A DNA stretch of 64,000 nt from Epilithonimonas arachidiradicis (GTDB taxonomy: Bacteria; Bacteroidota; Bacteroidia; Flavobacteriales; Weeksellaceae), in NCBI RefSeq assembly GCF_003610695.1, contig NZ_RAQH01000007.1:62001-126000 (forward strand), written 5' to 3'. The notes under the pieces were generated by a model. It was not told where the DNA came from. It made no database searches and saw only the letters and a list, made by a program, of their open reading frames with translations. The translations under genes and the position numbers were made by a program. The number at the start of each line of letters is the position of its first letter. Position 1 is the first letter of the stretch. Shown piece by piece: positions 1-64,000 of the stretch.

Positions 1-138
1 TCCGGGAAAAAGGTGGATGAACAGTTGATCAATGCTGATGAACCGGTTCTGACCTCAGCGCTTCAGAAAGGTACTTACATTCTGACCGGTGATGGTATTG
101 GTGTTACATTCAGCAGTAAGCTGATTATTAATAAATAA
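1..138 (+). CDS. C-terminal end of a T9SS-sorted secreted protein (partial)
   Basis: Only the last 45 residues are present; the 5' part lies outside the window. The end has the form of a type IX secretion C-terminal sorting domain: a KGTYIL strand followed by a short strand and a final KLIINK, the usual K-G-x-Y-I-L ... K-x-I-x-K pattern. The full protein is therefore probably exported by the T9SS and attached to the cell surface. Its catalytic or binding domain cannot be seen. A good terminator follows about 70 nt downstream. Confidence 0.75.
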   Translation, partial: SGKKVDEQLINADEPVLTSALQKGTYILTGDGIGVTFSSKLIINK

Positions 139-208
139 AAGTTATTCCTCAGAAATTATTAGTATGTAAAATCAATACGACTGTAGTTTACAATCAGGAG
201 AAGAGAAG

Positions 209-235
209 CTGTCTCATTTGAGAGACAGTTTTTTT
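209..235 (+). terminator. Rho-independent terminator
   Basis: Stem CTGTCTC (209-215), six-base loop, GAGACAG (222-228), then seven T (229-235). It ends transcription of the T9SS-sorted protein gene. Confidence 0.85.
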
Positions 236-403
236 GTGGAATAATACAACTTTAAATTAGGTTTGTAATTTTAAAGATTTTCTGATCTTTATTTCTTATA
301 ACGGAATTGCTAAAAAGGAAGTTTGCTACAAAATTTCTGTAATGGGAGAGCTCAGAGTATGTAGCCTATTTTCGGATTGTAAGAATTTTATCAAAAGTTC
401 AGT

Positions 404-496
404 ATGAAAATAGATTACCTAAGAATATCGACCATAGATCAAATTATAGAACTTCATAGAGACTCACAACAAGTCTGGCTGCGAAAAAAGCAATGA
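404..496 (+). pseudogene. Remnant of a serine recombinase N-terminus
   Basis: The frame from ATG 404 begins MKIDYLRISTIDQ, close to the MKIGYARVSTxDQ start of Hin/Tn3-type resolvases that carries the catalytic serine (here in RIST). It meets a stop after 30 residues. Resolvase-like matches in the following bases shift frame and are too weak to extend. The missing catalytic core makes this a decayed fragment. The rest of 236-660 holds no credible gene; its convergent neighbour is the HxlR gene ending at 661. Confidence 0.4.
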
Positions 497-660
497 AGAT
501 GTTTTACTCTGCGCGATACGTGGAAGACCTGGACTAAAAAATAGCAAAAAGTCTCGAAAGATCTATGGCAACTCTCTATTGCTATATTCCCGCTTTAGGA
601 AAAGGATGTTAGGTTAGGAAAGATATTTTAGGATACTTGATAATTTCTAAACAAAAGATA

Positions 661-1077
661 TTATATAGTACTATTATTAAAAAAATTGGATCTCGCCTCA
701 CTAAACTCATTGATATTATCGGCAATCCAAAACCAAAGAGGTGTTACCTGTACTAATAATCCTCTGCCTAATGTCGTGATTTCATATTCAACTCTCGGTG
801 GCACTTCGGGATAAATATTTCTCGACACCAATCCGTCCCTTTCTAATTCGCGAAGGCATTTTGTCAACATTTTTTGACTGATGCCGTTAATATGATTCTG
901 TAGATTTGAAAAACGCATTTTGCCATCTATTCCCAGAGCGTGTATGACAAAAAGTGACCATTTGTTACCAACGTGATTCAATACATCTCGTTTAAGTTCA
1001 TCCTGATCTTTATTCAAAACTTTACAAATGTCGTCCCAAGCTTTTACGATCTCTTCATCTGACATCAATCTTTCCAT
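661..1077 (-). CDS. HxlR-type winged-helix transcriptional regulator
   Basis: A 138-residue protein with the HxlR/MarR-like winged helix. The core runs from about residue 33 (VLNHVGNKWSLFVIHAL) through the recognition helix (ISQKMLTKCLRELERDGLV) and the wing (PRVEYEITTLGRGL). HxlR proteins are cytosolic dimers that commonly sense electrophiles or redox stress. It is transcribed away from the NmrA-like reductase gene, with about 270 bp between the starts, the classic layout of a regulator and its target. ATG 1077 is used; a second ATG four codons in is also possible. The ligand is unknown. Confidence 0.85.
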   Translation of the reverse strand: MERLMSDEEIVKAWDDICKVLNKDQDELKRDVLNHVGNKWSLFVIHALGIDGKMRFSNLQNHINGISQKMLTKCLRELERDGLVSRNIYPEVPPRVEYEITTLGRGLLVQVTPLWFWIADNINEFSEARSNFFNNSTI

Positions 1078-1249
1078 ATTCTCTTATGTTTAAATAAAAT
1101 ATTTTGCTTAAAGATAAATGATTCTGATGAGAAAATTGAGAATAATGAGAATTTTAGAGACTATTATTATTTGAAAATTATTTGAAATTAATGTGGCTAT
1201 CAATCAAAATACTAACATATAGGTAACTAGCTGACATCATTGTACCTTA

Positions 1250-1280
1250 TTGTTTTACAGGTTTTAACGGTTTAAATTTG
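1250..1280 (+). promoter_or_regulatory. Bacteroidetes-type promoter of the NmrA-like gene
   Basis: A -7 box TAAATTTG (1273-1280) fits TAnnTTTG, and a -33 TTG lies at 1250-1252 with 20 nt between. Transcription should start near 1287, which favours ATG 1349 over TTG 1301 for the downstream gene. Confidence 0.5.
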
Positions 1281-1348
1281 TAGAAGAAAAAGGAAGTGAA
1301 TTGATCAGCAATGAACGAATTTCAATTCCAATACTTAATTTTTTTACA

Positions 1349-2287
1349 ATGAAAAATAAATCAATTTTAATTTTGGGCGCAGGCGAATTAGGAATGCCGG
1401 TGATCAGAAATATAGCAAAAAAGGCTAAAAGCTACCATAACGTTACAGTCACCGTACTGCTTAGAGAAACAACGATCAATTCTGAAGATCCTGATAAGAA
1501 AAGGAATGTCACAGAGATCCGGGAGTTAGGGGTGGAATTGCTTGCAGGCGACCTTTCCGCTTCCTCTGCTGAGCTTATCGATATTTTCAGAAATTACGAC
1601 GCTGTTGTTTCATGTACAGGTTATGGAACAGGCGCAGGAGGTTTTCAGCTGAAATTGGCCAATGCCGTACTGGATGCCGGTGTCAAAAGATACTTTCCCT
1701 GGCAGTTCGGCGTGGACTTTGAGGAAATAGGACGGGGAAGTGCGCAGGACCTTTTTGATGAGCAGCTTGATGTAAGAGAGCTTTTGAGATCGCAAAGTGC
1801 CACAAGATGGGTCATCATCTCCACAGGCATGTTCACCAGTTATCTTTTTGAACCTTTCTTCGGTATTTTAGATCTGGAAAATAAGTCGATCAATGCCATT
1901 GGCGGATGGGATACGGCAGTTACATTGACCACACCGGATGATATTGGCCGTCTTACCGCTGAGATCTTCTTTACAGAACCGCAGATAGAGAATGAGATTG
2001 TCTATATTGCGGGTGATACAATAACCTACGGAGATCTTGCTGATATTGCAGAATCATTATCAGGCCAGAAGTATGAGCGTACACTTTCCGATATGGGAGA
2101 GATCACAGATGACCTTAAAAACGATCCCACCAATTTCGTTAAAAAATACCGTTCGATATTCGGAGCAGGAAAAGGTGTTTCGTGGCCGTTAGAGAATACC
2201 TTCAATGGGAAGAACGGAATCCCGACAACCTCTGCCAAACAATGGGCAAAAGATAATATTGACTGGAAATCTTACAATAAGTATTAA
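1349..2287 (+). CDS. NmrA/isoflavone-reductase-like NAD(P)-binding protein
   Basis: A 312-residue protein of the atypical SDR (NmrA-like) class. The N-terminal Rossmann motif GAGELG follows strand KSILIL. Further along are VSCTGYGTGAG, FPWQFGVDFEE and a C-terminal substrate lobe. Relatives are NAD(P)H-dependent aromatic-alcohol or phenylcoumaran-type reductases, or redox-sensing regulators. There is no Tyr-x3-Lys pair of classical SDRs. The frame opens at TTG 1301, but ATG 1349 sits exactly before the Rossmann strand and is preferred. It is probably controlled by the divergent HxlR protein. The substrate cannot be deduced. Confidence 0.75.
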   Translation: MKNKSILILGAGELGMPVIRNIAKKAKSYHNVTVTVLLRETTINSEDPDKKRNVTEIRELGVELLAGDLSASSAELIDIFRNYDAVVSCTGYGTGAGGFQLKLANAVLDAGVKRYFPWQFGVDFEEIGRGSAQDLFDEQLDVRELLRSQSATRWVIISTGMFTSYLFEPFFGILDLENKSINAIGGWDTAVTLTTPDDIGRLTAEIFFTEPQIENEIVYIAGDTITYGDLADIAESLSGQKYERTLSDMGEITDDLKNDPTNFVKKYRSIFGAGKGVSWPLENTFNGKNGIPTTSAKQWAKDNIDWKSYNKY

Positions 2288-2486
2288 GAACACTATAATG
2301 AGATTCAACAAATTATAATTGTTATCCGTTAAATTGAATTACAAAGTTTGTTGCAGATCACAGTTATAAAAACGTCATTTTTTAATCCCGGGATTATGTG
2401 TCACGAGTTATATCATCCTCAGACAATCAATATGAGGTATAGGACAAAGCCTATAACTCATATTGATCTGATGGATGTTTACTTCT

Positions 2487-3281
2487 TTACAACCCGTCGA
2501 AATAGATCTTTTTGATCTCTTTGACAGAAGCTTCCGCTCCAATTTGCTGACGTCTATCGTAAATAGCCTGTGCCTTTGTTCCTGCAAAATAACGCAACTT
2601 GTCTTTTTGGTCGGTTGCTGCTACAAAGATCACTTCCGCAATCTCATCAGGTGAAGAATCGGGTTTGATCATACTAAGCATTTTTTCTTCCGCTGAATCA
2701 TAATACGGTAGTGCAGTGACATCTGAATTATGGTTAAACAGCTCCGTTTTCGTGGCGCTCGGAGCAACGGTCTTAACACCGACACCAAACATCGATAGCT
2801 CTATTGAAAGACATTCGCTCCAGCCTTCAACCGCCCATTTCGTACCATTGTAAATACTGGTGAACGGGAAGCTGGTATGTCCGCCGATGGATGTTATATT
2901 GATGAACAGTCCATTTTTATTTTCTCTGAAGTGAGGTGTAAAAGCTTGTGTTACCCGAACTGTTCCCAGAAAATTCGTTTCCACCTGTTTCACGATGTTC
3001 TCATCGGAAAAGGATTCCAACGCACCCATCAGCCCATATCCCGCATTGTTCACGACCACGTCGATCGGTCCAAGCGATAAAGCTTTTTCTACGGTCGACC
3101 TGATCTGTTCCGGGTCAGTAACATCCAAAGGCAAAAGAATAACATGGTCCAATTGATCAAGTTCCGTTTCCTTTTCAGGATCGCGCATTGTAGCGATGAC
3201 CTTCCAGCCTCTTTGTTGAAATAATTTAACGGTTGCCTTGCCTATTCCTGATGAGGTTCCGGTGATGAATATTGTCTTCAT
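2487..3281 (-). CDS. Classical short-chain dehydrogenase/reductase
   Basis: A 264-residue SDR. Residues 8-14 carry TGTSSGIG for cofactor binding; NNAG lies near residue 88, the catalytic Ser in NITSIGG, and YNGTK supplies the Tyr-x3-Lys pair. The basic ATMRDP after strand 2 suggests a preference for NADPH. It is divergent from an HxlR gene; the intergenic GTATAC repeat overlaps its promoter, so repression by that HxlR is likely. The substrate is unknown. A weaker non-coding stretch (2288-2486) separates it from the convergent NmrA-like gene. Confidence 0.85.
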   Translation of the reverse strand: MKTIFITGTSSGIGKATVKLFQQRGWKVIATMRDPEKETELDQLDHVILLPLDVTDPEQIRSTVEKALSLGPIDVVVNNAGYGLMGALESFSDENIVKQVETNFLGTVRVTQAFTPHFRENKNGLFINITSIGGHTSFPFTSIYNGTKWAVEGWSECLSIELSMFGVGVKTVAPSATKTELFNHNSDVTALPYYDSAEEKMLSMIKPDSSPDEIAEVIFVAATDQKDKLRYFAGTKAQAIYDRRQQIGAEASVKEIKKIYFDGL

Positions 3282-3329
3282 TTTATAAAATTTTAAATGT
3301 TCTTTTACAAAATTACTGGCAAAAAGATA

Positions 3330-3359
3330 TACATTTGATACCTGTATACAAAAGTATAC
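3330..3359. promoter_or_regulatory. Divergent promoters with a GTATAC repeat operator
   Basis: GTATAC at 3344-3349 and again at 3354-3359, separated by AAAA, form a 16-bp near-palindrome GTATACAAAAGTATAC. A plus-strand -7 box TACATTTG (3330-3337) faces the HxlR gene. On the minus strand TACTTTTG (complement of 3349-3356) is a -7 box for the SDR and lies inside the repeat. A protein bound there would block the SDR promoter and could autoregulate the HxlR gene. Confidence 0.55.
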
Positions 3360-3369
3360 TTAAATTGTT

Positions 3370-3711
3370 ATGACGGAAAAAGAACATTATTTCCAGGAAA
3401 AGATCAACGCCATCCAGGATACCATGTTTGTCATCGGCGGCAAATGGAAGATGCCGATTATCCTATCTATTTATCAAGGCAATACAAGATTCAACGAAAT
3501 TCTAAATTCAATACCGAAGATAACCAACCGGGTTTTATCTAAGGAATTAAAACATCTGGAAGAAAATCTATTGATCGACAGAAAGGTCACAGACGATTAT
3601 CCAGTCAAGGTAGAATACACCATGACCGACTATGGATTAAGCTTACAGGAAATTGCAAAGCCCCTGGAAAAATGGGGAAGAGATCACAAGAGGAAGATCA
3701 GGGAAAAATAA
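3370..3711 (+). CDS. HxlR-type transcriptional regulator
   Basis: A 113-residue HxlR family protein. The core begins GGKWKMPIILSIYQGNTRFNE, followed by ITNRVLSKELKHLEENLLI (recognition helix) and the wing VKVEYTMTDYG. It has no N-terminal cysteine, so sensing by the simple Cys switch of YodB-type members is not evident. It is divergent from the SDR gene over a palindromic operator. The strong synteny makes it the likely local repressor of that gene. Confidence 0.87.
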   Translation: MTEKEHYFQEKINAIQDTMFVIGGKWKMPIILSIYQGNTRFNEILNSIPKITNRVLSKELKHLEENLLIDRKVTDDYPVKVEYTMTDYGLSLQEIAKPLEKWGRDHKRKIREK

Positions 3712-3727
3712 TCATATAGAATATAGG

Positions 3728-3748
3728 TGATCAAAGGTGTTTTGATCA
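3728..3748 (+). terminator. Hairpin after the HxlR gene, possible terminator
   Basis: An eight-base perfect stem TGATCAAA/TTTGATCA (3728-3735, 3741-3748) with a five-base loop sits 17 nt past the stop. No T-run follows, so termination would be weak. Confidence 0.35.
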
Positions 3749-3977
3749 ACAACTGAAATTGATCAGAATACTCTTTGTTATATTTCTAGGCGATCATCTG
3801 TTAGAGGTGAATAAACAGTCTGTCTTAAAATCCCGGATACTTTTCTGGATTGATCATTTGAAAATTTCTCCTGTGTAGGGTATACGTAAAAATGACAATC
3901 AAACAGGCTGTCTAAACTTGTTTGATTTTCGTAATATATTGTTTCAATTCTGTTACAACAGACTTCGGCAGTCATTC

Positions 3978-3985
3978 TAATTTTG
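3978..3985 (+). promoter_or_regulatory. -7 box of the second SDR gene
   Basis: TAATTTTG fits TAnnTTTG and lies 20 nt before ATG 4006. No clear -33 box is seen. Confidence 0.4.
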
Positions 3986-4005
3986 TATCATAATAAGATC
4001 AAGAT

Positions 4006-4842
4006 ATGGAAACAGACAAAGTATGGTTAGTAACGGGAGCATCCAAAGGAATGGGGCTTTCACTGGTGAGAAAACTTATCGAAAGCGGTTATAGGGTCGC
4101 TGCAACAAGCAGAAAAGCGCAGAGTTTAATGGAGGCTGTCGGAGAATTTGACAAACAGCAGTTCTTACCGTTGGAAGTAGATCTGACAAGCGGAGAATCT
4201 GTCAGCAAGGCATTTGAAAAGACTGTCGGACACTTCGGGAAAATAGACGTTTTGGTCAATAATGCGGGCTATGGCATTGGTGGTGCTGTGGAAGAATTGA
4301 ACCAAAAAGAGATCACGGACAGTTTTGATATTAACGTCATGGCTGTGATCAAGACGATGCAATCGGTCATGCCTTACTTCAGGGAGCAGAAGTCAGGAAA
4401 TATCATCAATATTTCTTCTATCGCAGGATTTGCCCCGGGAATCGGTTGGGCTATGTACGCCGCAACAAAATATGCCGTAACAGGACTGTCCGAGGTCATG
4501 GCAGAAGATGTAAAAGAGTTCGGTGTTAAGGTAACGGTGGTAGCACCAGGTGCTTTCCGGACCGAGTTCCTTGAAGAAAGCTCCCTCGTTTTCGCTGAGA
4601 ATAAAATTGAAGGATACAATGCGATCAGAGCTTCACACCAAAAATACGCTGCTATGAACGGAACGCAGGCCGGAGATCCCGACAAGCTGGCCCGTGTCTT
4701 GATCGATCTCGCTGAAAATCCGAATCCGCCCCTACGTCTGTATGTGGGGAGCGATGCCTACAACCGTGCAAAGGACAAGATAAAGTTGCTATCAGAGGAA
4801 CTGGAGATCAATAAGGATATTTCGTCTTCTACTGATTTTTAA
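4006..4842 (+). CDS. Classical short-chain dehydrogenase/reductase
   Basis: A 278-residue SDR with TGASKGMG at residues 9-16, NNAGYG near 85, SSIAG for the catalytic serine and YAATK for the Tyr-Lys pair. The residues after strand 2 (ATSRKAQ) suggest NADP(H). It resembles the many SDRs that sit next to AraC-type regulators in Bacteroidetes. It is followed at once by a strong terminator and an AraC-family gene on the same strand, so the two are probably transcribed apart. The substrate is unknown. Confidence 0.85.
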   Translation: METDKVWLVTGASKGMGLSLVRKLIESGYRVAATSRKAQSLMEAVGEFDKQQFLPLEVDLTSGESVSKAFEKTVGHFGKIDVLVNNAGYGIGGAVEELNQKEITDSFDINVMAVIKTMQSVMPYFREQKSGNIINISSIAGFAPGIGWAMYAATKYAVTGLSEVMAEDVKEFGVKVTVVAPGAFRTEFLEESSLVFAENKIEGYNAIRASHQKYAAMNGTQAGDPDKLARVLIDLAENPNPPLRLYVGSDAYNRAKDKIKLLSEELEINKDISSSTDF

Positions 4843-4860
4843 ATGATCATCTAAATTAAT

Positions 4861-4891
4861 AAAGCTGCCATTTAAAATGGCGGCTTTTTTT
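4861..4891 (+). terminator. Rho-independent terminator
   Basis: Near-perfect stem AAAGCTGCCATT/AATGGCGGCTTT (4861-4872, 4876-4887; one T-G wobble) followed by T's to 4891. Confidence 0.85.
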
Positions 4892-4915
4892 GTTTGATTT
4901 TCGTACATTTAGTCA

Positions 4916-5818
4916 ATGGAAAAAATGCAGTCACTGGAAGAATTTTACCAGTCAAAATTTGACAGGGTTCCTGAAAATATCCGTAACGGGGTAGGGCACT
5001 TCAATGTCTTTACCATAGATGAGTATATCGGTAAAAATGCTAATCCAGTGGTCTACAGCCGGAAAGATTATTTTAAGATCACCCTGATCGTCGGCCGAAA
5101 CCGGATCCATTATGCTGACAAGGTCATTGATATCCAAAAGCAGGCACTTTTTTTCACCAATCCGCAGATCCCTTACAAATTTGAATGGATTGACGATCAT
5201 AAGGCGGGATTCTTCTGTGTGTTTACACCTTCTTTTTTTCATCATTTCGGAAACCTGAATGATTATGAGGTTTTTAAACCTGACGTGACACCTGTCTTCG
5301 AGCTGACCGATGAGCAATTGGAAGATGTAAGGCAGATTTACAAAAAAATGCAAACTGAATTGGCCTCGGATTATGCCCATAAATATGATCTGTTGAGAAA
5401 CCTGGTGTTTGAATTACTTCATTATGCACTTAAAATGAAACCGACTTCAAAAGCTGAAAAACAACAGGCTAATGCTTCTCAGCGGATCACCCATCTGTTC
5501 CTTGAGCTGTTGGAGCGTCAGTTTCCTATCGAAGATGCGAGACAGCGGATCAACTTCCGTTCGCCTTCTGAATTCGCCGGTCAGCTTTCCGTTCATGTCA
5601 ATCACCTCAACCGGGCCGTTAAAGAGATCACTGAAAAAACGACTTCGGAGGTCATTGTGGAGCGTTTGTTACAGGAGGCAAAGATATTACTGAGACATAC
5701 CGAATGGAATGTTGCCGAAATTGCCTATTCACTGGGGTTCAAAGAGGCTACGCACTTTAATAATTTCTTCAAAAAGAATATGCGGATGACACCGATGCGG
5801 TTTCGTGCGATGGATTAA
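4916..5818 (+). CDS. AraC-family transcriptional regulator
   Basis: A 300-residue protein. The N-terminal half is a cupin-like sensing fold with KQALFFTNPQIPYKFEW (about residues 75-91). The C-terminal 100 residues hold two helix-turn-helix motifs: FAGQLSVHVNHLNRAVKE and VAEIAYSLGFKEATHFNNFFKK, with the end typical of AraC/XylS proteins. It probably controls the adjacent SDR or another redox gene. Start ATG 4916 is chosen; the next Met is three codons later. Confidence 0.87.
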   Translation: MEKMQSLEEFYQSKFDRVPENIRNGVGHFNVFTIDEYIGKNANPVVYSRKDYFKITLIVGRNRIHYADKVIDIQKQALFFTNPQIPYKFEWIDDHKAGFFCVFTPSFFHHFGNLNDYEVFKPDVTPVFELTDEQLEDVRQIYKKMQTELASDYAHKYDLLRNLVFELLHYALKMKPTSKAEKQQANASQRITHLFLELLERQFPIEDARQRINFRSPSEFAGQLSVHVNHLNRAVKEITEKTTSEVIVERLLQEAKILLRHTEWNVAEIAYSLGFKEATHFNNFFKKNMRMTPMRFRAMD

Positions 5819-5907
5819 ATAACGGAATAAGAATAGCGAGCAATTTGATATGTTGAGTTTATCCAATAAAAATGTTTATAGTCAATATCAGTTGCTAACT
5901 TTTACTT

Positions 5908-8900
5908 TCAGATCAATTTTTTTCTAGGCAACCCAATCTCAAATTCTTGTGGATAAGGAGCGCGAAAAGTCAAGCTCACATCTTCCCGCAGACCATTTTC
6001 AACTTCCTTCGCTTTTTCCTCATCCATTGAATATCTGGGATCAGCAATAAGCGGCATCTTTTCCATTTTGGTAATAGTAACGGTAGGAAAATGATAATCT
6101 ACTTCAACAGTACCCAATAAAAGATAAATTCCACCCTCTTTAAAAGGAAACTTCGAAAGGCTGTCCGGAAAATGAGCTGTATCAAAATAGTCGCCATTGG
6201 CATCAATCCAGGTTCCGAAATACATATCATCTCTATTTCCATATTTATTTTTGATAGGAACGTGTTTTCTGGAAATCAGATAAGCTAACATTCTCACCTG
6301 CTTCTTATGGTACTTCAAAAGATCTTTAACCATTACATCGCCTCTGTATTTGATCTTCAATAAATCGAAAATAGAATAAGACACAGGAAAGCCCAATATT
6401 TCAATTTCGTCGAACGCATCTTCAAAAGGATTTCTTTCTATAAGAGGTAGCTGATAATCTTTTTGAGGTTCTTCAAATAAAGAGATCATCTTAGTTTTAT
6501 GTTGATTTTTTGACAAAAGAAACCTTGCATCGATCAATAGCTCGTGTTTCTGTTTGCCTGTGAATCTGAAAGCCCCGACAAAAATAAGTGTCTGTAAAGT
6601 TTCAATACCGATGTTGACTCTTTTGACAAAATCTTCTAACGATTTGTAATCACCATGTTCTTTTCGTTCCTGAGGAATAAATAGTTTAACGGCAGCTTCC
6701 AACTTCTCAATATGCATCAACCCTAAGTACACATCTGTTCCATATACCGTAGTTTGAAATTCGCTAAGGTTTACACAAGGATTATGAATTTTAGCACCAG
6801 CCATTTTGGCTTCATGGACATAAACTTCGGTTCTGTAAAACCCACCGCCATTATTAATTGCGGATACCATAAATTCAATAGGATAGTAGGCTTTCAGATA
6901 GAGACTTTGATAACTCTCCACGGCATAGGAGGCAGAATGGGCTTTACAGAAAGAGTAGCCGGCAAAAGATTCGATCTGTCGATAGACCTCCTGAGAGAGC
7001 TGCTCAGGGTGACCTTTTTTCTTACAGGATTCGAAAAAATCATCTTTTAATTGTTGCAAAGCTGACAGTGATCTTCCTTTTCCGCTCATCGCCCTACGCA
7101 GAACATCACCATTCTCTGCGGAAACTCCGCCATAATGAAGAGCAATTTTGATTACATCTTCTTGGTAGACCATTATGCCATAAGTCTCACCCAGTTCCTT
7201 TTCAAACACTTCATGGAAATATTCAAACTGACCGGGATGGTTATGGCGGAAAATATACTCCCGCATCATACCGCTTTGTGCTACACCCGGACGAATGATA
7301 GAGGAGGCGGCAACCAATACTTTGTAGTTGTCGCATTTCAGCCGTCTCAATAATCCGCGCATCGCAGGTGATTCGATGTAAAAACAGCCGATCGTTTTTC
7401 CAATACTTAAAAACTCATTACATCTAGCTTCATTTTTTGAAATCGCCGTATCTTCAATATCTATGGTAATTCCTCTTTTTTCTTCTATGAGATTAACCGC
7501 ATCTTTAATCGTTCCAAGACCCCTCTGCGACAAAATATCAAATTTTTCCAATCCTATTTCTTCTGCTGTATGCATATCGAACTGTACAATCGGGAATTCT
7601 TTCGGTGGAAATTCCAGGGCCGAATAATTGGTAATCGGTTCTTCAGAAATCAGAATCCCACAGGAATGCATGCTTCTTTGATTAGGAAAACCGATCATCA
7701 TCTGTTCGTATTTATAGATATCCTGAACAACAGCATTCTGATCATGCTGTTCTTTTGGTTTTTTAGACAGCTGATCCAGTTCATCTTTAGGCAATCCGAA
7801 TACTTTTCCCAGCTCCCTGAACCTTGATTTTCTTTTAAATTCAACGTTGGTTCCGCAAAAAGCCACGTGATCCTTGCCGTATTTATCAAAAATATATTCC
7901 AAAATAGCATCCCGGTTCTTCCAGCTCCAGTCGATATCAAAGTCGGGAGGTGTTTTCCTGTTGAGGTTCAAAAAGCGTTCAAAGTAAAGATCCAGTTCCA
8001 AAGGACAGATATCAGAAATACCTAAACAATAGGCAATAATGCTGTTGGCTCCGCTTCCTCGACCCACATGCATAAATCCCATTCGGTTACTGTACTGGAT
8101 AATGTCCCAGGTAATCAAAAAATAACCACAGAAATTCAACTGATCAATCACGGTCAGTTCTTTTTCAACCCGTTCAACGGCCTGCCTGTTTCGATCAGGA
8201 TATCTTCGGGCTAATCCTTCATAAGCCAGTTTTGACAGTAATTTAAAATCACTTTCCTTGCTGTCGGTAAAATGCTTTTTATTCTTGGGTGTTTTAAAAT
8301 CAAAATTAAAGCTGCATTCAGCTACAATGATTTTGGTGTTTTCAATGATCTGGGGGTAGTCTGTAAATTGATCCAAAAGCTTTTTCTTATCGACAAAGGA
8401 TTCATTGTTTCTGCAATGATCCGTTTCAGCCAGTTTTGTAAAGAGCGTATTGCCATCGATCGCACGCAGCACTTTATGAAGTTCATATTCTTCATCCGTC
8501 TTAAAAGTTACCGGATGAAGGATAACCATTTTATGGATGAAAGATTTGAGTTCTGGCTTGACCAACAAATTCAATTCATCATGCCTGATACCTATAAATT
8601 CGTGTTCCAATAATACTTCAGGTATATTCTGCAAAGAATAGATGACGAAACAATTTTCCAATTGAGGATTAACCTTAGGAATCTCAATGCCTTCACAATT
8701 ATAATCAGTCAAAAGTCTGTTAACTTCACCAATCCCTTTTGGGTTCTTCGCTAAGCAGATATAATGCTGTTCATTCTCGACCCTGATATCAACACCGACA
8801 ATCGGCTGAATACCTCTATCTTGGCACAATTTATAAAACTGGTAGATCCCGGTTACGGTATTAATATCGGTGAGTGCCAAAACCTTCAGCTGATATTCCA

Positions 8901-8976
8901 CAGCCAGCTGAACCAGATCTTCAACAGAAATAGTCCCATAACGAAGGCTATGATAGGTATGACAATTCAGAAACAT
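5908..8976 (-). CDS. dnaE2: DnaE2-like error-prone DNA polymerase III alpha subunit
   Basis: A 1022-residue C-family polymerase, shorter than a replicative DnaE and without its C-terminal tau-binding part. The catalytic pair is in PDFDIDW (residues 344-350) and GRGSGANS lies at 305-312; a third Asp is expected in the later EKFDILSQRG. The N-terminal PHP domain is damaged: the usual HLHVHS reads CHTYHS and TDHG reads TDIN, so metal-dependent proofreading is probably lost. The zinc-like helix-hairpin-helix and OB segments follow. Only 12 nt separate it from the upstream DinB-family gene, so the two are co-transcribed. Family knowledge points to translesion synthesis during the SOS response. A housekeeping DnaE should exist elsewhere. 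Confidence 0.87.
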   Translation of the reverse strand: MFLNCHTYHSLRYGTISVEDLVQLAVEYQLKVLALTDINTVTGIYQFYKLCQDRGIQPIVGVDIRVENEQHYICLAKNPKGIGEVNRLLTDYNCEGIEIPKVNPQLENCFVIYSLQNIPEVLLEHEFIGIRHDELNLLVKPELKSFIHKMVILHPVTFKTDEEYELHKVLRAIDGNTLFTKLAETDHCRNNESFVDKKKLLDQFTDYPQIIENTKIIVAECSFNFDFKTPKNKKHFTDSKESDFKLLSKLAYEGLARRYPDRNRQAVERVEKELTVIDQLNFCGYFLITWDIIQYSNRMGFMHVGRGSGANSIIAYCLGISDICPLELDLYFERFLNLNRKTPPDFDIDWSWKNRDAILEYIFDKYGKDHVAFCGTNVEFKRKSRFRELGKVFGLPKDELDQLSKKPKEQHDQNAVVQDIYKYEQMMIGFPNQRSMHSCGILISEEPITNYSALEFPPKEFPIVQFDMHTAEEIGLEKFDILSQRGLGTIKDAVNLIEEKRGITIDIEDTAISKNEARCNEFLSIGKTIGCFYIESPAMRGLLRRLKCDNYKVLVAASSIIRPGVAQSGMMREYIFRHNHPGQFEYFHEVFEKELGETYGIMVYQEDVIKIALHYGGVSAENGDVLRRAMSGKGRSLSALQQLKDDFFESCKKKGHPEQLSQEVYRQIESFAGYSFCKAHSASYAVESYQSLYLKAYYPIEFMVSAINNGGGFYRTEVYVHEAKMAGAKIHNPCVNLSEFQTTVYGTDVYLGLMHIEKLEAAVKLFIPQERKEHGDYKSLEDFVKRVNIGIETLQTLIFVGAFRFTGKQKHELLIDARFLLSKNQHKTKMISLFEEPQKDYQLPLIERNPFEDAFDEIEILGFPVSYSIFDLLKIKYRGDVMVKDLLKYHKKQVRMLAYLISRKHVPIKNKYGNRDDMYFGTWIDANGDYFDTAHFPDSLSKFPFKEGGIYLLLGTVEVDYHFPTVTITKMEKMPLIADPRYSMDEEKAKEVENGLREDVSLTFRAPYPQEFEIGLPRKKLI

Positions 8977-8988
8977 AATGTATCTATT

Positions 8989-10134
8989 CTATTGAGTTAA
9001 AAAGCCGGAAGCCCTTCCAAGGCTTTTAGCACCAAAACGGTCTTTCATTTTATCCATTGCCTGATATAATGAGATCAGCTCTTCGGTATCTTCAAAAAGA
9101 TCCATCTGATGACTTCCGTGCACCAGTCCTGTAAACCTGACCCCGACCAAACGAATTCTCATTCTTCGGGTATATACTTTTTTAAAAAGCTCAAGGACAT
9201 ATTTCAGCAAGGTATGGTCTGCTGAGGTATACGGAACTTTGCATTGTTTTGTTTCCGTATCAAAGTTGGCATACCTGATTCTTACAGAAACCGTTGAGGT
9301 CAGCCATTTCTCATGTCTCAGCTGGTAGCATAGCTGTTCCACCATCCCGGAAAGAATGCTTCTGATATTCTGAACATCGATGGTATCTTCAGCAAAAGTC
9401 GTTTCAGTAGAAATCGATTTCCGCTCCGAATACTGAACTACAGGATTCAGGTCAATTCCATTGGCTTTCTTCCAGAGTTCCGTTCCGTTCTTGCCAATCA
9501 ATTCCTGAAGAACATCCACAGGCATCTTGGACAAAGTTTCAATCTTTCTAACACCTAATCTTGAGAGCAGTTCAAAAGTCACATCGCCCACCATGGGAAT
9601 CTTTCGTACGGATAAAGGATTTAAAAAAGGCTGTATAAATTGCGGTTTTAATTCTAATTTTCCGCTAGGCTTGGCTTCCCCGGTTCCGATCTTTGAAACG
9701 GTTTTATTGGTTGACAATGCAAAACTAATAGGCAAGCCTGTGTTTTTTCTTACAGCTTCTGCAATTTCTGATGTCCATTGATAGCAGCCGAAGAACTTAT
9801 CCATTCCGGACAGATCCAAATAAAATTCATCTACGCTTGCTTTTTCCATAACAGGAACTTTTTCCTGGATAATTTCAGTCACCAAATGTGACATTTTGGA
9901 ATAATACTCCATATCACCTTTGATGACCTGCGCTTCGGGGCATAAACGCAAAGCCATCCTTAAAGGCATGGCAGAACGGACACCGAATTTCCTAGCTTCA
10001 TACGAGCAGGATGCCACCACACCACGATCCCCGCCACCTATGATAACAGGCTGTTTCTCCAATACAGAGTCTCTTAGCCGTTCACAGGAAACAAAGAAGG
10101 TATCCAGATCCATATGTGCAATTGCTCTTTCCAT
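8989..10134 (-). CDS. dinB: Y-family DNA polymerase (DinB/Pol IV type)
   Basis: A 381-residue Y-family polymerase. Acidic catalytic residues are in MDLDTFF (D9, D11) and SVDEFYLD (D102, E103). Then come a helix-hairpin-helix thumb (VRKIPMVGDVTFELLSRLG) and a little-finger domain. Unlike ImuB, it keeps the active-site acids, so it should be catalytically competent. QMDLF near residues 343-347 fits a sliding-clamp-binding motif. It is the first gene of the cassette with the DnaE2-like gene and is divergent from the S24 repressor across a 61-bp operator region. A -7 box lies only a few bases before its ATG. Confidence 0.9.
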   Translation of the reverse strand: MERAIAHMDLDTFFVSCERLRDSVLEKQPVIIGGGDRGVVASCSYEARKFGVRSAMPLRMALRLCPEAQVIKGDMEYYSKMSHLVTEIIQEKVPVMEKASVDEFYLDLSGMDKFFGCYQWTSEIAEAVRKNTGLPISFALSTNKTVSKIGTGEAKPSGKLELKPQFIQPFLNPLSVRKIPMVGDVTFELLSRLGVRKIETLSKMPVDVLQELIGKNGTELWKKANGIDLNPVVQYSERKSISTETTFAEDTIDVQNIRSILSGMVEQLCYQLRHEKWLTSTVSVRIRYANFDTETKQCKVPYTSADHTLLKYVLELFKKVYTRRMRIRLVGVRFTGLVHGSHQMDLFEDTEELISLYQAMDKMKDRFGAKSLGRASGFLTQ

Positions 10135-10138
10135 TTGA

Positions 10139-10196
10139 CAAAATTATTACGATTTGTAGCAAAAAATTGTATATTTGTTGCTATAATTTATAGCAA
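10139..10196. promoter_or_regulatory. Shared operator and divergent promoters of the SOS cassette
   Basis: A perfect 9-bp inverted repeat around one central base, TTGCTATAATTTATAGCAA, lies at 10178-10196 and reaches the ATG of the repressor gene. A further half-site TAGCAA is at 10157-10162, facing TTGCTA at 10178-10183. A plus -7 box TATATTTG is at 10170-10177. A minus -7 box TAATTTTG is at 10146-10139. A dimeric LexA-like repressor bound here would shut both directions. Confidence 0.65.
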
Positions 10197-10972
10197 TGTC
10201 AATTTTATCAGAAAACATGCGGTATTTAAGAGGTAAGCTTAATCTCTCACAACAAAAGGTAGCTGATGATCTCTTAATCACCAGAGGCAGATACGGTAAA
10301 TATGAAGATGATGCCGCATCACCTCCCAATGAGATCTTAATCAAAATCTCAAAATATTATAATGTCAGCATCGATTTACTTCTGACTATTAATCTCAGCA
10401 AATATTCTATCGATGAGATTATGGAATTGCCGGACAACAGGATTGTGCTGCCCATCAGGGTCGATCATAATGGAAACGACCAGATCGAGATCATTCCACA
10501 CAAAGCTTCGATGGGATACTTGAACGGTTACGGCGATCCGGAATACATTGAAGGTCTTGATACGATCTCCTTACCCTTCTTAAAAGGCGGAAAGTTTAGG
10601 GCGTTTCCTGCTGACGGAGACTCAATGCCACCCTATAAGAACGGCACCTACATCGTAGGCAAATACGTTGAAAATCTTTCTGATCTGAAAACAGACCGGA
10701 CGTATGTTTTCATCACCACCAATGATGGGATCAGTTATAAAAGATTCCAGTTCCACGAAGCAGATGGAATTTGGGTGAAAGCAGACAATAGTTTCTACGA
10801 GCCTTATAAAATTCCATTACCTGACATTAAAGAGATCTGGGAATTTGCCTGTAGTATCAATACCATAGAATATGGAGCTGATGAATTTGCAGAACGCAAT
10901 ATTCAAAACTTCATCACAGAGATCAAGACCGATATCAGACAGATCAAGGAAAAAATGGGAGAGAAGAAATGA
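10196..10972 (+). CDS. XRE/S24 LexA-like repressor
   Basis: A 258-residue protein with an N-terminal XRE helix-turn-helix (LSQQKVADDLLITRGRYGKYE, about residues 18-38) and a C-terminal S24 peptidase fold. The Ser nucleophile is in DGDSMPPYKNG and the general-base Lys in ISYKRF. A plausible self-cleavage stretch is KASMGYLNGYGDPE, although the usual Ala-Gly reads Met-Gly. Proteins of this build repress divergent mutasome genes and cleave themselves with RecA after DNA damage. It is divergent from dinB-dnaE2 with a shared palindromic operator that overlaps its own start. Confidence 0.87.
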   Translation: MSILSENMRYLRGKLNLSQQKVADDLLITRGRYGKYEDDAASPPNEILIKISKYYNVSIDLLLTINLSKYSIDEIMELPDNRIVLPIRVDHNGNDQIEIIPHKASMGYLNGYGDPEYIEGLDTISLPFLKGGKFRAFPADGDSMPPYKNGTYIVGKYVENLSDLKTDRTYVFITTNDGISYKRFQFHEADGIWVKADNSFYEPYKIPLPDIKEIWEFACSINTIEYGADEFAERNIQNFITEIKTDIRQIKEKMGEKK

Positions 10973-10993
10973 ATTTATTTGAATTAGGGCGAA

Positions 10994-11453
10994 AAAAGTT
11001 ATTTAATACGATATTTAGCAGAAACTACAATGACTCAGCTTGAAGGATAGCAATGTTGATTTCAAATGTTGTGATATGCCAGAAGCTAACTCGCTTACGA
11101 TTGGAATAATGGCGGTTCTTGCACAGGAAGAACGTTTGCTGATAAGTAAGCGTACTATTGATGCATTGCAAGAACTCAAATCTAAAGGTGTAAAACTTGG
11201 CAATCCTAAAAATCTAACTCCAGAAGCCAGAAAGATGGGAAGCGAGGCAATGAGGTTGAAGGCTTTACAAAATGAGAACAATCGCAAAGCAACCGCTCTC
11301 ATCGTTTCATTACGAAATGCAGGCAATAGCTACAACAAAATAGCAGATGAACTCAATAAAAGCGGTTTCAAAACTAGCAGAGGTTGTGAGTTTAACTCAT
11401 CTCAGGTTTTAGTATTATATGATAGATTCTTGGAAACTCAAATAGGGGTTTAA
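10994..11453 (+). pseudogene. Serine recombinase, 5'-truncated and frameshifted
   Basis: From TTG 11040 the frame gives 137 residues (KDSNVDFKCCDMPEANSLT ... ISKRTIDALQ ... LGNPKNLTPEARK), the end of the resolvase domain plus a C-terminal HTH (NSYNKIADELNKSGFKT). In another frame upstream (from about 10994) IFSRNYNDSA resembles the preceding LSRNxxFIxxL, so one frameshift near 11036 is likely. The catalytic N-terminus is gone. It begins right after the S24 repressor gene and may mark an old mobile-element boundary. The stretch 11454-11716 holds nothing I can identify. Confidence 0.65.
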
Positions 11454-11716
11454 AATCTTTTCAAACTTTAACAGCAAAGGGATAACCCCATTTGAAGAAC
11501 AAACGGTCTACATCCCATTAAAAAGTGCTAAATTCCGGATGTAAATTTATTTTAAAAATCACTCAAAACACCTATGGATAAGTGAATTTTCGCTGATACG
11601 AAATTTTTATGAGAACAGTCTTTGTTATTTCAATAGTACATTTCTTCTTAAAAATAATAAAACTATCGAAACTTAATTGCCTTCTAATTACTATCCTACA
11701 AGTTAATATTTTTCTA

Positions 11717-11724
11717 TATCTTTG
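11717..11724 (+). promoter_or_regulatory. -7 box upstream of the cobalamin riboswitch
   Basis: TATCTTTG fits TAnnTTTG and places the RNA start just before the riboswitch. No convincing -33 box is seen at the usual distance. Confidence 0.4.
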
Positions 11725-11732
11725 CGCAAATC

Positions 11733-11935
11733 TGGTGAGCCGTAAAAAGCACTTAAAAGGGAATCCGGTGAAAATCCGGAACAGACCCGCTGCTGTAAGC
11801 TTCACATCAAAAGTTTTTGAAGATAATATCCACTGTCCGCCTTGGCGCGATGGGAAGGATTTCAAAAATGAAGTAAGTCAGAAGACCTGCCAGAAGTTTA
11901 ACGTTTGACGCTTTCGTGGAATAAAGCTTAGGACA
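11733..11935 (+). promoter_or_regulatory. Cobalamin riboswitch
   Basis: Hallmarks of the B12-sensing RNA occur in order: GAGCCGTAAAAAGCAC, GGGAATCCGGTGAAAATCC, the conserved core GACCCGCTGCTGTAAGC, TCCACTG, GGGAAGG, and the 3' B12-box portion AAGTCAGAAGACCTGCC (to about 11893). It lies in the leader of the TonB receptor gene. Vitamin B12 binding should lower expression of the whole uptake operon. The 3' boundary is approximate because the kissing-loop partner is not resolved by eye. Confidence 0.93.
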
Positions 11936-11985
11936 ACAATGATTCTGTGCAGGTTTTGCTGTGCTTTGTCATTGCTTTCTTACCT

Positions 11986-12020
11986 CCATTAGCGTCATCA
12001 TTATTCGACAGAGCTAATGG
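11986..12020 (+). promoter_or_regulatory. Start-codon-sequestering hairpin of the B12 operon
   Basis: CCATTAGC (11986-11993) pairs perfectly with GCTAATGG (12013-12020), and the second arm contains the ATG of the receptor gene (12017-12019). The loop is 19 nt. No T-run is present, so control at translation initiation is more likely than termination. Confidence 0.55.
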
Positions 12021-14062
12021 TGACACAATTTACTTTCCGGGTTTACAAAGCCGTTGTTACAATATTTGTTACAACTTCATCTTTATGTTTTTCTCAGTCA
12101 AAAAAAGATACTATCCGGGAAACAGAGATAGTTCCCGTCAATGTTTACAAAAAGAATTTTAAAGAAATTTTGCCTGCACAGACGCTCTCCGGGGAAGAAC
12201 TGGAAAGACTTAACAGTCATTCTGTTGCCGATGCTTTACGGTATTTTTCCGGCGTTCAGATTAAGGATTATGGAGGAATTGGCGGACTAAAAACCATTAA
12301 TATCCGAAGTATGGGCAGTCAGCACGTCGGTGTTTTTTATGACGGAATCCAGCTCGGCAATGCACAAAACGGAGTCGTTGATTTGGGACGTTTTTCTCTC
12401 GATGATATGGAAGAAATTTCGCTCTATAATGGACAGAAAAGCGAGATATTCCAGCCTGCAAAAGATTTCGGCTCTTCCGGTTCGATTTATTTACAGCCTA
12501 AAGTTCCTGCTTTCAATGCGAACCGAAAAACCAATCTCACACTAAGAATCAAAAATGCTTCGATCCAACTCTTCAATCCGTCTTTCCGGCTGGAGCAAAA
12601 GATTTCTGAAAATATTTCGGCAAGCGTCAGTTCAGAGTATATTGAAAGTGACGGAGTTTATAAATATAGATACTTTAAGAAATACCCTGACGGAGAAATC
12701 GCAAATGACACGATTGCCAAAAGATTCGACTCTGATATCAGAGCCAAACGTTTTGAAACCGCATTTTACGGAAATCTGAAAAACGGCAGCTGGAACATTC
12801 GTGGTTACGGATATATCTCTGACCGCGGGATTCCTGCACCTATTGTTAATAACGGATTCGGAGAAAAAGGACAACGAATGGCGGACGAGAATTATTTTAT
12901 TCAGGCTAATTTTATAAAAAAGCTGTTTCCAAAATTAGAAACACAGCTTAAAGCGAAATTTGCTTACGATTATACCCATTTTATGGATACAGTTAAGAGC
13001 ACAAGAGTTTTGCGGGTAGATAATTCTTATATCCAACGAGAAGTTTATTTGTCGTCTTCCAACCTCTATTCTATTACTCCGAATTGGGATTTTAGTGCCA
13101 ATGCAGATTTGCAGTATAACAATCTGGATGCTTTTGGAAATGGAATTAATAATTATTCTTTTTACAATTTTTCTTTTCCTGTGAGATATAGCTCTTTGTT
13201 TTCTTTTGCAACGACTTATCAATGGGGAAGATTAAAATTTTTGGGAAGCATTCTGGGTACTTTCGTCCGGGAAGAAGTAAAAATGAATACCAAATCTCCC
13301 GATAAAAATGAATGGACACCAGCAGTTTTTTTAAGTTATCAGTTTTCCAAAGACTTTACCCTAAGGGCATTCTATAAAAATATGTTCCGAATGCCTACCT
13401 TCAATGATCTGTACTACACAATAATCGGAAACACCGCCCTGAAACCGGAATATGCCAAACAATATAATCTTGGTTTTACTTATCAGAAATTTTACCAGAA
13501 TCAGGTCTTCCAGTCTTTTTACATCAAAGTTGATGGCTATTTCAACAAAGTCAAGGACAAGATTATTGCTGCGCCAAACGGAAGTATGTTCCGATGGACG
13601 ATGATAAATCTGGGACAGGTAGAGATTATCGGAACCGATGTCAATCTGCAGGCAGATTTGAATTTTGGTAACGTAAATCTAAGACCTTTGCTGAGTTATA
13701 CTTACCAAAATGCGCGGGATTTCACAGACAGGGGCGAATCCTATTTTGGAAATCAGATTCCTTATACGCCTTGGCATTCCGGGACTTTCTCATTGATGTC
13801 GGATTATAAGGATTGGTCTTTTAATTACAGCTTTGTTTATGTTGGAGAGCGTTATGATGTTAATCAGAATAATATCGCTGTCAATTATGTCCAGCCTTGG
13901 TACACGCACGATTTATCGGTTCAGAAAAAAATCAACTGGAAGGATCATCAGTTTAAAGTCAGCCTAGAAGCCAATAATATTCTTAATCAATATTATGATG
14001 TGGTACTGAATTATCCGATGCCGGGAAGAAATTTTAAACTCATCGTCAATTTTAATTTATGA
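12017..14062 (+). CDS. btuB: TonB-dependent cobalamin receptor (BtuB-like)
   Basis: A 681-residue outer-membrane receptor with an N-terminal signal (VTIFVTTSSLCFSQ). A plug domain follows at about 45-160: VADALRYFSGVQIKDYGGIGGLKTINIRSMG is the standard plug signature. The beta-barrel then ends in aromatic-terminated strands (NFKLIVNFNL). The B12 riboswitch in the leader assigns cobalamin as the likely cargo. It carries B12 across the outer membrane with TonB energy. Its stop overlaps the next start (ATGA at 14059), so it is translationally coupled to a BtuG-like lipoprotein gene. Confidence 0.88.
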   Translation: MVTQFTFRVYKAVVTIFVTTSSLCFSQSKKDTIRETEIVPVNVYKKNFKEILPAQTLSGEELERLNSHSVADALRYFSGVQIKDYGGIGGLKTINIRSMGSQHVGVFYDGIQLGNAQNGVVDLGRFSLDDMEEISLYNGQKSEIFQPAKDFGSSGSIYLQPKVPAFNANRKTNLTLRIKNASIQLFNPSFRLEQKISENISASVSSEYIESDGVYKYRYFKKYPDGEIANDTIAKRFDSDIRAKRFETAFYGNLKNGSWNIRGYGYISDRGIPAPIVNNGFGEKGQRMADENYFIQANFIKKLFPKLETQLKAKFAYDYTHFMDTVKSTRVLRVDNSYIQREVYLSSSNLYSITPNWDFSANADLQYNNLDAFGNGINNYSFYNFSFPVRYSSLFSFATTYQWGRLKFLGSILGTFVREEVKMNTKSPDKNEWTPAVFLSYQFSKDFTLRAFYKNMFRMPTFNDLYYTIIGNTALKPEYAKQYNLGFTYQKFYQNQVFQSFYIKVDGYFNKVKDKIIAAPNGSMFRWTMINLGQVEIIGTDVNLQADLNFGNVNLRPLLSYTYQNARDFTDRGESYFGNQIPYTPWHSGTFSLMSDYKDWSFNYSFVYVGERYDVNQNNIAVNYVQPWYTHDLSVQKKINWKDHQFKVSLEANNILNQYYDVVLNYPMPGRNFKLIVNFNL

Positions 14063-15195
14063 AAAAAATGAAACCCATTATAGCATTGTTGGTTTTAGTC
14101 TTTCTGGTTTCGTGCCGGACGGATGACATCATTCCGAGAGAAGAAATCGTTCCTGGACTTGCTCCGCCAGAAAATACGGCGATTAAAGGTTTTTATCTTC
14201 TGAACGAAGGCAATATGGGAACCAACAAATGTACGCTGGATTTCTTCGATTACACCACAGGAACTTATCATAGGAATATTTACGCAGAAATCAATCCGGA
14301 AGTTGTAAAAGAACTTGGCGACGTAGGTAACGACATCAAAATCTACGGAAGCAAAATGTATGTAGTCGTGAATGTTTCCAATAAAATTGAAGTTCTGGAT
14401 GCAAAAACAGCCAAAAGAATCAAGACCATCCAGCTTCAAAACTGCCGCTATCTCACTTTCAAAAACGGAAAAATATACGCAAGCAGCTATGCCGGACCTG
14501 TGGTTCTCGACCCGAATGCACCCATTGGAAAGGTTGCGGAAATCGATACACTTTCACTTTCTATTCAGAGAGAAGTTACTGTTGGTTATCAACCGGAAGA
14601 AATGCAGATTATCGGGAATAATCTTTACGTTGCCAACTCCGGGGGTTACCGTTTCCCGAATTACGACAGAACGGTTTCTGTGGTTAATTTGAACACCTTT
14701 ACGGAAACCAAAAAAATTGATGTGGCAATCAATCTTCATCACATTGCCAAAGACGATTACGGAAATTTGTATGTAAGTTCCAGAGGTGATTATTATACCA
14801 TTCCATCAAGTTTATTTTTGGTTGACCCGGTTTCGGGCACGGTAAAAAAAGATTTCCACGTTGCAGTTAGTGAAATGACGATTGTAAATGACAAGCTTTA
14901 TTTCTATGGCAACGAATTCAATTACAACACACACGCCTATACCAAATCCTTCGGAATAATCGATGTAAAAACCGAACAGATTATTTCCAGTAAAATTATT
15001 GATCAGGAATATGTGGATGCCATTAAAACGCCTTACGGAATCGTTGTGAATCCGATTACAGAAGACATTTACCTCACTGATGCTCGGAATTATGTTTCCA
15101 CAGGATTTGTGTATTGCTTCGATAAAAACGGAAAATTCAAATGGAAAACAGAAGGTGGGAATATTCCTGCGCATTTCGTTTTTCTTTATAAATAA
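14059..15195 (+). CDS. Surface lipoprotein with YncE-like propeller (BtuG-like)
   Basis: A 378-residue lipoprotein: signal with lipobox LVFLVSC, mature Cys near residue 19. The body shows repeated propeller strands such as IKIYGSKMYVVVNVSNKIEVLDAKTAK, NNLYVANSGG and GNLYVSSRGD, typical of YncE/DUF5074 seven-bladed propellers. In Bacteroides, BtuG, a lipoprotein propeller, caps BtuB and captures B12 with extreme affinity. Position directly after a riboswitch-controlled BtuB suggests the same role here. The equivalence is inferred from fold and synteny, not from visible binding residues. Confidence 0.75.
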   Translation: MKKMKPIIALLVLVFLVSCRTDDIIPREEIVPGLAPPENTAIKGFYLLNEGNMGTNKCTLDFFDYTTGTYHRNIYAEINPEVVKELGDVGNDIKIYGSKMYVVVNVSNKIEVLDAKTAKRIKTIQLQNCRYLTFKNGKIYASSYAGPVVLDPNAPIGKVAEIDTLSLSIQREVTVGYQPEEMQIIGNNLYVANSGGYRFPNYDRTVSVVNLNTFTETKKIDVAINLHHIAKDDYGNLYVSSRGDYYTIPSSLFLVDPVSGTVKKDFHVAVSEMTIVNDKLYFYGNEFNYNTHAYTKSFGIIDVKTEQIISSKIIDQEYVDAIKTPYGIVVNPITEDIYLTDARNYVSTGFVYCFDKNGKFKWKTEGGNIPAHFVFLYK

Positions 15196-15207
15196 ACCGA
15201 TATAAAA

Positions 15208-16413
15208 ATGAAAAAACCTAACATTTTAAACTTCGTATTGTTCTCATTCCTTTTTCTGGGAATAATTGCCTGCAAAAACGATAGAGACGAAGATATTAAC
15301 GCCGGAGCGTCAACTGAGGTTCTAAAAGATTCTTACAGCATTGACCGGTTCAAAATTCTCAATATTACACCTAATATTTCTGGAAAGGCAAAACTAACCT
15401 GGACAATTAAAGATTCTGCAACTTCCGGAAATAATACATTAGAATTTATTAGTCCTTATGCAAAAACCTATCCTCTGACCTTAAAAGTAGAAGCTAACGG
15501 AACAACGACAACTTATACTTCAAAGATTATCGTTAACAGAGAATCAGTTTCTTATAGTAAATACATTTCCAATGTTTTCGATTTTCGTCCTGCCGTTGGA
15601 CAATTTATGAATGAGATTCCTGAATATTCTGCCGGAAACACATTAGAACAAATGATTCAGAAAGCGAAGCAATCCTTGGTTGGTTCTAATTCCACAATGA
15701 TTTCTTTAGGCGGTTTCGGCGGTTATGTAGTTTTCGGGTTTGACCATACCATTCCGAATATGAATGGCAAAGATTTCAAAATCCTCGGAAATGCGTTTTG
15801 GGCAGACAATGCATCTCAGGAAAGATACGGTTCTTGTGAGCCCGGAATTATTATGGTGGCTTACGACAAAAATAAAAACGGAAAACCTGATGATGACGAA
15901 TGGTATGAGATTGCTGGCAGCGAATATTTTAAAAATACCACTGTAAAGAATTACAATATAACTTACTTCAAGCCTGATGAAAACAAGCCACCTGTTCCCG
16001 GAACAGAGTTCTGGCAGACGGATATAGAATACATCAAATGGCAGGATAATCTCGGGAATTCGGGTTATAAAACAAAAAATACATTTCACGTCCAAAGCTA
16101 TTATCCATTATGGTTTTCAAATGCATCATACAGTTTTACGGGAACAAAGCTTGCCGATAATTTTTACGACCAAAGTGGAACAGGAAATTACTGGGTAGGA
16201 AAATCCTATGAATTCGGATATGCGGACAACGCTCCTAATAATGATGAAGCCTCCAATATCGATATTTCCTGGGCAGTAGATAAAAACGGAAATTATGTAA
16301 AACTCCCCGGAATCGATTTCGTAAAGGTTTATACCGGAATCAATCAGGAAGCGGGTTGGCTTGGCGAAGTTTCTACGGAAGTTGCCGGGGCTTACGATTT
16401 ATATTTAAAATAA
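15208..16413 (+). CDS. PKD-like surface lipoprotein of the B12 locus
   Basis: A 401-residue lipoprotein with lipobox LGIIAC (Cys near 22). Residues about 40-115 form a PKD/Ig-like beta domain (GKAKLTWTIKDSATSGNN). The remainder is a larger beta-rich domain with a calcium-loop-like stretch DKNKNGKPDDDEW and the conserved segment MISLGGFGGYVVFGFDH. Such proteins commonly accompany cobalamin TonB loci in Bacteroidetes and probably act outside the outer membrane. Ligand binding is unproven. It lies 12 nt after the propeller lipoprotein gene, in the same operon. Confidence 0.65.
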   Translation: MKKPNILNFVLFSFLFLGIIACKNDRDEDINAGASTEVLKDSYSIDRFKILNITPNISGKAKLTWTIKDSATSGNNTLEFISPYAKTYPLTLKVEANGTTTTYTSKIIVNRESVSYSKYISNVFDFRPAVGQFMNEIPEYSAGNTLEQMIQKAKQSLVGSNSTMISLGGFGGYVVFGFDHTIPNMNGKDFKILGNAFWADNASQERYGSCEPGIIMVAYDKNKNGKPDDDEWYEIAGSEYFKNTTVKNYNITYFKPDENKPPVPGTEFWQTDIEYIKWQDNLGNSGYKTKNTFHVQSYYPLWFSNASYSFTGTKLADNFYDQSGTGNYWVGKSYEFGYADNAPNNDEASNIDISWAVDKNGNYVKLPGIDFVKVYTGINQEAGWLGEVSTEVAGAYDLYLK

Positions 16414-16448
16414 CATTCAATAATAAAAATTCTTACAATCAATTAACA

Positions 16449-18728
16449 ATGAAAAAGTTTTATCTTTTAACATTACTGCTATTCTTTGCATTTTTCACCA
16501 ATGCACAAATTACAGTTCAGGGAGTTCCGAGAAATGACCTCAAAACGAACTCTATTAAAAAAACTCAATCCAAAAAGGCGGATTTCTCAATGAATGACAT
16601 TGTATATTGGGTTGGTACAGGTTCTAACAAGGCTGCTTTTGTAGTACAATGGAATGATTCCAAAAATCCTGATGCATTGGTATGGGGATTCAAATGGGAC
16701 GGAAGTGCGAGTGGAGAAGATATGCTAAAAGCGATTGCCAAAACTGATAAACGTTTCTTTTCCTTATTATATCAGGGAACACAGTATGGTACAGCAATCG
16801 GTGGATTAGGTTTTGATCTTGATGGAAACGATACCAATGCATTATATAAGAATGGAAATACCACTTATCCGCTTTATCCTGTAGATGGTGTTGTTAATAT
16901 TACTGCATACGATTTTGATTATTACACAGCAAAAGACACTAATGATCATTGGCAGTCCGGTTGGATGAGTAAAGGATATTGGTCATATTGGGTTAAAGAC
17001 CCGACTGATTCTGATTTTGGTTATTCAGGATTAGGAGCAAGTAGCAGGCAATTAGAAAATGGCTCTTGGGATGTTTGGAATTTCAATCCGGAATTTAATT
17101 CACAGGATATTTCATCTACATTAACTCCTGTTTCGGTTTATTCTTCTCAGGCAGATTTTACCAAAGGTTTCTTTATGGTAAATGAAGAATGGTTTGGTCA
17201 TACTAACGGTTCAGTAAATTTTGTTGGAGATAATGGACAGATTTATTACAGAGTATACAGCGATGCAAATAACAATCAGGCCTTCGGAGCAACTACGCAA
17301 TACGGAACAATTTATGGAGATAAGTTTTATTTCATTTCAAAACAAGCTGCTGACGGTGGGGATTCTCAATACACTCCTGGCGGGAGATTAGTTGTTGCCA
17401 ACGCTCTTACAATGCAAAAAATCGCAGGATTTGATAATATCGGCGGCGGAGATGGAAGATCTTTTATTGGTGTTAATGAACATACCGGCTATATCGGTGC
17501 TTCCAATGGTATTTATCTTTTTGATATTGATAACTTATCTGTGGGCAGTTTAATTGCCGGAACAGGCGGTGGCAGTCAGTATGCCGGGCAAATCGGCAAT
17601 ATGATCAGGACATCACAATATGTTTTCGCGGTAAAACAATCAGCTGGAATTTTGGTCATCGACCCAAAAACCAATACTTTGGTACAAACAATTTCCGGGG
17701 CATTCCATTCTATTGTCCAGGCAAAAGATGGAAGTGTTTGGGGAATTCAAAATCAAAAACTTATCAATATTCATCCCACCACTTTTGCAACAACGGAATA
17801 TGCGCTTTCTACTGCCACTCAGTATCTTGGTTCTTGGGGTGCTTGGAATGCGGGAAGTTTTACTTACAGTAATCAACAGAATGCGCTATATTGGATGAAC
17901 TCTGTTAATGCTTTTACATCAGGGACTAAGGTTATCAAATTTGATGTAACAACAAAAACAATTGTTGACAGTTTTATCACGATTCCCGGACAAACAGGAA
18001 CATATAAGCAGATTCCTTATGGTGCCGCACTAAGAGTTGACCCTGTTTCGGATAAATTGATTTTGAACACTACGGAGAGCGGCTATGGTGCACACTATCA
18101 GAAAAACTGGGTTCATACTTATGATAGTAACGGTACGCTTATCGATACCAAAACACTGAACGATTATTACTGGTTCCCTGCGGTTACAGTATTCCCGGAC
18201 AACAATGCACCAGTGGTAAGCTCGACCTTTCCTTCAGAAGTTACACTAAGCGGAACGACAACCATTGATTTGAAAAATGTAGTATCTGATAATGACAATC
18301 TTTCCTTAGCGATTGTAAAAAGCATAAAATCAAACAGCAATCAGACAGCAGTTTCTGCGGAAGTCAATGTAAATGACGAACTGGTTCTCACACCTCAGAA
18401 TGCGGGAACAGCCTCTGTTATAGTAATTTTCAATTCCAATGGGAAAGTCGTGGAAAAAAGCTTGACCGTTATTTCATCGTCTCTGGCAGCAACATCAGAG
18501 AACAAAAAACTTGAATTGAGCATCTATCCAAATCCAACAACGGATGTATTAAATATCAAAACGCAGGATAAGGTTGTTGATGTTTTTGTTTATGATATTT
18601 CAGGTAAACTGTTCAATATCAAAGTAAATAACGGAAAAGTTGATGTCAATACACTTCCGAAAGGAAATTATATCCTGAAAGTGGAGACTGACAAAGCCGT
18701 TTATCAGCAGAAATTTATAAAACAATAA
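16449..18728 (+). CDS. T9SS-sorted propeller surface protein of the B12 locus
   Basis: A 759-residue secreted protein. The frame is open from 16356, but ATG 16449 gives a clean signal peptide (FYLLTLLLFFAFFTNAQ), so it is chosen. Residues about 40-240 form a conserved domain with YWVGTGSNKAAFVVQW and DALVWGFKWDG. The centre has propeller-like repeats (AGILVIDPKTNTLVQTI, GSVWGIQNQKLINI). The end is a T9SS type A sorting domain: LSIYPNPTTDVLNI ... LPKGNYILKVET ... KFIKQ. It probably binds or presents cobalamin-like ligands at the cell surface. The operon ends at a strong terminator. Confidence 0.75.
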   Translation: MKKFYLLTLLLFFAFFTNAQITVQGVPRNDLKTNSIKKTQSKKADFSMNDIVYWVGTGSNKAAFVVQWNDSKNPDALVWGFKWDGSASGEDMLKAIAKTDKRFFSLLYQGTQYGTAIGGLGFDLDGNDTNALYKNGNTTYPLYPVDGVVNITAYDFDYYTAKDTNDHWQSGWMSKGYWSYWVKDPTDSDFGYSGLGASSRQLENGSWDVWNFNPEFNSQDISSTLTPVSVYSSQADFTKGFFMVNEEWFGHTNGSVNFVGDNGQIYYRVYSDANNNQAFGATTQYGTIYGDKFYFISKQAADGGDSQYTPGGRLVVANALTMQKIAGFDNIGGGDGRSFIGVNEHTGYIGASNGIYLFDIDNLSVGSLIAGTGGGSQYAGQIGNMIRTSQYVFAVKQSAGILVIDPKTNTLVQTISGAFHSIVQAKDGSVWGIQNQKLINIHPTTFATTEYALSTATQYLGSWGAWNAGSFTYSNQQNALYWMNSVNAFTSGTKVIKFDVTTKTIVDSFITIPGQTGTYKQIPYGAALRVDPVSDKLILNTTESGYGAHYQKNWVHTYDSNGTLIDTKTLNDYYWFPAVTVFPDNNAPVVSSTFPSEVTLSGTTTIDLKNVVSDNDNLSLAIVKSIKSNSNQTAVSAEVNVNDELVLTPQNAGTASVIVIFNSNGKVVEKSLTVISSSLAATSENKKLELSIYPNPTTDVLNIKTQDKVVDVFVYDISGKLFNIKVNNGKVDVNTLPKGNYILKVETDKAVYQQKFIKQ

Positions 18729-18737
18729 TTTTTCAGA

Positions 18738-18762
18738 AGCGGGTCGATTGACCCGCTTTTTT
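18738..18762 (+). terminator. Rho-independent terminator of the B12 operon
   Basis: Perfect stem AGCGGGTC/GACCCGCT with loop GATT, then a T-run. Confidence 0.9.
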
Positions 18763-19207
18763 AATCATATAAAATTGATATTTCAAAAAGATCAAATAGC
18801 CTCCAAAATACTGAAACAAAATCCTCATACACTCGTCATGATAATAACCGTTTATGAGGATACCAACAAGATTTTTAAATCACTGTGTGCCGGCGCTTCG
18901 GAATATATTGTTAAAAATTTGGGAAATGGAAGAAATACTCCATTCAATTGATGAAGTGGTAGAGGGTGGTGCTCCTATGAGCCTGAATATTGCGATTATG
19001 GTAATGATCTTTCAAGCTGTCTTCGGACTCGCCTTTGAGCGAACGGGAAACACCTGTTTTACAGGGAATAATACAAGGTAAAACTTGTACTAAGATTGCT
19101 GCGGAGCTCTATATCAACAAAGAAATATTCGTAATATTTATCACAAGCTGTCTGTTAACAGCAAGGCTGATGTTTTACGGGCGGAAGATAAAAGATGGAT
19201 TGGATAA
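18763..19207 (+). pseudogene. Broken NarL/LuxR-type response regulator
   Basis: Pieces of one protein are spread over shifting frames. The end of a receiver domain (HTLVMIITVYEDTNKIFKSLCAGASEYIVKN) is followed by the linker EILHSIDEVVEGGAPMS in another frame. A LuxR HTH comes next (SERETPVLQGIIQGKTCTKIAAELYINKE), and its end (YHKLSVNSKADVLRAEDKRW) needs a further shift. The phosphoacceptor half is missing. At least three frameshifts plus a 5' deletion make it non-functional. It lies just after the B12 operon terminator. Confidence 0.75.
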
Positions 19208-19333
19208 TAAGTTTAGTTGATATACTATTGAAATGTTTGATAACCGAAATAAATTGCAGTCGTTAAGGATACCTGTCAAAACAAGCATTTTTCGTTATTT
19301 TGTTGTATAATATTCAAAATGCATTTTTAATCC

Positions 19334-19891
19334 ATGAACGCCACCAGAAATCAATTAGAGTATGTATTATTTAAACCTGACAATCCATTTACAGATATAG
19401 TGGAAAGCATCTGGATGGTAAAAATCATGCTGATGAAAAAAGGGAAGTTATCATCATTCCTGACGGGAAAATAGATCTATCCTGTTTATTAGGGAAGATG
19501 AAAGTTTTGAGATCTTTATATCCGGAATCTCTACCGGACCTGTCATTAAGCCGCCATTCCCCAAATCGATCATGTTTGCCATCAGCTTTCATCCAATAGC
19601 CGCTGAGTATATTTTAAGCAATCCTTTGCAGATTTAAAAGACCGTAAAAAGATTCTCTCTAACGATTACTGGGGATTTTGTAAATGCGACCTGGCGGATT
19701 TTGAGCAATTTTACAGAAAAGCCTTTGAAATTATTGCTATACAACTGGAAAATCAAATCGATGGCCGCAAAAAGAAATTGTTTGAACTCATTTATTTATC
19801 GAAAGGAGAAACTACGGTTAAGGAATTAACGCAAAAGGTCTCGTGGAGCAGCAGGCAAATAAACCGGTACTTTAATAAACGGTTGGGCCTG
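19334..19891 (+). pseudogene. Broken AraC-family regulator
   Basis: From ATG 19334 the frame reads MNATRNQLEYVLFKPDNPF and IVESIWMV, then loses register. Later frames give EKREVIIIPDGKIDL, FISGISTGPVIKPPFPKSIMFAISFHPIAAEYIL, DFEQFYRKAFEIIA and the first HTH helices TVKELTQKVSWSSRQINRYFNKRLGL, all typical of one AraC subfamily. The second HTH and the end are missing. At 19891 the sequence passes in frame into an unrelated coiled-coil protein, which indicates a deletion or recombination joint. Confidence 0.7.
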
Positions 19892-19918
19892 ATAAGAGGT
19901 GGGGGAGACCGTCAAAGT

Positions 19919-20608
19919 ATGGAGACCTTCAATGACCTAAGTTTATCGGAGTATTTTATCACTATGGACGCTTTGACGGTGACTGCCATTGGTCATACGG
20001 TTGATGAAACATTGCTGGACCGTTTAGCAGACAAGCGGTTTCATCTGCCTCACGATTACGGTGTCAGTCTGCACAGCATTGCTGAAAAACTATCCCTCGA
20101 AAGATCCAACTCAAGAGCCTTACTTATAGACGAGGTTAAAAAAGACGTCAGAAAGCAATTTTCCGAACAGGTCGAAACATTAGAGAAGCAGCTGAAAAAG
20201 AAAAACGAAGAGTTTACCGAGGTACAGAAAACCTATAAAGAGCAGGTAGAGAACCAGTCCAAAACATTTGCCGATCAGCTGAAGGTACGCAACGACGAGT
20301 TTCATAAACTTCAAACCAGCTCAGCCAGGCAGTTGGAAGAACTGCAGAAAAACTTCCAGGATCAACAGAAACAACGGGCACTGGAACTTGACCATTACAA
20401 AAAGGAGATTGCAGCGCTGCATGAGAAAAACGTCCAGTCAGTAGTTAATGAAAAAACAGCCACATTACAGGCTAATCTCGAAACAGTACGGCAGGATAAC
20501 ATCCGCCTGAAAGAAGAAGCGCAGAAGGGAAAGACCAACTACATTGTGATACTTGTGGCTGTGATCATAGCTTTAGTACTCGGATTCATATTGGCTAAAA
20601 TAACCTAG
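19919..20608 (+). CDS. Coiled-coil, C-terminally membrane-anchored protein
   Basis: A 229-residue product from ATG 19919, preceded by a purine-rich GGTGGGGGAG. Residues about 75-200 are a long charged coiled coil (QVETLEKQLKKKNEEFTEV and similar). The last 22 residues form one transmembrane helix (YIVILVAVIIALVLGFILAKI), so it is probably tail-anchored with the coil in the cytoplasm. The frame is open upstream into AraC debris, so a 277-residue fusion starting at TTG 19778 is formally possible. The original N-terminus may be lost. Function unknown. Confidence 0.5.
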   Translation: METFNDLSLSEYFITMDALTVTAIGHTVDETLLDRLADKRFHLPHDYGVSLHSIAEKLSLERSNSRALLIDEVKKDVRKQFSEQVETLEKQLKKKNEEFTEVQKTYKEQVENQSKTFADQLKVRNDEFHKLQTSSARQLEELQKNFQDQQKQRALELDHYKKEIAALHEKNVQSVVNEKTATLQANLETVRQDNIRLKEEAQKGKTNYIVILVAVIIALVLGFILAKIT

Positions 20609-20637
20609 CCTTTTTAGTTGCCTACCGCTGAGCCACC

Positions 20638-20676
20638 ATCCTGATTCATTTAATTCGTTCCAGAATGAATCAGGAT
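20638..20676. repeat. Perfect 13-bp inverted repeat
   Basis: ATCCTGATTCATT (20638-20650) and AATGAATCAGGAT (20664-20676), loop 13 nt. It lies between two convergent genes and may stop transcription from both sides, though no T-run is attached. Confidence 0.6.
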
Positions 20677-20722
20677 TAGCAATAGATCCGTCATCGAAGA
20701 CCCTGAGCCCCGTCTCTCTTTA

Positions 20723-21064
20723 CTATGAACTAATAGCGAAAGCCTTCAGTTCAGCTAATTTACCATTGTCAAACCGCCATACATCACAATAATCATAATC
20801 AACCCATTGTGAATCCTCCTCAAATAAACTGATCGTACCTAGGACGGTCAGGTAGTTGTCTTCTTCAATCATCAATTCGACGCTAAACTTCGGCGGTTCT
20901 TTGTACGCTTCAGCCATATACTTCCTTACTTCGTTTATTCCTTTTAAGGTACGGTCTCCTACAAATTTCCATAAGGTATCTTCGGTGCAGTATGTCAAGA
21001 ATTTTTCATAGTCGCCTGCCGTGATGCATTTATTGGCCTCTTCTAATATTGATTTCAAGTTCAT
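20723..21064 (-). CDS. NTF2/SnoaL-like domain protein
   Basis: A 113-residue protein with the NTF2-like alpha+beta cone. An N-terminal helix (SILEEANKCITAGDYEKFLTYC) is followed by TLWKFVGDRTLKGINEVRKYM and strands ending WVDYDYCDVWRFDNGKLAEL. Stand-alone members of this fold act as isomerases or ligand-binding proteins, or have no known role. No clear His-Asp catalytic dyad of ketosteroid isomerase can be pointed out. It is the last gene seen before the conjugative element. Confidence 0.7.
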   Translation of the reverse strand: MNLKSILEEANKCITAGDYEKFLTYCTEDTLWKFVGDRTLKGINEVRKYMAEAYKEPPKFSVELMIEEDNYLTVLGTISLFEEDSQWVDYDYCDVWRFDNGKLAELKAFAISS

Positions 21065-21176
21065 TGATATATATTATTTAAGATAACTTAAAACCATCGA
21101 AAAATATGCCTTTCTATCGATCAAAACCGGCACATTCGTTAAAAATTACATAAAATAAAACATCAATATCTTCGGT

Positions 21177-21192
21177 ACTACGAAAAAGTAGT
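21177..21192. promoter_or_regulatory. Short inverted repeat upstream of the first ICE gene
   Basis: ACTAC, six-base spacer GAAAAA, GTAGT, about 85 nt before ATG 21278. It could be an operator for the downstream gene; no protein partner is known. Confidence 0.35.
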
Positions 21193-21277
21193 GATTTTAT
21201 CTCAACTCCAATATTCAACTTTACACCAACAGAGCTGATCAGCTGTTCACTTCATTTTAACATTAAAAACTACGGTT

Positions 21278-21559
21278 ATGACTATTGAAAGAACAGAATT
21301 TACCGCATGGATGGAAAGGATCATGGAACGATTCGACCTCCTCAAAGAACACATCGCAGCAAAACAATCCAAGTACATCGAGATCGACGGCGAACAGCTG
21401 CTCGACAACCAGGACGTCTTGCAGCTTCTTAAAATAAGTTCCAGGTCTCTCCAGAGATACCGAACTAATAAAAAGCTGCCTTATTATACCATCAGCGGCA
21501 AGCTCTACTATAAGCTGTCCGATGTGCACCAGCTCATCAGAAGCAGTCTTAACAAATAA
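21278..21559 (+). CDS. Small helix-turn-helix protein of the ICE
   Basis: A 93-residue protein of the MerR-like HTH_17 type found at the start of topB modules in Bacteroidetes ICEs. Residues about 38-65 form the HTH (LLDNQDVLQLLKISSRSLQRYR) and the wing-like end is LPYYTISGKLYYKLSDVHQLI. It resembles excisionase-like DNA-binding proteins and may control excision or the genes that follow. Confidence 0.75.
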   Translation: MTIERTEFTAWMERIMERFDLLKEHIAAKQSKYIEIDGEQLLDNQDVLQLLKISSRSLQRYRTNKKLPYYTISGKLYYKLSDVHQLIRSSLNK

Positions 21560-21656
21560 AAACAAAGACAATCACAGCCAAATCTATCGATACCGCTCTT
21601 ATTTCAATTGGTTAACCATAAGCCGGTCTATCTTCATCCTGTCAAAAATATCAGCG

Positions 21657-23123
21657 ATGGAAGATACCGATCAAAATAAGACCACAGAAATCAAACCAAC
21701 AGCGGATACGCTTTTGGTCTTGAACACTTATAACAACAAAATAGAAATGGTCAAGGGAATCGATAAAGAAGGCAATCTTCAGAAGGTACCTCCGGAAAAC
21801 AAGAAAGACAATGACCAGCTTATCAGGGTCGATAAACACGGCGATCTGTTCTCCAACTTCTTTTCCAACTTTTACCGGCAGCTTAAGAACCCTACGCATT
21901 TCAACTTTTTTAAAGTTTCGGAATACGATGCTGTCGATACCGCTAAAGACCTTCAGCAGTATGTCGATCAGGCATCGCCTGAAGAAAAAGAAAAGCTCAA
22001 GGAATATGAAATTATACCTAAAAATACCAACCCATTAAAAAATCAGAATACAATGGAAAACAACACAGACAATCAGGAATACCGTTTCCAGCCGGAACAG
22101 ATCGACTGGAAGACGATGGAAAAACTCGGGTTAAGCCAGGAAAAGCTTGAAAAGATGAATGCCCTAGATCCTCTATTGAGAGGCTACAAGACCAATACCT
22201 TAATTCCCATCACCATCAATCTCGGCGCTGCCGTCAGTAAAATGGACGTCAGGCTGTCCTTGCAGGAAGGAGATACCGGTGACATCGGCATTAAGCTCCA
22301 CGGCATCCGCAGAGAACCCAACCTCAACCTCAAATTCTTAGGTCACGAGTTCACCGAGGAAGACAAGAAGAATCTGATGGAGAGCGGCAATATGGGAAGA
22401 GTCGTTGATCTGGTCAATCCCAAGACCGATGAGATCATTCCATCCGTTATCAGCCGTGACCGCCTGACGAATGAACTGGTGGCTTACAGGGCAGAGTATA
22501 TGAAGATCCCTGACGAGATCAAAGGCATCAAGCTGGATGAGCATCAGAAACAAACTCTTTTGGAAGGCAAGGCTCTCTATCTTGAAGGAATGACTTCTAC
22601 CAAAGGAACCTCCTTCGATGCTACCGTCCAGTTCAATGCCGATAAGCGTTATGTCGAATTTATATTTGACAACAATCAAAAGCAGCAGCAAAGCCAATCC
22701 AATCCACAACACCAGAACCAGAACCAAAACCAAAATCAAAATAAAATTAAAAACAGCGAACCCCCAAGAATTTTCAGGGACAAGGAACTGGATGACAAGC
22801 AGTATGAGAAATTCAAAGCAGGAGAGACGGTCTACGTCAGCGGCTTTGTGGACAGTAAAGGCAAAGAATACCAAGGCTATATTACCTTCAACAAAGAGAC
22901 CTCTAAGACCGACTTCTCATTTACCAATCCTAACAAGCTCAGGGAAAAAGCCCAGCCATCAGAATCCCACAAAACTCAAACGGCAGTTAACACCGATGGT
23001 AAATCCAATGAAGCGACAAAGAACATCAAAGAACCGCTTCAGTCCAAACAGCAGCAACCTGCCAACAAGCAGCAACAGGAACAACAGAAAAAGCCAGCCA
23101 GATCAAGAGGAAGAAAAATGTGA
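21657..23123 (+). CDS. DUF4099/DUF3945-domain protein of the ICE
   Basis: A 488-residue protein. The frame is open from 21522, but ATG 21657 starts the conserved MEDTDQNK region after a non-conserved stretch. Residues about 140-205 match the DUF4099-like part (IDWKTMEKLGLSQEKLEKM). Two DUF3945 segments follow: one with YMKIPDEIKGIKLDEHQKQ and one with RIFRDKELDDKQYEKFKAG. These are separated by a Gln/Asn-rich linker, and the tail is Gln/Lys-rich. Such proteins regularly precede topB in Bacteroidetes ICEs. Their biochemical role is unknown; DNA binding is likely from the basic, low-complexity tail. Confidence 0.8.
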   Translation: MEDTDQNKTTEIKPTADTLLVLNTYNNKIEMVKGIDKEGNLQKVPPENKKDNDQLIRVDKHGDLFSNFFSNFYRQLKNPTHFNFFKVSEYDAVDTAKDLQQYVDQASPEEKEKLKEYEIIPKNTNPLKNQNTMENNTDNQEYRFQPEQIDWKTMEKLGLSQEKLEKMNALDPLLRGYKTNTLIPITINLGAAVSKMDVRLSLQEGDTGDIGIKLHGIRREPNLNLKFLGHEFTEEDKKNLMESGNMGRVVDLVNPKTDEIIPSVISRDRLTNELVAYRAEYMKIPDEIKGIKLDEHQKQTLLEGKALYLEGMTSTKGTSFDATVQFNADKRYVEFIFDNNQKQQQSQSNPQHQNQNQNQNQNKIKNSEPPRIFRDKELDDKQYEKFKAGETVYVSGFVDSKGKEYQGYITFNKETSKTDFSFTNPNKLREKAQPSESHKTQTAVNTDGKSNEATKNIKEPLQSKQQQPANKQQQEQQKKPARSRGRKM

Positions 23124-23197
23124 ATCAATTCTACATAAAATTCACAGAATTTAATCTAAGATAATCTTCATTAATAACAACAATAAAATCCAAACCT

Positions 23198-25330
23198 ATG
23201 AAAGCCATCATTGCAGAAAAACCGAGTGTTGCCAGAGAAATTGCCCAGATACTCAATGCCAACCATAGAAAAGACGGCTACTTTGAAGGAAACGGCTACT
23301 GCGTGACCTGGGCATTGGGTCACTTAGTATCATTGGGAATGCCGGAAGATTATGGCATAAGAGGCTTTGACAAAGCCTCTCTGCCTATCTTTCCCAATCC
23401 ATTCATTCTCACTCCAAGAAAGACAAAACAGGCTAACTCAAAAAACTACCAGTCAGACCCCCCTGCCTTAAAGCAGCTTAAGATCATTAAAAATGTCTTC
23501 AGTCAATGCACGAGCATTATTGCTGCGACCGATGCAGGAAGGGAAGGAGAGCTGATCTTCCGCTATATCTATGAATATCTCCAATGTAATAAACCATTTG
23601 AAAGACTCTGGATCAGCTCACTCACAGAAAAAGCCATACAGGATGGATTTAAAAACCTTAAAAATGGTTCAGATTTCGATGGACTTTACAAAGCTGCAAA
23701 AGCCAGAAGCGAAGCTGATTGGCTGGTAGGAATCAATGCTACCCAGGCATTAAGCATTGCAGCTAACAACGACGTTTATAGCCTAGGAAGAGTTCAGACC
23801 CCAACATTAGCACTGATCTGCAAAAGATTCCAGGAGAACAAAGATTTCAAGCAAAAGAAATATTGGCAAATTCAGTTACAGCATCGCAAGGACTATTTAA
23901 ATTTCACCAGTCTTTCCAACATGCAATGGGAAGATAAAAAACAGGCAGAGAAGATCTTAAAAGCCATAGAGCGTGAGGGGAGAGCCACAGTAGAAGATGT
24001 CTCCATCAATACCATTAAAGAACAGTCTCCATTACTTTTTGATTTGACAGAACTTCAAAAAGAAGCCAACCGAAAGTTGGGATTGTCGGCAGATGAAGTT
24101 TTACAGACCGCACAAAGTCTCTATGAAAAAAAGTTCATCACCTATCCAAGAACCGGAAGCAAATATATTCCCGAAGACCTTTGGCAGGAAATCCCTGAAC
24201 TGATAAGAATACTCAATCAAACCGAGCCATTCAAACCAGCGATTTCAATACTCAAGTTCGGCAACTTCAACAAGCGTATTGTCAATGACTTGAAGGTCAC
24301 CGACCATCATGGTCTTTTACCTACTACTAAAATTCCATCCGCTTTAAACGCCAGTGAAAAAGTTATCTATGATATGATTGCCTTCCGACTATTAGAATCT
24401 TTATCAGAGCATTGTACCAAGCAAGTCAGCCACATTACGATCAAAATCCATCATTACGAATTCAGTATCAATGGTTCCAAGATACTCCACAAAGGATGGC
24501 GAGCCATCAAAGGCTTATTGTCTGGTGAAATGAGCCTAAACCAACATAATAACAGCAAGAACAATAGCAATAATAGCCAGACACAGGAGCCACAACTTAC
24601 TGAACTCCCTGAATTCAAAAAAGGCGATGAGCTCAAAATATCAACAGCCGAACTCCAGGAAAAACTGACCAGTCCTCCAAAACTCTACACAGAAGCTGAC
24701 CTTCTTTCTGCTATGGAAAATGCAGGCAGACATATTGACGATAAGGAACAGCAGAAAACTTTAGCGAGTATCGGCATCGGAACTCCAGCAACAAGAGCTT
24801 CCATTATTGAAACCTTAATTAACAGAAATTATATCACCAGAAAAAGCAAAACATTAATTCCGACTGATAAAGGCGAAAAGGTGTATGATCTCATCAAAGA
24901 CCAAAAAATTGCCAATGTCCAGATGACCGCAGAGTGGGAGATGGAACTCCATCAAATTGAAGCAAAAGAAATCAATTCAAAACAGTTCATCACTGATATC
25001 AAAAACTACACAGCAGAAATCACCCAAGAACTATTATCAATCAACATTCCGCAAGAAAACATTCCAGAGATCAAATGTCTCAAATGCCAGCAGCATAATC
25101 TCATCATTAAAGACAAAATTGTTAAATGCCCTGATGAGCAATGCCAATGGATTTTATTCAGAATAATATGCGGCGTTCAGCTCAGGATTGATCATATCAC
25201 TTCCCTCATAACAACAGGAAAAACACCACTCATCAAAAATATGAAAAGTAAAAACGGGAAGAAATTTGATGCCTTTTTGGTTCTCACAGATCAATGCGAA
25301 ACAATCTTTGAATTTCCCCAAAATAGATAA
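23198..25330 (+). CDS. topB: DNA topoisomerase III (type IA)
   Basis: A 710-residue type IA topoisomerase. The N-terminal Toprim domain has IAEKPSVAREIAQIL and ATDAGREGELIFRYIYE (DxD-like metal site). The active-site Tyr is Y316 in FITYPRTGS. The C-terminal part includes a Cys-x2-Cys pair (IKCLKCQQ) and later KCPDEQC, a zinc-finger remnant. It relaxes or decatenates single-stranded DNA during element replication and transfer, and is a standard gene of Bacteroidetes ICEs. It ends at a strong bidirectional terminator shared with the convergent AraC gene. Confidence 0.95.
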   Translation: MKAIIAEKPSVAREIAQILNANHRKDGYFEGNGYCVTWALGHLVSLGMPEDYGIRGFDKASLPIFPNPFILTPRKTKQANSKNYQSDPPALKQLKIIKNVFSQCTSIIAATDAGREGELIFRYIYEYLQCNKPFERLWISSLTEKAIQDGFKNLKNGSDFDGLYKAAKARSEADWLVGINATQALSIAANNDVYSLGRVQTPTLALICKRFQENKDFKQKKYWQIQLQHRKDYLNFTSLSNMQWEDKKQAEKILKAIEREGRATVEDVSINTIKEQSPLLFDLTELQKEANRKLGLSADEVLQTAQSLYEKKFITYPRTGSKYIPEDLWQEIPELIRILNQTEPFKPAISILKFGNFNKRIVNDLKVTDHHGLLPTTKIPSALNASEKVIYDMIAFRLLESLSEHCTKQVSHITIKIHHYEFSINGSKILHKGWRAIKGLLSGEMSLNQHNNSKNNSNNSQTQEPQLTELPEFKKGDELKISTAELQEKLTSPPKLYTEADLLSAMENAGRHIDDKEQQKTLASIGIGTPATRASIIETLINRNYITRKSKTLIPTDKGEKVYDLIKDQKIANVQMTAEWEMELHQIEAKEINSKQFITDIKNYTAEITQELLSINIPQENIPEIKCLKCQQHNLIIKDKIVKCPDEQCQWILFRIICGVQLRIDHITSLITTGKTPLIKNMKSKNGKKFDAFLVLTDQCETIFEFPQNR

Positions 25331-25369
25331 AATTAAATAATATAAAAACCCAGTATAAGCTCTATCATT

Positions 25370-25408
25370 AAAAAAGTCCGAAGAATCATTTATTCTTCGG
25401 ACTTTTTT
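25370..25408. terminator. Bidirectional terminator between topB and an AraC gene
   Basis: A 17-bp perfect stem with A-run and T-run at its ends (25370-25386 pairing with 25392-25408; core GTCCGAAGAAT). It serves both convergent genes. Confidence 0.9.
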
Positions 25409-26228
25409 AATCAGTTTTTACCAAGCCTTCGGTTGGCGCATTCCCAAATTTTTTCTTAAAAGAATAAGAAAAATGAGACAGGCTTTCAAATCCAAGGTCA
25501 AGGTAGAAAGAAGAAGGTTTTCTATTTTTACTTTCAATAAGATGCTTTGCCTCAATCAGTCTTTTATCTTGCAGCCATTTTCGCGGCGGCATTCCGAATG
25601 TCTTCTGAAAATCCCTTTTAAATCCTGATAGGCTTCTTCCGGTCAATTGTGCCAGCTTCTCAACCGGTACATTAAAATGAAAGTTACTTAACATAAATTT
25701 CTCAAGATCTATCTTATGATGCTCTGAAAAGTCGAACAGAAAATTTCGAAGCTCAGGAACGGCAAGCAACATTAACTTGATGCCTTCCTTCACTTTCAAC
25801 AGTCCCAATTCGTCTGTCATTTCAGCACCGGAGCTTCTGGCATAAGGGACAATTGACTGAAAATAACCTTGAAGAAAATCATTGTTCGGAAGGCAAAGAT
25901 TCGGCATTCCGGTATATTTGCCATTAGCTTCCAGTTTTTCTTCCAATGCGATCTGGCGCATCAGATCCTCTTGCAGGGATATGACGATGGTTTCATAATG
26001 ACCATTTGGTCCCGGTGTTTTAGTTAATGTTCCCAGCTGGTTCTTATGAATCAATAATACATTGCCTGCAGAGATACTGATATTCTGCTCAGAAGTCTCC
26101 AGAATCATGTGACCAGAGACCTGCAATACCAGTGTGTGGTGATTCCAGACACAGGCCTTTTCCTTCCGTTCCGAAGAAAGGTATGAATAGAAAATAACAC
26201 CCGGAAGAATTTCTGCTGGACTTTCCAT
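25407..26228 (-). CDS. AraC-family transcriptional regulator
   Basis: A 273-residue protein. The N-terminal cupin-like domain has HTLVLQVSGHMILETSEQNISISAGNVLLIHKN. The C-terminal HTH pair is in VEKLAQLTGRSLSGFKRDFQKTFG and SFYLDLGFESLSHFSYSFKKKFG. It starts directly at the stop of the aldo/keto reductase gene, so the two are one transcript and the regulator probably controls the reductase and itself. First cargo unit after topB. Confidence 0.88.
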   Translation of the reverse strand: MESPAEILPGVIFYSYLSSERKEKACVWNHHTLVLQVSGHMILETSEQNISISAGNVLLIHKNQLGTLTKTPGPNGHYETIVISLQEDLMRQIALEEKLEANGKYTGMPNLCLPNNDFLQGYFQSIVPYARSSGAEMTDELGLLKVKEGIKLMLLAVPELRNFLFDFSEHHKIDLEKFMLSNFHFNVPVEKLAQLTGRSLSGFKRDFQKTFGMPPRKWLQDKRLIEAKHLIESKNRKPSSFYLDLGFESLSHFSYSFKKKFGNAPTEGLVKTD

Positions 26229-27200
26229 TTATCTTTGTAGGTAAGTACCGCCTTGCATGGCACCAATTGCAAATGTACTGTTTAATAAGTTCATTTCTTC
26301 AGGCGTAAATACAATTTCCATCGCAGCAATATTTTCAGGCAGTCTTGACCTGCGGCTCATACTTACCAACGGCATAATATGGTCGCCCTGCTCTTTGACC
26401 CAGGCAATGGCAAGCTGTGTTGGAGTGACATTCTTAAGTCGAGCCATTTCTTTTAGGGTTTCAACTTTTTCAAGATTGTGGACCAGATTTTCACCTTGAA
26501 AACGTGAAAAATGATTTCGGTGGTCATCCGCAGCAATAGGCGCTTTGAGATCACCCGTCAAAAGACCTTCCGCCGTATTGGCAAATGCTACGACACCAAT
26601 CCCCAATTCTTTGGCAGTTGGCAACAGCTCATTTTCGATTTGACGGTCTGCTAGAGAGTAACCGATCTCCAATGCACTTATGGGATAAATGCTATTGGCT
26701 TTCCGAAGCTGATCAGCAGTAATTTCCGATACACCAATATGGCGTACTTTTCCTTCCTCAACCAAGCCTGCGATCGTTCCGATAATGTCTTCTATCGGCA
26801 CACTGTCGTCCATCCTGCTGGGCTGATACAGGTCAATGGTCTCAATGCCCAGGCGGGTCAGCGAGTAATTGACAAAGTTTTTGATTGCTACAGGTCGGAG
26901 ATCCAGTCCGATCCATTGACCATTGTGGAAGATTGCTCCGAACTTCACACTGATAAAGGCATCATCCCGTCTTCCTTTGATCGCATTTCCGACAAGCATT
27001 TCATTATGACCTGCACCATAAAAATCGCCTGTATTAAGGAAGTTGATTCCGCTATCCAAAGCCTGATGAATTGTTGCAATGCTTTCTGTTTCATCCGGTG
27101 TCGGTCCGCCCCAGATCGAAGACATCCGCATACATCCAAGACCCAGCTTAGATACCATTGGTCCATTTTGACCCAATTGAATTTTTGTAATTTCTGACAT
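26229..27200 (-). CDS. Aldo/keto reductase (AKR13-like)
   Basis: A 323-residue (alpha/beta)8 oxidoreductase. Cofactor and catalytic positions: Asp and Tyr in NTGDFYGAGHNE and Lys in SVKFGA. The position normally held by catalytic His (YQxHR) reads YQPSRMD. Relatives with YQPARLD are active reductases, so the change is typical of this subfamily and not damage. NADPH probably binds through the C-terminal SMSRRSRLPENIAA. It reduces small aldehydes or ketones; the substrate is unknown. Co-transcribed with the AraC gene. Confidence 0.88.
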   Translation of the reverse strand: MSEITKIQLGQNGPMVSKLGLGCMRMSSIWGGPTPDETESIATIHQALDSGINFLNTGDFYGAGHNEMLVGNAIKGRRDDAFISVKFGAIFHNGQWIGLDLRPVAIKNFVNYSLTRLGIETIDLYQPSRMDDSVPIEDIIGTIAGLVEEGKVRHIGVSEITADQLRKANSIYPISALEIGYSLADRQIENELLPTAKELGIGVVAFANTAEGLLTGDLKAPIAADDHRNHFSRFQGENLVHNLEKVETLKEMARLKNVTPTQLAIAWVKEQGDHIMPLVSMSRRSRLPENIAAMEIVFTPEEMNLLNSTFAIGAMQGGTYLQR

Positions 27201-27426
27201 GTGATTGATTTAATGTAATAAAACAAAGATCACCATTTATCAACCAATTTACTTTCCTGTACGGTTCAATTTATTTACCTGTACAGTTCAAAGTAAAAAT
27301 ACAGAAAGATTTATATGACAATTCTTCTTAAACCATCTTTCAGTTTGCGAGTATAGTTTCTTTTCACGATTATGTTGTCGTGTGCTATCTTAATTTTAAA
27401 TCAAACAATTTATCTTATACGATAAA

Positions 27427-27858
27427 CTACTTGGGTAAATGTGCAACCAATTCAACTTCCAGCTTAGAATCCTGCATATATAATTTTTGAACCTGTACCC
27501 ATGATGCAGCCGGAAAATCATTGCTGTAGAATTTCTTACGGACATCATTATGCTTCTTCATTGCCTCAATATCAGTAGTGTATAAGTTTTCCTTGACCAC
27601 GTTGTCAAATGTAGCACCATAATTCGAAAGCACTTTTTGAAGATTATTGTACACCGATATAATCCCTTCAGGAGTGATATTATTGGTCACAACACCGGAG
27701 ATATAGATGACATTATCCACTTTAACAGCCTGCGCATATCCCGCAATGCTATCCTGTGTCTTATTATTCCAATGCCATTTCTCTTTCTGGATTTTATTTT
27801 CTTGTGAAAACAAGTTGCAGAAAGCTAAAAAAAAGCCAAACATTAAGATATTTCTCAT
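27427..27858 (-). CDS. Exported RidA-family protein
   Basis: A 143-residue protein with a short signal peptide (ILMFGFFLAFCNLFSQ) followed by a RidA/YjgF fold: YAQAVKVDNVIYISGVVTNN, DNVVKENLYTTDI, and AASWVQVQKLYMQDSKLEVELVAHLPK. RidA proteins hydrolyse reactive enamines/imines, helped by a conserved Arg in the ExRxT-like stretch. That Arg is not evident here, since the strand reads WVQVQKLY. The activity may therefore differ, and the location is probably periplasmic. Confidence 0.7.
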   Translation of the reverse strand: MRNILMFGFFLAFCNLFSQENKIQKEKWHWNNKTQDSIAGYAQAVKVDNVIYISGVVTNNITPEGIISVYNNLQKVLSNYGATFDNVVKENLYTTDIEAMKKHNDVRKKFYSNDFPAASWVQVQKLYMQDSKLEVELVAHLPK

Positions 27859-27905
27859 AGTTCATATTTCTGTAAAAGTTAAGCATATATATGATTAAAA
27901 TGTAA

Positions 27906-27930
27906 CAAAAAAAGCAGCCCTAAAGCTGCT
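27906..27930 (-). terminator. Rho-independent terminator (minus strand)
   Basis: On the minus strand AGCAGC, loop TTTAGG, GCTGCT, then seven T. It lies 18 nt after the stop of the 46-residue gene. Confidence 0.85.
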
Positions 27931-27947
27931 AATTTCATCCATCCTAA

Positions 27948-28088
27948 TTAATCACCTTTCTCATGTTCATGCGGTCTTAATTTTGGATGTTTAGGTTGAT
28001 TGGGAGGCGTAACTCTCCTTCTTCTGTCGGGCTCACCATCTGGTTTTTTCGGTTTAGGTCCCGGCTTGATTGCTTCGATCGTGCTCAT
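27948..28088 (-). CDS. Small Pro/Lys/Arg-rich protein, 46 residues
   Basis: The product begins MSTIEAIKPGPKPKKP and ends HPKLRPHEHEKGD. It is basic and proline-rich, with no membrane segment or signal. The case for a real gene is its own promoter (-7 box TAGTTTTG), an upstream palindrome shared with another small gene, and a strong terminator just after the stop. Length and composition suggest an intrinsically disordered protein. Function unknown. Confidence 0.65.
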   Translation of the reverse strand: MSTIEAIKPGPKPKKPDGEPDRRRRVTPPNQPKHPKLRPHEHEKGD

Positions 28089-28145
28089 AGCAAAATGAAT
28101 TGGTTAATACTTAGTTCTGATATTAAAACAGATTAATATCAACTT

Positions 28146-28189
28146 CAAAACTAAAATACCATTCTATAAATTCATTACGGAAAACCGTA
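28146..28189 (-). promoter_or_regulatory. Promoter with TACGG-N4-CCGTA palindrome, copy 1
   Basis: Minus-strand -7 box TAGTTTTG (complement of 28146-28153). The palindrome TACGGAAAACCGTA (28176-28189) lies 22 nt further upstream, where the -33 element would be. The same arrangement occurs at 28680-28723. Confidence 0.6.
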
Positions 28190-28248
28190 TTGTTATTATT
28201 GATACAATAGAATAAGAGACCTTCTGTGAAATAAGCCTCAATTCAATA

Positions 28249-28656
28249 TTACCTTCTTCTCGGAGCACTTCTGGTATGGGGTCTAACATAAGTACCATCC
28301 TTTCGGGTATATCCCCTAACACTTACCGATCCTCCTGAACTTGATCCTGAATTATAGCTAGATCCTGAGCTGATTGTAGGAGAATTATATGATGATGTCT
28401 TAGTATAGTTGCTGTATGTTGAATGCTGCGGATTATTTGCGCAACCATAATAATTTCCCCATTTGATCCTTCTGTAATTTTTCCTGTTGGGTTTTGATGA
28501 TAAATAAACCTGTGTACCTTTAGGAATAACTGTGGTAGAAGTTTCGCTGTTACTGCTGGGATATAGGGGTGTATCTTCCTCTAGTAGGACAGTGTAATAA
28601 TTTGTACAGGAAATTACTGAGAGTAGTAATACAAGATAAAGTAATGATTTTTTCAT
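28249..28656 (-). CDS. Small lipoprotein with Ser/Gly-rich linker
   Basis: A 135-residue lipoprotein. The signal ends in lipobox LLSVISC. Residues about 20-70 look like an SH3-like beta domain (YTVLLEEDTPLYPSSN ... KGTQVYLSSKPN ... RRIKWGNYYG). A Ser/Gly/Asn linker follows, and the tail GYTRKDGTYVRPHTRSAPRRR is strongly basic, of a kind seen in bacterial and phage proteins. Role unknown; it is probably anchored in the outer or inner membrane. It shares its promoter architecture with the 46-residue gene nearby. Confidence 0.7.
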   Translation of the reverse strand: MKKSLLYLVLLLSVISCTNYYTVLLEEDTPLYPSSNSETSTTVIPKGTQVYLSSKPNRKNYRRIKWGNYYGCANNPQHSTYSNYTKTSSYNSPTISSGSSYNSGSSSGGSVSVRGYTRKDGTYVRPHTRSAPRRR

Positions 28657-28679
28657 TGTAAATAATTTTTATTGATCTA

Positions 28680-28726
28680 CAAATCTAAATTCAATCCAAA
28701 GAAAATGATTACGGTTTTCCGTAATC
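28680..28726 (-). promoter_or_regulatory. Promoter with TACGG-N4-CCGTA palindrome, copy 2
   Basis: Minus-strand -7 box TAGATTTG (complement of 28680-28687). Palindrome GATTACGGTTTTCCGTAATC (28707-28726; core 28710-28723). Its core is again 22 nt upstream of the -7 box. Confidence 0.62.
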
Positions 28727-28789
28727 ACTTATACCTAAAGGGATAGATTATATTTTAATTAATTACATTAATAATTTTTTTGATTAATT

Positions 28790-29736
28790 TCAAAATGTCT
28801 TTTCAAAAAGTGTATGTTCCAGATCTTCTAAAGGAGTCCAAATGCCTGACTTGACCTTTAAATAAGATTTACATAACGACACTATCTTTTCTTCACTACC
28901 AAACCTTATCTTTTTTCTTTCGATTTCCGCCAGACCTTCGAAAGCATTTGCAGTAAAACCAAAAGGTGATAACAATAATCCACTTTCTTGTGTCTCATTA
29001 CAGATTACATTTAAAAATTCTTTCACATACTTTTGACCTATTTCCAGTGTTTTATTTCAACCAAGTATTTTTTTGTGATTCCTCTTTTGTTTATTTCTAA
29101 AATGAGATCTTTTCCAACGTCTTTGCTAGGCGGTGTTAGTTTTACATCAAAGGCTAAGCCCTCAAAAATTTCTGCAATCATCTTTTCTAAGTCTCTCCAT
29201 TCGATTTTTAAAAGAAAATCAGAATCCTCAATAATTTTCTCAATGAAAGTCTTGCTGACAATTTTTATGATGTTTTCGTAATCATTGATACTAAAGTCGG
29301 ATTCAATTTCTATTTTAGATGTCCAAGATTTCAGGTCATTTAAAGTTAGAAGTTCAACTTTTACAGGATCTGTAATATTTACAAAACGGTAACATGAAGC
29401 GGTAAATCCAACAGGCGCAAACATAATAAGACGATCATAAGGGTAGTGAAAAGCAAAAGCAACTCTCTCATGAACACGTTCTTCTGCAATACTTTCCGTC
29501 GAGTTTTGGAGAGAAATACATATTCTGTCTCGTGAATTCTCTTTGAAACACATAAAATCAAAATTACTTCTATCAGGACTTGGATTAAGAATGGTTGTAA
29601 AACCATCATTGGATAATAACTTTGCAATAACTTGATGAAATGTAAAGCATATTTCTCGGTCGTCTTTAGGTCTTGTTATAGAGTTTTCCAAAACAAGAAT
29701 ATCGCGGATTAGTTGATCTTTTGCTGTCGGAATCAT
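28790..29736 (-). pseudogene. Mrr-like restriction endonuclease, interrupted by one frameshift
   Basis: The first frame gives 232 residues and ends in a nuclease core: GKDLILEI (Asp near 210) and VEIKHWK (Glu227-x-Lys229), the D ... E-x-K pattern of Mrr_cat. The second frame (78 residues, to 28790) resumes GQKYVKEFLNVICNETQESGLLLSPFGFTANA, exactly what follows in this family. The join at about 29036 is TGGAAATAGG; one extra A would restore a single protein of about 315 residues. Mrr-type enzymes cut modified or foreign DNA. It could be a true mutation, a sequencing error in the A-run, or slippage. Confidence 0.75.
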
Positions 29737-29766
29737 AATTAATTATTAATGAGAGCTAATTTTATT

Positions 29767-30888
29767 TTAACTGCAAGAATTCATCTCAACGGATATCTCC
29801 TCCAGATTCCGGATATAGAATGTTGCCTTATCCATAAAAATATTATAATCCAATCTTCCTATGTAATCTGGATAAGGAAAGTCTGGATAGCATGATTGCC
29901 AGACCCCAAGAGCTACTTCAAGAGCCAATCTTGAAAAATTTTCTGCTTTATTGATCCAGTCAGCCGGCTTTAACCAAATTTGTTCTTTGTTAGGAGAAAA
30001 GTGTACCGTTGAATTTCTGAGATTTTCGTAAATATTAAAGAATGAAATAAAAGGTTCTTTAGTTTGATTCTCATCCGAAGTTACAATGATGGTTTTGCCA
30101 TCAGCTCTGATTAGTGACTGGTAGCGTTCTATTTTAGATTTAAGCTGCAAAAACCTACCATTCTTCTTCCCGTTAAGTATTTCAAAGTTTACTTCAGTTA
30201 AAGCTAACTTATTCCTTTCAGCGTGACTGTAGCCCAGACTGTTGACGAAACATTCAACAAACGCGTAAAACGAAATTACGGACAGTCTACAGTTAGCTGA
30301 AACTTCATACTTCAGATCTGTTATTTTTCTAACCGTATGTTCATCAAAGCCCTCCTTTCCTTCTTTCTCCAATAATTTCTGCTTAATATCTCCATATTTT
30401 TTTAGCTGATCAAAAGCTTTTTGAGCTTTTACAAGGATATTGAATGAATCTTTAAGCAAAAACTCTTCTTCAATGCCAAAATTCCCCTTGTGCGCATATA
30501 ATCCAATCCTGAAATGATAAGGTATATGGTTGTACAATATTAGCCCTTGAATATTCATCCGATCTTCCAGCCAGCCATATTCCAAACCATAAGAATAAAT
30601 TTCAGAATCATTTTTAAAAAACTGATCCCAGTCGGCAACAATTTCATCTAAGCTTTTTTTGAGAGGAAATCTTTTTAAAAGTGGTGCCGCCATTTTTTCC
30701 AAATTTAATCGGACGAAAGGAAGTTTTTCCACTATATCTTGCTCCTCGGAAGTTTTGAAAAAATCATAAAGATCAGCTACCATCTGGCTCGCCTGCTCAA
30801 AATTTGCGTCAGGCAGAAATGAAGCCATCAACTTAATATAAACAGCAATATTAAAAACCGAATTTACTTCTTTCTCTGTATTTTCCAT
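29767..30888 (-). CDS. Unknown protein of the defence island, HEPN-like motif
   Basis: A 373-residue, mostly helical protein with no signal or membrane segment. The stretch NLRNSTVHFSPNK holds Arg291-x4-His296, the spacing seen in HEPN RNases. Upstream, SVISFYAFVECFVNSLGYSH resembles the first HEPN helix of large uncharacterised proteins. The N-terminal 200 residues match nothing I recognise. It lies 31 nt from the Mrr-like gene and 32 nt from the PLD gene, so it is probably part of a defence operon. The HEPN assignment is tentative. Confidence 0.5.
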   Translation of the reverse strand: MENTEKEVNSVFNIAVYIKLMASFLPDANFEQASQMVADLYDFFKTSEEQDIVEKLPFVRLNLEKMAAPLLKRFPLKKSLDEIVADWDQFFKNDSEIYSYGLEYGWLEDRMNIQGLILYNHIPYHFRIGLYAHKGNFGIEEEFLLKDSFNILVKAQKAFDQLKKYGDIKQKLLEKEGKEGFDEHTVRKITDLKYEVSANCRLSVISFYAFVECFVNSLGYSHAERNKLALTEVNFEILNGKKNGRFLQLKSKIERYQSLIRADGKTIIVTSDENQTKEPFISFFNIYENLRNSTVHFSPNKEQIWLKPADWINKAENFSRLALEVALGVWQSCYPDFPYPDYIGRLDYNIFMDKATFYIRNLEEISVEMNSCS

Positions 30889-30919
30889 TTAACTTAGTTC
30901 TTGGTGAAAAATTAATACC

Positions 30920-32122
30920 TTATCCTTCGTAGTACAAACTGTCAAGAAATGCGGAACGCGCTAAACTAATTTTTCTTTCCATTGCATTTGTAGGAGTAGG
31001 TTTTTGATACCATTCACAATCATTGATTCTTAAAATAATTTCATTCCAATATCTTTCATGGTTCATACCACTTTTATTAATTTCAAAATCTCTACATAGA
31101 GCATCGTTATTCTTGCTGTCATAGCAAACAAATATATCTGGTCTCTTCATTGCAAGTAATCTGGTACTGGTTGCTAAATAATTTCCAGGCAACGCCTCTG
31201 TAAAGTATTCCAAAAAACTATCATAGTTTGTCTTTTCAATATGCCCACTGATGGGAATTTCATCCAACGCCTTTGATATTAAATCACTATTGTCGTTAAT
31301 AAGTTTGCTAAACTTACCGGCTCCCTTCATGCTACCAAAAAAAGCCCAGTCTTCCGCACCTGAGATTGTATGTTTTAAGTTAGTCGGAAGGCCTGCAATG
31401 AATTTCCTTTCATTGTCATCAAGTTCTTTAAAGTGTCTTACACTTTGAAATAATTCTTTAGCGATTTCAATTACTCTTATTCTTCTTTTAATAATGCTTT
31501 TGCCTTCATCGTAAATTTCATCAATATAGTCATTCCAAGATTTCGTTTGCAGTGCAATTTTATAAGCCGGCTTGGGCTTATCTTTGGCACTTCCGTACTG
31601 ACCTGACAAACTTTGAATCTTGGATTGCTGAATATTCCAAATCGTATTATAGTTTTCCCAGTCTGATTCGCTAAATATCTTTGCCTGATCAAACGATGAA
31701 TCTATAATTTGTAATGTACTCTGGTATACTTCTTCAGCATTATTATCTTTAGCATTCACAAGAGCGCAAACTTCAGTATTTTTCGTAAATGCGCTTGCTG
31801 TAAAATTGGCACTACCTATGAGTAGTTCCCAATCTTTTTTTTCATTTGAGAACAAATATACTTTTGGGTGAAATGTCCCATCTGGTTGTTCTATAAAACG
31901 AACGTTTTCATCATCGATAAACTCTTTGATAAAATCAGGATGAGTTTGATAAAAGTGTATTCCTACCGTTATTTTATTAATTTTGCATCTATTTTCAATT
32001 AGCTCTACAAAGAGTTCATTTCCTGCACTTGCCCATGCCATAGCCCATTGAAAATTTCGATATTGTTTTACTAATCGTTTAAATTCTTTCTTTAAACTGT
32101 CTGTGTTAGTTATCAATTTCAT
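30920..32122 (-). CDS. Phospholipase D-like domain protein
   Basis: A 400-residue protein with one PLD motif: His85-Pro-Lys87 in FHPKVYLF followed by LIGSANFTASAF (about residues 101-112). One motif per chain implies that a dimer forms the active site, as in PLD-type nucleases such as BfiI or Nuc. The C-terminal 250 residues lack a recognised domain and include a charged helix (DDNERKFIAGL). Stand-alone PLD-nuclease-like proteins are common in defence islands. A role as the cutting subunit for the neighbouring methyltransferase is possible but unproven. Confidence 0.7.
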   Translation of the reverse strand: MKLITNTDSLKKEFKRLVKQYRNFQWAMAWASAGNELFVELIENRCKINKITVGIHFYQTHPDFIKEFIDDENVRFIEQPDGTFHPKVYLFSNEKKDWELLIGSANFTASAFTKNTEVCALVNAKDNNAEEVYQSTLQIIDSSFDQAKIFSESDWENYNTIWNIQQSKIQSLSGQYGSAKDKPKPAYKIALQTKSWNDYIDEIYDEGKSIIKRRIRVIEIAKELFQSVRHFKELDDNERKFIAGLPTNLKHTISGAEDWAFFGSMKGAGKFSKLINDNSDLISKALDEIPISGHIEKTNYDSFLEYFTEALPGNYLATSTRLLAMKRPDIFVCYDSKNNDALCRDFEINKSGMNHERYWNEIILRINDCEWYQKPTPTNAMERKISLARSAFLDSLYYEG

Positions 32123-32321
32123 TTTAAAAAAGTATAAATGACTACATTGTTTTAATTAAAAAGGAGATTGTAAGCGATTTTTAATAGTCAGTCTATAAAT
32201 TTTTTAATTTTAGTATCCTTAGTTTGTAAAACTATCAAATACGCAGCTTCATATGTTAAATATTAGGAAAAATTGTTTGTAATAATTGTAATTACATATC
32301 TTGCAATTTCAACCTGATGAA

Positions 32322-33572
32322 TTAAAAATTTTCCAATTGAGAATCGCCCATTTCAAATAAATCATCAGTTAATCCAATTCTTTTACGCTTTGATACTAAA
32401 AGTTTAAGCATATTTAGCAAGTAAGCATTTTGTGGCATTTCAGAATACCAAAGATTGTGAATCATTTTATACTTTGTGAAAAAATGATTAGTGTCATCTT
32501 CCCAAGATTCGCCATACTTAGCAAGCCAATTATAAAATAATAGTGCTTGCTCATGATTAGATAGTTGTGCCCTAAGCAATCTAAGAAAATTAGTCTTTTC
32601 AACTTCATCAAGAATTTCAGGATTGTAATTGACGACAAATTTTACAGTATGAAAAAGATGACGATAGTAGTGACCTAAAAAATTTGAGTGCCCTCGAAAA
32701 GCAGGAGTATTAAACGGAACATCAGAGTTGAAGCTAAAAATTTTGTCTGAGTATTGAGAAATTTGAATTTGATAAAGAATATCTTCATATTTTTGTGATT
32801 CTTCTTCTGTAAATTTGCTAGCGAGAGAATCATAACCATTTAAGCCCCAGAAAAAAATTTCATAAATTTTTCTAAACGACTCTGAATTTAATATTGGAGT
32901 ATCAGATAATTCTAATTTTGAAACGAGGAACTCCAATTCTTTTAGCATTTCAACAAATGCATTTCTTTTTGTTACATTGTAATCAATATACTCATATGAA
33001 ACTTGGGGGATAACGCCTTCGATAACTGGAGCTTCAATTTTTTCAATCCTTTTTTTTGCCTCGATTTCTATTTCATTAACGTTTTCTTTGTGAAGCCGTA
33101 GCATCTCGTAAAACTGACTTTCAAATTGTTGCTTTCTAGAGTTTTTTTCCTGCTTATCTTGCTCACTTTTAAATTGTTCTTTAGTCTCGTCTAATTGTCT
33201 CTTGAAAATTTTTACCTGTAGCTGATTTGCCTTTAACTGCATGTAAAAAGCGAGACCCGTAACTATTACAGCAGAGAGACTTATAAAAGGACTCATTAGT
33301 CCACCTATTGTATCACCAATGGGCCCGGTCAAAGTGAAATTGAAGTCATTCGAAACGCTGGGTCGAGTTAATATAAATGGTGTGCAGAAGGATGCAAGTA
33401 CAAATCCAATTGCAGTTAGCAGCATCATTACATCTCCTACTCCTAAATGAGTTTTAAATTCATCACTTTCTTCTTTAATTATTCGGTTAACTATCAAACC
33501 GCTGATTTTATATATTAAATATATAAAAGCTAAAAAACAGAATATAAATAGTATTATAACTAAGGTTGTCAT
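32322..33572 (-). CDS. Putative phage abortive-infection protein (PutAbiC-like)
   Basis: A 416-residue membrane protein. Hydrophobic segments lie at about 4-26, 48-66 and 94-113. A charged coiled coil (EQFKSEQDKQEKNSRKQQFESQFYEML) follows, and the cytoplasmic end carries RGHSNFLGHYYRHLFHTVKFV and LRAQLSNHEQALLFYNWL, the signatures of the putative AbiC family. AbiC-type proteins are thought to abort phage infection. It is encoded on the same strand as the PLD and methyltransferase genes, with AT-rich spacers of 199 and 109 nt. Confidence 0.75.
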   Translation of the reverse strand: MTTLVIILFIFCFLAFIYLIYKISGLIVNRIIKEESDEFKTHLGVGDVMMLLTAIGFVLASFCTPFILTRPSVSNDFNFTLTGPIGDTIGGLMSPFISLSAVIVTGLAFYMQLKANQLQVKIFKRQLDETKEQFKSEQDKQEKNSRKQQFESQFYEMLRLHKENVNEIEIEAKKRIEKIEAPVIEGVIPQVSYEYIDYNVTKRNAFVEMLKELEFLVSKLELSDTPILNSESFRKIYEIFFWGLNGYDSLASKFTEEESQKYEDILYQIQISQYSDKIFSFNSDVPFNTPAFRGHSNFLGHYYRHLFHTVKFVVNYNPEILDEVEKTNFLRLLRAQLSNHEQALLFYNWLAKYGESWEDDTNHFFTKYKMIHNLWYSEMPQNAYLLNMLKLLVSKRKRIGLTDDLFEMGDSQLENF

Positions 33573-33681
33573 GAATAGTGTAATTATTTTAAACTGTGGA
33601 AAAAGTAGTTATTTGTCAAAATAACATTTTAACATAAGATTATCCGTCTTAAACTTATATTTATTTATATACCAACCCCGG

Positions 33682-36174
33682 TTACAAATCTTCTTCTAAA
33701 ACTATATGAGATTCCATCAGTTTTTTTTCTGCATCTTGAATAGACTTGTAATATGATACTAATGATTTATCAAAACTTTTGGCTTTAGCTTCTCTTATTT
33801 TGTCGTCGGCAAGTGGAAAATCAATTAATTTAAAATCTTCTTCATTTAATCTATATCTACTAGGTGTTCCCCCTCGCGTTTTAGAATACATATATTTTAA
33901 CATTAAATCTGTTCTTAACACCCCCGTTATGTAAAAAGAATCCTTCTCTTTTTTTGGTCTTATTACAATGAATTCTGGCGATGCTACAAAATAGTCAATG
34001 CTATGTGAAATTTTTGGAACCACAACTATTTTTCTGTTTAACATACTTGGCCCCAATCTAGCTAACAAGATATCACCAGGCTGAACAATTTTAAGACTGC
34101 CCTCAATCTCACTCCCCAAACAATAAATTATATTTTCTATTTTTACTGGATTATTTTGAAGTTCGTCCATCCTAATCAATGCAAAATTTGAGAACTCGTT
34201 TTCTTTAGAGCTAGGAGTTATTTTATCATTAACAATATTAGCAATATCTTCAATTTTACCCGTGATATTTTTAAACTTTGGCTTCCATATGTATCTGGTT
34301 GCATTGAAGGGACCTTCTGAATTAATTTCTGAAAGTTTAACTGTGTAACAGTTTTCTGTATTTTTATAACTTAATTTGTTTTTAAGATATAGTTTCCATT
34401 GATTATATATAGATTCTGAATGCTCAGAAAAAAGATCATTTCCTTCCTCTCGCCCAGTAGAACTGATTCCAACTTGTTTAGCAACAGCCATAAAAACATT
34501 ATAGTTACCAATGTTTTCATTATCTTTTTTTCGTCTTAAAAATAATACAGATGATTTGATTCCTGCTCCAAAATGACTAAATGCAGATTCTGGCAAAGAA
34601 ATTGAAGCTAGTAGTTGACAATTAGCAAGAATATAATCTCTTACATACTGTAATGAACTATTAGTCATTATTCCTTCTGGTACTACGATTGCTATCTTTC
34701 CAGTACCTTTCTTTGCAAACTTTATGCATCTTTCGATAAACAAAATTTCACTTTTTTGAGTTTGTCTTTCTAGACCGCCATTTTTACCTAAATCGAAAGA
34801 TTTGAGATACTTGACTTCTTTAGCTTTAATCTTTGCTCCGAAAGGAGGATTTGATAAAATAATGTCAAAAGAATTTTCCTTAAATTCAGAGTTTTGTATT
34901 TGCATTTTTGACAGCAAATCCAAAGCGTCGTGCCCAATGACATTCGTATGACCGTCGTCATGTATAATCATATTCATTTTACAAACTCTAGCAATTTGAT
35001 CATTTATTTCGATTCCAAATAGTTTTTTTTCTGCAAAAGAATGCCAATGCTTAAATGCTTCAAATTCATCATAGTTTTCTTCGGCATATTGTCGAACCTC
35101 ATCCATAGCATAAAGCAAGAAACCACCACTACCACAGGAAGGGTCTAAAACCTTTAGTGATTGTTGAGGCTCCATCATTTTTACGCAAAACTGTACTACT
35201 GGTCTTGGAGTGAAAAATTGACCCATTTTGCCAATAAAAAAATCCTGCATAAAAATTTCAAATGCAACACCTTTTGTATCTAAATCAGTTTTATTTAAAG
35301 ATAAGCCTTGAAGGTGTTCTACCACATTGTATACTATTTCAGAAGTAAGATTTATCCTATCTTTAAAAACCTGTGGGTCATCGATTTTTGCCTCTTCATA
35401 AATCTTTTGAATTCTGGTAGCCACATCGTCAGGTGTTTCTTGAGTTCCAATCTGAAACTTGTATGTTTCATTATTCTTGGTTCCTTTTTCATCCTTAAGT
35501 TTACAGAATAACAATTTAGAAACTTCATCAAAGGCCGTTGTCGGTGCAAGTTTTCCTCCCTGCCAAACACTACTGTGAGATTTTTTTAGAGCTCCGATAA
35601 GATCTTCTCTATATGCAATTTTTAAATCTTTCGATGCATCGCCTTTTACAAATTTATACTTAGGTGTTTTACCATATTTTATAGGAATATCTGCGATTAC
35701 ATTCTTCTCCCTTTCACTAGAATTAAAACCCAAAACATCAAATGCGGTTTTAGTATTTCCCGCTACAACAATTGCAAATTTCGCTCTTTTACTATTGGCA
35801 TTTCCAAATGCCTGTTCAATTGCTTGCGTAAATTCAGAATCACTAATTCCATCTCGTTTGGTTTCTACAATTATATAAGGGGATTTTAATTCTTTATCTT
35901 CATAAATAACTATATCAGCTCTATCATCTGGAATTCTTCTCTCAACCTTTACCTCAATATCTATATTTTCTTTTGGATATTGATAATCCAATACAAGTTC
36001 AACAAAATATGATGCTCTAACTTTTTCCTCTTGATTTTTAAAATTTGTCGCATATTCTCTAGAGCAGCTATAAATTATTTTACTCTCACTTTCATTGAAC
36101 GTAATTAATCCGCTCTCTATCCCTCTATTTATGTTTTCTTGAAATATTGAATCGTTGCCTGAGTTTTCAATCAT
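33682..36174 (-). CDS. Nuclease-methyltransferase-TRD fusion (type I/IIG-like RM)
   Basis: An 830-residue protein. The frame is open to TTG 36207, but ATG 36174 is chosen. Residues about 50-150 resemble the HsdR N-terminal domain with a PD-ExK core (DDRADIVIYED, Asp87; IIVETKRD, Glu104-x-Lys106). Residues about 300-560 are an N6-adenine methyltransferase: GQFFTPRPVV, SAM motif LDPSCGSGGF and NPPF. The last 200 residues look like a target-recognition domain (GDILLARLGPSMLNRKIVVV ... GGTPSRYRLN). There is no helicase motor, so this is not a full type I system; one-chain cutting and modification as in type IIG is plausible. Confidence 0.8.
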   Translation of the reverse strand: MIENSGNDSIFQENINRGIESGLITFNESESKIIYSCSREYATNFKNQEEKVRASYFVELVLDYQYPKENIDIEVKVERRIPDDRADIVIYEDKELKSPYIIVETKRDGISDSEFTQAIEQAFGNANSKRAKFAIVVAGNTKTAFDVLGFNSSEREKNVIADIPIKYGKTPKYKFVKGDASKDLKIAYREDLIGALKKSHSSVWQGGKLAPTTAFDEVSKLLFCKLKDEKGTKNNETYKFQIGTQETPDDVATRIQKIYEEAKIDDPQVFKDRINLTSEIVYNVVEHLQGLSLNKTDLDTKGVAFEIFMQDFFIGKMGQFFTPRPVVQFCVKMMEPQQSLKVLDPSCGSGGFLLYAMDEVRQYAEENYDEFEAFKHWHSFAEKKLFGIEINDQIARVCKMNMIIHDDGHTNVIGHDALDLLSKMQIQNSEFKENSFDIILSNPPFGAKIKAKEVKYLKSFDLGKNGGLERQTQKSEILFIERCIKFAKKGTGKIAIVVPEGIMTNSSLQYVRDYILANCQLLASISLPESAFSHFGAGIKSSVLFLRRKKDNENIGNYNVFMAVAKQVGISSTGREEGNDLFSEHSESIYNQWKLYLKNKLSYKNTENCYTVKLSEINSEGPFNATRYIWKPKFKNITGKIEDIANIVNDKITPSSKENEFSNFALIRMDELQNNPVKIENIIYCLGSEIEGSLKIVQPGDILLARLGPSMLNRKIVVVPKISHSIDYFVASPEFIVIRPKKEKDSFYITGVLRTDLMLKYMYSKTRGGTPSRYRLNEEDFKLIDFPLADDKIREAKAKSFDKSLVSYYKSIQDAEKKLMESHIVLEEDL

Positions 36175-36442
36175 AATTTTTAATTTCTTATTGCCAAAAT
36201 TAGACAAAAAAAATAATAACAGAGAGACAAATACTAGAAGAATACTGAAATTTTATGTGGCATTTATCACATAATTTCAACATAGTATTTTTACATAATC
36301 ATTAGTATTTTTAATGTTATAGAATAGACAGAAATCGATAAAAATTTATTACATCACTGCAATAGAGATAATAAATAGTAATAATAATTGAAATATGTAA
36401 ATATAATTAGTAAGTATAACTAAAAAAATAAATCGTTACTAC

Positions 36443-36691
36443 CTAGTTAGGATTTTCAGTTATCTTAAAACTAAATAATTCTTGAGGATGAACTTCTAAT
36501 CCCTTTGATAGTTCTTGTATTGTGGACATTCTGATATCAACTTCTCCTTTTTCAATTTTGCTGATATTACTATGATCAACATCACATTTTTGAGCTAGTG
36601 CACGATAGCTTAGGCCTAGTTTTGTCCTAAACTTTTCAACTTGCTTACCAAAAGCTATTCGAAATTCAATTCTATCCATTGAAATCAGCAT
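36443..36691 (-). CDS. XRE-family regulator, likely controller of the RM gene
   Basis: An 82-residue Cro/C1-type HTH protein: FRTKLGLSYRALAQKCDVDHSNISKIEKGEVDIRMSTIQELSKGL covers the whole motif. This size and place, just upstream of an RM-type gene on the same strand, fit a controller (C) protein that delays nuclease expression. ATG 36691 is used; ATG 36679 is also possible. The 268 AT-rich bases between it and the RM gene contain no other gene. Confidence 0.8.
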   Translation of the reverse strand: MLISMDRIEFRIAFGKQVEKFRTKLGLSYRALAQKCDVDHSNISKIEKGEVDIRMSTIQELSKGLEVHPQELFSFKITENPN

Positions 36692-36761
36692 TCAGAAGGC
36701 AATTTGTAAAGATTTTAAAGATTATTTGTAGTTGAATTAACCCACAAATGAAAACTTTTGT

Positions 36762-36769
36762 TATATTTG
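36762..36769 (+). promoter_or_regulatory. -7 box before a candidate non-coding RNA
   Basis: TATATTTG fits TAnnTTTG on the plus strand. It points into a stretch with strong secondary structure and no plus-strand reading frame. No good -33 box is seen. Confidence 0.35.
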
Positions 36770-36775
36770 TAAAAT

Positions 36776-36976
36776 AAGCTACAGAAATGTAACTTTGCGA
36801 TACTTCAAAGAAATATAGAAGCTATTGCTTAGAGTCTCGGTTCGAAAACTGGTAATTTTTAAATCCCTGAGATAATAAGTAAGCGGCTCACGACCTAGGC
36901 GTGGGTCTCTCTTATCTTGGGATGGGTATACCAGTACCTCGAATCGGATATGTAGAGTACCCACGCCGTCTTTTTC
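36776..36976 (+). ncRNA. Candidate structured non-coding RNA
   Basis: An interrupted 13-bp stem closes the 3' half: GGCGTGGGT plus CTCT (36898-36910) pairs with AGAG-T-ACCCACGCC (36954-36967), directly followed by GTCTTTTT. Upstream, TCTCGG and CCTGAGA may also pair. Together with a -7 box at 36762-36769 this has the form of an RNA gene of about 200 nt with its own terminator. It could also be a leader or attenuator of the SusC gene. I do not recognise the family. Confidence 0.35.
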
Positions 36977-37029
36977 CAATGCAGTTCGCTTTATCTCTAC
37001 ATTACAATCTAAGCCCGCTTCCTAAAATA

Positions 37030-37279
37030 GTATCAGACACGATACAATAGGAGGGTACAACCTATTGCGGCTTTAAAAAGCTTACACGGGACACAGATTC
37101 ATTCATATTAAATTCTTTCCGGTGCCTTGCGGTCACTGCTTACAGAACCTCACCAGTCCTTTTTCATACCAAAGGGCATCAGGAAAGTTTTACTAAAAAA
37201 GAATCAAAAAACTACTCAACTTAAAAACAGAAGAATGTAAAAAGCCCTTTCCTGTCAGTCGACTAAAACATCAGGAAAG
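37030..37279 (+). promoter_or_regulatory. Run of hairpins in the SusC leader
   Basis: Perfect inverted repeats follow one another: GTATC-N6-GATAC (37030-37045), CAATAGG-N9-CCTATTG (37045-37067), and CTTTCCTG with CAGGAAAG (about 37244 to 37279). A second copy of CATCAGGAAAG near 37168 could compete for the last pairing. No gene lies in 36692-37329. These may control SusC expression. Confidence 0.4.
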
Positions 37280-37329
37280 AGCGTAGTTCAGTAATTAATC
37301 TTTAGAAAATTAAAAACCTTTACAAATCT

Positions 37330-40300
37330 ATGAAAAATTCCTATTACAATATAGGAGGTATTTTCTTTGGCCTTATATTGACCGCTGTCACCACTCATTC
37401 AAAAGCCCAAACTCGCAACATTTCCGGTACCGTCACCTCATCTAATAAACCGCTTTCGGGAGTCATTATCTCCCAAGAAGGCAGTGATCAGGTAACCATG
37501 ACCGCTAATAACGGAACCTACACCATACAGGTTTCAGCAGAAAATCCCATCCTATTGTTCAGACACCCTGATTATGCAGAAGAAAAAATCACACTCACTA
37601 ATCAGACGGTCGTTAATATCAGCTTAGAACAAAAAGTAAAGGGAATCGAAGAAGTTATTCTCAACGCAGGCTACTACAAGGTTAAAGACAGAGAGAGAAC
37701 CGGTAGTATCGCCAAAGTTTCAGCAAAAGACATCGAAAACCAGCCTGTCAACAACGTCCTGTCAGCTTTACAGGGCAGAATGACGGGCGTAAGCATTACA
37801 CAAAATTCCGGAGTTGCCGGTGGAGGCTTTGATATAAAGATCCGAGGACGAAACAGCTTACGAGGCTATTCAACGACCGGTTATGACGGCAATAAACCGC
37901 TATACATTGTTGATGGTGTTCCTCTTCCTCTGGTCAATGATTTCAATAGTGGAATGACCGCCAGCATCCTTCCATACAATGAAACGAACCCTTTAAATGC
38001 AATCAATCCCGATGACATTGAATCGCTTGAGGTCCTTAAAGACGCCGATGCTACTGCCATTTATGGAAGCAAGGGGGCCAACGGCGTTATCTTAATCACC
38101 ACAAAGAGGGGCAAGAAAGAAAAAACGGAGGTCAACCTGAGAACAAGTTATGGATTGGGACAGATGACCAACCTGCCAAAAATGATGAACCTGGAAGAAT
38201 ATACTGCAATGCGTAAACTGGCTTTTGCCAATGATGGCGTAGCAGTGCCTTCCAATGCCTACGATATCAATGGGGTCTGGAATCCAAATAAAACAACGGA
38301 TTGGCAGAAATACTTCGTCGGAAATACTTCGTCGGTTTCGGATGTACAGCTCGGTGTATCAGGCGGCAGTGGCAATACACAATTCTCAGTTTCTGGCGGC
38401 CACAATGAGGAAACAACTGTTTTTCCGGGAAGCTACCGCTATAAGAGAAATAACCTGGGAGTCAGTGTCAACCATACCAGTGCCGACCGAAGGTTCCAGA
38501 TCGGTTTTAATGGCACTGCGGCATTGCAGGATAATGTTCTTCCACCGACTGACTTCAATATTGTATATCCGGTCTTAGCACCTAATGCTCCGGATTTGTA
38601 TACTTCCAGCGGAATGATCAACTGGGAGAACAATACATTTAACAATCCTATGGGACCTGCCACGCAGACCTTTTCAGTAAAAACCAAGAGTTTAAATGCG
38701 AATATGACTTCCAGCTACCAATTCGGAAGCGGATTCAGTGCTAATCTGAATAGTGGTTACAGTACTTACAACAGTTATGAGCAGAAGATCTTTCCAAAGA
38801 CCACCTATAATCCGTCCAGCAATATCGGCAGCAGCAGTTCTTCTCTCAGAAAAGCCCAGAAATTGAACGAGAGCTGGATCCTTGAGCCTCAGCTGAACTA
38901 CGAGAAGCGACTGGAGAAACACCAGTTTTCCGCATTGGTCGGGGCGTCATTTCAGGAACAGAAATCCGATAACATCGTTATTCTCGGAAGAAATTTCCCA
39001 TCAGATGACCTGTTGACCAATATGGCAGCCGCAGCTTCCATTACGGTTCCCAGCGCCAGTGAATCCTTGTACCGCTACCAAGCCGTTTATGCCAGACTCA
39101 ATTACGGCTATAACAAAAGGTACTTTTTAAATTTAACAGGTCGACGTGACGGGTCCAGCAGATTCGGTTCGGAAAGAAGGTACGCCAATTTTGGCGCTGT
39201 CGGGGCCGCGTGGTTATTTTCGGAAGAAAAACCATTCAAAGATAGATCCTGGTTAAGTTTCGGAAAACTGAGAACCAGCTATGGTATAGCAGGGAATGAC
39301 CAGATCGGAGACTATCAGTATTACGACACCTATCAGTCCACCGGCGGATCCTATGGTGGGAATTCCGGATTGGTCCCACAACGGCTGTACAACAAAAACT
39401 TCGGATGGGAGCTGACCCGCAAGTTCGAGGCTGCTTTAGAAATGGGGCTATTTAAAGAGCGGCTAAATCTGAACATAGGCTATTACCACAACACCAGCTC
39501 CAACCAGCTTGTCGGTATCCCGATGCCTGCCACAGTAGGATTCAGCAGTATTCAGGCCAATCTGGATGCTACGGTAAGAAACCGTGGTCTGGAAGTGTCT
39601 GTGGAATCGGTTCCTGTTAAAACCAAACACTGGAAATGGACGACCAGTCTCAATTTTACGTTGCCAGAGAACCACCTCATGAAGTTCCCCAATCTTGATA
39701 AGTCGACCTACGCCAGCAGATTTGAAATCGGAAAATCTATTTCCCTGGTAAAATTATATCAATATACGGGCATCGATCCTGTCACCGGTCTATATACCTT
39801 TTATGACACGAATCAGGATGGAAAGATCAATACTGCCGACCGTACCGTCAGCAAAGAGATCAAGGAATACTGGTATGGCGGGCTACAAAACAGTATCCAG
39901 TATAAAAACTGGAGTTTCGATCTGCTGTTGCAGTTTGTAAGCCAGAGCCAGTACAATGTGAAATCGATGTACGGCAATATCGGTAACATGTCCAATATGC
40001 CGGCCATATTCACCGATTACTGGACACCGGGAAATCCTGATGCCGAGTTTCAAAAGCCCAGTGCAGGGTATAACACAGCCGCAGCGACAGCGAGTTCCCT
40101 TTTTCTCCTCAGCGATGCTACCGTTTCTGATTCGTTCACCGTCAGAGTAAAAAATGCAACCTTGAGCTACAGGATACCATCGGACAGCAACGGCAAGCTG
40201 AAAGCCAGGCTTTTTATAAGCGGGCAAAATCTCTTTGTTTTTTCCAGTTATAAAGAAGGAAATCCTGAATTTATGGCGGCAGGCTACACCAGCCCGCTCC

Positions 40301-40335
40301 GAGTAGTCAGCTTTGGTCTTTCATTAACCTATTAA
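37330..40335 (+). CDS. SusC/RagA-type TonB-dependent outer-membrane transporter
   Basis: A 1001-residue protein. The signal peptide ends near SKAQ, then comes a CarboxypepD_reg-like domain (RNISGTVTSSNKPLSGVIIS, about 28-105). The plug has VNNVLSALQGRMTGVSITQNSG and SLEVLKDADATAIYGSKGANGVILITTKRG, the SusC signature, and a 22-strand-type barrel ends in SFGLSLTY. It imports a substrate held by its SusD partner. With an S9 peptidase downstream, peptides are the more likely cargo than glycans. A structured leader precedes it and SusD follows 11 nt later. Confidence 0.93.
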   Translation: MKNSYYNIGGIFFGLILTAVTTHSKAQTRNISGTVTSSNKPLSGVIISQEGSDQVTMTANNGTYTIQVSAENPILLFRHPDYAEEKITLTNQTVVNISLEQKVKGIEEVILNAGYYKVKDRERTGSIAKVSAKDIENQPVNNVLSALQGRMTGVSITQNSGVAGGGFDIKIRGRNSLRGYSTTGYDGNKPLYIVDGVPLPLVNDFNSGMTASILPYNETNPLNAINPDDIESLEVLKDADATAIYGSKGANGVILITTKRGKKEKTEVNLRTSYGLGQMTNLPKMMNLEEYTAMRKLAFANDGVAVPSNAYDINGVWNPNKTTDWQKYFVGNTSSVSDVQLGVSGGSGNTQFSVSGGHNEETTVFPGSYRYKRNNLGVSVNHTSADRRFQIGFNGTAALQDNVLPPTDFNIVYPVLAPNAPDLYTSSGMINWENNTFNNPMGPATQTFSVKTKSLNANMTSSYQFGSGFSANLNSGYSTYNSYEQKIFPKTTYNPSSNIGSSSSSLRKAQKLNESWILEPQLNYEKRLEKHQFSALVGASFQEQKSDNIVILGRNFPSDDLLTNMAAAASITVPSASESLYRYQAVYARLNYGYNKRYFLNLTGRRDGSSRFGSERRYANFGAVGAAWLFSEEKPFKDRSWLSFGKLRTSYGIAGNDQIGDYQYYDTYQSTGGSYGGNSGLVPQRLYNKNFGWELTRKFEAALEMGLFKERLNLNIGYYHNTSSNQLVGIPMPATVGFSSIQANLDATVRNRGLEVSVESVPVKTKHWKWTTSLNFTLPENHLMKFPNLDKSTYASRFEIGKSISLVKLYQYTGIDPVTGLYTFYDTNQDGKINTADRTVSKEIKEYWYGGLQNSIQYKNWSFDLLLQFVSQSQYNVKSMYGNIGNMSNMPAIFTDYWTPGNPDAEFQKPSAGYNTAAATASSLFLLSDATVSDSFTVRVKNATLSYRIPSDSNGKLKARLFISGQNLFVFSSYKEGNPEFMAAGYTSPLRVVSFGLSLTY

Positions 40336-40346
40336 ATTGCATTATT

Positions 40347-41744
40347 ATGAAAAATACAATTTTAAAACATATTATATTACCAACCCTTTTGATTCTGTCC
40401 CTTCTGATCACTAACAGCTGTGACCGCTTTACGGAAGTTGGACTCCCTAAAAATCAAATAACAAGAGAAGTCGTCTTCAAAGATGACCAGCTGGCTAAAT
40501 CTGCCATGGCAGGTGTTTACCGTTCATTAGACGAACAGGGGTTTTTGTCAGGAGCTCCATCAGGGGCTCAGCTCGTGCTGGCAGCCTATGCAGATGAGCT
40601 TCAGGCCTATGGTTTAGCTACAACAGATGCTGCCATCTTTTATAACCTGAGCCATATGGCCACTACCGATAAGATCAAGAATCTGTGGACGATCACCTAC
40701 ACTCAGATCTACAACATCAACGCCGTTATTGAAGGGGTTGAAAATTCGGACAGCCTGAGCTCAGAAGTTAAAAACCGATTAAAAGGGGAAGGCCATTTTC
40801 TCAGGGCTTTGCTGCATCTTTACCTAACCCAGACATTCGGTCCAGTCCCTTACGTCACCTCGACAAATTATCAGGTTAACCAGAGCATCGGTAAGCTAAG
40901 TACCAGTCAGGTTTATGGCCAGTGTAAAACAGATCTCGAAACAGCAGTACCACTCTTACCCGCCACTTTGGCCGCAGGAAACAGGGTATATCCGACAAAG
41001 ATGGCAGCCTATACTGTATTGGCAAGAATGGCCTATTATGAAAAAAACTGGGATTCCGCGCTTCAGTATTGCAACCATGTCATCGCAGATGTCCAATATA
41101 AAATGGAAGCTGACTTAAACAAGGTATTCCTGAAAGACAGCTCAGGAAGTATATGGCATCTGTTACCTTTTGGTGCTACGTACAATGCATATCAGGGGAA
41201 TGTATTTATCCTGAACACAGCCCCGCCGACCAATGTTGCGCTACGACAGGATTTTATAGATGAATTTGAGACTGGCGATCAAAGAAAATCCGCTTGGATA
41301 GGGCAAAAGACCGATGCACAAAATAAAACGTATTATTATCCATATAAATATAAACAGTATTATACCAGCCCGACCTCATTAGAATATTCGGTCATTTTAA
41401 GAGTAGAGGAACTGTATTTAATAAGAGCAGAAGCTTATATTAAAAAACGCCAATATGACTTGGGAATTGCAGATATCAATACGATCAGGAACCGTGCTGG
41501 TTTAGCATCATTAGCCAATACAATTGATCAAAATATCTTGATCAATGCTTTAATTCAGGAAAGGAGGTCAGAATTATTTACTGAGTTCGGACACCGCCTC
41601 TATGACTTAAAGCACTACGACCTTGCAGATGTCATAATGCCTTCAAAGAAAGGGCAGTGGAGACCCTATTTTAAATTACTGCCCCTACCTGCAAGTGAAT
41701 TGCTACTAAATCCTAACTTAAATCCGCAGAATGATGGTTACTAG
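40347..41744 (+). CDS. SusD/RagB-type substrate-binding lipoprotein
   Basis: A 465-residue lipoprotein with lipobox LLITNSC. The SusD-like TPR fold is evident in YRSLDEQGF, IEGVENSDSLSSEVKNRLKGEGHFLRALLHLYLTQTFGPVPYV and the C-terminal LIQERRSELFTEFGHRLYDLKHY. It forms the lid of the neighbouring SusC channel. Its 3' end overlaps the S9 peptidase gene by 14 nt, so the three are translationally coupled. Confidence 0.93.
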   Translation: MKNTILKHIILPTLLILSLLITNSCDRFTEVGLPKNQITREVVFKDDQLAKSAMAGVYRSLDEQGFLSGAPSGAQLVLAAYADELQAYGLATTDAAIFYNLSHMATTDKIKNLWTITYTQIYNINAVIEGVENSDSLSSEVKNRLKGEGHFLRALLHLYLTQTFGPVPYVTSTNYQVNQSIGKLSTSQVYGQCKTDLETAVPLLPATLAAGNRVYPTKMAAYTVLARMAYYEKNWDSALQYCNHVIADVQYKMEADLNKVFLKDSSGSIWHLLPFGATYNAYQGNVFILNTAPPTNVALRQDFIDEFETGDQRKSAWIGQKTDAQNKTYYYPYKYKQYYTSPTSLEYSVILRVEELYLIRAEAYIKKRQYDLGIADINTIRNRAGLASLANTIDQNILINALIQERRSELFTEFGHRLYDLKHYDLADVIMPSKKGQWRPYFKLLPLPASELLLNPNLNPQNDGY

Positions 41745-44235
41745 GTTTTATATTCTGGCATTCCTCTTAATTCAGGGACTTTGCTGGTCTCAGAATATTG
41801 ACAGTTTAAACGCAGTTTACAAGCAATATTATGAAACAGCATTACGGGCGAACAGCCCTAATGGGCGTTACGTTATTCTAAACCACAGCAATACTTATGG
41901 AAAGAATGACTATGAATTGTTGGATGTCAAAATGGATAAAACGACAATGCTGGGTAATTATGATCAATTTCAATTTTTAAATGATGATTTACTGCTGATG
42001 CGCAATAGTAATCATTGTCGATTCACAGATTTAAGAACCGGTCAGTCCACGGAAGTTTCAGGTAACTATATAATCCAACCTACACAAGAATCGGCTCAAG
42101 TGATTCTATTTAATCCAAGTTTAAGAGAACTTCTGTTAGTTTCCATAGAGGGAAAAGTATTGTGGAGAAAACAGGATGTAAGGGTTTATCAACTTGATAC
42201 GACTACCAATAACCTAATCTATACATCAGGAAATGACCTTGTTGTAACGAATCTGACAAGTTATCGCTCTAAGACCTATAAGGTTAATAGTGATATCCAA
42301 TGGATTTCTTCAGTTGATCAGCGAATATATGCCGCCAATGTCCAACCCAAGCAAATTGAACTCTACAGTGTTGACCTTCGATCAGAAAAGTTAACCAAGC
42401 AGCTGGTAGCTGTGCCCGAAGGATTTGAATCAACCACCCGGTTAATTACCTATTTGGAAGTTCGGGAAAATGAACATTTCATATTTCCGTTGTATTTGAA
42501 AAGTAAGCTGGAGCGTTATGAAAATCCCGAATTGAAGATCACCTATTCCAATAGGAACGGCGAGGATAAAATGCTCTATTACCATTTGGGCATTTATAAT
42601 CTTAAAAACGAACAATGGGATTATCTACCTGATGTGAATGATGAAATACCGGTCTATAAATTTTTAAATGACAAAGGAGATTTCATCGTGTATGATTTAG
42701 CGGATGATGTTGTGGAAGAGCAACAAAATAGAATCCTTGATCTAAATCTGTTTTTAAATTATGGTAAAAATTCATATTTATTGCCCCAAAAAAGAATAGA
42801 GGAAGGCAATTATCTTTGGGATCGCGATACAAAACAGTTTGTCTATTTTAATGATACGACTTGGATATCCCATAATATTATTACGGGGAAAGAGGTTGAT
42901 CTTATACCTCCTAATACAAAGGGTTGGACCAGTCTGGAACATAGCGGCTTAGCTAAAGCCCCTGCTACTAATCCTGTTAAAATTAAAGGCAAATGTGCGA
43001 TAATGATTTCCAACCATTTTGATTATTTTGTAATCGACCTGAAAACCATGCAATTAAAAAGAGTCACCATGGGAGAAGTAGCCAAAACGAAATATCAACT
43101 CATGTTGTCAAAAGAGCATTACCCGAAATCATCCTGGAATATAAGAATAGCAGAAATAGATCTATCGAAGGATTTACTATTTAAGACTTTCAATAAGCTG
43201 TCTTATGATTCAAGATTTGCCACCGTTACCGATAAAAACAATAAAACAACATTTTTCCAGCAAGGTCATTACAGGGATATAATACCTTATGATAACGGAT
43301 ATTTTTTAACATCTGGTTTTGCCTTGGAGCCTTTTAAGCTGACAATCCTCGAAAGAGGCAAATATCACACTGTTTATGAGTCTCTAAAAAAAGAAAAGAA
43401 AGGATTCGAAGGAGCTAGGTACGAGATATTTCAATATAAAACCGATTTAGGAACTTCCAACGCAGCACTCTTATTACCTGTCAACTATGATCCCAACAAA
43501 AAATATCCGATGATTGTGAATATTTATGAGGAGCTTTCGCACGATGTGTTATTTTTCTTGCAGCCTTATTTAAATATAATGACCGGATTCAATTATATGC
43601 ATTATCTGATGAATGGCTATATCGTTTTACTTCCGGATCTCCAATACGAAGTAGCAAATGTTAAAAATAGCGTTTTATTGTCTTTGGAAAAAAGCATCGA
43701 TTCAGCCAAATCGCTGGCATCAATCGATGACAAAAATATTGGATTGATAGGACTGTCATACGGGGGATATGAGACAGGTCTTGCACTGACCAATTCGAAG
43801 TACTTTAAGACAGGTGTGGCGGGAGTTATGATTTCTGATTTGGTTTCCCATGCCCTTAGCCAATCTGAATTCATGACTAAGCCGAACTATATGAGGGCTG
43901 AAAATCATCAGATGAGGATGAACAATAGTGTCCTGGATCATTGGAGTCTTTATCTGGAGAACTCGCCTGTTTATCATGTGAAAAATATTGAAGTTCCTGT
44001 ATTGCTTTGGACAGGGTTGAAAGATAAAAACGTATCACCTGCTCAGGCAAGGATGTTCTTTATGGGAATAAAAAGACAGATGAAAAAAGCTGTTTTGCTG
44101 GAATACATCAATGAAACCCATAACGTCTTACAACCTTTCAATCAATTAGATTTTAATATTAAAATCTGGCAATGGTTCGAATATTACCTGAAGAATAAAA
44201 AGCCGGCAGACTGGATTCGCCCACTAACTCAATAA
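41731..44235 (+). CDS. Exported S9-family peptidase (prolyl oligopeptidase type)
   Basis: An 834-residue protein with an N-terminal signal (FYILAFLLIQGLCWSQ). A degenerate propeller precedes a C-terminal alpha/beta-hydrolase domain. The triad is Ser676 in GLSYGGYE, Asp765 in GLKDKNVSP and His797 in NETHNVL. S9 enzymes cut short peptides, often after proline, and are screened from large proteins by the propeller. Coupled to SusC/SusD, it probably trims a peptide in the periplasm or at the surface. A terminator follows. Confidence 0.88.
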   Translation: MMVTRFYILAFLLIQGLCWSQNIDSLNAVYKQYYETALRANSPNGRYVILNHSNTYGKNDYELLDVKMDKTTMLGNYDQFQFLNDDLLLMRNSNHCRFTDLRTGQSTEVSGNYIIQPTQESAQVILFNPSLRELLLVSIEGKVLWRKQDVRVYQLDTTTNNLIYTSGNDLVVTNLTSYRSKTYKVNSDIQWISSVDQRIYAANVQPKQIELYSVDLRSEKLTKQLVAVPEGFESTTRLITYLEVRENEHFIFPLYLKSKLERYENPELKITYSNRNGEDKMLYYHLGIYNLKNEQWDYLPDVNDEIPVYKFLNDKGDFIVYDLADDVVEEQQNRILDLNLFLNYGKNSYLLPQKRIEEGNYLWDRDTKQFVYFNDTTWISHNIITGKEVDLIPPNTKGWTSLEHSGLAKAPATNPVKIKGKCAIMISNHFDYFVIDLKTMQLKRVTMGEVAKTKYQLMLSKEHYPKSSWNIRIAEIDLSKDLLFKTFNKLSYDSRFATVTDKNNKTTFFQQGHYRDIIPYDNGYFLTSGFALEPFKLTILERGKYHTVYESLKKEKKGFEGARYEIFQYKTDLGTSNAALLLPVNYDPNKKYPMIVNIYEELSHDVLFFLQPYLNIMTGFNYMHYLMNGYIVLLPDLQYEVANVKNSVLLSLEKSIDSAKSLASIDDKNIGLIGLSYGGYETGLALTNSKYFKTGVAGVMISDLVSHALSQSEFMTKPNYMRAENHQMRMNNSVLDHWSLYLENSPVYHVKNIEVPVLLWTGLKDKNVSPAQARMFFMGIKRQMKKAVLLEYINETHNVLQPFNQLDFNIKIWQWFEYYLKNKKPADWIRPLTQ

Positions 44236-44236
44236 A

Positions 44237-44256
44237 AAACTCCCGAAAGGGAGTTT
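44237..44256. terminator. Terminator between the S9 gene and a DUF6520-like gene
   Basis: Stem AAACTCCC/GGGAGTTT with loop GAAA, flanked by an A-run; bidirectional between convergent genes. Confidence 0.8.
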
Positions 44257-44257
44257 C

Positions 44258-44536
44258 TTAGTCTAGCCTATATAATTCAACGTTAGCCGTCTCCGGATGA
44301 TCAATTTCAGGGCCATCAGTCCCAAAAACCTGCTGTCCGTTTGGTAAACCATTAACAGTACAAATGGTCCCATCTGTTCCACACATGACGCTTCGATCCC
44401 ATTGATTGGTTGAGTGATTAAAAATATAGCCTTGTCTAACAGCTGCATTTTCCATGTTACTTCTTGCAGTTTTTGTAATGGCAACAGCTCCGATTCCTAA
44501 TAAAATGGGGACTGTAAATAATATATAATTTTTCAT
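44258..44536 (-). CDS. DUF6520-like small exported protein, paralog A
   Basis: A 92-residue product. The reading frame extends to TTG 44545, but ATG 44536 aligns with the paralog start and is chosen. The N-terminal hydrophobic signal is YILFTVPILLGIGAVAI. The mature part has RQGYIFNHSTNQWDRS, two cysteines six residues apart (MCGTDGTICTVNG), and NGLPNGQQVFGTDGPEIDHPETANVELY, nearly identical to paralog B. It is exported, and a disulfide is likely. The family is widespread in Bacteroidetes without known function. It is convergent with the SusCD/S9 operon. Confidence 0.8.
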   Translation of the reverse strand: MKNYILFTVPILLGIGAVAITKTARSNMENAAVRQGYIFNHSTNQWDRSVMCGTDGTICTVNGLPNGQQVFGTDGPEIDHPETANVELYRLD

Positions 44537-44632
44537 TTTGGTCAATTTAATGTTGTATTATAATTAGTCAAAAGATTTTATAAAAAGTTTTTCTGCTGAT
44601 AGCAGTAATTTTTAACTCAAACCATTAAAATA

Positions 44633-44650
44633 AGCTCCCTTTCGGGAGCT
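44633..44650 (-). terminator. Terminator of DUF6520-like paralog B
   Basis: Stem AGCTCCC/GGGAGCT with a four-base loop 5 nt after the stop. The minus-strand sequence continues TTATTTTAA, a weak T-run. Confidence 0.65.
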
Positions 44651-44654
44651 ATTT

Positions 44655-44936
44655 TTAGTTGATTTTGTATAATTCGACATTAGCCGTTTCCGGGTGATCA
44701 ACGTCAGGCCCAGTCGTTCCAAATACCTGCTGTCCTGATGGCAGACCATTAACTGTGCAAATAGGATCAACCTCTTCTTTACACATGATGCTTCTGTCCC
44801 ATTGATTGGTTACATTGTTAAAAATATAGCCCTGTCTAACTGCTAAATGTTCCTTGCTACTTTTTTCTTTTTGAGTAGCGAATGCAGTTCCTGTTCCTAT
44901 CAGAATTAGAACTGCGGGTAAAATGAAATTTTTCAT
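44655..44936 (-). CDS. DUF6520-like small exported protein, paralog B
   Basis: A 93-residue protein with signal FILPAVLILIGTGTAFA and a mature part RQGYIFNNVTNQWDRS. Cysteines lie eight residues apart (MCKEEVDPICTVNG), followed by the shared tail NGLPSGQQVFGTTGPDVDHPETANVELYKI. It resembles paralog A over its full length, so they arose by tandem duplication. Both have their own terminator hairpin. Candidates for its role are a secreted peptide precursor or a small surface protein processed by the S9 enzyme. This is inference from proximity only. Confidence 0.82.
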   Translation of the reverse strand: MKNFILPAVLILIGTGTAFATQKEKSSKEHLAVRQGYIFNNVTNQWDRSIMCKEEVDPICTVNGLPSGQQVFGTTGPDVDHPETANVELYKIN

Positions 44937-45012
44937 TGTAATAAAATTTGATGTTATGCCTACTCTAAATCAACAGGTTTTCGGCAATCCCTGTTCTGTC
45001 GGCCAACAGATA

Positions 45013-46455
45013 TTATTTAAATGTATATCTTGAAATTTTGTTACCAGACAGTACATAGAAATAATGTTTTGTGCATAATATTCCTCTGATTTTATCTTTA
45101 TCATGATTCCTGATATAAAAGCTGTAGAGATATTGTTTCGTTTGATTATTATAGACATCAATGATAAAATTATTTCTGTATACTTCAGGGGATTCGTCTC
45201 TGCCCCTTATATTTGATACATTATAAAACTTATTATCATATAAAGTTTGCGCCTTGTTGATGACACTTGGAGATCGCAATAACTTTTGTTGTCCGTTTTT
45301 AAGTGTTTTGGTTTCAATTGCGATATGGGACAGGGAATCAATCGTTCTGTTTCTTTGAATATTATGGAAATTAAAATCCGCTGTTATCATCTCGTTGAGA
45401 TAAAAATGAGTGTAAATAATTTTTTTGTTGTGATGGTCTATAGCCATATCGCCGTCTGTGTCAAAAACGCCGTCTGTCTTTTTCTGTAATACATCCGGAA
45501 AGATTTGATATTCCTTTTTTGCAGTATTTAAAATGCCCAGTTCACTTTCTTTTGTTTTAACAAGCATTGTTTTAAATACATATTTTTGTGGTTCAATCAT
45601 ATAGAACCGCGAAAAATAAAGTCGGTTAATACCTGTCTCGCAGGCCATTAAAGTTGGGAACTTTCCTTCAAAAATTACCGGCACCTTTCCATCAGATACG
45701 CTGAAATAAGGGTATAAGACATTAATTGTAACACTGACAAAATCATACTTATAGTTATCTAGTCTGATCGTGTCCAGTTTAATAGAATTGTAATCAGGTG
45801 TTATGGTTGAAAGAAGCAATGGTGTTTTACGGTTTGCTAAAAATAGAGAATCACCATAACTACCTGCAAAATAATAGTTGTTCATAGGAAACTTCAATAT
45901 TTGACATTCCATTGTTAATGGTTCAATCACATTCCTTTTAAAAGACCCTTGGGGCTCATCAACACTTATATCAAATACAAGCACTACAGACAATAATGGC
46001 AGGATTGTAGACAAAGCAAGCCGACTCATTAACTTTATCCTGTTTGTAAAGCCATTAAAGATAATTGCCACGATCAATAAGAGAACACAACATACATTAA
46101 ACATTAGGTGTTGATTCCAATCCATTTTCTCAAGTATACCTCCGCAGGAGCAGGGAATAGAAGCACTGTAATTTAATATAAGATAGATGTACACCGTAAA
46201 AGCGGACATGATACCAAGAGCTGCATAAAGCCCTGTTATGCGAAATTTTCGGATGACTAAAAGATAGACAATTACCAGTTCAACAATAATAACGAGCAAT
46301 GAAACGATGCCTGAATAGGCTCCAAGCATCGGTGACTGCGCTAACTGTACATGGAAATTCTCAAAGTCCAACAGTTTACTCACACTCGCATAAATAAACA
46401 GCAGGATAAAAAAATAGGAAACACCTTTGACAAAAATCGTCTTAAAAGATTTCAT
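45013..46455 (-). CDS. MauE/DoxX-type membrane protein with extra-cytoplasmic sensor-like domain
   Basis: A 480-residue protein. The first 170 residues hold four or five membrane helices of the MauE/DoxX kind and a conserved PCSCGG (Cys102, Cys104), typical of redox-associated membrane proteins that move electrons to periplasmic dithiols. Residues about 175-480 form a large beta-rich domain (repeats such as YFAGSYGDSLFLANR, GDMAIDHHNKKIIYTHF), likely a propeller. A role in oxidising or reducing the cysteines of the neighbouring small proteins is attractive but inferred. Confidence 0.75.
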   Translation of the reverse strand: MKSFKTIFVKGVSYFFILLFIYASVSKLLDFENFHVQLAQSPMLGAYSGIVSLLVIIVELVIVYLLVIRKFRITGLYAALGIMSAFTVYIYLILNYSASIPCSCGGILEKMDWNQHLMFNVCCVLLLIVAIIFNGFTNRIKLMSRLALSTILPLLSVVLVFDISVDEPQGSFKRNVIEPLTMECQILKFPMNNYYFAGSYGDSLFLANRKTPLLLSTITPDYNSIKLDTIRLDNYKYDFVSVTINVLYPYFSVSDGKVPVIFEGKFPTLMACETGINRLYFSRFYMIEPQKYVFKTMLVKTKESELGILNTAKKEYQIFPDVLQKKTDGVFDTDGDMAIDHHNKKIIYTHFYLNEMITADFNFHNIQRNRTIDSLSHIAIETKTLKNGQQKLLRSPSVINKAQTLYDNKFYNVSNIRGRDESPEVYRNNFIIDVYNNQTKQYLYSFYIRNHDKDKIRGILCTKHYFYVLSGNKISRYTFK

Positions 46456-46474
46456 GGCTTTCTTTTTAATATGT

Positions 46475-46642
46475 TTAACAGACCTGAATCAATCTCCATT
46501 TGATCTTCATTCCGCAGTAGTCAGGCATCAGTTCACCTTTAAATAATGTTACAGTTGTTCTGAAATTCCCCATACTTTCCCAGATGCCGCTTTCCGGACA
46601 TGGTAAGCCTGTGGCAGCTGATATGGAGGTATGAGGAATCAT
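46475..46642 (-). CDS. Small cysteine-containing protein, 55 residues
   Basis: From ATG 46642 the product begins MIPHTSISAATGLPCPESGIWES and ends LMPDYCGMKIKWRLIQVC. The pattern CPxSGIW ... KGxxMPDYC ... KW is ordered and not random, so I take it as a real gene. It has no obvious signal peptide of its own. It lies 19 nt upstream of the MauE-like gene and 16 nt downstream of a small lipoprotein, on the same strand. Probably part of the same transcript; function unknown. Confidence 0.65.
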   Translation of the reverse strand: MIPHTSISAATGLPCPESGIWESMGNFRTTVTLFKGELMPDYCGMKIKWRLIQVC

Positions 46643-46658
46643 AGGTCATAGAATTGAT

Positions 46659-46877
46659 TTAGTTATCTGGTTTAATCCTCCAGTTATCACCGTCTCTTAC
46701 CGGCGGATCGGGATCTACAATCCCCTCAGATGATTTGGCAGAATCTTTTCTCATCACCTGTTTTTTTTGGATATCATCTGACTCATTAAGATCCAAGATT
46801 TCTAGATCTCGGTTCGAACAGTTTTGTAAACTAAATGCAGCTATCGCTATACTAAAAATTGGGATAAACTTTTTCAT
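46659..46877 (-). CDS. Small lipoprotein, 72 residues
   Basis: The open frame extends further upstream, but ATG 46877 gives a clear signal, MKKFIPIFSIAIAAFSLQNC, with the lipobox Cys at residue 20. The mature 52 residues are charged (NRDLEILDLNESDDIQKK) and end VDPDPPVRDGDNWRIKPDN. No family recognised. It is the first gene of the minus-strand small-protein/MauE block, divergent from the TPR-AraC regulator. Confidence 0.65.
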   Translation of the reverse strand: MKKFIPIFSIAIAAFSLQNCSNRDLEILDLNESDDIQKKQVMRKDSAKSSEGIVDPDPPVRDGDNWRIKPDN

Positions 46878-47157
46878 TGTAATTGGATTTGATTTGGTTA
46901 TCCCGACGTCGGATTGAATTAGAATTCTGAAGCCAAAGTTAGAAGGCTGCAATGCACAAAAAAACTGTCCTGTGGGGCAATTTTAGAATTGAGACGTCTC
47001 TATTTTAAAATCGTACCATCACGAAAAAGCCCTTAAAGGCGTAGTTATCGATGGCACCAACATATTAATGTATCGAATGGTCCTCATTGGCTGCCAAAGG
47101 CATTATTTAAGATCAAAATCCGTATTTTTGAGATGGTGAGGTTCTAATAATCAGTAT

Positions 47158-48861
47158 ATGAAAAAGTTAAACTACTTTCTCGTCCTGCTTTCTGCATTTT
47201 CACAGTTACTATCAGCACAGCAAAAAATAGAAAGTACTTTCAGGGAGATCAGAGGTCATTATGAAAAAATGACCATTGACGACATCACTGCGATGCCTAA
47301 TGTTAAGTTGTATATAGAAAAAGCCAAAGCCGAACATAATATTCCCAAATTGCTTCAGGGCTACAGAGACGGAAGACAATTCGATCTGAAAAACAAAATA
47401 AAATATGCTGACAGTGCTCTAATGCTCAGCTTAAAACATGGAACAAAAGATGACATCAGCAAAGATTTTCTGAGCAAAGGAATCATATACTATTTCTACC
47501 ATAAAAAATATAAACAGGCCCTAAATCAGTATTTGAAAGCTTATGAGTACTCTAAAGGCTCGAAAGATGAATACCATAAGTATAAGGTTATTTATCACCT
47601 GGGAATTGTGAAAGAGCATCTCGGTTATTATGACGAGGCGCTGGAGCATTTTGAGGATTGTGCTGCATTTTACAGCTCTCAAGATTATCAAAAGCTTCAC
47701 GAAAACCTCCAGTTTAACTACAAAAAAGCATATTTCAATTCACTGCATCAATTGACAGTGATCAACAGGTATTTAAAAAACTTCTCTAAAAGTGACAGTC
47801 TCAGTCTATTAGGATATCGACTAACAAAAAATAATCCTGATTTTATACTGGAAAACAGCTATTTTTTAAAATGTATTGGAATTTGTGAATTTCTAAAAAA
47901 AGACTACACCTCGGCAAAAGCTGACCTTGAGACCGCTTTACCAAACATTATCAGGAGAAATGATTTTGCATGGGCATCTGTAATTTATTATTACTTAGCA
48001 AAAATCGCTGAATTTGAAAATAATGAAAATAAAGCCATAGCTTATTACAGTGAAGTTGATTCTATTTTTCAAAGAGAAGACTTTATTCTCCCTGAGGTCT
48101 TCAAAAGTTATAATTACCTGATTGATTATTATCAAGGAAAGAATCTAAGTAAGGAGCTATATTATACCAAACAGCTTCTTGAAGCTGACAGTTTAATGAC
48201 AAAAGATTATCCTTATCTGTCCGCAAAACTACATAAGGATTATGATCGTAAGTCCCTGATTGAGCAAAGAGACGATATAGAGAAGGCGAGTCTGCGAAAG
48301 ATCAGATTAGCACAGGTATTAATACTTTCAGGAACGCTTGTCCTATCATTTTTCGTGATCCGGTATGTGAAAGACCGAAAAATAAAAAAGCAGTACGATT
48401 TGCTTCAAAAAAGAATGGCAGAGGGTACTTATGAAAAAAGAGATATTGTTACAGAAGAACCAGAAGATTATGCAATCAGAAAAACTTTCCTTAGCCCGGA
48501 AGTGACTGTTGAAATAAAGCAAAAACTTGAAAAATTTGAACGGGAGTTGCAATTTACGAAGAAAGGTATTACTCAGAACAGCATAGCCGGTAAGCTCAAT
48601 ACCAATGCTCATTATTTGTCGGTGTACATCAATGAAAATAAAGGCATGAACTTTACAAAATATATTGCTCAACTCCGAATACAATACATTACCCATCTCC
48701 TGAATACCAACAATAAATATCTTCACTACACCGTAGAAGCTTTGGCTGAAGAGTGCGGAATAGCAGCACGTCAGAATTTTTCAAAACTGTTCTTCGAAAT
48801 TAACGGTATACGACCTACGGATTATATCAAAAAGAGAAAACAGGAATTAGGAATTAAGTGA
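47158..48861 (+). CDS. Membrane-bound TPR/AraC-type regulator
   Basis: A 567-residue protein with a signal peptide (FLVLLSAFSQLLSAQQ). TPR-like helices follow from about 40 to 370 (KQALNQYLKAYEYSKGSK, GYYDEALEHFEDC), then one membrane helix (LAQVLILSGTLVLSFFVIRYV, about 385-405) and a cytoplasmic AraC domain with its HTH pair (IAGKLNTNAHYLSVYINENKG and VEALAEECGIAARQNFSKLFFE). Such proteins sense from the periplasm and regulate from the membrane. Divergent from the small-protein/MauE block, it is the likely regulator of this locus. Confidence 0.85.
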   Translation: MKKLNYFLVLLSAFSQLLSAQQKIESTFREIRGHYEKMTIDDITAMPNVKLYIEKAKAEHNIPKLLQGYRDGRQFDLKNKIKYADSALMLSLKHGTKDDISKDFLSKGIIYYFYHKKYKQALNQYLKAYEYSKGSKDEYHKYKVIYHLGIVKEHLGYYDEALEHFEDCAAFYSSQDYQKLHENLQFNYKKAYFNSLHQLTVINRYLKNFSKSDSLSLLGYRLTKNNPDFILENSYFLKCIGICEFLKKDYTSAKADLETALPNIIRRNDFAWASVIYYYLAKIAEFENNENKAIAYYSEVDSIFQREDFILPEVFKSYNYLIDYYQGKNLSKELYYTKQLLEADSLMTKDYPYLSAKLHKDYDRKSLIEQRDDIEKASLRKIRLAQVLILSGTLVLSFFVIRYVKDRKIKKQYDLLQKRMAEGTYEKRDIVTEEPEDYAIRKTFLSPEVTVEIKQKLEKFERELQFTKKGITQNSIAGKLNTNAHYLSVYINENKGMNFTKYIAQLRIQYITHLLNTNNKYLHYTVEALAEECGIAARQNFSKLFFEINGIRPTDYIKKRKQELGIK

Positions 48862-48907
48862 AGCTCCCTTGGCTAAACGTTTTTTTGTAAATTTCTAAAA
48901 AAAGGAC

Positions 48908-49750
48908 ATGGTAACAAAAACTATTTTTAGAAAAATTGCAAAGCTGCATGAAGAACTGGAGCTTAAAATCAATGAAGCTTATGATGAAGACAACATGCTC
49001 AAGGTTGCAGAAAAATCTTTACTGTTAATCGATGATTCTATCAGAAAATTGAAGTCTTTTGTCTCTGCTCATCATTTTGAGAATAAAGGCGAAGAAATTC
49101 ATTTCTTCAAAAAGCTGAAACCAAAATTCATTTCGAAGTTTATTTACTATTCAACAGTTTTAGATTTAGAATCCCACAAGCCCAATGCCGGAAAGAACGC
49201 ACTGAAGGAATACTATGAGGCAGAACAGGAAAAGCTTAAGAATTTTTATAAGGAACAATCTGATTTTTACAGTTATTACAGAAGGGAAGCCACGTACCTG
49301 GATCATAAAATATTTGTCCGGAATTCCTACGATCTTAAAATGAAACTCTCATTAGGCTTTTACAATTTCGACACAAGCTTCACTACCTCTCATGATCAGC
49401 TGATCGCAAAATTTATGGCGAATGAAAAGATTGACTACTACTTAAAAAAACAAATTGATAGTTTATCAGAAAATAATGAAAATCAAAATTCATCCAGACT
49501 GGTCTGGTCCGCGTCGAAGGTTGGACTTATCGAATTGGTATATGCCCTGTATCATATGCGCTGCTTCAACGGTGGTAATGTGGAACTCAGTGAAGTCATT
49601 CGATTTGTGGAAAAATCACTCGGCACAGACCTTGGAAATTTTCACAAGACCATCTTTGAAATCCGAAACCGTAAGCAGGGACCGACCAAGTTTTTGAACA
49701 TAGTCAGCGATAATCTTGCCCAGCATTTTCAACAAACAGAAGGGGAGTGA
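48908..49750 (+). CDS. rteC: RteC-family regulator of element excision
   Basis: A 280-residue protein. The C-terminal half matches RteC (SRLVWSASKVGLIELVYALYHMRCFNGG, DLGNFHKTIFEIRNRKQGPTKFL). The N-terminal half is helical and charged. In CTnDOT, RteC binds upstream of the excision operon and activates excision. The usual RteA/RteB two-component partners are not in the window. It lies 47 nt after the TPR-AraC gene and is convergent with mobC across a perfect hairpin. Confidence 0.88.
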   Translation: MVTKTIFRKIAKLHEELELKINEAYDEDNMLKVAEKSLLLIDDSIRKLKSFVSAHHFENKGEEIHFFKKLKPKFISKFIYYSTVLDLESHKPNAGKNALKEYYEAEQEKLKNFYKEQSDFYSYYRREATYLDHKIFVRNSYDLKMKLSLGFYNFDTSFTTSHDQLIAKFMANEKIDYYLKKQIDSLSENNENQNSSRLVWSASKVGLIELVYALYHMRCFNGGNVELSEVIRFVEKSLGTDLGNFHKTIFEIRNRKQGPTKFLNIVSDNLAQHFQQTEGE

Positions 49751-49757
49751 AATGCGT

Positions 49758-49797
49758 TGTATAAACCATAAACTCAATAACGTTTATGGTTTATACA
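49758..49797. terminator. Perfect 16-bp hairpin between rteC and mobC
   Basis: TGTATAAACCATAAAC (49758-49773), loop of eight, GTTTATGGTTTATACA (49782-49797). The mobC stop codon lies inside the second arm. No long T-run; probably a bidirectional stop. Confidence 0.7.
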
Positions 49798-51794
49798 TCT
49801 TTATTGATGAGGTGTTGCAAATCGGGATCCTTAGAAATCCTTTCCATCTCATGTGTAATGATTTTTAAAATTTCAGATTTTATACTTTTATAATTTTTTT
49901 CTATTTCATCCCGCATACAATCGTTGCCCTCCTCATCAGCAAAAGAACGAATTTCCGGTATCTTTTGGTAGTGCTTTTCCTCTGCTGCAAGTTTTGCAGC
50001 ATCAACGACAATCTCAGAATGAAAAATCTTCTGTTCTATTCTTTCATCAAAATTATCAGAAACAGCGCCTACAAAAAATCCCTGTGTTAAAGTGGATATC
50101 TTGGAAGCAGGAATTAAACTGTCCAATTGTGTGGAGATGGATGTCGAAGTATCGTTTCTGTTAATTGATATACTCTGTCTTTTCTGTAACACTTTGCCAA
50201 ACCTATCAGATAAAGCCTTCGCCGTTTCACCGACTACTTGTCCACTGAAAATATTTCCGACTGTATTTTGGATGACCTTACTTTCTTTATCACCATAATC
50301 TCTGGTAAGCTGGGAAAAATCCTGAAATCCCAGGCAAACAGATACTTTGTTGCTTCTTGCGGTGGCAATCAGATTATCAAGACCTCTAAAATAAATAGTA
50401 GGCAGCTCATCAATAATGATTGAGCTTTTCAGCTGGCCTTTTTTATTGATCAGTTTTACAATCCTCGAATTGTAAAGCCCCAGCGCCGCAGAATAGATAT
50501 TCTGTCGGTCAGGATTATTACCAACACATAAAATTTTTGGTTCTTTAGGATTATTAATGTCCAAGGAAAAATCATCTCCCGTCATTACCCAGTACAGTTG
50601 GGGTGAAATCATTCTTGATAAAGGGATTTTCGCTGATGCGATCTGACCTTGCAACTGATCCTGCGCACCGCCCTGCCAGGCATCCATAAAAGGGGAGAGG
50701 TAGTTTTCCAATTCAGAATAAGAGGTAAGAATGGTAAAAACATCTTCGTATTTCTTATTCAGCAGTTCAATAGCGTGTGGAAAAGTACAATACTTGCCAT
50801 TATCATAGATTTTCAAAAACCAGATAATAGCCGCTAACAAAATGATAGGCGATTCCACAAAAAAGTCTCCTTGTTTCTGTATCCAGCTTCTATTCAAATT
50901 CAGCATAATGGTATAAGCCGCTTCATAGGCATCCGAAATATCGGTCATAAAATCAGGATTTAGGGGATTGCATCGGTGGCTTTTTCTGGGGTTGTCAAAA
51001 TTGATAATATAAAACTTAGGCTTTATGGTATAAGCATTGGAATGATTTAAAAGGTGATTATAAGCGATTGTTGAAAGGTCATCAAATTTAAAATCATAGA
51101 TATACATTGAAAATCCCTTTTCGATATGCTGCCTGATGTAATTATTGACTACAGCATAAGATTTTCCGGAGCCCGGTGTTCCTAAAACAATGGTCGCACG
51201 AAAAGGGTTAACGACGTTGATCCATCCGTGATGCCAGTTCCCTTGATAATAGAATTTTGTAGGAAGGTTGACAGAATATTCATTATGGAGTAGTTTTGTC
51301 TCTTGCTGGAAGCTTTCATTTTCACTGTTGAAGACATCATTCATCAAATTGTTTTTCAATATGCGGCTCATCCAGACTCCAGCCTGCATTAACAAAACAT
51401 ACCCCAGTCCAGTCGAAAAAAAATACAGATATGCTGCAAGATGAATATCAACTTTCAGCAACCAATCGTTCAGGAAAAACAGTAGGAACCCCGTTACAAG
51501 TGTAAGGTTGATTTTATTCCAGGTTATCTTTTCATTTTTTACGCCCTTTGTTCCAAGACAGCTCAGGCCTAATAGTACGACTGCAAAAATTTTAGTATAG
51601 AAAGGATTAGAGAATAAAGCAGCTGTCCGATTAAAATTATGCAGTATCTTTGTGGCGATGTCTATTGTCCATTGACGTTCATCAAAAAATCCATAGCAGA
51701 ACCAGTAAAGGTGCATCATTACAATGATAATGCTCACTGCCCTCATAAATGCCATAATTTTGGCCAATCCCCTCAAGTCGTCTTCTCCCTGCAT
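49791..51794 (-). CDS. mobC: Type IV coupling protein (VirD4/TraG-like)
   Basis: A 667-residue ATPase. N-terminal membrane helices lie at about 15-35, 65-82, 95-112 and 118-142. The Walker A is GTPGSGKS (residues 205-212) and the Walker B is IIIDELPTIYF. It links the relaxase-DNA complex to the secretion channel at the inner membrane. Bacteroidetes ICEs name it MobC. Here an NTPase gene on the other strand separates it from mobB. Confidence 0.92.
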   Translation of the reverse strand: MQGEDDLRGLAKIMAFMRAVSIIIVMMHLYWFCYGFFDERQWTIDIATKILHNFNRTAALFSNPFYTKIFAVVLLGLSCLGTKGVKNEKITWNKINLTLVTGFLLFFLNDWLLKVDIHLAAYLYFFSTGLGYVLLMQAGVWMSRILKNNLMNDVFNSENESFQQETKLLHNEYSVNLPTKFYYQGNWHHGWINVVNPFRATIVLGTPGSGKSYAVVNNYIRQHIEKGFSMYIYDFKFDDLSTIAYNHLLNHSNAYTIKPKFYIINFDNPRKSHRCNPLNPDFMTDISDAYEAAYTIMLNLNRSWIQKQGDFFVESPIILLAAIIWFLKIYDNGKYCTFPHAIELLNKKYEDVFTILTSYSELENYLSPFMDAWQGGAQDQLQGQIASAKIPLSRMISPQLYWVMTGDDFSLDINNPKEPKILCVGNNPDRQNIYSAALGLYNSRIVKLINKKGQLKSSIIIDELPTIYFRGLDNLIATARSNKVSVCLGFQDFSQLTRDYGDKESKVIQNTVGNIFSGQVVGETAKALSDRFGKVLQKRQSISINRNDTSTSISTQLDSLIPASKISTLTQGFFVGAVSDNFDERIEQKIFHSEIVVDAAKLAAEEKHYQKIPEIRSFADEEGNDCMRDEIEKNYKSIKSEILKIITHEMERISKDPDLQHLINKDV

Positions 51795-51933
51795 TTTCCT
51801 TATAATAAATGTTAAGGCTCGAATTTATTTAGTCAATAGAGACGCAAACTCATTGGGCAACTTTTGTAGCTGTATGGCAATATTAGGCAGTATGCCTCGC
51901 ACATGAATAAAATAATAATTAAATTACTGTAAA

Positions 51934-52467
51934 GTGAAACTCTATATAATCACCGGCGGTCCCGGTGCCGGTAAAACAACTTTAATCAATGCACTTCAGA
52001 AGAAAGGATTTAAAATCGTACCTGAAGAAGCTAGGCGACTCATTAAGGAACAAATACTTATCGATGGCAATGGATTACCTTGGAAGAACAAGGCACTCTA
52101 TGCCCAGCTGATGGCCGAAGCTTCTATACAAAGCTATTGGAACGTTATCAACGAGTCTTCAGAAAACACCATTTTTTTCGACAGAGCATTACCCGATACA
52201 ATCTGCTATATGAAAATGGAAAAGCTGCCAGTCTCTAAAGACATTACACAGTTGACAGAAACCATTGTATATAACAAAAAAGTATTTATACTTCCGCCTT
52301 GGAAGGAAATCTATATAACCGATGCGGAAGGCAAACAAAACTGGGAAGAAGCCGTCGAAACCTATGAACAAATGAGGATGACTTATACGAAATTTGGGTA
52401 TGAACTTGTTGTTGTTCCAAAAGATACTGTTGAAAAACGCTGCCAGTTCATATTAGACTTGATTTAG
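51934..52467 (+). CDS. AAA_28-like NTPase, cargo between mobC and mobB
   Basis: A 177-residue single-domain NTPase with Walker A GGPGAGKTT (residues 8-16) and the kinase-like motifs FFDRALPDT and PPWKEIY. Members of this ATP-binding family are of uncertain role, with links to nucleotide kinases. A GTG start at 51934 is used because no in-frame ATG precedes the Walker strand. It is transcribed against mobB and mobC, and its stop abuts that of mobB. Confidence 0.78.
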   Translation: MKLYIITGGPGAGKTTLINALQKKGFKIVPEEARRLIKEQILIDGNGLPWKNKALYAQLMAEASIQSYWNVINESSENTIFFDRALPDTICYMKMEKLPVSKDITQLTETIVYNKKVFILPPWKEIYITDAEGKQNWEEAVETYEQMRMTYTKFGYELVVVPKDTVEKRCQFILDLI

Positions 52468-53727
52468 TTATCTCCTTTTTCTTATTTTTCTTTTCTTCAT
52501 TCTGTTGGCAAACTCAATTTCTTCATGATCATTTTCATCACTTAAAGTCGGAAGAATTCCACCAAAGGATTCGAAAAAAGAATCTCTGCTACTTTCAACT
52601 GCAGTGAAAAGATGATGACTGTTTTGAGTAGGTCTTAGATGAAGAGTATGTTGATCTTTCATTTCCTCATCTGTCTTCTTGCTTGGATTATTCCATTTAT
52701 CATTAAAAACATTCGCTGAACATTCTTTTCCCAAACGTGATCCATTCCAGACCGTTTTTGACTGTTGATCAATAAAAATCATTCCGTAAATTCTTTCCTG
52801 AGCATTTTTACGAATCACCGTATCAATTCCTTCTTTTTGCAATTTTTTAATAAATGATTTTTCATTGTTTGAAGATTGTAATGACAAAATGATTTTCTCT
52901 TGTAGCTTCTCTTTCGTACGAAGATTTTTCATTTTTGCCTTATTAGATTCAAAGTGCTTTTCCAAAGAACCAAGACCAGCCTTTTTTCCAAACAGCGATG
53001 CTTTAAAAGGCTTTCCAATCTTTTTACCCTTCCTGTCTGTTGGAAAGTACAGTAAACCTTTTTGCAAGTGACCTTGCAGTTCTCCTTCCACTTTTTCCGC
53101 AGTAATATTATAAAGAGAGAGTAGAGCATTGTACTCACCCAGGGACTGAAATTGATATTGAGAACTGATATGTCTTACCACTGAGGCAATCTGACTTTTT
53201 ATATCGCCTCTCTTATAATCGACCGCTTTAAAAATCGGGCTGTTCAACTTATTTTCTTTTTCCAGTGCTGAAATCAATCCGAATTGCTTTTCCAGTTCCC
53301 GACATATTTTCATCGAACGCACTTTTTCGAATTTGTCGGATATCTTCTTACCTTCTTCATCGACGCATACAGAGACAATATGAATGTGACTTCTGTCTAT
53401 ATCCGTATGTTTAAATACAACAAACGGCTGTTCACCATAGCCCATTTCCTGCATGTATTGCTGAGCCATTTGTCTGTATTTCCCATCAGAAACATTGTCT
53501 TCAGGATCTGGATTTAAAGAAATATGCAGGGTATGTTTTTCTGTATTTCGATTAGCTGACAAATAAGGTTCAAATGATTTCGCCAGCTGACTAGCAGTGT
53601 AGCTTCCATCTGCTGTTTCAATCATTTTGTTAGTCAGCAGAATTTCTCCTTTCTCCTTTTCTATTTTAAGATTATTGTAGGACAAAGTACCGAACAAATT
53701 ACTGCTTCTTCCGATTTTAGCAACCAT
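52468..53727 (-). CDS. mobB: MobA/VirD2-type relaxase
   Basis: A 419-residue relaxase. HUH motif: His107 in FKHTDIDRSHIHIVS plus His114 and His116 hold the metal. The nucleophile is probably Tyr17 in GTLSYNNLK. The rest is a basic, helical C-terminus ending MKKRKIRKRR. It nicks oriT and leads the strand into the recipient. It lies 7 nt from mobA; together they form the relaxosome. In Bacteroidetes ICE naming this is MobB. Confidence 0.92.
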   Translation of the reverse strand: MVAKIGRSSNLFGTLSYNNLKIEKEKGEILLTNKMIETADGSYTASQLAKSFEPYLSANRNTEKHTLHISLNPDPEDNVSDGKYRQMAQQYMQEMGYGEQPFVVFKHTDIDRSHIHIVSVCVDEEGKKISDKFEKVRSMKICRELEKQFGLISALEKENKLNSPIFKAVDYKRGDIKSQIASVVRHISSQYQFQSLGEYNALLSLYNITAEKVEGELQGHLQKGLLYFPTDRKGKKIGKPFKASLFGKKAGLGSLEKHFESNKAKMKNLRTKEKLQEKIILSLQSSNNEKSFIKKLQKEGIDTVIRKNAQERIYGMIFIDQQSKTVWNGSRLGKECSANVFNDKWNNPSKKTDEEMKDQHTLHLRPTQNSHHLFTAVESSRDSFFESFGGILPTLSDENDHEEIEFANRMKKRKIRKRR

Positions 53728-53734
53728 ATGTTCA

Positions 53735-54163
53735 TTAGTTTTTAAGATGTTTTTGATTAAACTCTTCAGTCAATTGAACTACTTTTCTGAAGATTTCCAC
53801 CATTTCTATAGTCTGCTTTTCCAGTTTAAAAAGTAATGCCGCCGCTTTTTTCTCAGTAAAATGAGTGTAAAGCAGTTTTACAATCTGATTATAATTGACA
53901 CCGACCGCACGGAACTGGCTGTGAAATGAGGTCAGTCTCATATAAAAATCAATGGTTCCTTTATCTAATTTGACAGTATTTATCGTCTTTTCAAAGATGC
54001 AGGATGTTATAAAATGAGCCTTGACGGACATCCCTGATTGGTCAAACAATTCAAGAAACCGGGAGTGTTCTAGCTCATTAAAAGAGATCGTGTAACGAAT
54101 TTTAGCAGGGTCAGCCTTTGGACGCCGACCGGTTTTTTTCTGTTTATTATTCTGACCATTCAT
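53735..54163 (-). CDS. mobA: Relaxosome accessory protein
   Basis: A 142-residue protein with a basic start (KKTGRRPKADPAKIRY). A ribbon-helix-helix-like part follows (YTISFNELEHSRFLELFDQSG), then a helical C-terminus (FHSQFRAVGVNYNQIVKLLY), typical of MobA/BmgB-type oriT-binding proteins. It directly precedes the relaxase gene and faces the oriT hairpin. Confidence 0.85.
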   Translation of the reverse strand: MNGQNNKQKKTGRRPKADPAKIRYTISFNELEHSRFLELFDQSGMSVKAHFITSCIFEKTINTVKLDKGTIDFYMRLTSFHSQFRAVGVNYNQIVKLLYTHFTEKKAAALLFKLEKQTIEMVEIFRKVVQLTEEFNQKHLKN

Positions 54164-54225
54164 AATCCATCCATTTTACTTTATAAGACATCGACTTCGG
54201 AGATTGTTTTCCCAGCCCCCTGCAA

Positions 54226-54283
54226 GGGCAAGTTGTTTTCAGCATCCGAAAACGTTTCGAGATGCTCAAAACACAACTTGCCC
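54226..54283. other. Candidate origin of transfer (oriT) hairpin
   Basis: GGGCAAGTTGTTTTCAGCATC (54226-54246) pairs with GATGCTCAAAACACAACTTGCCC (54261-54283) with a small bulge. The loop contains CGAAA-ACG-TTTCG, which extends the stem. It lies 62 nt beyond the mobA start, where relaxosome genes keep oriT. The remainder of 54284-54781 has no gene, only short repeats such as CTGAGTCTCAG at 54594-54604. Confidence 0.6.
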
Positions 54284-54781
54284 CTTTCGGGTGAAAGGAA
54301 ATTACCTTTCAATACGACGAATGTTGTTCACAAAAACTCCTTAGCAAAGTAAGTCACAGATCATTAAAAAGTCTTTATCGTAACCAGTGCCAAAAAGAGA
54401 CATATACAGTCAAATCCAACCGCTAATCATCAGGTGTAACAGGTAATATCTTCATTTGTACCAGACGGTCAGCAAGTAAGAAATGCAGCCAGATGGTTAT
54501 AAATCTTCAATGCTTGAAGGCTTGACGTCCTGCTTTCCAGAATGCCGTAAAGCTTGCATTCTAAAAAGACATCGATCACGAATCTCTTAGATACTGAGTC
54601 TCAGCAGTCGCTCAGAATTGATTGATCGATTGTTGGACTTAAGGTTGGAAGGCAATCCGGAAAGCTTGAATTCAGGTAGGCTTGCCATAGTTAATCCTTT
54701 CAATACAAGATGCGGTTGACAGTGCTGCTTATTACACATAGTAACCAACATCAATAAAGTTTAACAATAAAAACAAAAAGA

Positions 54782-55549
54782 ATGGAAACAGGAAAAAAAC
54801 CAACCATTATTGCTTTTTCAACTCAAAAGGGAGGCGTAGGTAAAAGCACTTTCACATCACTTGTTGCAAGTATATTGCATTACCGTTTAGGCTATCAGGT
54901 TGCAGTCTTTGACTGCGATTTTCCGCAGTACAGTTTAATACAAATGCGGGAAAGGGATTTAAAAACAGTGATGCAGAATCCGATTTTAAAAAGGATGGCG
55001 CATCAGCAGTTTACGACCATCGGAAAAAAAGCATATCCCATTTTCCAAAGCAAGGCTGATACAGTACTGGGAGAAATAGAAAATTTTATAAATGGTTCAG
55101 AAACAGTACCTGATATCATATTTTTAGACCTACCCGGTACCGTGAACACAGCAGGAATTTTAAGAACCCTTGCCCATGTTCATCATATTTTTTCTCCTAT
55201 TACGGCAGACCGACTTATCCTTGAAAGCACATTAAGCTTTACGGATGTGCTGACCAATGTACTGATGAAAGAAAAGCAGACTGCAATAAAATCGATTCAT
55301 CTTTTTTGGAACCAGGTCGATGGCAGGGAAAAGACCCACCTCTACGAAAACTACAGTAAAGTTATTACAGAGTTGGGACTACCATTAATGAAAGCATCTA
55401 TTGCAGACAGCAAGAGATTCAGGAAAGAAGGAGAGACCGCTGCCAAAACAGTTTTCCGATCAACCTTGTTACCGGCAGACCCGAAGATGACGACGCAATG
55501 CCGGCTGGATCAATTCATGGAAGAATTTATAAGAATTATCAAGATTTAA
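54782..55549 (+). CDS. traA: ParA-type ATPase, conjugation gene
   Basis: A 255-residue ATPase with the deviant Walker A KGGVGKS (residues about 16-22), VFDCDFP and the switch DLPGTVNTAG. TraA of Bacteroidetes ICEs is such a ParA/MinD-like protein and lies first in the tra operon, probably acting in DNA positioning or pole placement. Next gene follows without a gap. Confidence 0.9.
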   Translation: METGKKPTIIAFSTQKGGVGKSTFTSLVASILHYRLGYQVAVFDCDFPQYSLIQMRERDLKTVMQNPILKRMAHQQFTTIGKKAYPIFQSKADTVLGEIENFINGSETVPDIIFLDLPGTVNTAGILRTLAHVHHIFSPITADRLILESTLSFTDVLTNVLMKEKQTAIKSIHLFWNQVDGREKTHLYENYSKVITELGLPLMKASIADSKRFRKEGETAAKTVFRSTLLPADPKMTTQCRLDQFMEEFIRIIKI

Positions 55550-55948
55550 ATGATGGAAACCAATAGAAAGAACGGAGAAAAAAACAACATTGATGAGGAC
55601 TACCTGATGTCCATTATGGCGGGGTCCACCAAGAAAGAATCTGCTAATGCAAAACAAGTAACATCAGACGAAACGCATTTGTCTAAACCAAAAACCAAAG
55701 CGAAAAAAACGAATGACATTAAATATGTGGAGCAGTTTCTGACTCATCAAACCATGAATAAACGTGGCGATAAAAGTATATACATCCGTCCCGAATACCA
55801 CGAGCGACTGTCCCGAATCATTCAGATCGTAGCAGATGATCAGATTCCTTTATATGCGTATTTGGATAACATCCTTGCTCATCATTTTGAAATGTTTGAA
55901 CAAGAAATCACTGAAGATTTCAACAATAAATACCGTCCCATTTTTTAA
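55550..55948 (+). CDS. DUF3408 conjugation protein (TraB-like)
   Basis: A 132-residue protein. The basic, disordered first 60 residues are followed by a DUF3408/ribbon-helix-helix-like domain (GDKSIYIRPEYHERLSRIIQ and VPLYAYL-like helices). It is probably the DNA-binding partner of the ParA-type protein before it, as with ParB-like small partners. Its start overlaps the traA stop region. Confidence 0.82.
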   Translation: MMETNRKNGEKNNIDEDYLMSIMAGSTKKESANAKQVTSDETHLSKPKTKAKKTNDIKYVEQFLTHQTMNKRGDKSIYIRPEYHERLSRIIQIVADDQIPLYAYLDNILAHHFEMFEQEITEDFNNKYRPIF

Positions 55949-55959
55949 AATGCCTACTT

Positions 55960-56580
55960 ATGGAATTAATTATAACAGGTCTTTTAATCATTATTATCCT
56001 ACTATTATGGGATAAAAGATCTTTGAAAAGTCCTACATCTGAAACAAAAAGTGAAACAAAATCAAATCCCTCAACAATTATTGGAAAAATAAAACAAGAA
56101 GAAAGACAAGCATTGCCATCATCTTCTGCTCAACGCCAGTTTGTAACCGCAGAAGTAAGAACAGATAATTTTGATTCAGAAACCAAAGAGCAGGAGATTG
56201 ACCAGCCTACTGACAAAAAATCATTAGAAGATATTCTGGTCAAAAGTGACGATTGGGAAGAAGAAGAGGAAGATTGGCAATACGAGAATTTTTCTGAGAT
56301 TGAAAGCGGTTTTGCCACAGGGGTTACCTTTCAGGAGTTGAGTACTGTGGGGCAGCTCTTACAGGAAGAATTCCTGGAGCCTGCCTTAGAGCAACAAGCA
56401 GTCAATATTATTCAAAAAATTCAGGAAACCGAGCTTTTCAGTCTATTAGAAAATTCGTTGGAGGGTGCTACAAAACGTATTGCCGATTTATTAAGCCAAA
56501 GTATTTCCAATGCAGATATTAAGAGGTCACCCAATCGCAAAAATGAATCAGATGGTTTCGATATTGGGGAGTTTTTATAA
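55960..56580 (+). CDS. TraD-like conjugation protein
   Basis: A 206-residue protein with an N-terminal membrane helix (LIITGLLIIIILLLW). An acidic linker (DDWEEEEEDWQYE) follows, then a helical C-terminus (TFQELSTVGQLLQEEFLEPALEQQAV). Proteins of this form and place are annotated TraD in Bacteroidetes ICEs; this is not the coupling protein TraD of F plasmids. Role unknown. Confidence 0.7.
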   Translation: MELIITGLLIIIILLLWDKRSLKSPTSETKSETKSNPSTIIGKIKQEERQALPSSSAQRQFVTAEVRTDNFDSETKEQEIDQPTDKKSLEDILVKSDDWEEEEEDWQYENFSEIESGFATGVTFQELSTVGQLLQEEFLEPALEQQAVNIIQKIQETELFSLLENSLEGATKRIADLLSQSISNADIKRSPNRKNESDGFDIGEFL

Positions 56581-56681
56581 ATCTCCCCTTATTAAATATC
56601 TTTTAGTTATTTATAACATTAATTATCGTTTCATAATTAATTCCTGACAAAACAATTGATGAAATGAGCCTGAACCCTTAG

Positions 56682-58553
56682 CTATTTACTATAGATGGTT
56701 AATAGTGGTATATCTATAAGAATTGAAAAATTCAATCTTCCAACACTTGAATTAGTTTTTATGACGGTTGCTGTCATGTCTTCTTCGTACTTTATAGTTC
56801 GTAAATTAGGTATGTAATTGTAATGAAAACCAATTGTGACAGGACTTTTCTGAAAATTATAATAGAGTCCAAGTCCTGGTGAAAGAAAATGTTCAAATTT
56901 TAGTCCTGAATAGGAGTTCTCGTCGCCGCTTAATCTTACATTCACCATGGTTCCAAGATCAATAATACTTGCAAAGAGGGTATATCTGTTTTTTGTGAAT
57001 GAAACACCAATTGGTGCTGCGAGACCAATATTTCCCTTTGTCTTATTACCAAAATCTGAATAAGCTGTTTCAAATCCTCCAGTAAGACCAACATAACCAT
57101 TAAGTGAAATGTTAACAATACTGTTTCTTTTTATAGAAGCACTTCCGATTGGGAGTGCAAATGAATCAAGTGTAGCAGCGATATCCTCACTGGTTTCAGC
57201 AGTTCCAAGCTGGGCTATAAAATTAACGGCACGCATATTCTGTATATTGATATCTTCCGGAAAATAGGGGCCAAGTTCCGTAATAATCACAGGAAGTATA
57301 TTCACATATTCGTTTTTGATAATTGGTGTATATAATTGAAGTGCTGTTTGGATGAATTCAACATACTTAGGGTCGATGTTATAAGTCGTTCGGATTAACT
57401 CATTATTAGAAAAATCACTAAAGGAAGCTATAATTTGGCTTGTGTACTTGATGTAATCATCCGAATCTGCTTTTAGTGATTTTTTTTCTCTAACAAGATT
57501 ATAGGCAACATTAAATGTATTAAAACAAGAAATCAAATTTTGAATCTTATCAGCATAAGAAACCGTAGAAATACTGTTAAGCTGTGAAATGTTGTAGAAT
57601 TTCAATTGCTGGTAGATTAATGCATAAAAAAAAGTTGTTGTCAGATCTTTGATAGAATTGGACTTTTTTGCACTGTATTTTAAATGCAGTAGGGGATTAA
57701 CCCATTTAGTAGCACTTTGTGCAGAATCTCGTAATGCTATAGAAAGCAGATTCACCATAGATACAGTCTTTGTAATCTCATCATTTGTAAATTTTATCTT
57801 GTTGATTCGTTCAATAATTTCATCAATGGGATACTCTTGTTTTGAATACGTTGAAATGTAGTAACCCATCATCAGATAATCACCGCCATCTCCAGGTATT
57901 TTTTGTCTTATATGATCGGACTTTGCAATATTTTCGGGTGCATTTTTGAGGTCAGATATGATAATTTGTTTTAGAAAAATCAAATCAGAAGAATAGTATG
58001 TATTGGCATTTTTTGACGGATAGTATTTTTTAACCTGTTCCAAGGTCTTTGGAAACAAAAGCTGTATGTTCTCAACATCATTGGTTTGTATTCTGTCAAA
58101 CATATTTTGTAGAACCGTATTAGCCATTTCAGCTTTAAATCTTTCCGCCATAAATGTCACTGTACCGTTAATCATTTTTGACTGCCAAGACAGTCCGGAA
58201 AGCTGTGAACTCTCCACATCACTGATCTTTTTAGATTTTTGATTATTTAATGCTATACTACCTGACTTGATTGGGGGGATTACTGCACCAGGTGCAATCG
58301 TTTCACTTACCACATATCTAATCAATTTTGTACTGATCTCGTTCTCTTTTAAAAATGGATTATCACTATTTTGATCTATACCATATCGTTGTAAAGTCTC
58401 GGAGTAACCCTCCAAGTTTGCTGAGTATGGATGCCTGATAAATTCCGAATAGATTTTCGCAAGTTTCAAGGCATCAAGGTATGTATTCTGAACATTCTGG
58501 CCATTTATTCCAAGGTAAAGGAATAAGAAGGAAAAAAATAATTTCTTTCTCAT
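56682..58553 (-). CDS. Exported protein with a C-terminal outer-membrane barrel, cargo in the tra operon
   Basis: A 623-residue protein with a signal peptide (KLFFSFLFLYLGINGQ). About 440 mainly helical residues carry no recognised motif. The last 150 residues are rich in alternating beta strands (VNISLNGYVGLTGGFETAY, GVSFTKNRYTLFASI, GLGLYYNF) and end as a barrel-like segment. It lies antisense between the traD-like gene and traE, which are normally neighbours. Roles such as entry exclusion, surface receptor change or phage defence are open. No homolog is recognised. Confidence 0.7.
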   Translation of the reverse strand: MRKKLFFSFLFLYLGINGQNVQNTYLDALKLAKIYSEFIRHPYSANLEGYSETLQRYGIDQNSDNPFLKENEISTKLIRYVVSETIAPGAVIPPIKSGSIALNNQKSKKISDVESSQLSGLSWQSKMINGTVTFMAERFKAEMANTVLQNMFDRIQTNDVENIQLLFPKTLEQVKKYYPSKNANTYYSSDLIFLKQIIISDLKNAPENIAKSDHIRQKIPGDGGDYLMMGYYISTYSKQEYPIDEIIERINKIKFTNDEITKTVSMVNLLSIALRDSAQSATKWVNPLLHLKYSAKKSNSIKDLTTTFFYALIYQQLKFYNISQLNSISTVSYADKIQNLISCFNTFNVAYNLVREKKSLKADSDDYIKYTSQIIASFSDFSNNELIRTTYNIDPKYVEFIQTALQLYTPIIKNEYVNILPVIITELGPYFPEDINIQNMRAVNFIAQLGTAETSEDIAATLDSFALPIGSASIKRNSIVNISLNGYVGLTGGFETAYSDFGNKTKGNIGLAAPIGVSFTKNRYTLFASIIDLGTMVNVRLSGDENSYSGLKFEHFLSPGLGLYYNFQKSPVTIGFHYNYIPNLRTIKYEEDMTATVIKTNSSVGRLNFSILIDIPLLTIYSK

Positions 58554-58722
58554 AAGTTGTTGTTTTAATGGTGTTTAATTTTCTTCTAAGTTAAAAAAAA
58601 TAATATCAATAAGCCAGAAAAAGCCAAAATATTCCATTGTAAACCAGACTGTAAAATTAGATGTGTGTGTTTTTAAACTTTGCAGCATTGATACATAAAA
58701 ATCCCATTAAAAATTATCTATT

Positions 58723-59028
58723 ATGACAAAGCAAAGAAAAAAAATCCTAACAGTTGTTTTACTTATTTATACAGTAACAACAGTCTTAGCCCAAGGTAAT
58801 GGCACTGCCGGCATCAATGAGGCAACCCAGATGGTCACCTCCTATTTTGAACCCGCCACCCAATTAATTTACGCTATCGGTGCGGTCGTCGGATTAATAG
58901 GTGGCGTTAAGGTTTATAACAAGTTTAGCAGCGGTGACCCTGACACCAGCAAGACCGCTGCCAGCTGGTTCGGGGCGTGTATATTCTTGATTGTTGCCGC
59001 GACAATCCTTCGCTCATTCTTCCTTTAA
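58723..59028 (+). CDS. traE: TraE (DUF4134), small membrane protein
   Basis: A 101-residue protein. The signal-like start (LTVVLLIYTVTTVLAQ) is followed by two membrane helices (LIYAIGAVVGLIGGVKVY and FGACIFLIVAATILRSFF) with GDPDTSKTAASW between, the DUF4134 hallmark. It is comparable to pilin VirB2-like subunits. The TAAACTTTG upstream (58674-58682) resembles a -7 box and may restart transcription after the cargo gene. Confidence 0.88.
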   Translation: MTKQRKKILTVVLLIYTVTTVLAQGNGTAGINEATQMVTSYFEPATQLIYAIGAVVGLIGGVKVYNKFSSGDPDTSKTAASWFGACIFLIVAATILRSFFL

Positions 59029-59029
59029 A

Positions 59030-59371
59030 ATGATGAGTATGAATACCTATCATATCAATAAGGGAATAGGCAGGACAGTAGAATTCAAGGGACTTAAAGC
59101 ACAATACCTTTTCATTTTTTCAGGTGGTTTACTGGGATTACTGATCTGCGTGATGATTATGTATATGGCTGGGGTCAATACCTATCTGTGTTTGATTCTA
59201 GGGGGAGCCAGCAGTGGATTGCTGATCTGGCAGACTTTCGCAATGAATGGAAAATATGGTGAACATGGATTGATGAAAAAGAGTGCACGCAAGAAGCACC
59301 CTCAGTATATCATCAACCGTAAGAGTATTTACCGCTATCTGAAAACAAACCGTAAAAAATCCACGTTATGA
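59030..59371 (+). CDS. traF: TraF (DUF4133) membrane protein
   Basis: A 113-residue VirB3-like protein with two membrane helices (FIFSGGLLGLLICVMIMYM and LCLILGGASSGLLIW) and the basic tail SARKKHPQYIINRKSIYRYL. ATG 59030 or the in-frame ATG 59039 are both possible; MNTYHINKGIGR at the latter fits the family well. Its stop overlaps the traG start (ATGA). Confidence 0.88.
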   Translation: MMSMNTYHINKGIGRTVEFKGLKAQYLFIFSGGLLGLLICVMIMYMAGVNTYLCLILGGASSGLLIWQTFAMNGKYGEHGLMKKSARKKHPQYIINRKSIYRYLKTNRKKSTL

Positions 59372-61878
59372 GAAATTCTTCCAAAGCAGCCACTTTGGAA
59401 AGTAAATTTCCATTGCTGGCGATTGAAAATGATTGTATCATTTCAAAAGATGCCGATGTTACGGTTTGTTTCAAAGTTAGGCTGCCTGAATTGTTTACCG
59501 TTGCTTCCACTGAGTATGAAGCTATGCATTCCGCCTGGTTCAAAGCAATCAAAACACTCCCTGATTTTACCGTTGTCCATAAGCAAGACTGGTTCATCAA
59601 GGAAAATTACAATCCAGACTTATCAAGAGAAGGCCAGAGTTTTCTTTCAAAATCTTTTGAGAGACATTTCAATGAGCGGCCTTTTTTAAATCATTACTGC
59701 TACTTGTTCATTACAAAAACCAGTAAAGAGAGAATGCGGATGCAGAGCAATTTTTCATCTCTCTGCAAAGGCAAATTGATTCCGAAGGAAATCAAAGATA
59801 AAGAAGTTGTGAGTCGTTTTCTCGAAGCTGTCGATCAGCTGGAGCGGATTATGAATGACAGTGGATACATCCATCTGGAAAGAATGACTGAAGATGAAAT
59901 ATCCGGAACTTCTGAACAGTCGGGATTACTGGAACAATATCTCACCTTATCCCGTGACATCAATCCGTCATTGCAGGATATCAAGTTAGGGTCAGAGGAA
60001 ATGAGAATTGGCAATAACCGTATCAGTATGCATACTTTGTCGGATACGGAGGACTTGCCGGGTACTGTCTCATCGCACAGCCGTTATGAAAAGTTAAGCA
60101 CAGACCGAAGCGATTGCCTCTTGTCATTTGCGTCTCCTGTGGGGCTTTTGCTAAGCTGTAATCATCTTTACAATCAGTATCTGTTCATTGACAACAGTGA
60201 TGAGAACCTACGTCAGTTTGAAAAATCTGCAAGGAATATGCATTCACTGGCGAGATACAGCAGGGCAAATCAAATCAATAAAGAATGGATTGAGAAGTAT
60301 TTGAATGAAGCCCATTCTTTTGGCCTTCAATCTGTCCGTGCTCATTTCAATGTGATGTCTTGGTCTGATAATCCAGCTGAATTGAAGCAGTTAAAGAATG
60401 ATACCGGTAGTGCTTTAGCCTTAATGGAGTGCAAGCCCCGCCATAACACAACGGATACTGCTACTTTGTATTGGGCAGGAATCCCGGGCAATGCAGGAGA
60501 TTTTCCAAGTGAAGAAAGTTTCTACACATTCATCGAACCGGCATTGTGTTTTTTCACTGAAGAAACCAACTATCAGGATTCACCATCACCATTTGGGATT
60601 AAAATGGCGGATCGTCTGACGGGAAAACCTATTCATCTGGATATTTCAGACTTGCCGATGAAGCAGGGGATCATTACGAACAGAAATAAATTTATCCTTG
60701 GACCGTCAGGAAGCGGTAAATCGTTCTTCACCAACCACATGGTTAGACAGTATTATGAGCAGGGCGCTCATGTGCTATTGGTCGATACCGGAAATTCCTA
60801 TCAGGGATTGTGTGAACTGATTAAAGGAAAGACGAAAGGTGAGGATGGGGTTTATTTTACCTATACCGAAGACAATCCTATTGCTTTCAATCCATTCTAT
60901 ACCGATGACGGTGTCTTTGACATTGAAAAAAGGGAGAGTATCAAAACCTTGATTCTGACACTTTGGAAAAGAGATGACGAACCACCAACCCGTTCAGAGG
61001 AAGTAGCATTATCCAACGCCGTCAGCGGATACATTGAAAAAATAAAATCCAATGCCCAGCATCCTTCTTTCAATGGCTTTTATGATTATGTTAAAGAGGA
61101 TTATCAGAAAGTATTGGAACAAAAGAAAGTCAGAGAAAAGGACTTTGATATTGCCAACTTTCTTAATGTGCTGGAACCTTATTACAGAGGAGGAGAATAT
61201 GACTATCTGCTCAATTCAGAAAAGCAGCTGGACTTGTTATCCAAGCGTTTCATCGTTTTTGAAATCGATGCTATTAAAGATCATAAGATTCTGTTTCCCA
61301 TTGTGACCATCATCATTATGGAAGTCTTCATTAATAAGATGCGAAGGCTCAAAGGAATCAGAAAGCTGATCTTGATTGAAGAAGCTTGGAAAGCCATCGC
61401 CAAAGAGGGGATGGCAGAGTATATCAAATACCTGTTCAAGACAGTAAGAAAATTCTTCGGGGAAGCCATTGTGGTGACTCAGGAAGTCGATGACATCATC
61501 CAGTCACCCATTGTGAAGGAAAGTATTATCAACAATTCCGACTGTAAGATTCTTTTGGATCAGCGAAAATATATGAACAAGTTCGATGACATTCAGGCGA
61601 TGCTGGGATTGACTGACAAGGAGAAATCTCAGGTATTGTCGATTAATATGAACAACGATCCGAGAAGATTGTATAAAGAAGTCTGGATTGGTTTGGGCGG
61701 AACACACTCTGCAGTTTATGCCACCGAAGTTTCTACCGAAGAATATCTGGCTTACACCACTGAAGAAACAGAAAAGATGGAAGTGATGAATCTTGCATCA
61801 GAACTTGATGGCAATGTAGAACATGCCATCAAGCGGATTTCTCTAAAGAGAATCAAATCGAACACAAAAGACCATTAA
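59368..61878 (+). CDS. traG: TraG, VirB4-type conjugation ATPase
   Basis: An 836-residue ATPase with Walker A GPSGSGKS (residues 445-452) and Walker B LILIEEAWKAIAKEG. The C-terminal motif DDIQAMLGLTDKEK is usual for VirB4/TraG. It powers assembly of the secretion channel at the inner membrane. The N-terminal half is the CagE/TraE-like part. No transmembrane segment is obvious. Confidence 0.95.
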   Translation: MRNSSKAATLESKFPLLAIENDCIISKDADVTVCFKVRLPELFTVASTEYEAMHSAWFKAIKTLPDFTVVHKQDWFIKENYNPDLSREGQSFLSKSFERHFNERPFLNHYCYLFITKTSKERMRMQSNFSSLCKGKLIPKEIKDKEVVSRFLEAVDQLERIMNDSGYIHLERMTEDEISGTSEQSGLLEQYLTLSRDINPSLQDIKLGSEEMRIGNNRISMHTLSDTEDLPGTVSSHSRYEKLSTDRSDCLLSFASPVGLLLSCNHLYNQYLFIDNSDENLRQFEKSARNMHSLARYSRANQINKEWIEKYLNEAHSFGLQSVRAHFNVMSWSDNPAELKQLKNDTGSALALMECKPRHNTTDTATLYWAGIPGNAGDFPSEESFYTFIEPALCFFTEETNYQDSPSPFGIKMADRLTGKPIHLDISDLPMKQGIITNRNKFILGPSGSGKSFFTNHMVRQYYEQGAHVLLVDTGNSYQGLCELIKGKTKGEDGVYFTYTEDNPIAFNPFYTDDGVFDIEKRESIKTLILTLWKRDDEPPTRSEEVALSNAVSGYIEKIKSNAQHPSFNGFYDYVKEDYQKVLEQKKVREKDFDIANFLNVLEPYYRGGEYDYLLNSEKQLDLLSKRFIVFEIDAIKDHKILFPIVTIIIMEVFINKMRRLKGIRKLILIEEAWKAIAKEGMAEYIKYLFKTVRKFFGEAIVVTQEVDDIIQSPIVKESIINNSDCKILLDQRKYMNKFDDIQAMLGLTDKEKSQVLSINMNNDPRRLYKEVWIGLGGTHSAVYATEVSTEEYLAYTTEETEKMEVMNLASELDGNVEHAIKRISLKRIKSNTKDH

Positions 61879-61899
61879 ATCATTTAAAATCTTAAAACA

Positions 61900-62532
61900 A
61901 TGAAACAATTAATCATCAAAACAATGATGGTAGCATTCTTCGCTACCGTAACATTGGCAAAAGCACAATTCGTAGTGACCGATCCAGCCAACCTGGCATC
62001 AGGTATATTAAACTCTGCCAATGAAATTGTGCAGACCTCATCGACGGTATCTAATGTGATAAAGAACTTCAATGAAGTTAAGAAAGTTTATGAACAGGGA
62101 AAGGAATATTACGATAAGCTCAAGGCGGTCAACAATCTGGTAAAAGATGCCAGAAAGGTTCAGCAGACCGTTCTTTTGGTAGGCGATGTTTCTGAAATGT
62201 ATGTCAACAATTTCGGAAAGATGCTGAATGACCCCAACTTCAATGCTCAGGAATTAGCTTCTATTGCCAATGGTTATTCTGCACTTCTGACCGAGAGTAC
62301 AGAACTCTTGAAAGAACTGAAAGAAATCATCACCTCGAATGGTCTTTCTCTGAATGATAAAGAAAGAATGGATGTTGTTGACCGAGTGTATAAGGAGGTT
62401 AAAGCTTATCATAATCTGGTAAGATACTATACCAATAAAAATATTTCGGTAAGCTATCTAAGAGCTAAAAAGCAGAACAACACCCAAAGAGTGCTGAATC
62501 TTTACGGAACTTCTAATCAAAAATACTGGTAA
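61900..62532 (+). CDS. traI: TraI (DUF4141), exported protein
   Basis: A 210-residue protein with a signal peptide (MMVAFFATVTLAKAQ), then helices (NSANEIVQTSSTVSNVIKNF and others) with coiled-coil potential. The pattern is that of DUF4141. It is comparable to VirB5-like periplasmic components by place between VirB4-like and VirB6-like genes. Confidence 0.85.
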   Translation: MKQLIIKTMMVAFFATVTLAKAQFVVTDPANLASGILNSANEIVQTSSTVSNVIKNFNEVKKVYEQGKEYYDKLKAVNNLVKDARKVQQTVLLVGDVSEMYVNNFGKMLNDPNFNAQELASIANGYSALLTESTELLKELKEIITSNGLSLNDKERMDVVDRVYKEVKAYHNLVRYYTNKNISVSYLRAKKQNNTQRVLNLYGTSNQKYW

Positions 62533-62533
62533 G

Positions 62534-63526
62534 ATGGAACCGAACAACTTACACGAAGTCCTGCGTTCCGTCTACGAAGAAATGATGCCGATGTGTGCAG
62601 ATATGGCGACTGTAGCCAAAGGCGTTGCCGGTTTGGGAGCCCTGTTCTATGTGGCTTTAAAAGTCTGGCAGTCGCTGAGCCGCGCGGAACCGATAGATTT
62701 GTTCCCGATGCTCAGACCCTTTGCCATAGGGATCTGTATTATGTTCTTTACCACATTGGTCTTAGGAAGTCTGAATGGAGTGATGAGTCCTATTGTTCAG
62801 GGCAGTCATTCCATGCTCGAAAACCAAGTTCTTGATATGAATGATTTGCAGCAGAAAAAAGATCTTTTGGAACGAGAAGCCATGCTTAGAAATCCTGAGA
62901 TGGCGTATTTGATTTCAAACGAAGAATTTGACAAAAAGCTGGAAGAGCTCGGATGGTCGCCGTCGGATCTGGTAACGATGTCAGGAATGTATATTGAGAG
63001 AGAAATGTTTGCGATTAAGAAAGATATCAGAGATGGTTTCCGTGAATTTCTTGAAATCCTCTTTCAATCGGCTGCATTGGTTATCGATACCATCAGAACT
63101 TTCTTTCTGATTGTACTTTCCATTTTAGGACCGATTGCCTTTGCGATATCGGTATGGGACGGTTTTCAGACTACTTTGAGCCAATGGCTGACAAGATACA
63201 TCAGTGTTTATCTATGGCTTCCGGTTGCAGATATATTCAGCGCCATTCTTGCCAAGATACAAACTCTGATTTTAGAACGGGATATCGAGATGCTCGCTGA
63301 TCCGACTTTTATTCCTGATACTTCCAATACAGTTTACATCATCTATATGGTGATTGGCATCATCGGCTATTTTACGGTACCGACCGTGACAGGGTGGATC
63401 ATTCAGGCAGGTGGTGCGGGGAATTTCATGCGCAATGTGAACCAGACTGCTACTAAGTCGGGCAATGTCGCAGGAGCGGCATTAGGTTCAACAACAGGAA
63501 ATATTTCGGGAAGATTACTAAAATAA
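62534..63526 (+). CDS. traJ: TraJ, VirB6-like membrane protein
   Basis: A 330-residue protein with membrane helices at about 25-45, 55-75, 165-195, 205-235 and 270-290, and conserved FQSAALVIDTIRTFFLIVLSILGPIAFAIS and WLTRYISVYLWLPVADIF. It forms part of the inner-membrane channel. It starts 1 nt after the traI stop. Confidence 0.9.
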   Translation: MEPNNLHEVLRSVYEEMMPMCADMATVAKGVAGLGALFYVALKVWQSLSRAEPIDLFPMLRPFAIGICIMFFTTLVLGSLNGVMSPIVQGSHSMLENQVLDMNDLQQKKDLLEREAMLRNPEMAYLISNEEFDKKLEELGWSPSDLVTMSGMYIEREMFAIKKDIRDGFREFLEILFQSAALVIDTIRTFFLIVLSILGPIAFAISVWDGFQTTLSQWLTRYISVYLWLPVADIFSAILAKIQTLILERDIEMLADPTFIPDTSNTVYIIYMVIGIIGYFTVPTVTGWIIQAGGAGNFMRNVNQTATKSGNVAGAALGSTTGNISGRLLK

Positions 63527-63539
63527 AAAATACAGTTCT

Positions 63540-64000
63540 ATGGAATTTAAAACTTTAAGAAATATTGAGAGCAGCTTTAAACAGATCCGACTGTTTACGT
63601 TTGTTTTTGCTGTACTGTGTTTTGGGGTCGTTGGGGTCGTCGTATTCAAATCCTATCAGTTCGCTGAAGAACAGCGCCAGAAAATATATGTCTTGGATAA
63701 TGGCAAATCTTTAATGGTGGCGCTATCGCAGGATATGTCAATCAACAGACCCGTAGAAGCAAGAGAGCACGTCAGAAGATTTCACGAATTGTTTTTCACG
63801 ATAGCCCCTGATAAGAATGCGATTGAAAGCAATGTAAAGAGAGCCTTTAATCTCGCAGACCAATCTGCATTTAATTACTACAAGGATCTTCATGAGAAAG
63901 ACTATTACAACAGAATCATCTCCGGTAATATTCAGCAAAGGATTGAGATCGATAGTGTCGTTGCAAATTTCAACAGCTATCCCTATGGCGTGAAGACTTA
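63540..64000 (+). CDS. traK: TraK, VirB8-like protein (cut at the window edge)
   Basis: Only the first 153 residues are present. A short cytoplasmic start (EFKTLRNIESSFKQIR) is followed by one membrane helix (LFTFVFAVLCFGVVGVVVF) and a periplasmic part (RPVEAREHVRRFHELFFTIAPD). The pattern fits TraK, which links inner- and outer-membrane parts of the channel. Confidence 0.88.
   Translation, partial: MEFKTLRNIESSFKQIRLFTFVFAVLCFGVVGVVVFKSYQFAEEQRQKIYVLDNGKSLMVALSQDMSINRPVEAREHVRRFHELFFTIAPDKNAIESNVKRAFNLADQSAFNYYKDLHEKDYYNRIISGNIQQRIEIDSVVANFNSYPYGVKT

Follow-up and report, generated by a model that had tools for sequence, protein, structure and literature searches.

The locus analysed here lies within a 64,000-nucleotide window of Epilithonimonas arachidiradicis (RefSeq assembly GCF_003610695.1, contig NZ_RAQH01000007.1, positions 62,001 to 126,000 of the forward strand), and all positions below refer to this window. 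It consists of a SusC-SusD-S9 peptidase gene set facing a DUF6520-MauE gene set, followed by the regulatory and transfer genes of an integrative and conjugative element (ICE). The features are as follows.

37330-38109, forward strand: SusC N-terminal part (signal peptide, CarboxypepD_reg and plug; residues 1-260), the conserved left end of the exchangeable block described below
38110-40335, forward strand: SusC beta-barrel (residues 261-1001), part of the block
40347-41744, forward strand: SusD/RagB surface lipoprotein with the lipobox TNSC, part of the block
41731-44235, forward strand: exported S9-family serine peptidase (PF00326), part of the block
44258-44536, reverse strand: DUF6520 paralog B (ATG start at 44536), with two Cys and no RNA element in front
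44633-44650, no strand assigned: bidirectional terminator-like hairpin between the two DUF6520 genes
44655-44936, reverse strand: DUF6520 paralog A, a Sec leader plus secreted core with Cys C2 and C3 (C1 and C4 lost together in this clade)
44957-44994, reverse strand: structured RNA of the Rfam RF02914 (DUF805b) type, a P1 hairpin plus covarying pseudoknot, 20 nt before the DUF6520-A start codon
45013-46455, reverse strand: MauE-propeller fusion, a five-helix membrane domain with PCSCGG (residues 101-106), then a predicted periplasmic beta-propeller (about residues 180-480, part of the block)
46475-46642, reverse strand: 55-aa Cys protein (CPxSGxW...MPxYxG), ICE regulatory module
46659-46877, reverse strand: 72-aa lipoprotein ending DPDPPVRDGDNWR, ICE regulatory module
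47158-48861, forward strand: regulator with signal peptide, predicted periplasmic TPR, TM helix and cytoplasmic AraC-type HTH, ICE regulatory module
48908-49750, forward strand: RteC (conjugative transposon regulator family), 46 bp after the regulator and in the same ICE module
49791-53727, reverse strand: ICE transfer genes, a VirD4/TraG-type coupling protein (49791-51794) and a MobA/VirD2-type relaxase (52468-53727)

The observation made in the initial annotation is confirmed, since every gene that it named is present at the place it gave. SusC scored 658 bits against TIGR04056, and MauE scored 99.1 bits against PF07291 (cut-off 27 bits). DUF6520 copy A scored 36.6 bits against PF20130, above the Pfam cut-off of 25.4, whereas copy B scored 21.2 bits, which is below the cut-off, although it is a clear paralog. 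Some details required correction. The two DUF6520 proteins, which had been called near-identical, are 64% identical (75% in the mature part and 46% in the leader), MauE forms only the first third of its protein, and the structured RNA had been missed. A search of the PDB by sequence found no relatives of the MauE fusion, and the propeller showed only by fold. None of the mau dehydrogenase genes that a role in methylamine dehydrogenase maturation would call for were found among the annotated or conserved neighbours. The RNA scored 34.9 bits in the window, against a gathering score of 35.6, and 37-48 bits at several orthologous positions; in its pseudoknot, 141 of 144 cells were paired, and 0 of 5000 shuffles reached this value. 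Here it lies inside the operon between mauE and DUF6520, and no source was found that links it with DUF6520. The same RNA family precedes many double-glycine-leader peptide genes.

Is the association of these genes a matter of chance? To address this, on which the initial annotation had staked its interpretation, we compared gene orders in relatives and observed that it is not: the linkage is phylum-wide and far stronger than the single sequence could reveal. The five-gene core keeps its order and convergent orientation in 105 of 120 distinct loci, from Chryseobacterium to Pedobacter, Flavobacterium, Draconibacterium and Chitinophaga. Both Cys of the MauE CxC motif are invariant in 120 of 120 loci, and the S9 triad S676/D765/H797 is invariant in all 112 relatives that align there. 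In distant relatives, S9 is swapped for thioredoxin-like proteins. All genes are under purifying selection (dN/dS below 0.5). Furthermore, at least 78 of 119 loci have conjugation genes within about 10 kb, compared with 0 of 20 control windows. In the window, RteC, a relaxase, a coupling protein, TraG/TraJ and TopB lie nearby, which, by gene content, fits a conjugative element of the CTnDOT type. These results support the ICE location, although no conjugation gene was in view in 41 of the 119 loci, so the cassette is not purely an ICE function. Searches for plasmid or phage carriage gave no match.

The sequence of DUF6520 is that of a Sec-exported peptide with a conserved leader and a variable four-Cys core, of which only two Cys are present here. 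The mean column entropy was 1.65 bits in the first 24 columns, compared with 2.64 bits in the rest without the Cys. C2 and C3 are found in all 120 sequences, whereas C1 and C4 are lost together, but this co-loss is confined to one clade and hence is perhaps one event. In four-Cys members, C1-C4 and C2-C3 disulfides are predicted. An AF2 model of DUF6520 was only moderate (pLDDT 77) and had no fold match. The NVEALA peptide family (PF14055), considered as a relative, gave only 2 weak hits in 148 genomes and was dropped.

We next evaluated which parts of the locus change together. On similar ICE backbones with different peptides, the SusC barrel, SusD, S9, peptide core and MauE propeller all fall to baseline identity, whereas on different backbones with the same peptide class all are high. 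DNA homology breaks inside MauE after its membrane domain and resumes in the SusC N-terminus, so that the block is bounded by these two conserved ends. Peptide classes fit the SusC-barrel, SusD, S9 and propeller trees perfectly, with the minimum of 9 changes, whereas the AraC and RteC trees need 15 each and shuffled labels about 22.5. Linkage alone predicts the opposite: the AraC gene starts about 2.2 kb from the peptide gene and the SusC barrel is 4.3-6.8 kb away, yet the peptide follows SusC (rho 0.64) and not AraC (0.03). Across the cassette proteins, rho with the peptide core was 0.62-0.69, whereas for AraC, RteC and the 55-aa protein it was -0.00 to 0.06. On the other hand, partial correlation ties the peptide most directly to MauE (0.30) and not to SusC (-0.07).

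Could the locus serve to make, oxidise, trim and re-import a peptide, or to carry a peptide signal with its own sensor, as the initial annotation proposed? That interpretation is partly supported. The former logic fits the invariant MauE CxC and S9 triad, the exported Cys-core peptide, the co-exchange of all five parts and the swap of S9 for thioredoxin-like proteins. The claim of its own sensor, however, is not supported: the AraC-TPR regulator, the 55-aa protein and the lipoprotein follow RteC and the ICE backbone and not the peptide, and loci without that regulator use ECF sigma/FecR or a short AraC protein. Likewise, a peptide-type SusCD is not established, as the nearest solved SusC is an unspecified SusC homolog and the peptide importer RagA is second. 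Communication or competition, suggested from the conjugative element, remains an inference.

The best explanation, which we hold with no more than moderate confidence, is an exchangeable peptide-specificity cassette carried mainly by Bacteroidota conjugative elements. In this view, DUF6520 is the precursor of a small secreted peptide, the RNA element sets its translation, and the Sec leader takes it to the periplasm, where the MauE CxC membrane domain, with its propeller holding the peptide, forms its disulfide bonds. The mature peptide would then leave the cell, although no outer-membrane export route is encoded, and would be captured by the cognate SusD/SusC pair, imported by TonB and cut by the periplasmic S9 peptidase. 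The matching and joint exchange of peptide core, propeller, peptidase and SusCD barrel are shown comparatively, and the Sec leader is read from the sequence, whereas the role of the RNA, the oxidation (from the families), the capture and import by SusCD of this peptide, and not a fragment or something else, and the cleavage are inferred. The most likely purpose is peptide self-recognition or signalling between carriers, with output through SusC-FecR-sigma in some elements and a generic AraC-TPR-RteC module in this one; this is likewise inferred and is the least certain step, as the regulator does not track the peptide class. A bolder possibility, which we regard as tentative, is a new class of Gram-negative peptide pheromone or kin-recognition system, in which a disulfide micropeptide matured by a dedicated MauE-propeller oxidase is read by a cognate TonB-dependent SusCD importer plus peptidase, is diversified by block exchange on conjugative elements and serves self/non-self recognition of element carriers.

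Two other readings appear unlikely but deserve consideration. DUF6520 might be a disulfide-stabilised antibacterial peptide, with the cognate SusCD and S9 protecting the producer by taking up and destroying its own peptide, so that the block diversifies like a toxin-immunity pair. The variable Cys core behind a conserved leader, the linked variation of product and handling proteins, the mobile-element carriage and the RNA family, which also precedes many double-glycine-leader, bacteriocin-like peptide genes, are consistent with this putative toxicity. However, there is no dedicated exporter and no recognisable immunity protein, an importer is an unusual immunity device, and the peptide had no PADLOC or phage-family hit; nor did a PADLOC search identify a known defence system. 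Alternatively, SusCD and S9 might import and cut environmental peptides or proteins, with DUF6520 and MauE as accessories, for example a secreted capture factor (peptidophore) or a periplasmic redox chaperone for the importer. SusCD plus peptidase is a standard nutrient layout, some relatives have ECF sigma/FecR as many uptake loci do, and thioredoxin-like proteins replace S9 in distant relatives. On the other hand, a nutrient system does not predict that a small secreted peptide and a membrane redox propeller change with the importer as one block, no glycan enzymes or inner-membrane transporters were recognised among the conserved neighbours, and the cassette is carried on ICEs.

A further possibility, which we consider very unlikely, is that phages or bacteriocins using SusC/SusD as a receptor select for swapping of the locus, while the neighbouring genes hitchhike. 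SusC-type surface proteins are plausible phage targets and the exchange is in a block, but the periplasmic MauE propeller, S9 and the peptide are as variable or more so (S9 propeller 16% identity), and the conservation of the SusC N-terminus and MauE membrane domain at the block edges is not predicted by hitchhiking.

Comparison with described systems shows partial similarities. In the staphylococcal agr specificity region (AgrB-AgrD-AgrC), the peptide precursor, its processing membrane protein and its receptor likewise form a variable block with conserved ends, and the specificity classes change together. This shows that the cassette works like agr, not that it is one: Pfam and NCBIfam scans found no AgrB protease or AgrC kinase homologs, there is no AgrD, the inferred chemistry is disulfide rather than thiolactone, and an outer-membrane TonB importer and a periplasmic peptidase are present. 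The pheromone systems of Gram-positive conjugative elements (pCF10 cCF10/iCF10, ICEBs1 PhrI-RapI) share with the pathway inferred here a small exported peptide, proteolysis, re-import and a TPR-bearing regulator near mobile-element control genes, but here SusCD stands instead of Opp, the TPR domain is predicted to be periplasmic, and the regulator does not vary with the peptide, so the locus does not qualify as an RRNPP/Rap-Phr type system. Lasso-peptide isopeptidase loci (AtxE2, NF033523) also have an S9 peptidase, thought to act on an imported peptide, next to a TonB receptor, and AtxE2 is among the PDB matches; however, the score of 64.4 bits is far below the cut-off of 400, and no lasso precursor, macrocyclase or leader peptidase was recognised. 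P. gingivalis RagAB is also a SusC/SusD pair, but it is not known to be linked to a peptide precursor, MauE or an exchangeable block. Finally, a SusC/SusD pair is present, as in a polysaccharide utilisation locus, but no linked glycan-active enzymes were recognised among the locus genes and conserved neighbours.

Literature searches found no paper on DUF6520 or NVEALA, and those for MauE with SusC or SusD gave only irrelevant papers. Riemerella ICEs are reported with a putative TonB receptor and RteC, but the cassette is not described in the parts of that work consulted (PMC6491836). Exchangeable peptide-receptor blocks of this form underlie quorum sensing and bacteriocin specificity in Gram-positives, whereas, to our knowledge, no such system with outer-membrane peptide import has been described for Bacteroidota. 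The block structure predicts that cognate, but not non-cognate, peptide-importer pairs interact. Such a system would give a function to DUF6520, to the MauE-propeller fusion and to part of the SusCD repertoire, suggest a regulatory role for an orphan RNA, and offer a peptide handle on the transfer of elements that carry cargo such as resistance genes.

The window lies in a 3.65-Mb genome, the nearest named relatives of which are Epilithonimonas, and the stretch is inside a CTnDOT-like conjugative element. The initial annotation was correct in its observation, in that every gene it had named in this locus is present. The S9 product matches Peptidase_S9 (81 bits), with S676, D765 and H797 invariant in all 112 relatives that align there. 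The MauE gene is a fusion: the AF2 model (pLDDT 86.5) gives five membrane helices followed by some 25 strands, and Foldseek matches beta-propellers, the best being the Bacteroides DUF4221 structure 3s9j. If the positively charged N-terminus is cytoplasmic, both the PCSCGG loop and the predicted propeller would face the periplasm, which is an inference. Features of the window relevant to the locus and its surroundings were as follows.

5908-10972: DNA polymerase III alpha-like, Y-family polymerase-like and LexA-like HTH genes in a row, judged by eye as an SOS mutagenesis cassette
23.2-25.3 kb: TopB
33682-36207: fused HSDR_N and N6 methyltransferase (type I restriction-modification type), directly before the cassette
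44957-44994: RNA element of the DUF805b type
46475-46642: gene for a 55-aa CPxSGxW...MPxYxG protein, directly before mauE
46659-46877: gene for a small lipoprotein
48.9 kb: RteC
49.8-63.5 kb: coupling protein, relaxase, ParA, TraG, TraI-like and TraJ

The 55-aa protein is conserved in most AraC-RteC loci, has no signal peptide and matched no Pfam, NCBIfam, PADLOC or PHROG family. The small lipoprotein, which has a variable middle and the constant end DPPV(K/R)DG(Q/D)xW, was found in about 30 AraC-RteC loci upstream of the 55-aa gene.

To determine how often this arrangement recurs, we collected full-length relatives of the MauE fusion from 200 genomes of the same family and from named genomes of the whole phylum, where 80 of 558 confirmed relatives were kept. 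The gene maps show SusC, SusD and S9 in one direction facing DUF6520 and MauE in the other. After the removal of identical MauE copies, 105 of 120 loci had all five genes, and many of the rest were cut by the ends of contigs or of the retrieved regions. The hosts include Chryseobacterium, Epilithonimonas, Kaistella, Myroides, Flavobacterium, Pedobacter, Sphingobacterium, Chitinophaga, Gelidibacter and Draconibacterium. In an even draw from the phylum, 26 of 297 genomes matched the profile at E up to 1e-30, most with the full fusion, so the system is widespread but patchy. One genome (G157) carries two cassettes with equal scores at distant sites (G157:C1:259932 and G157:C1:2996335; one is locus L069), and another (G121) carries seven MauE matches, so several cassettes can coexist in one cell. 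More distant relatives (loci L351 and L354-L358) keep SusC-SusD facing a small exported Cys peptide and a MauE protein without a propeller or with a separate propeller, but replace S9 by thioredoxin/redoxin-like proteins; one also has a subtilase. The constant theme is an exported Cys peptide, MauE and SusCD, with a peptide- or disulfide-acting enzyme.

Within about 10 kb of MauE, 78 of 119 loci carried at least one conjugation gene (37 carried one other than RteC), compared with 0 of 20 control 20-kb windows from the same genomes. In several loci without AraC/RteC, the cassette sits directly at the end of a tra operon (TraG to TraQ). On the other hand, forty-one loci had no conjugation gene in view, so chromosomal copies may exist. 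Loci without the AraC-TPR/RteC module often have ECF sigma and FecR genes just upstream of SusC, and one such SusC has a weak STN signalling domain. Many of them have a short AraC regulator upstream of MauE, and several of the sigma/FecR-type loci (L162, L178, L189 and L154) lie next to very large RHS-repeat/SpvB-like genes.

Across 120 aligned DUF6520 sequences, the leader (MKKFILPAxVILxGTGAAFAT) is conserved and the core is variable apart from Cys. The cysteines C2 and C3 are present in all 120 sequences and C1 and C4 in 111; the nine that lack C1 are exactly the nine that lack C4, and they form one clade, which includes the window. This pattern fits two nested disulfides, C1-C4 and C2-C3, with the window retaining only C2-C3. 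Between the two window paralogs, the mature part is the better conserved one (75% against 46% for the leader), and all genes are under purifying selection.

Between mauE and DUF6520, 121 loci carry a 35-40-nt motif that matches the Rfam DUF805b RNA (34.9 bits here against a gathering score of 35.6, and up to 47.7 bits in relatives). The pseudoknot of the motif covaries: 141 of 144 cells pair, whereas the shuffled mean was 122.6 (sd 2.0) and 0 of 5000 shuffles reached the observed value, although this control does not remove relatedness. In the family at large, this orphan Rfam element occurs in up to 21 copies per genome, 19-30 nt before a start codon, and about 20-23 of 39 sampled downstream genes encode double-glycine-leader, bacteriocin-like peptides; in loci L221-L290, it also stands before genes for tail-collar-like proteins, DUF805-like membrane proteins and lipoproteins. 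The fixed distance suggests a translational role. In many loci (L072-L117), the element overlaps the last codons of mauE and is read in different frames (C-termini ...GEAENL or ...GSRKP), so the RNA, not the protein end, is conserved. The second DUF6520 copy in the window has no such element.

Do the peptide and the proteins encoded around it vary together? Among the ICE loci (n=48), the distances of the peptide core follow those of SusC, SusD, S9 and MauE (rho 0.62-0.69) but not those of AraC, RteC or the 55-aa protein (-0.00 to 0.06). Physical linkage would predict the reverse, because AraC is nearer to the peptide gene than the SusC barrel is. We compared the loci by domain. With a similar backbone (AraC at least 60%) and a different peptide, the identities of the SusC barrel (0.48), SusD (0.41), S9 propeller (0.16), peptide core (0.23) and MauE propeller (0.32) equal the baseline of unrelated loci (0.49, 0.43, 0.17, 0.26 and 0.35, respectively), while the SusC N-terminus stays at 0.75 (baseline 0.62). 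With a different backbone and the same peptide class, on the other hand, the five values are 0.81, 0.75, 0.59, 0.82 and 0.63.

The peptide core and these protein domains form an exchangeable specificity block, which is also seen at the DNA level. Loci L072 and L090 are 92% identical from the ICE side through AraC and the 55-aa gene into the first 125 codons of mauE, after which homology is lost or patchy until the first 300 or so codons of susC. The window compared with locus L115, and locus L065 compared with L090, behave alike. The reverse case also exists: the window and locus L064 share SusC-SusD-S9 at 87% nucleotide identity, and DUF6520 at 84% in the core, on different backbones (AraC 39%). 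Because the pairs in these comparisons are not independent, we also counted changes on trees (FastTree). Grouping the peptides at 60% core identity gave 10 classes with more than one member. These classes need 9 changes, the minimum, on the trees of the SusC barrel, SusD, S9 and MauE propeller, compared with 15 on the AraC and RteC trees, 12 on the MauE membrane domain, 13 on the SusC N-terminus, and about 22.5 with shuffled labels.

The interpretation given in the initial annotation, a pathway that makes, oxidises, trims and re-imports a peptide, or a peptide signal with its own sensor, was partly supported. The sensor idea fails for the AraC-TPR protein, which belongs to the ICE control module together with RteC, the 55-aa protein and the lipoprotein. 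The parts are known families, but the joint system and its agr-like block exchange appear undescribed: we found no paper that mentions DUF6520 and none that describes the MauE-SusCD linkage, although the search covered open-access literature only, so that absence is not proof. A report of Riemerella ICEs lists a putative TonB receptor and RteC, but we did not find this cassette in the parts consulted (PMC6491836).

What the comparisons show is that an exported peptide, a periplasmic thiol-oxidase-like MauE, an importer and a peptidase vary together, bounded by constant membrane and plug domains; that the peptide is secreted and re-imported, and that the purpose is signalling, are inferred. Bacteriocin-type antagonism and nutrient capture remain possible, although each appears unlikely. 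The ICE control module may only switch the cassette with the element. The joint variation itself is best explained by mutual recognition, in which the propeller and the peptidase handle the peptide and SusCD recognises it.
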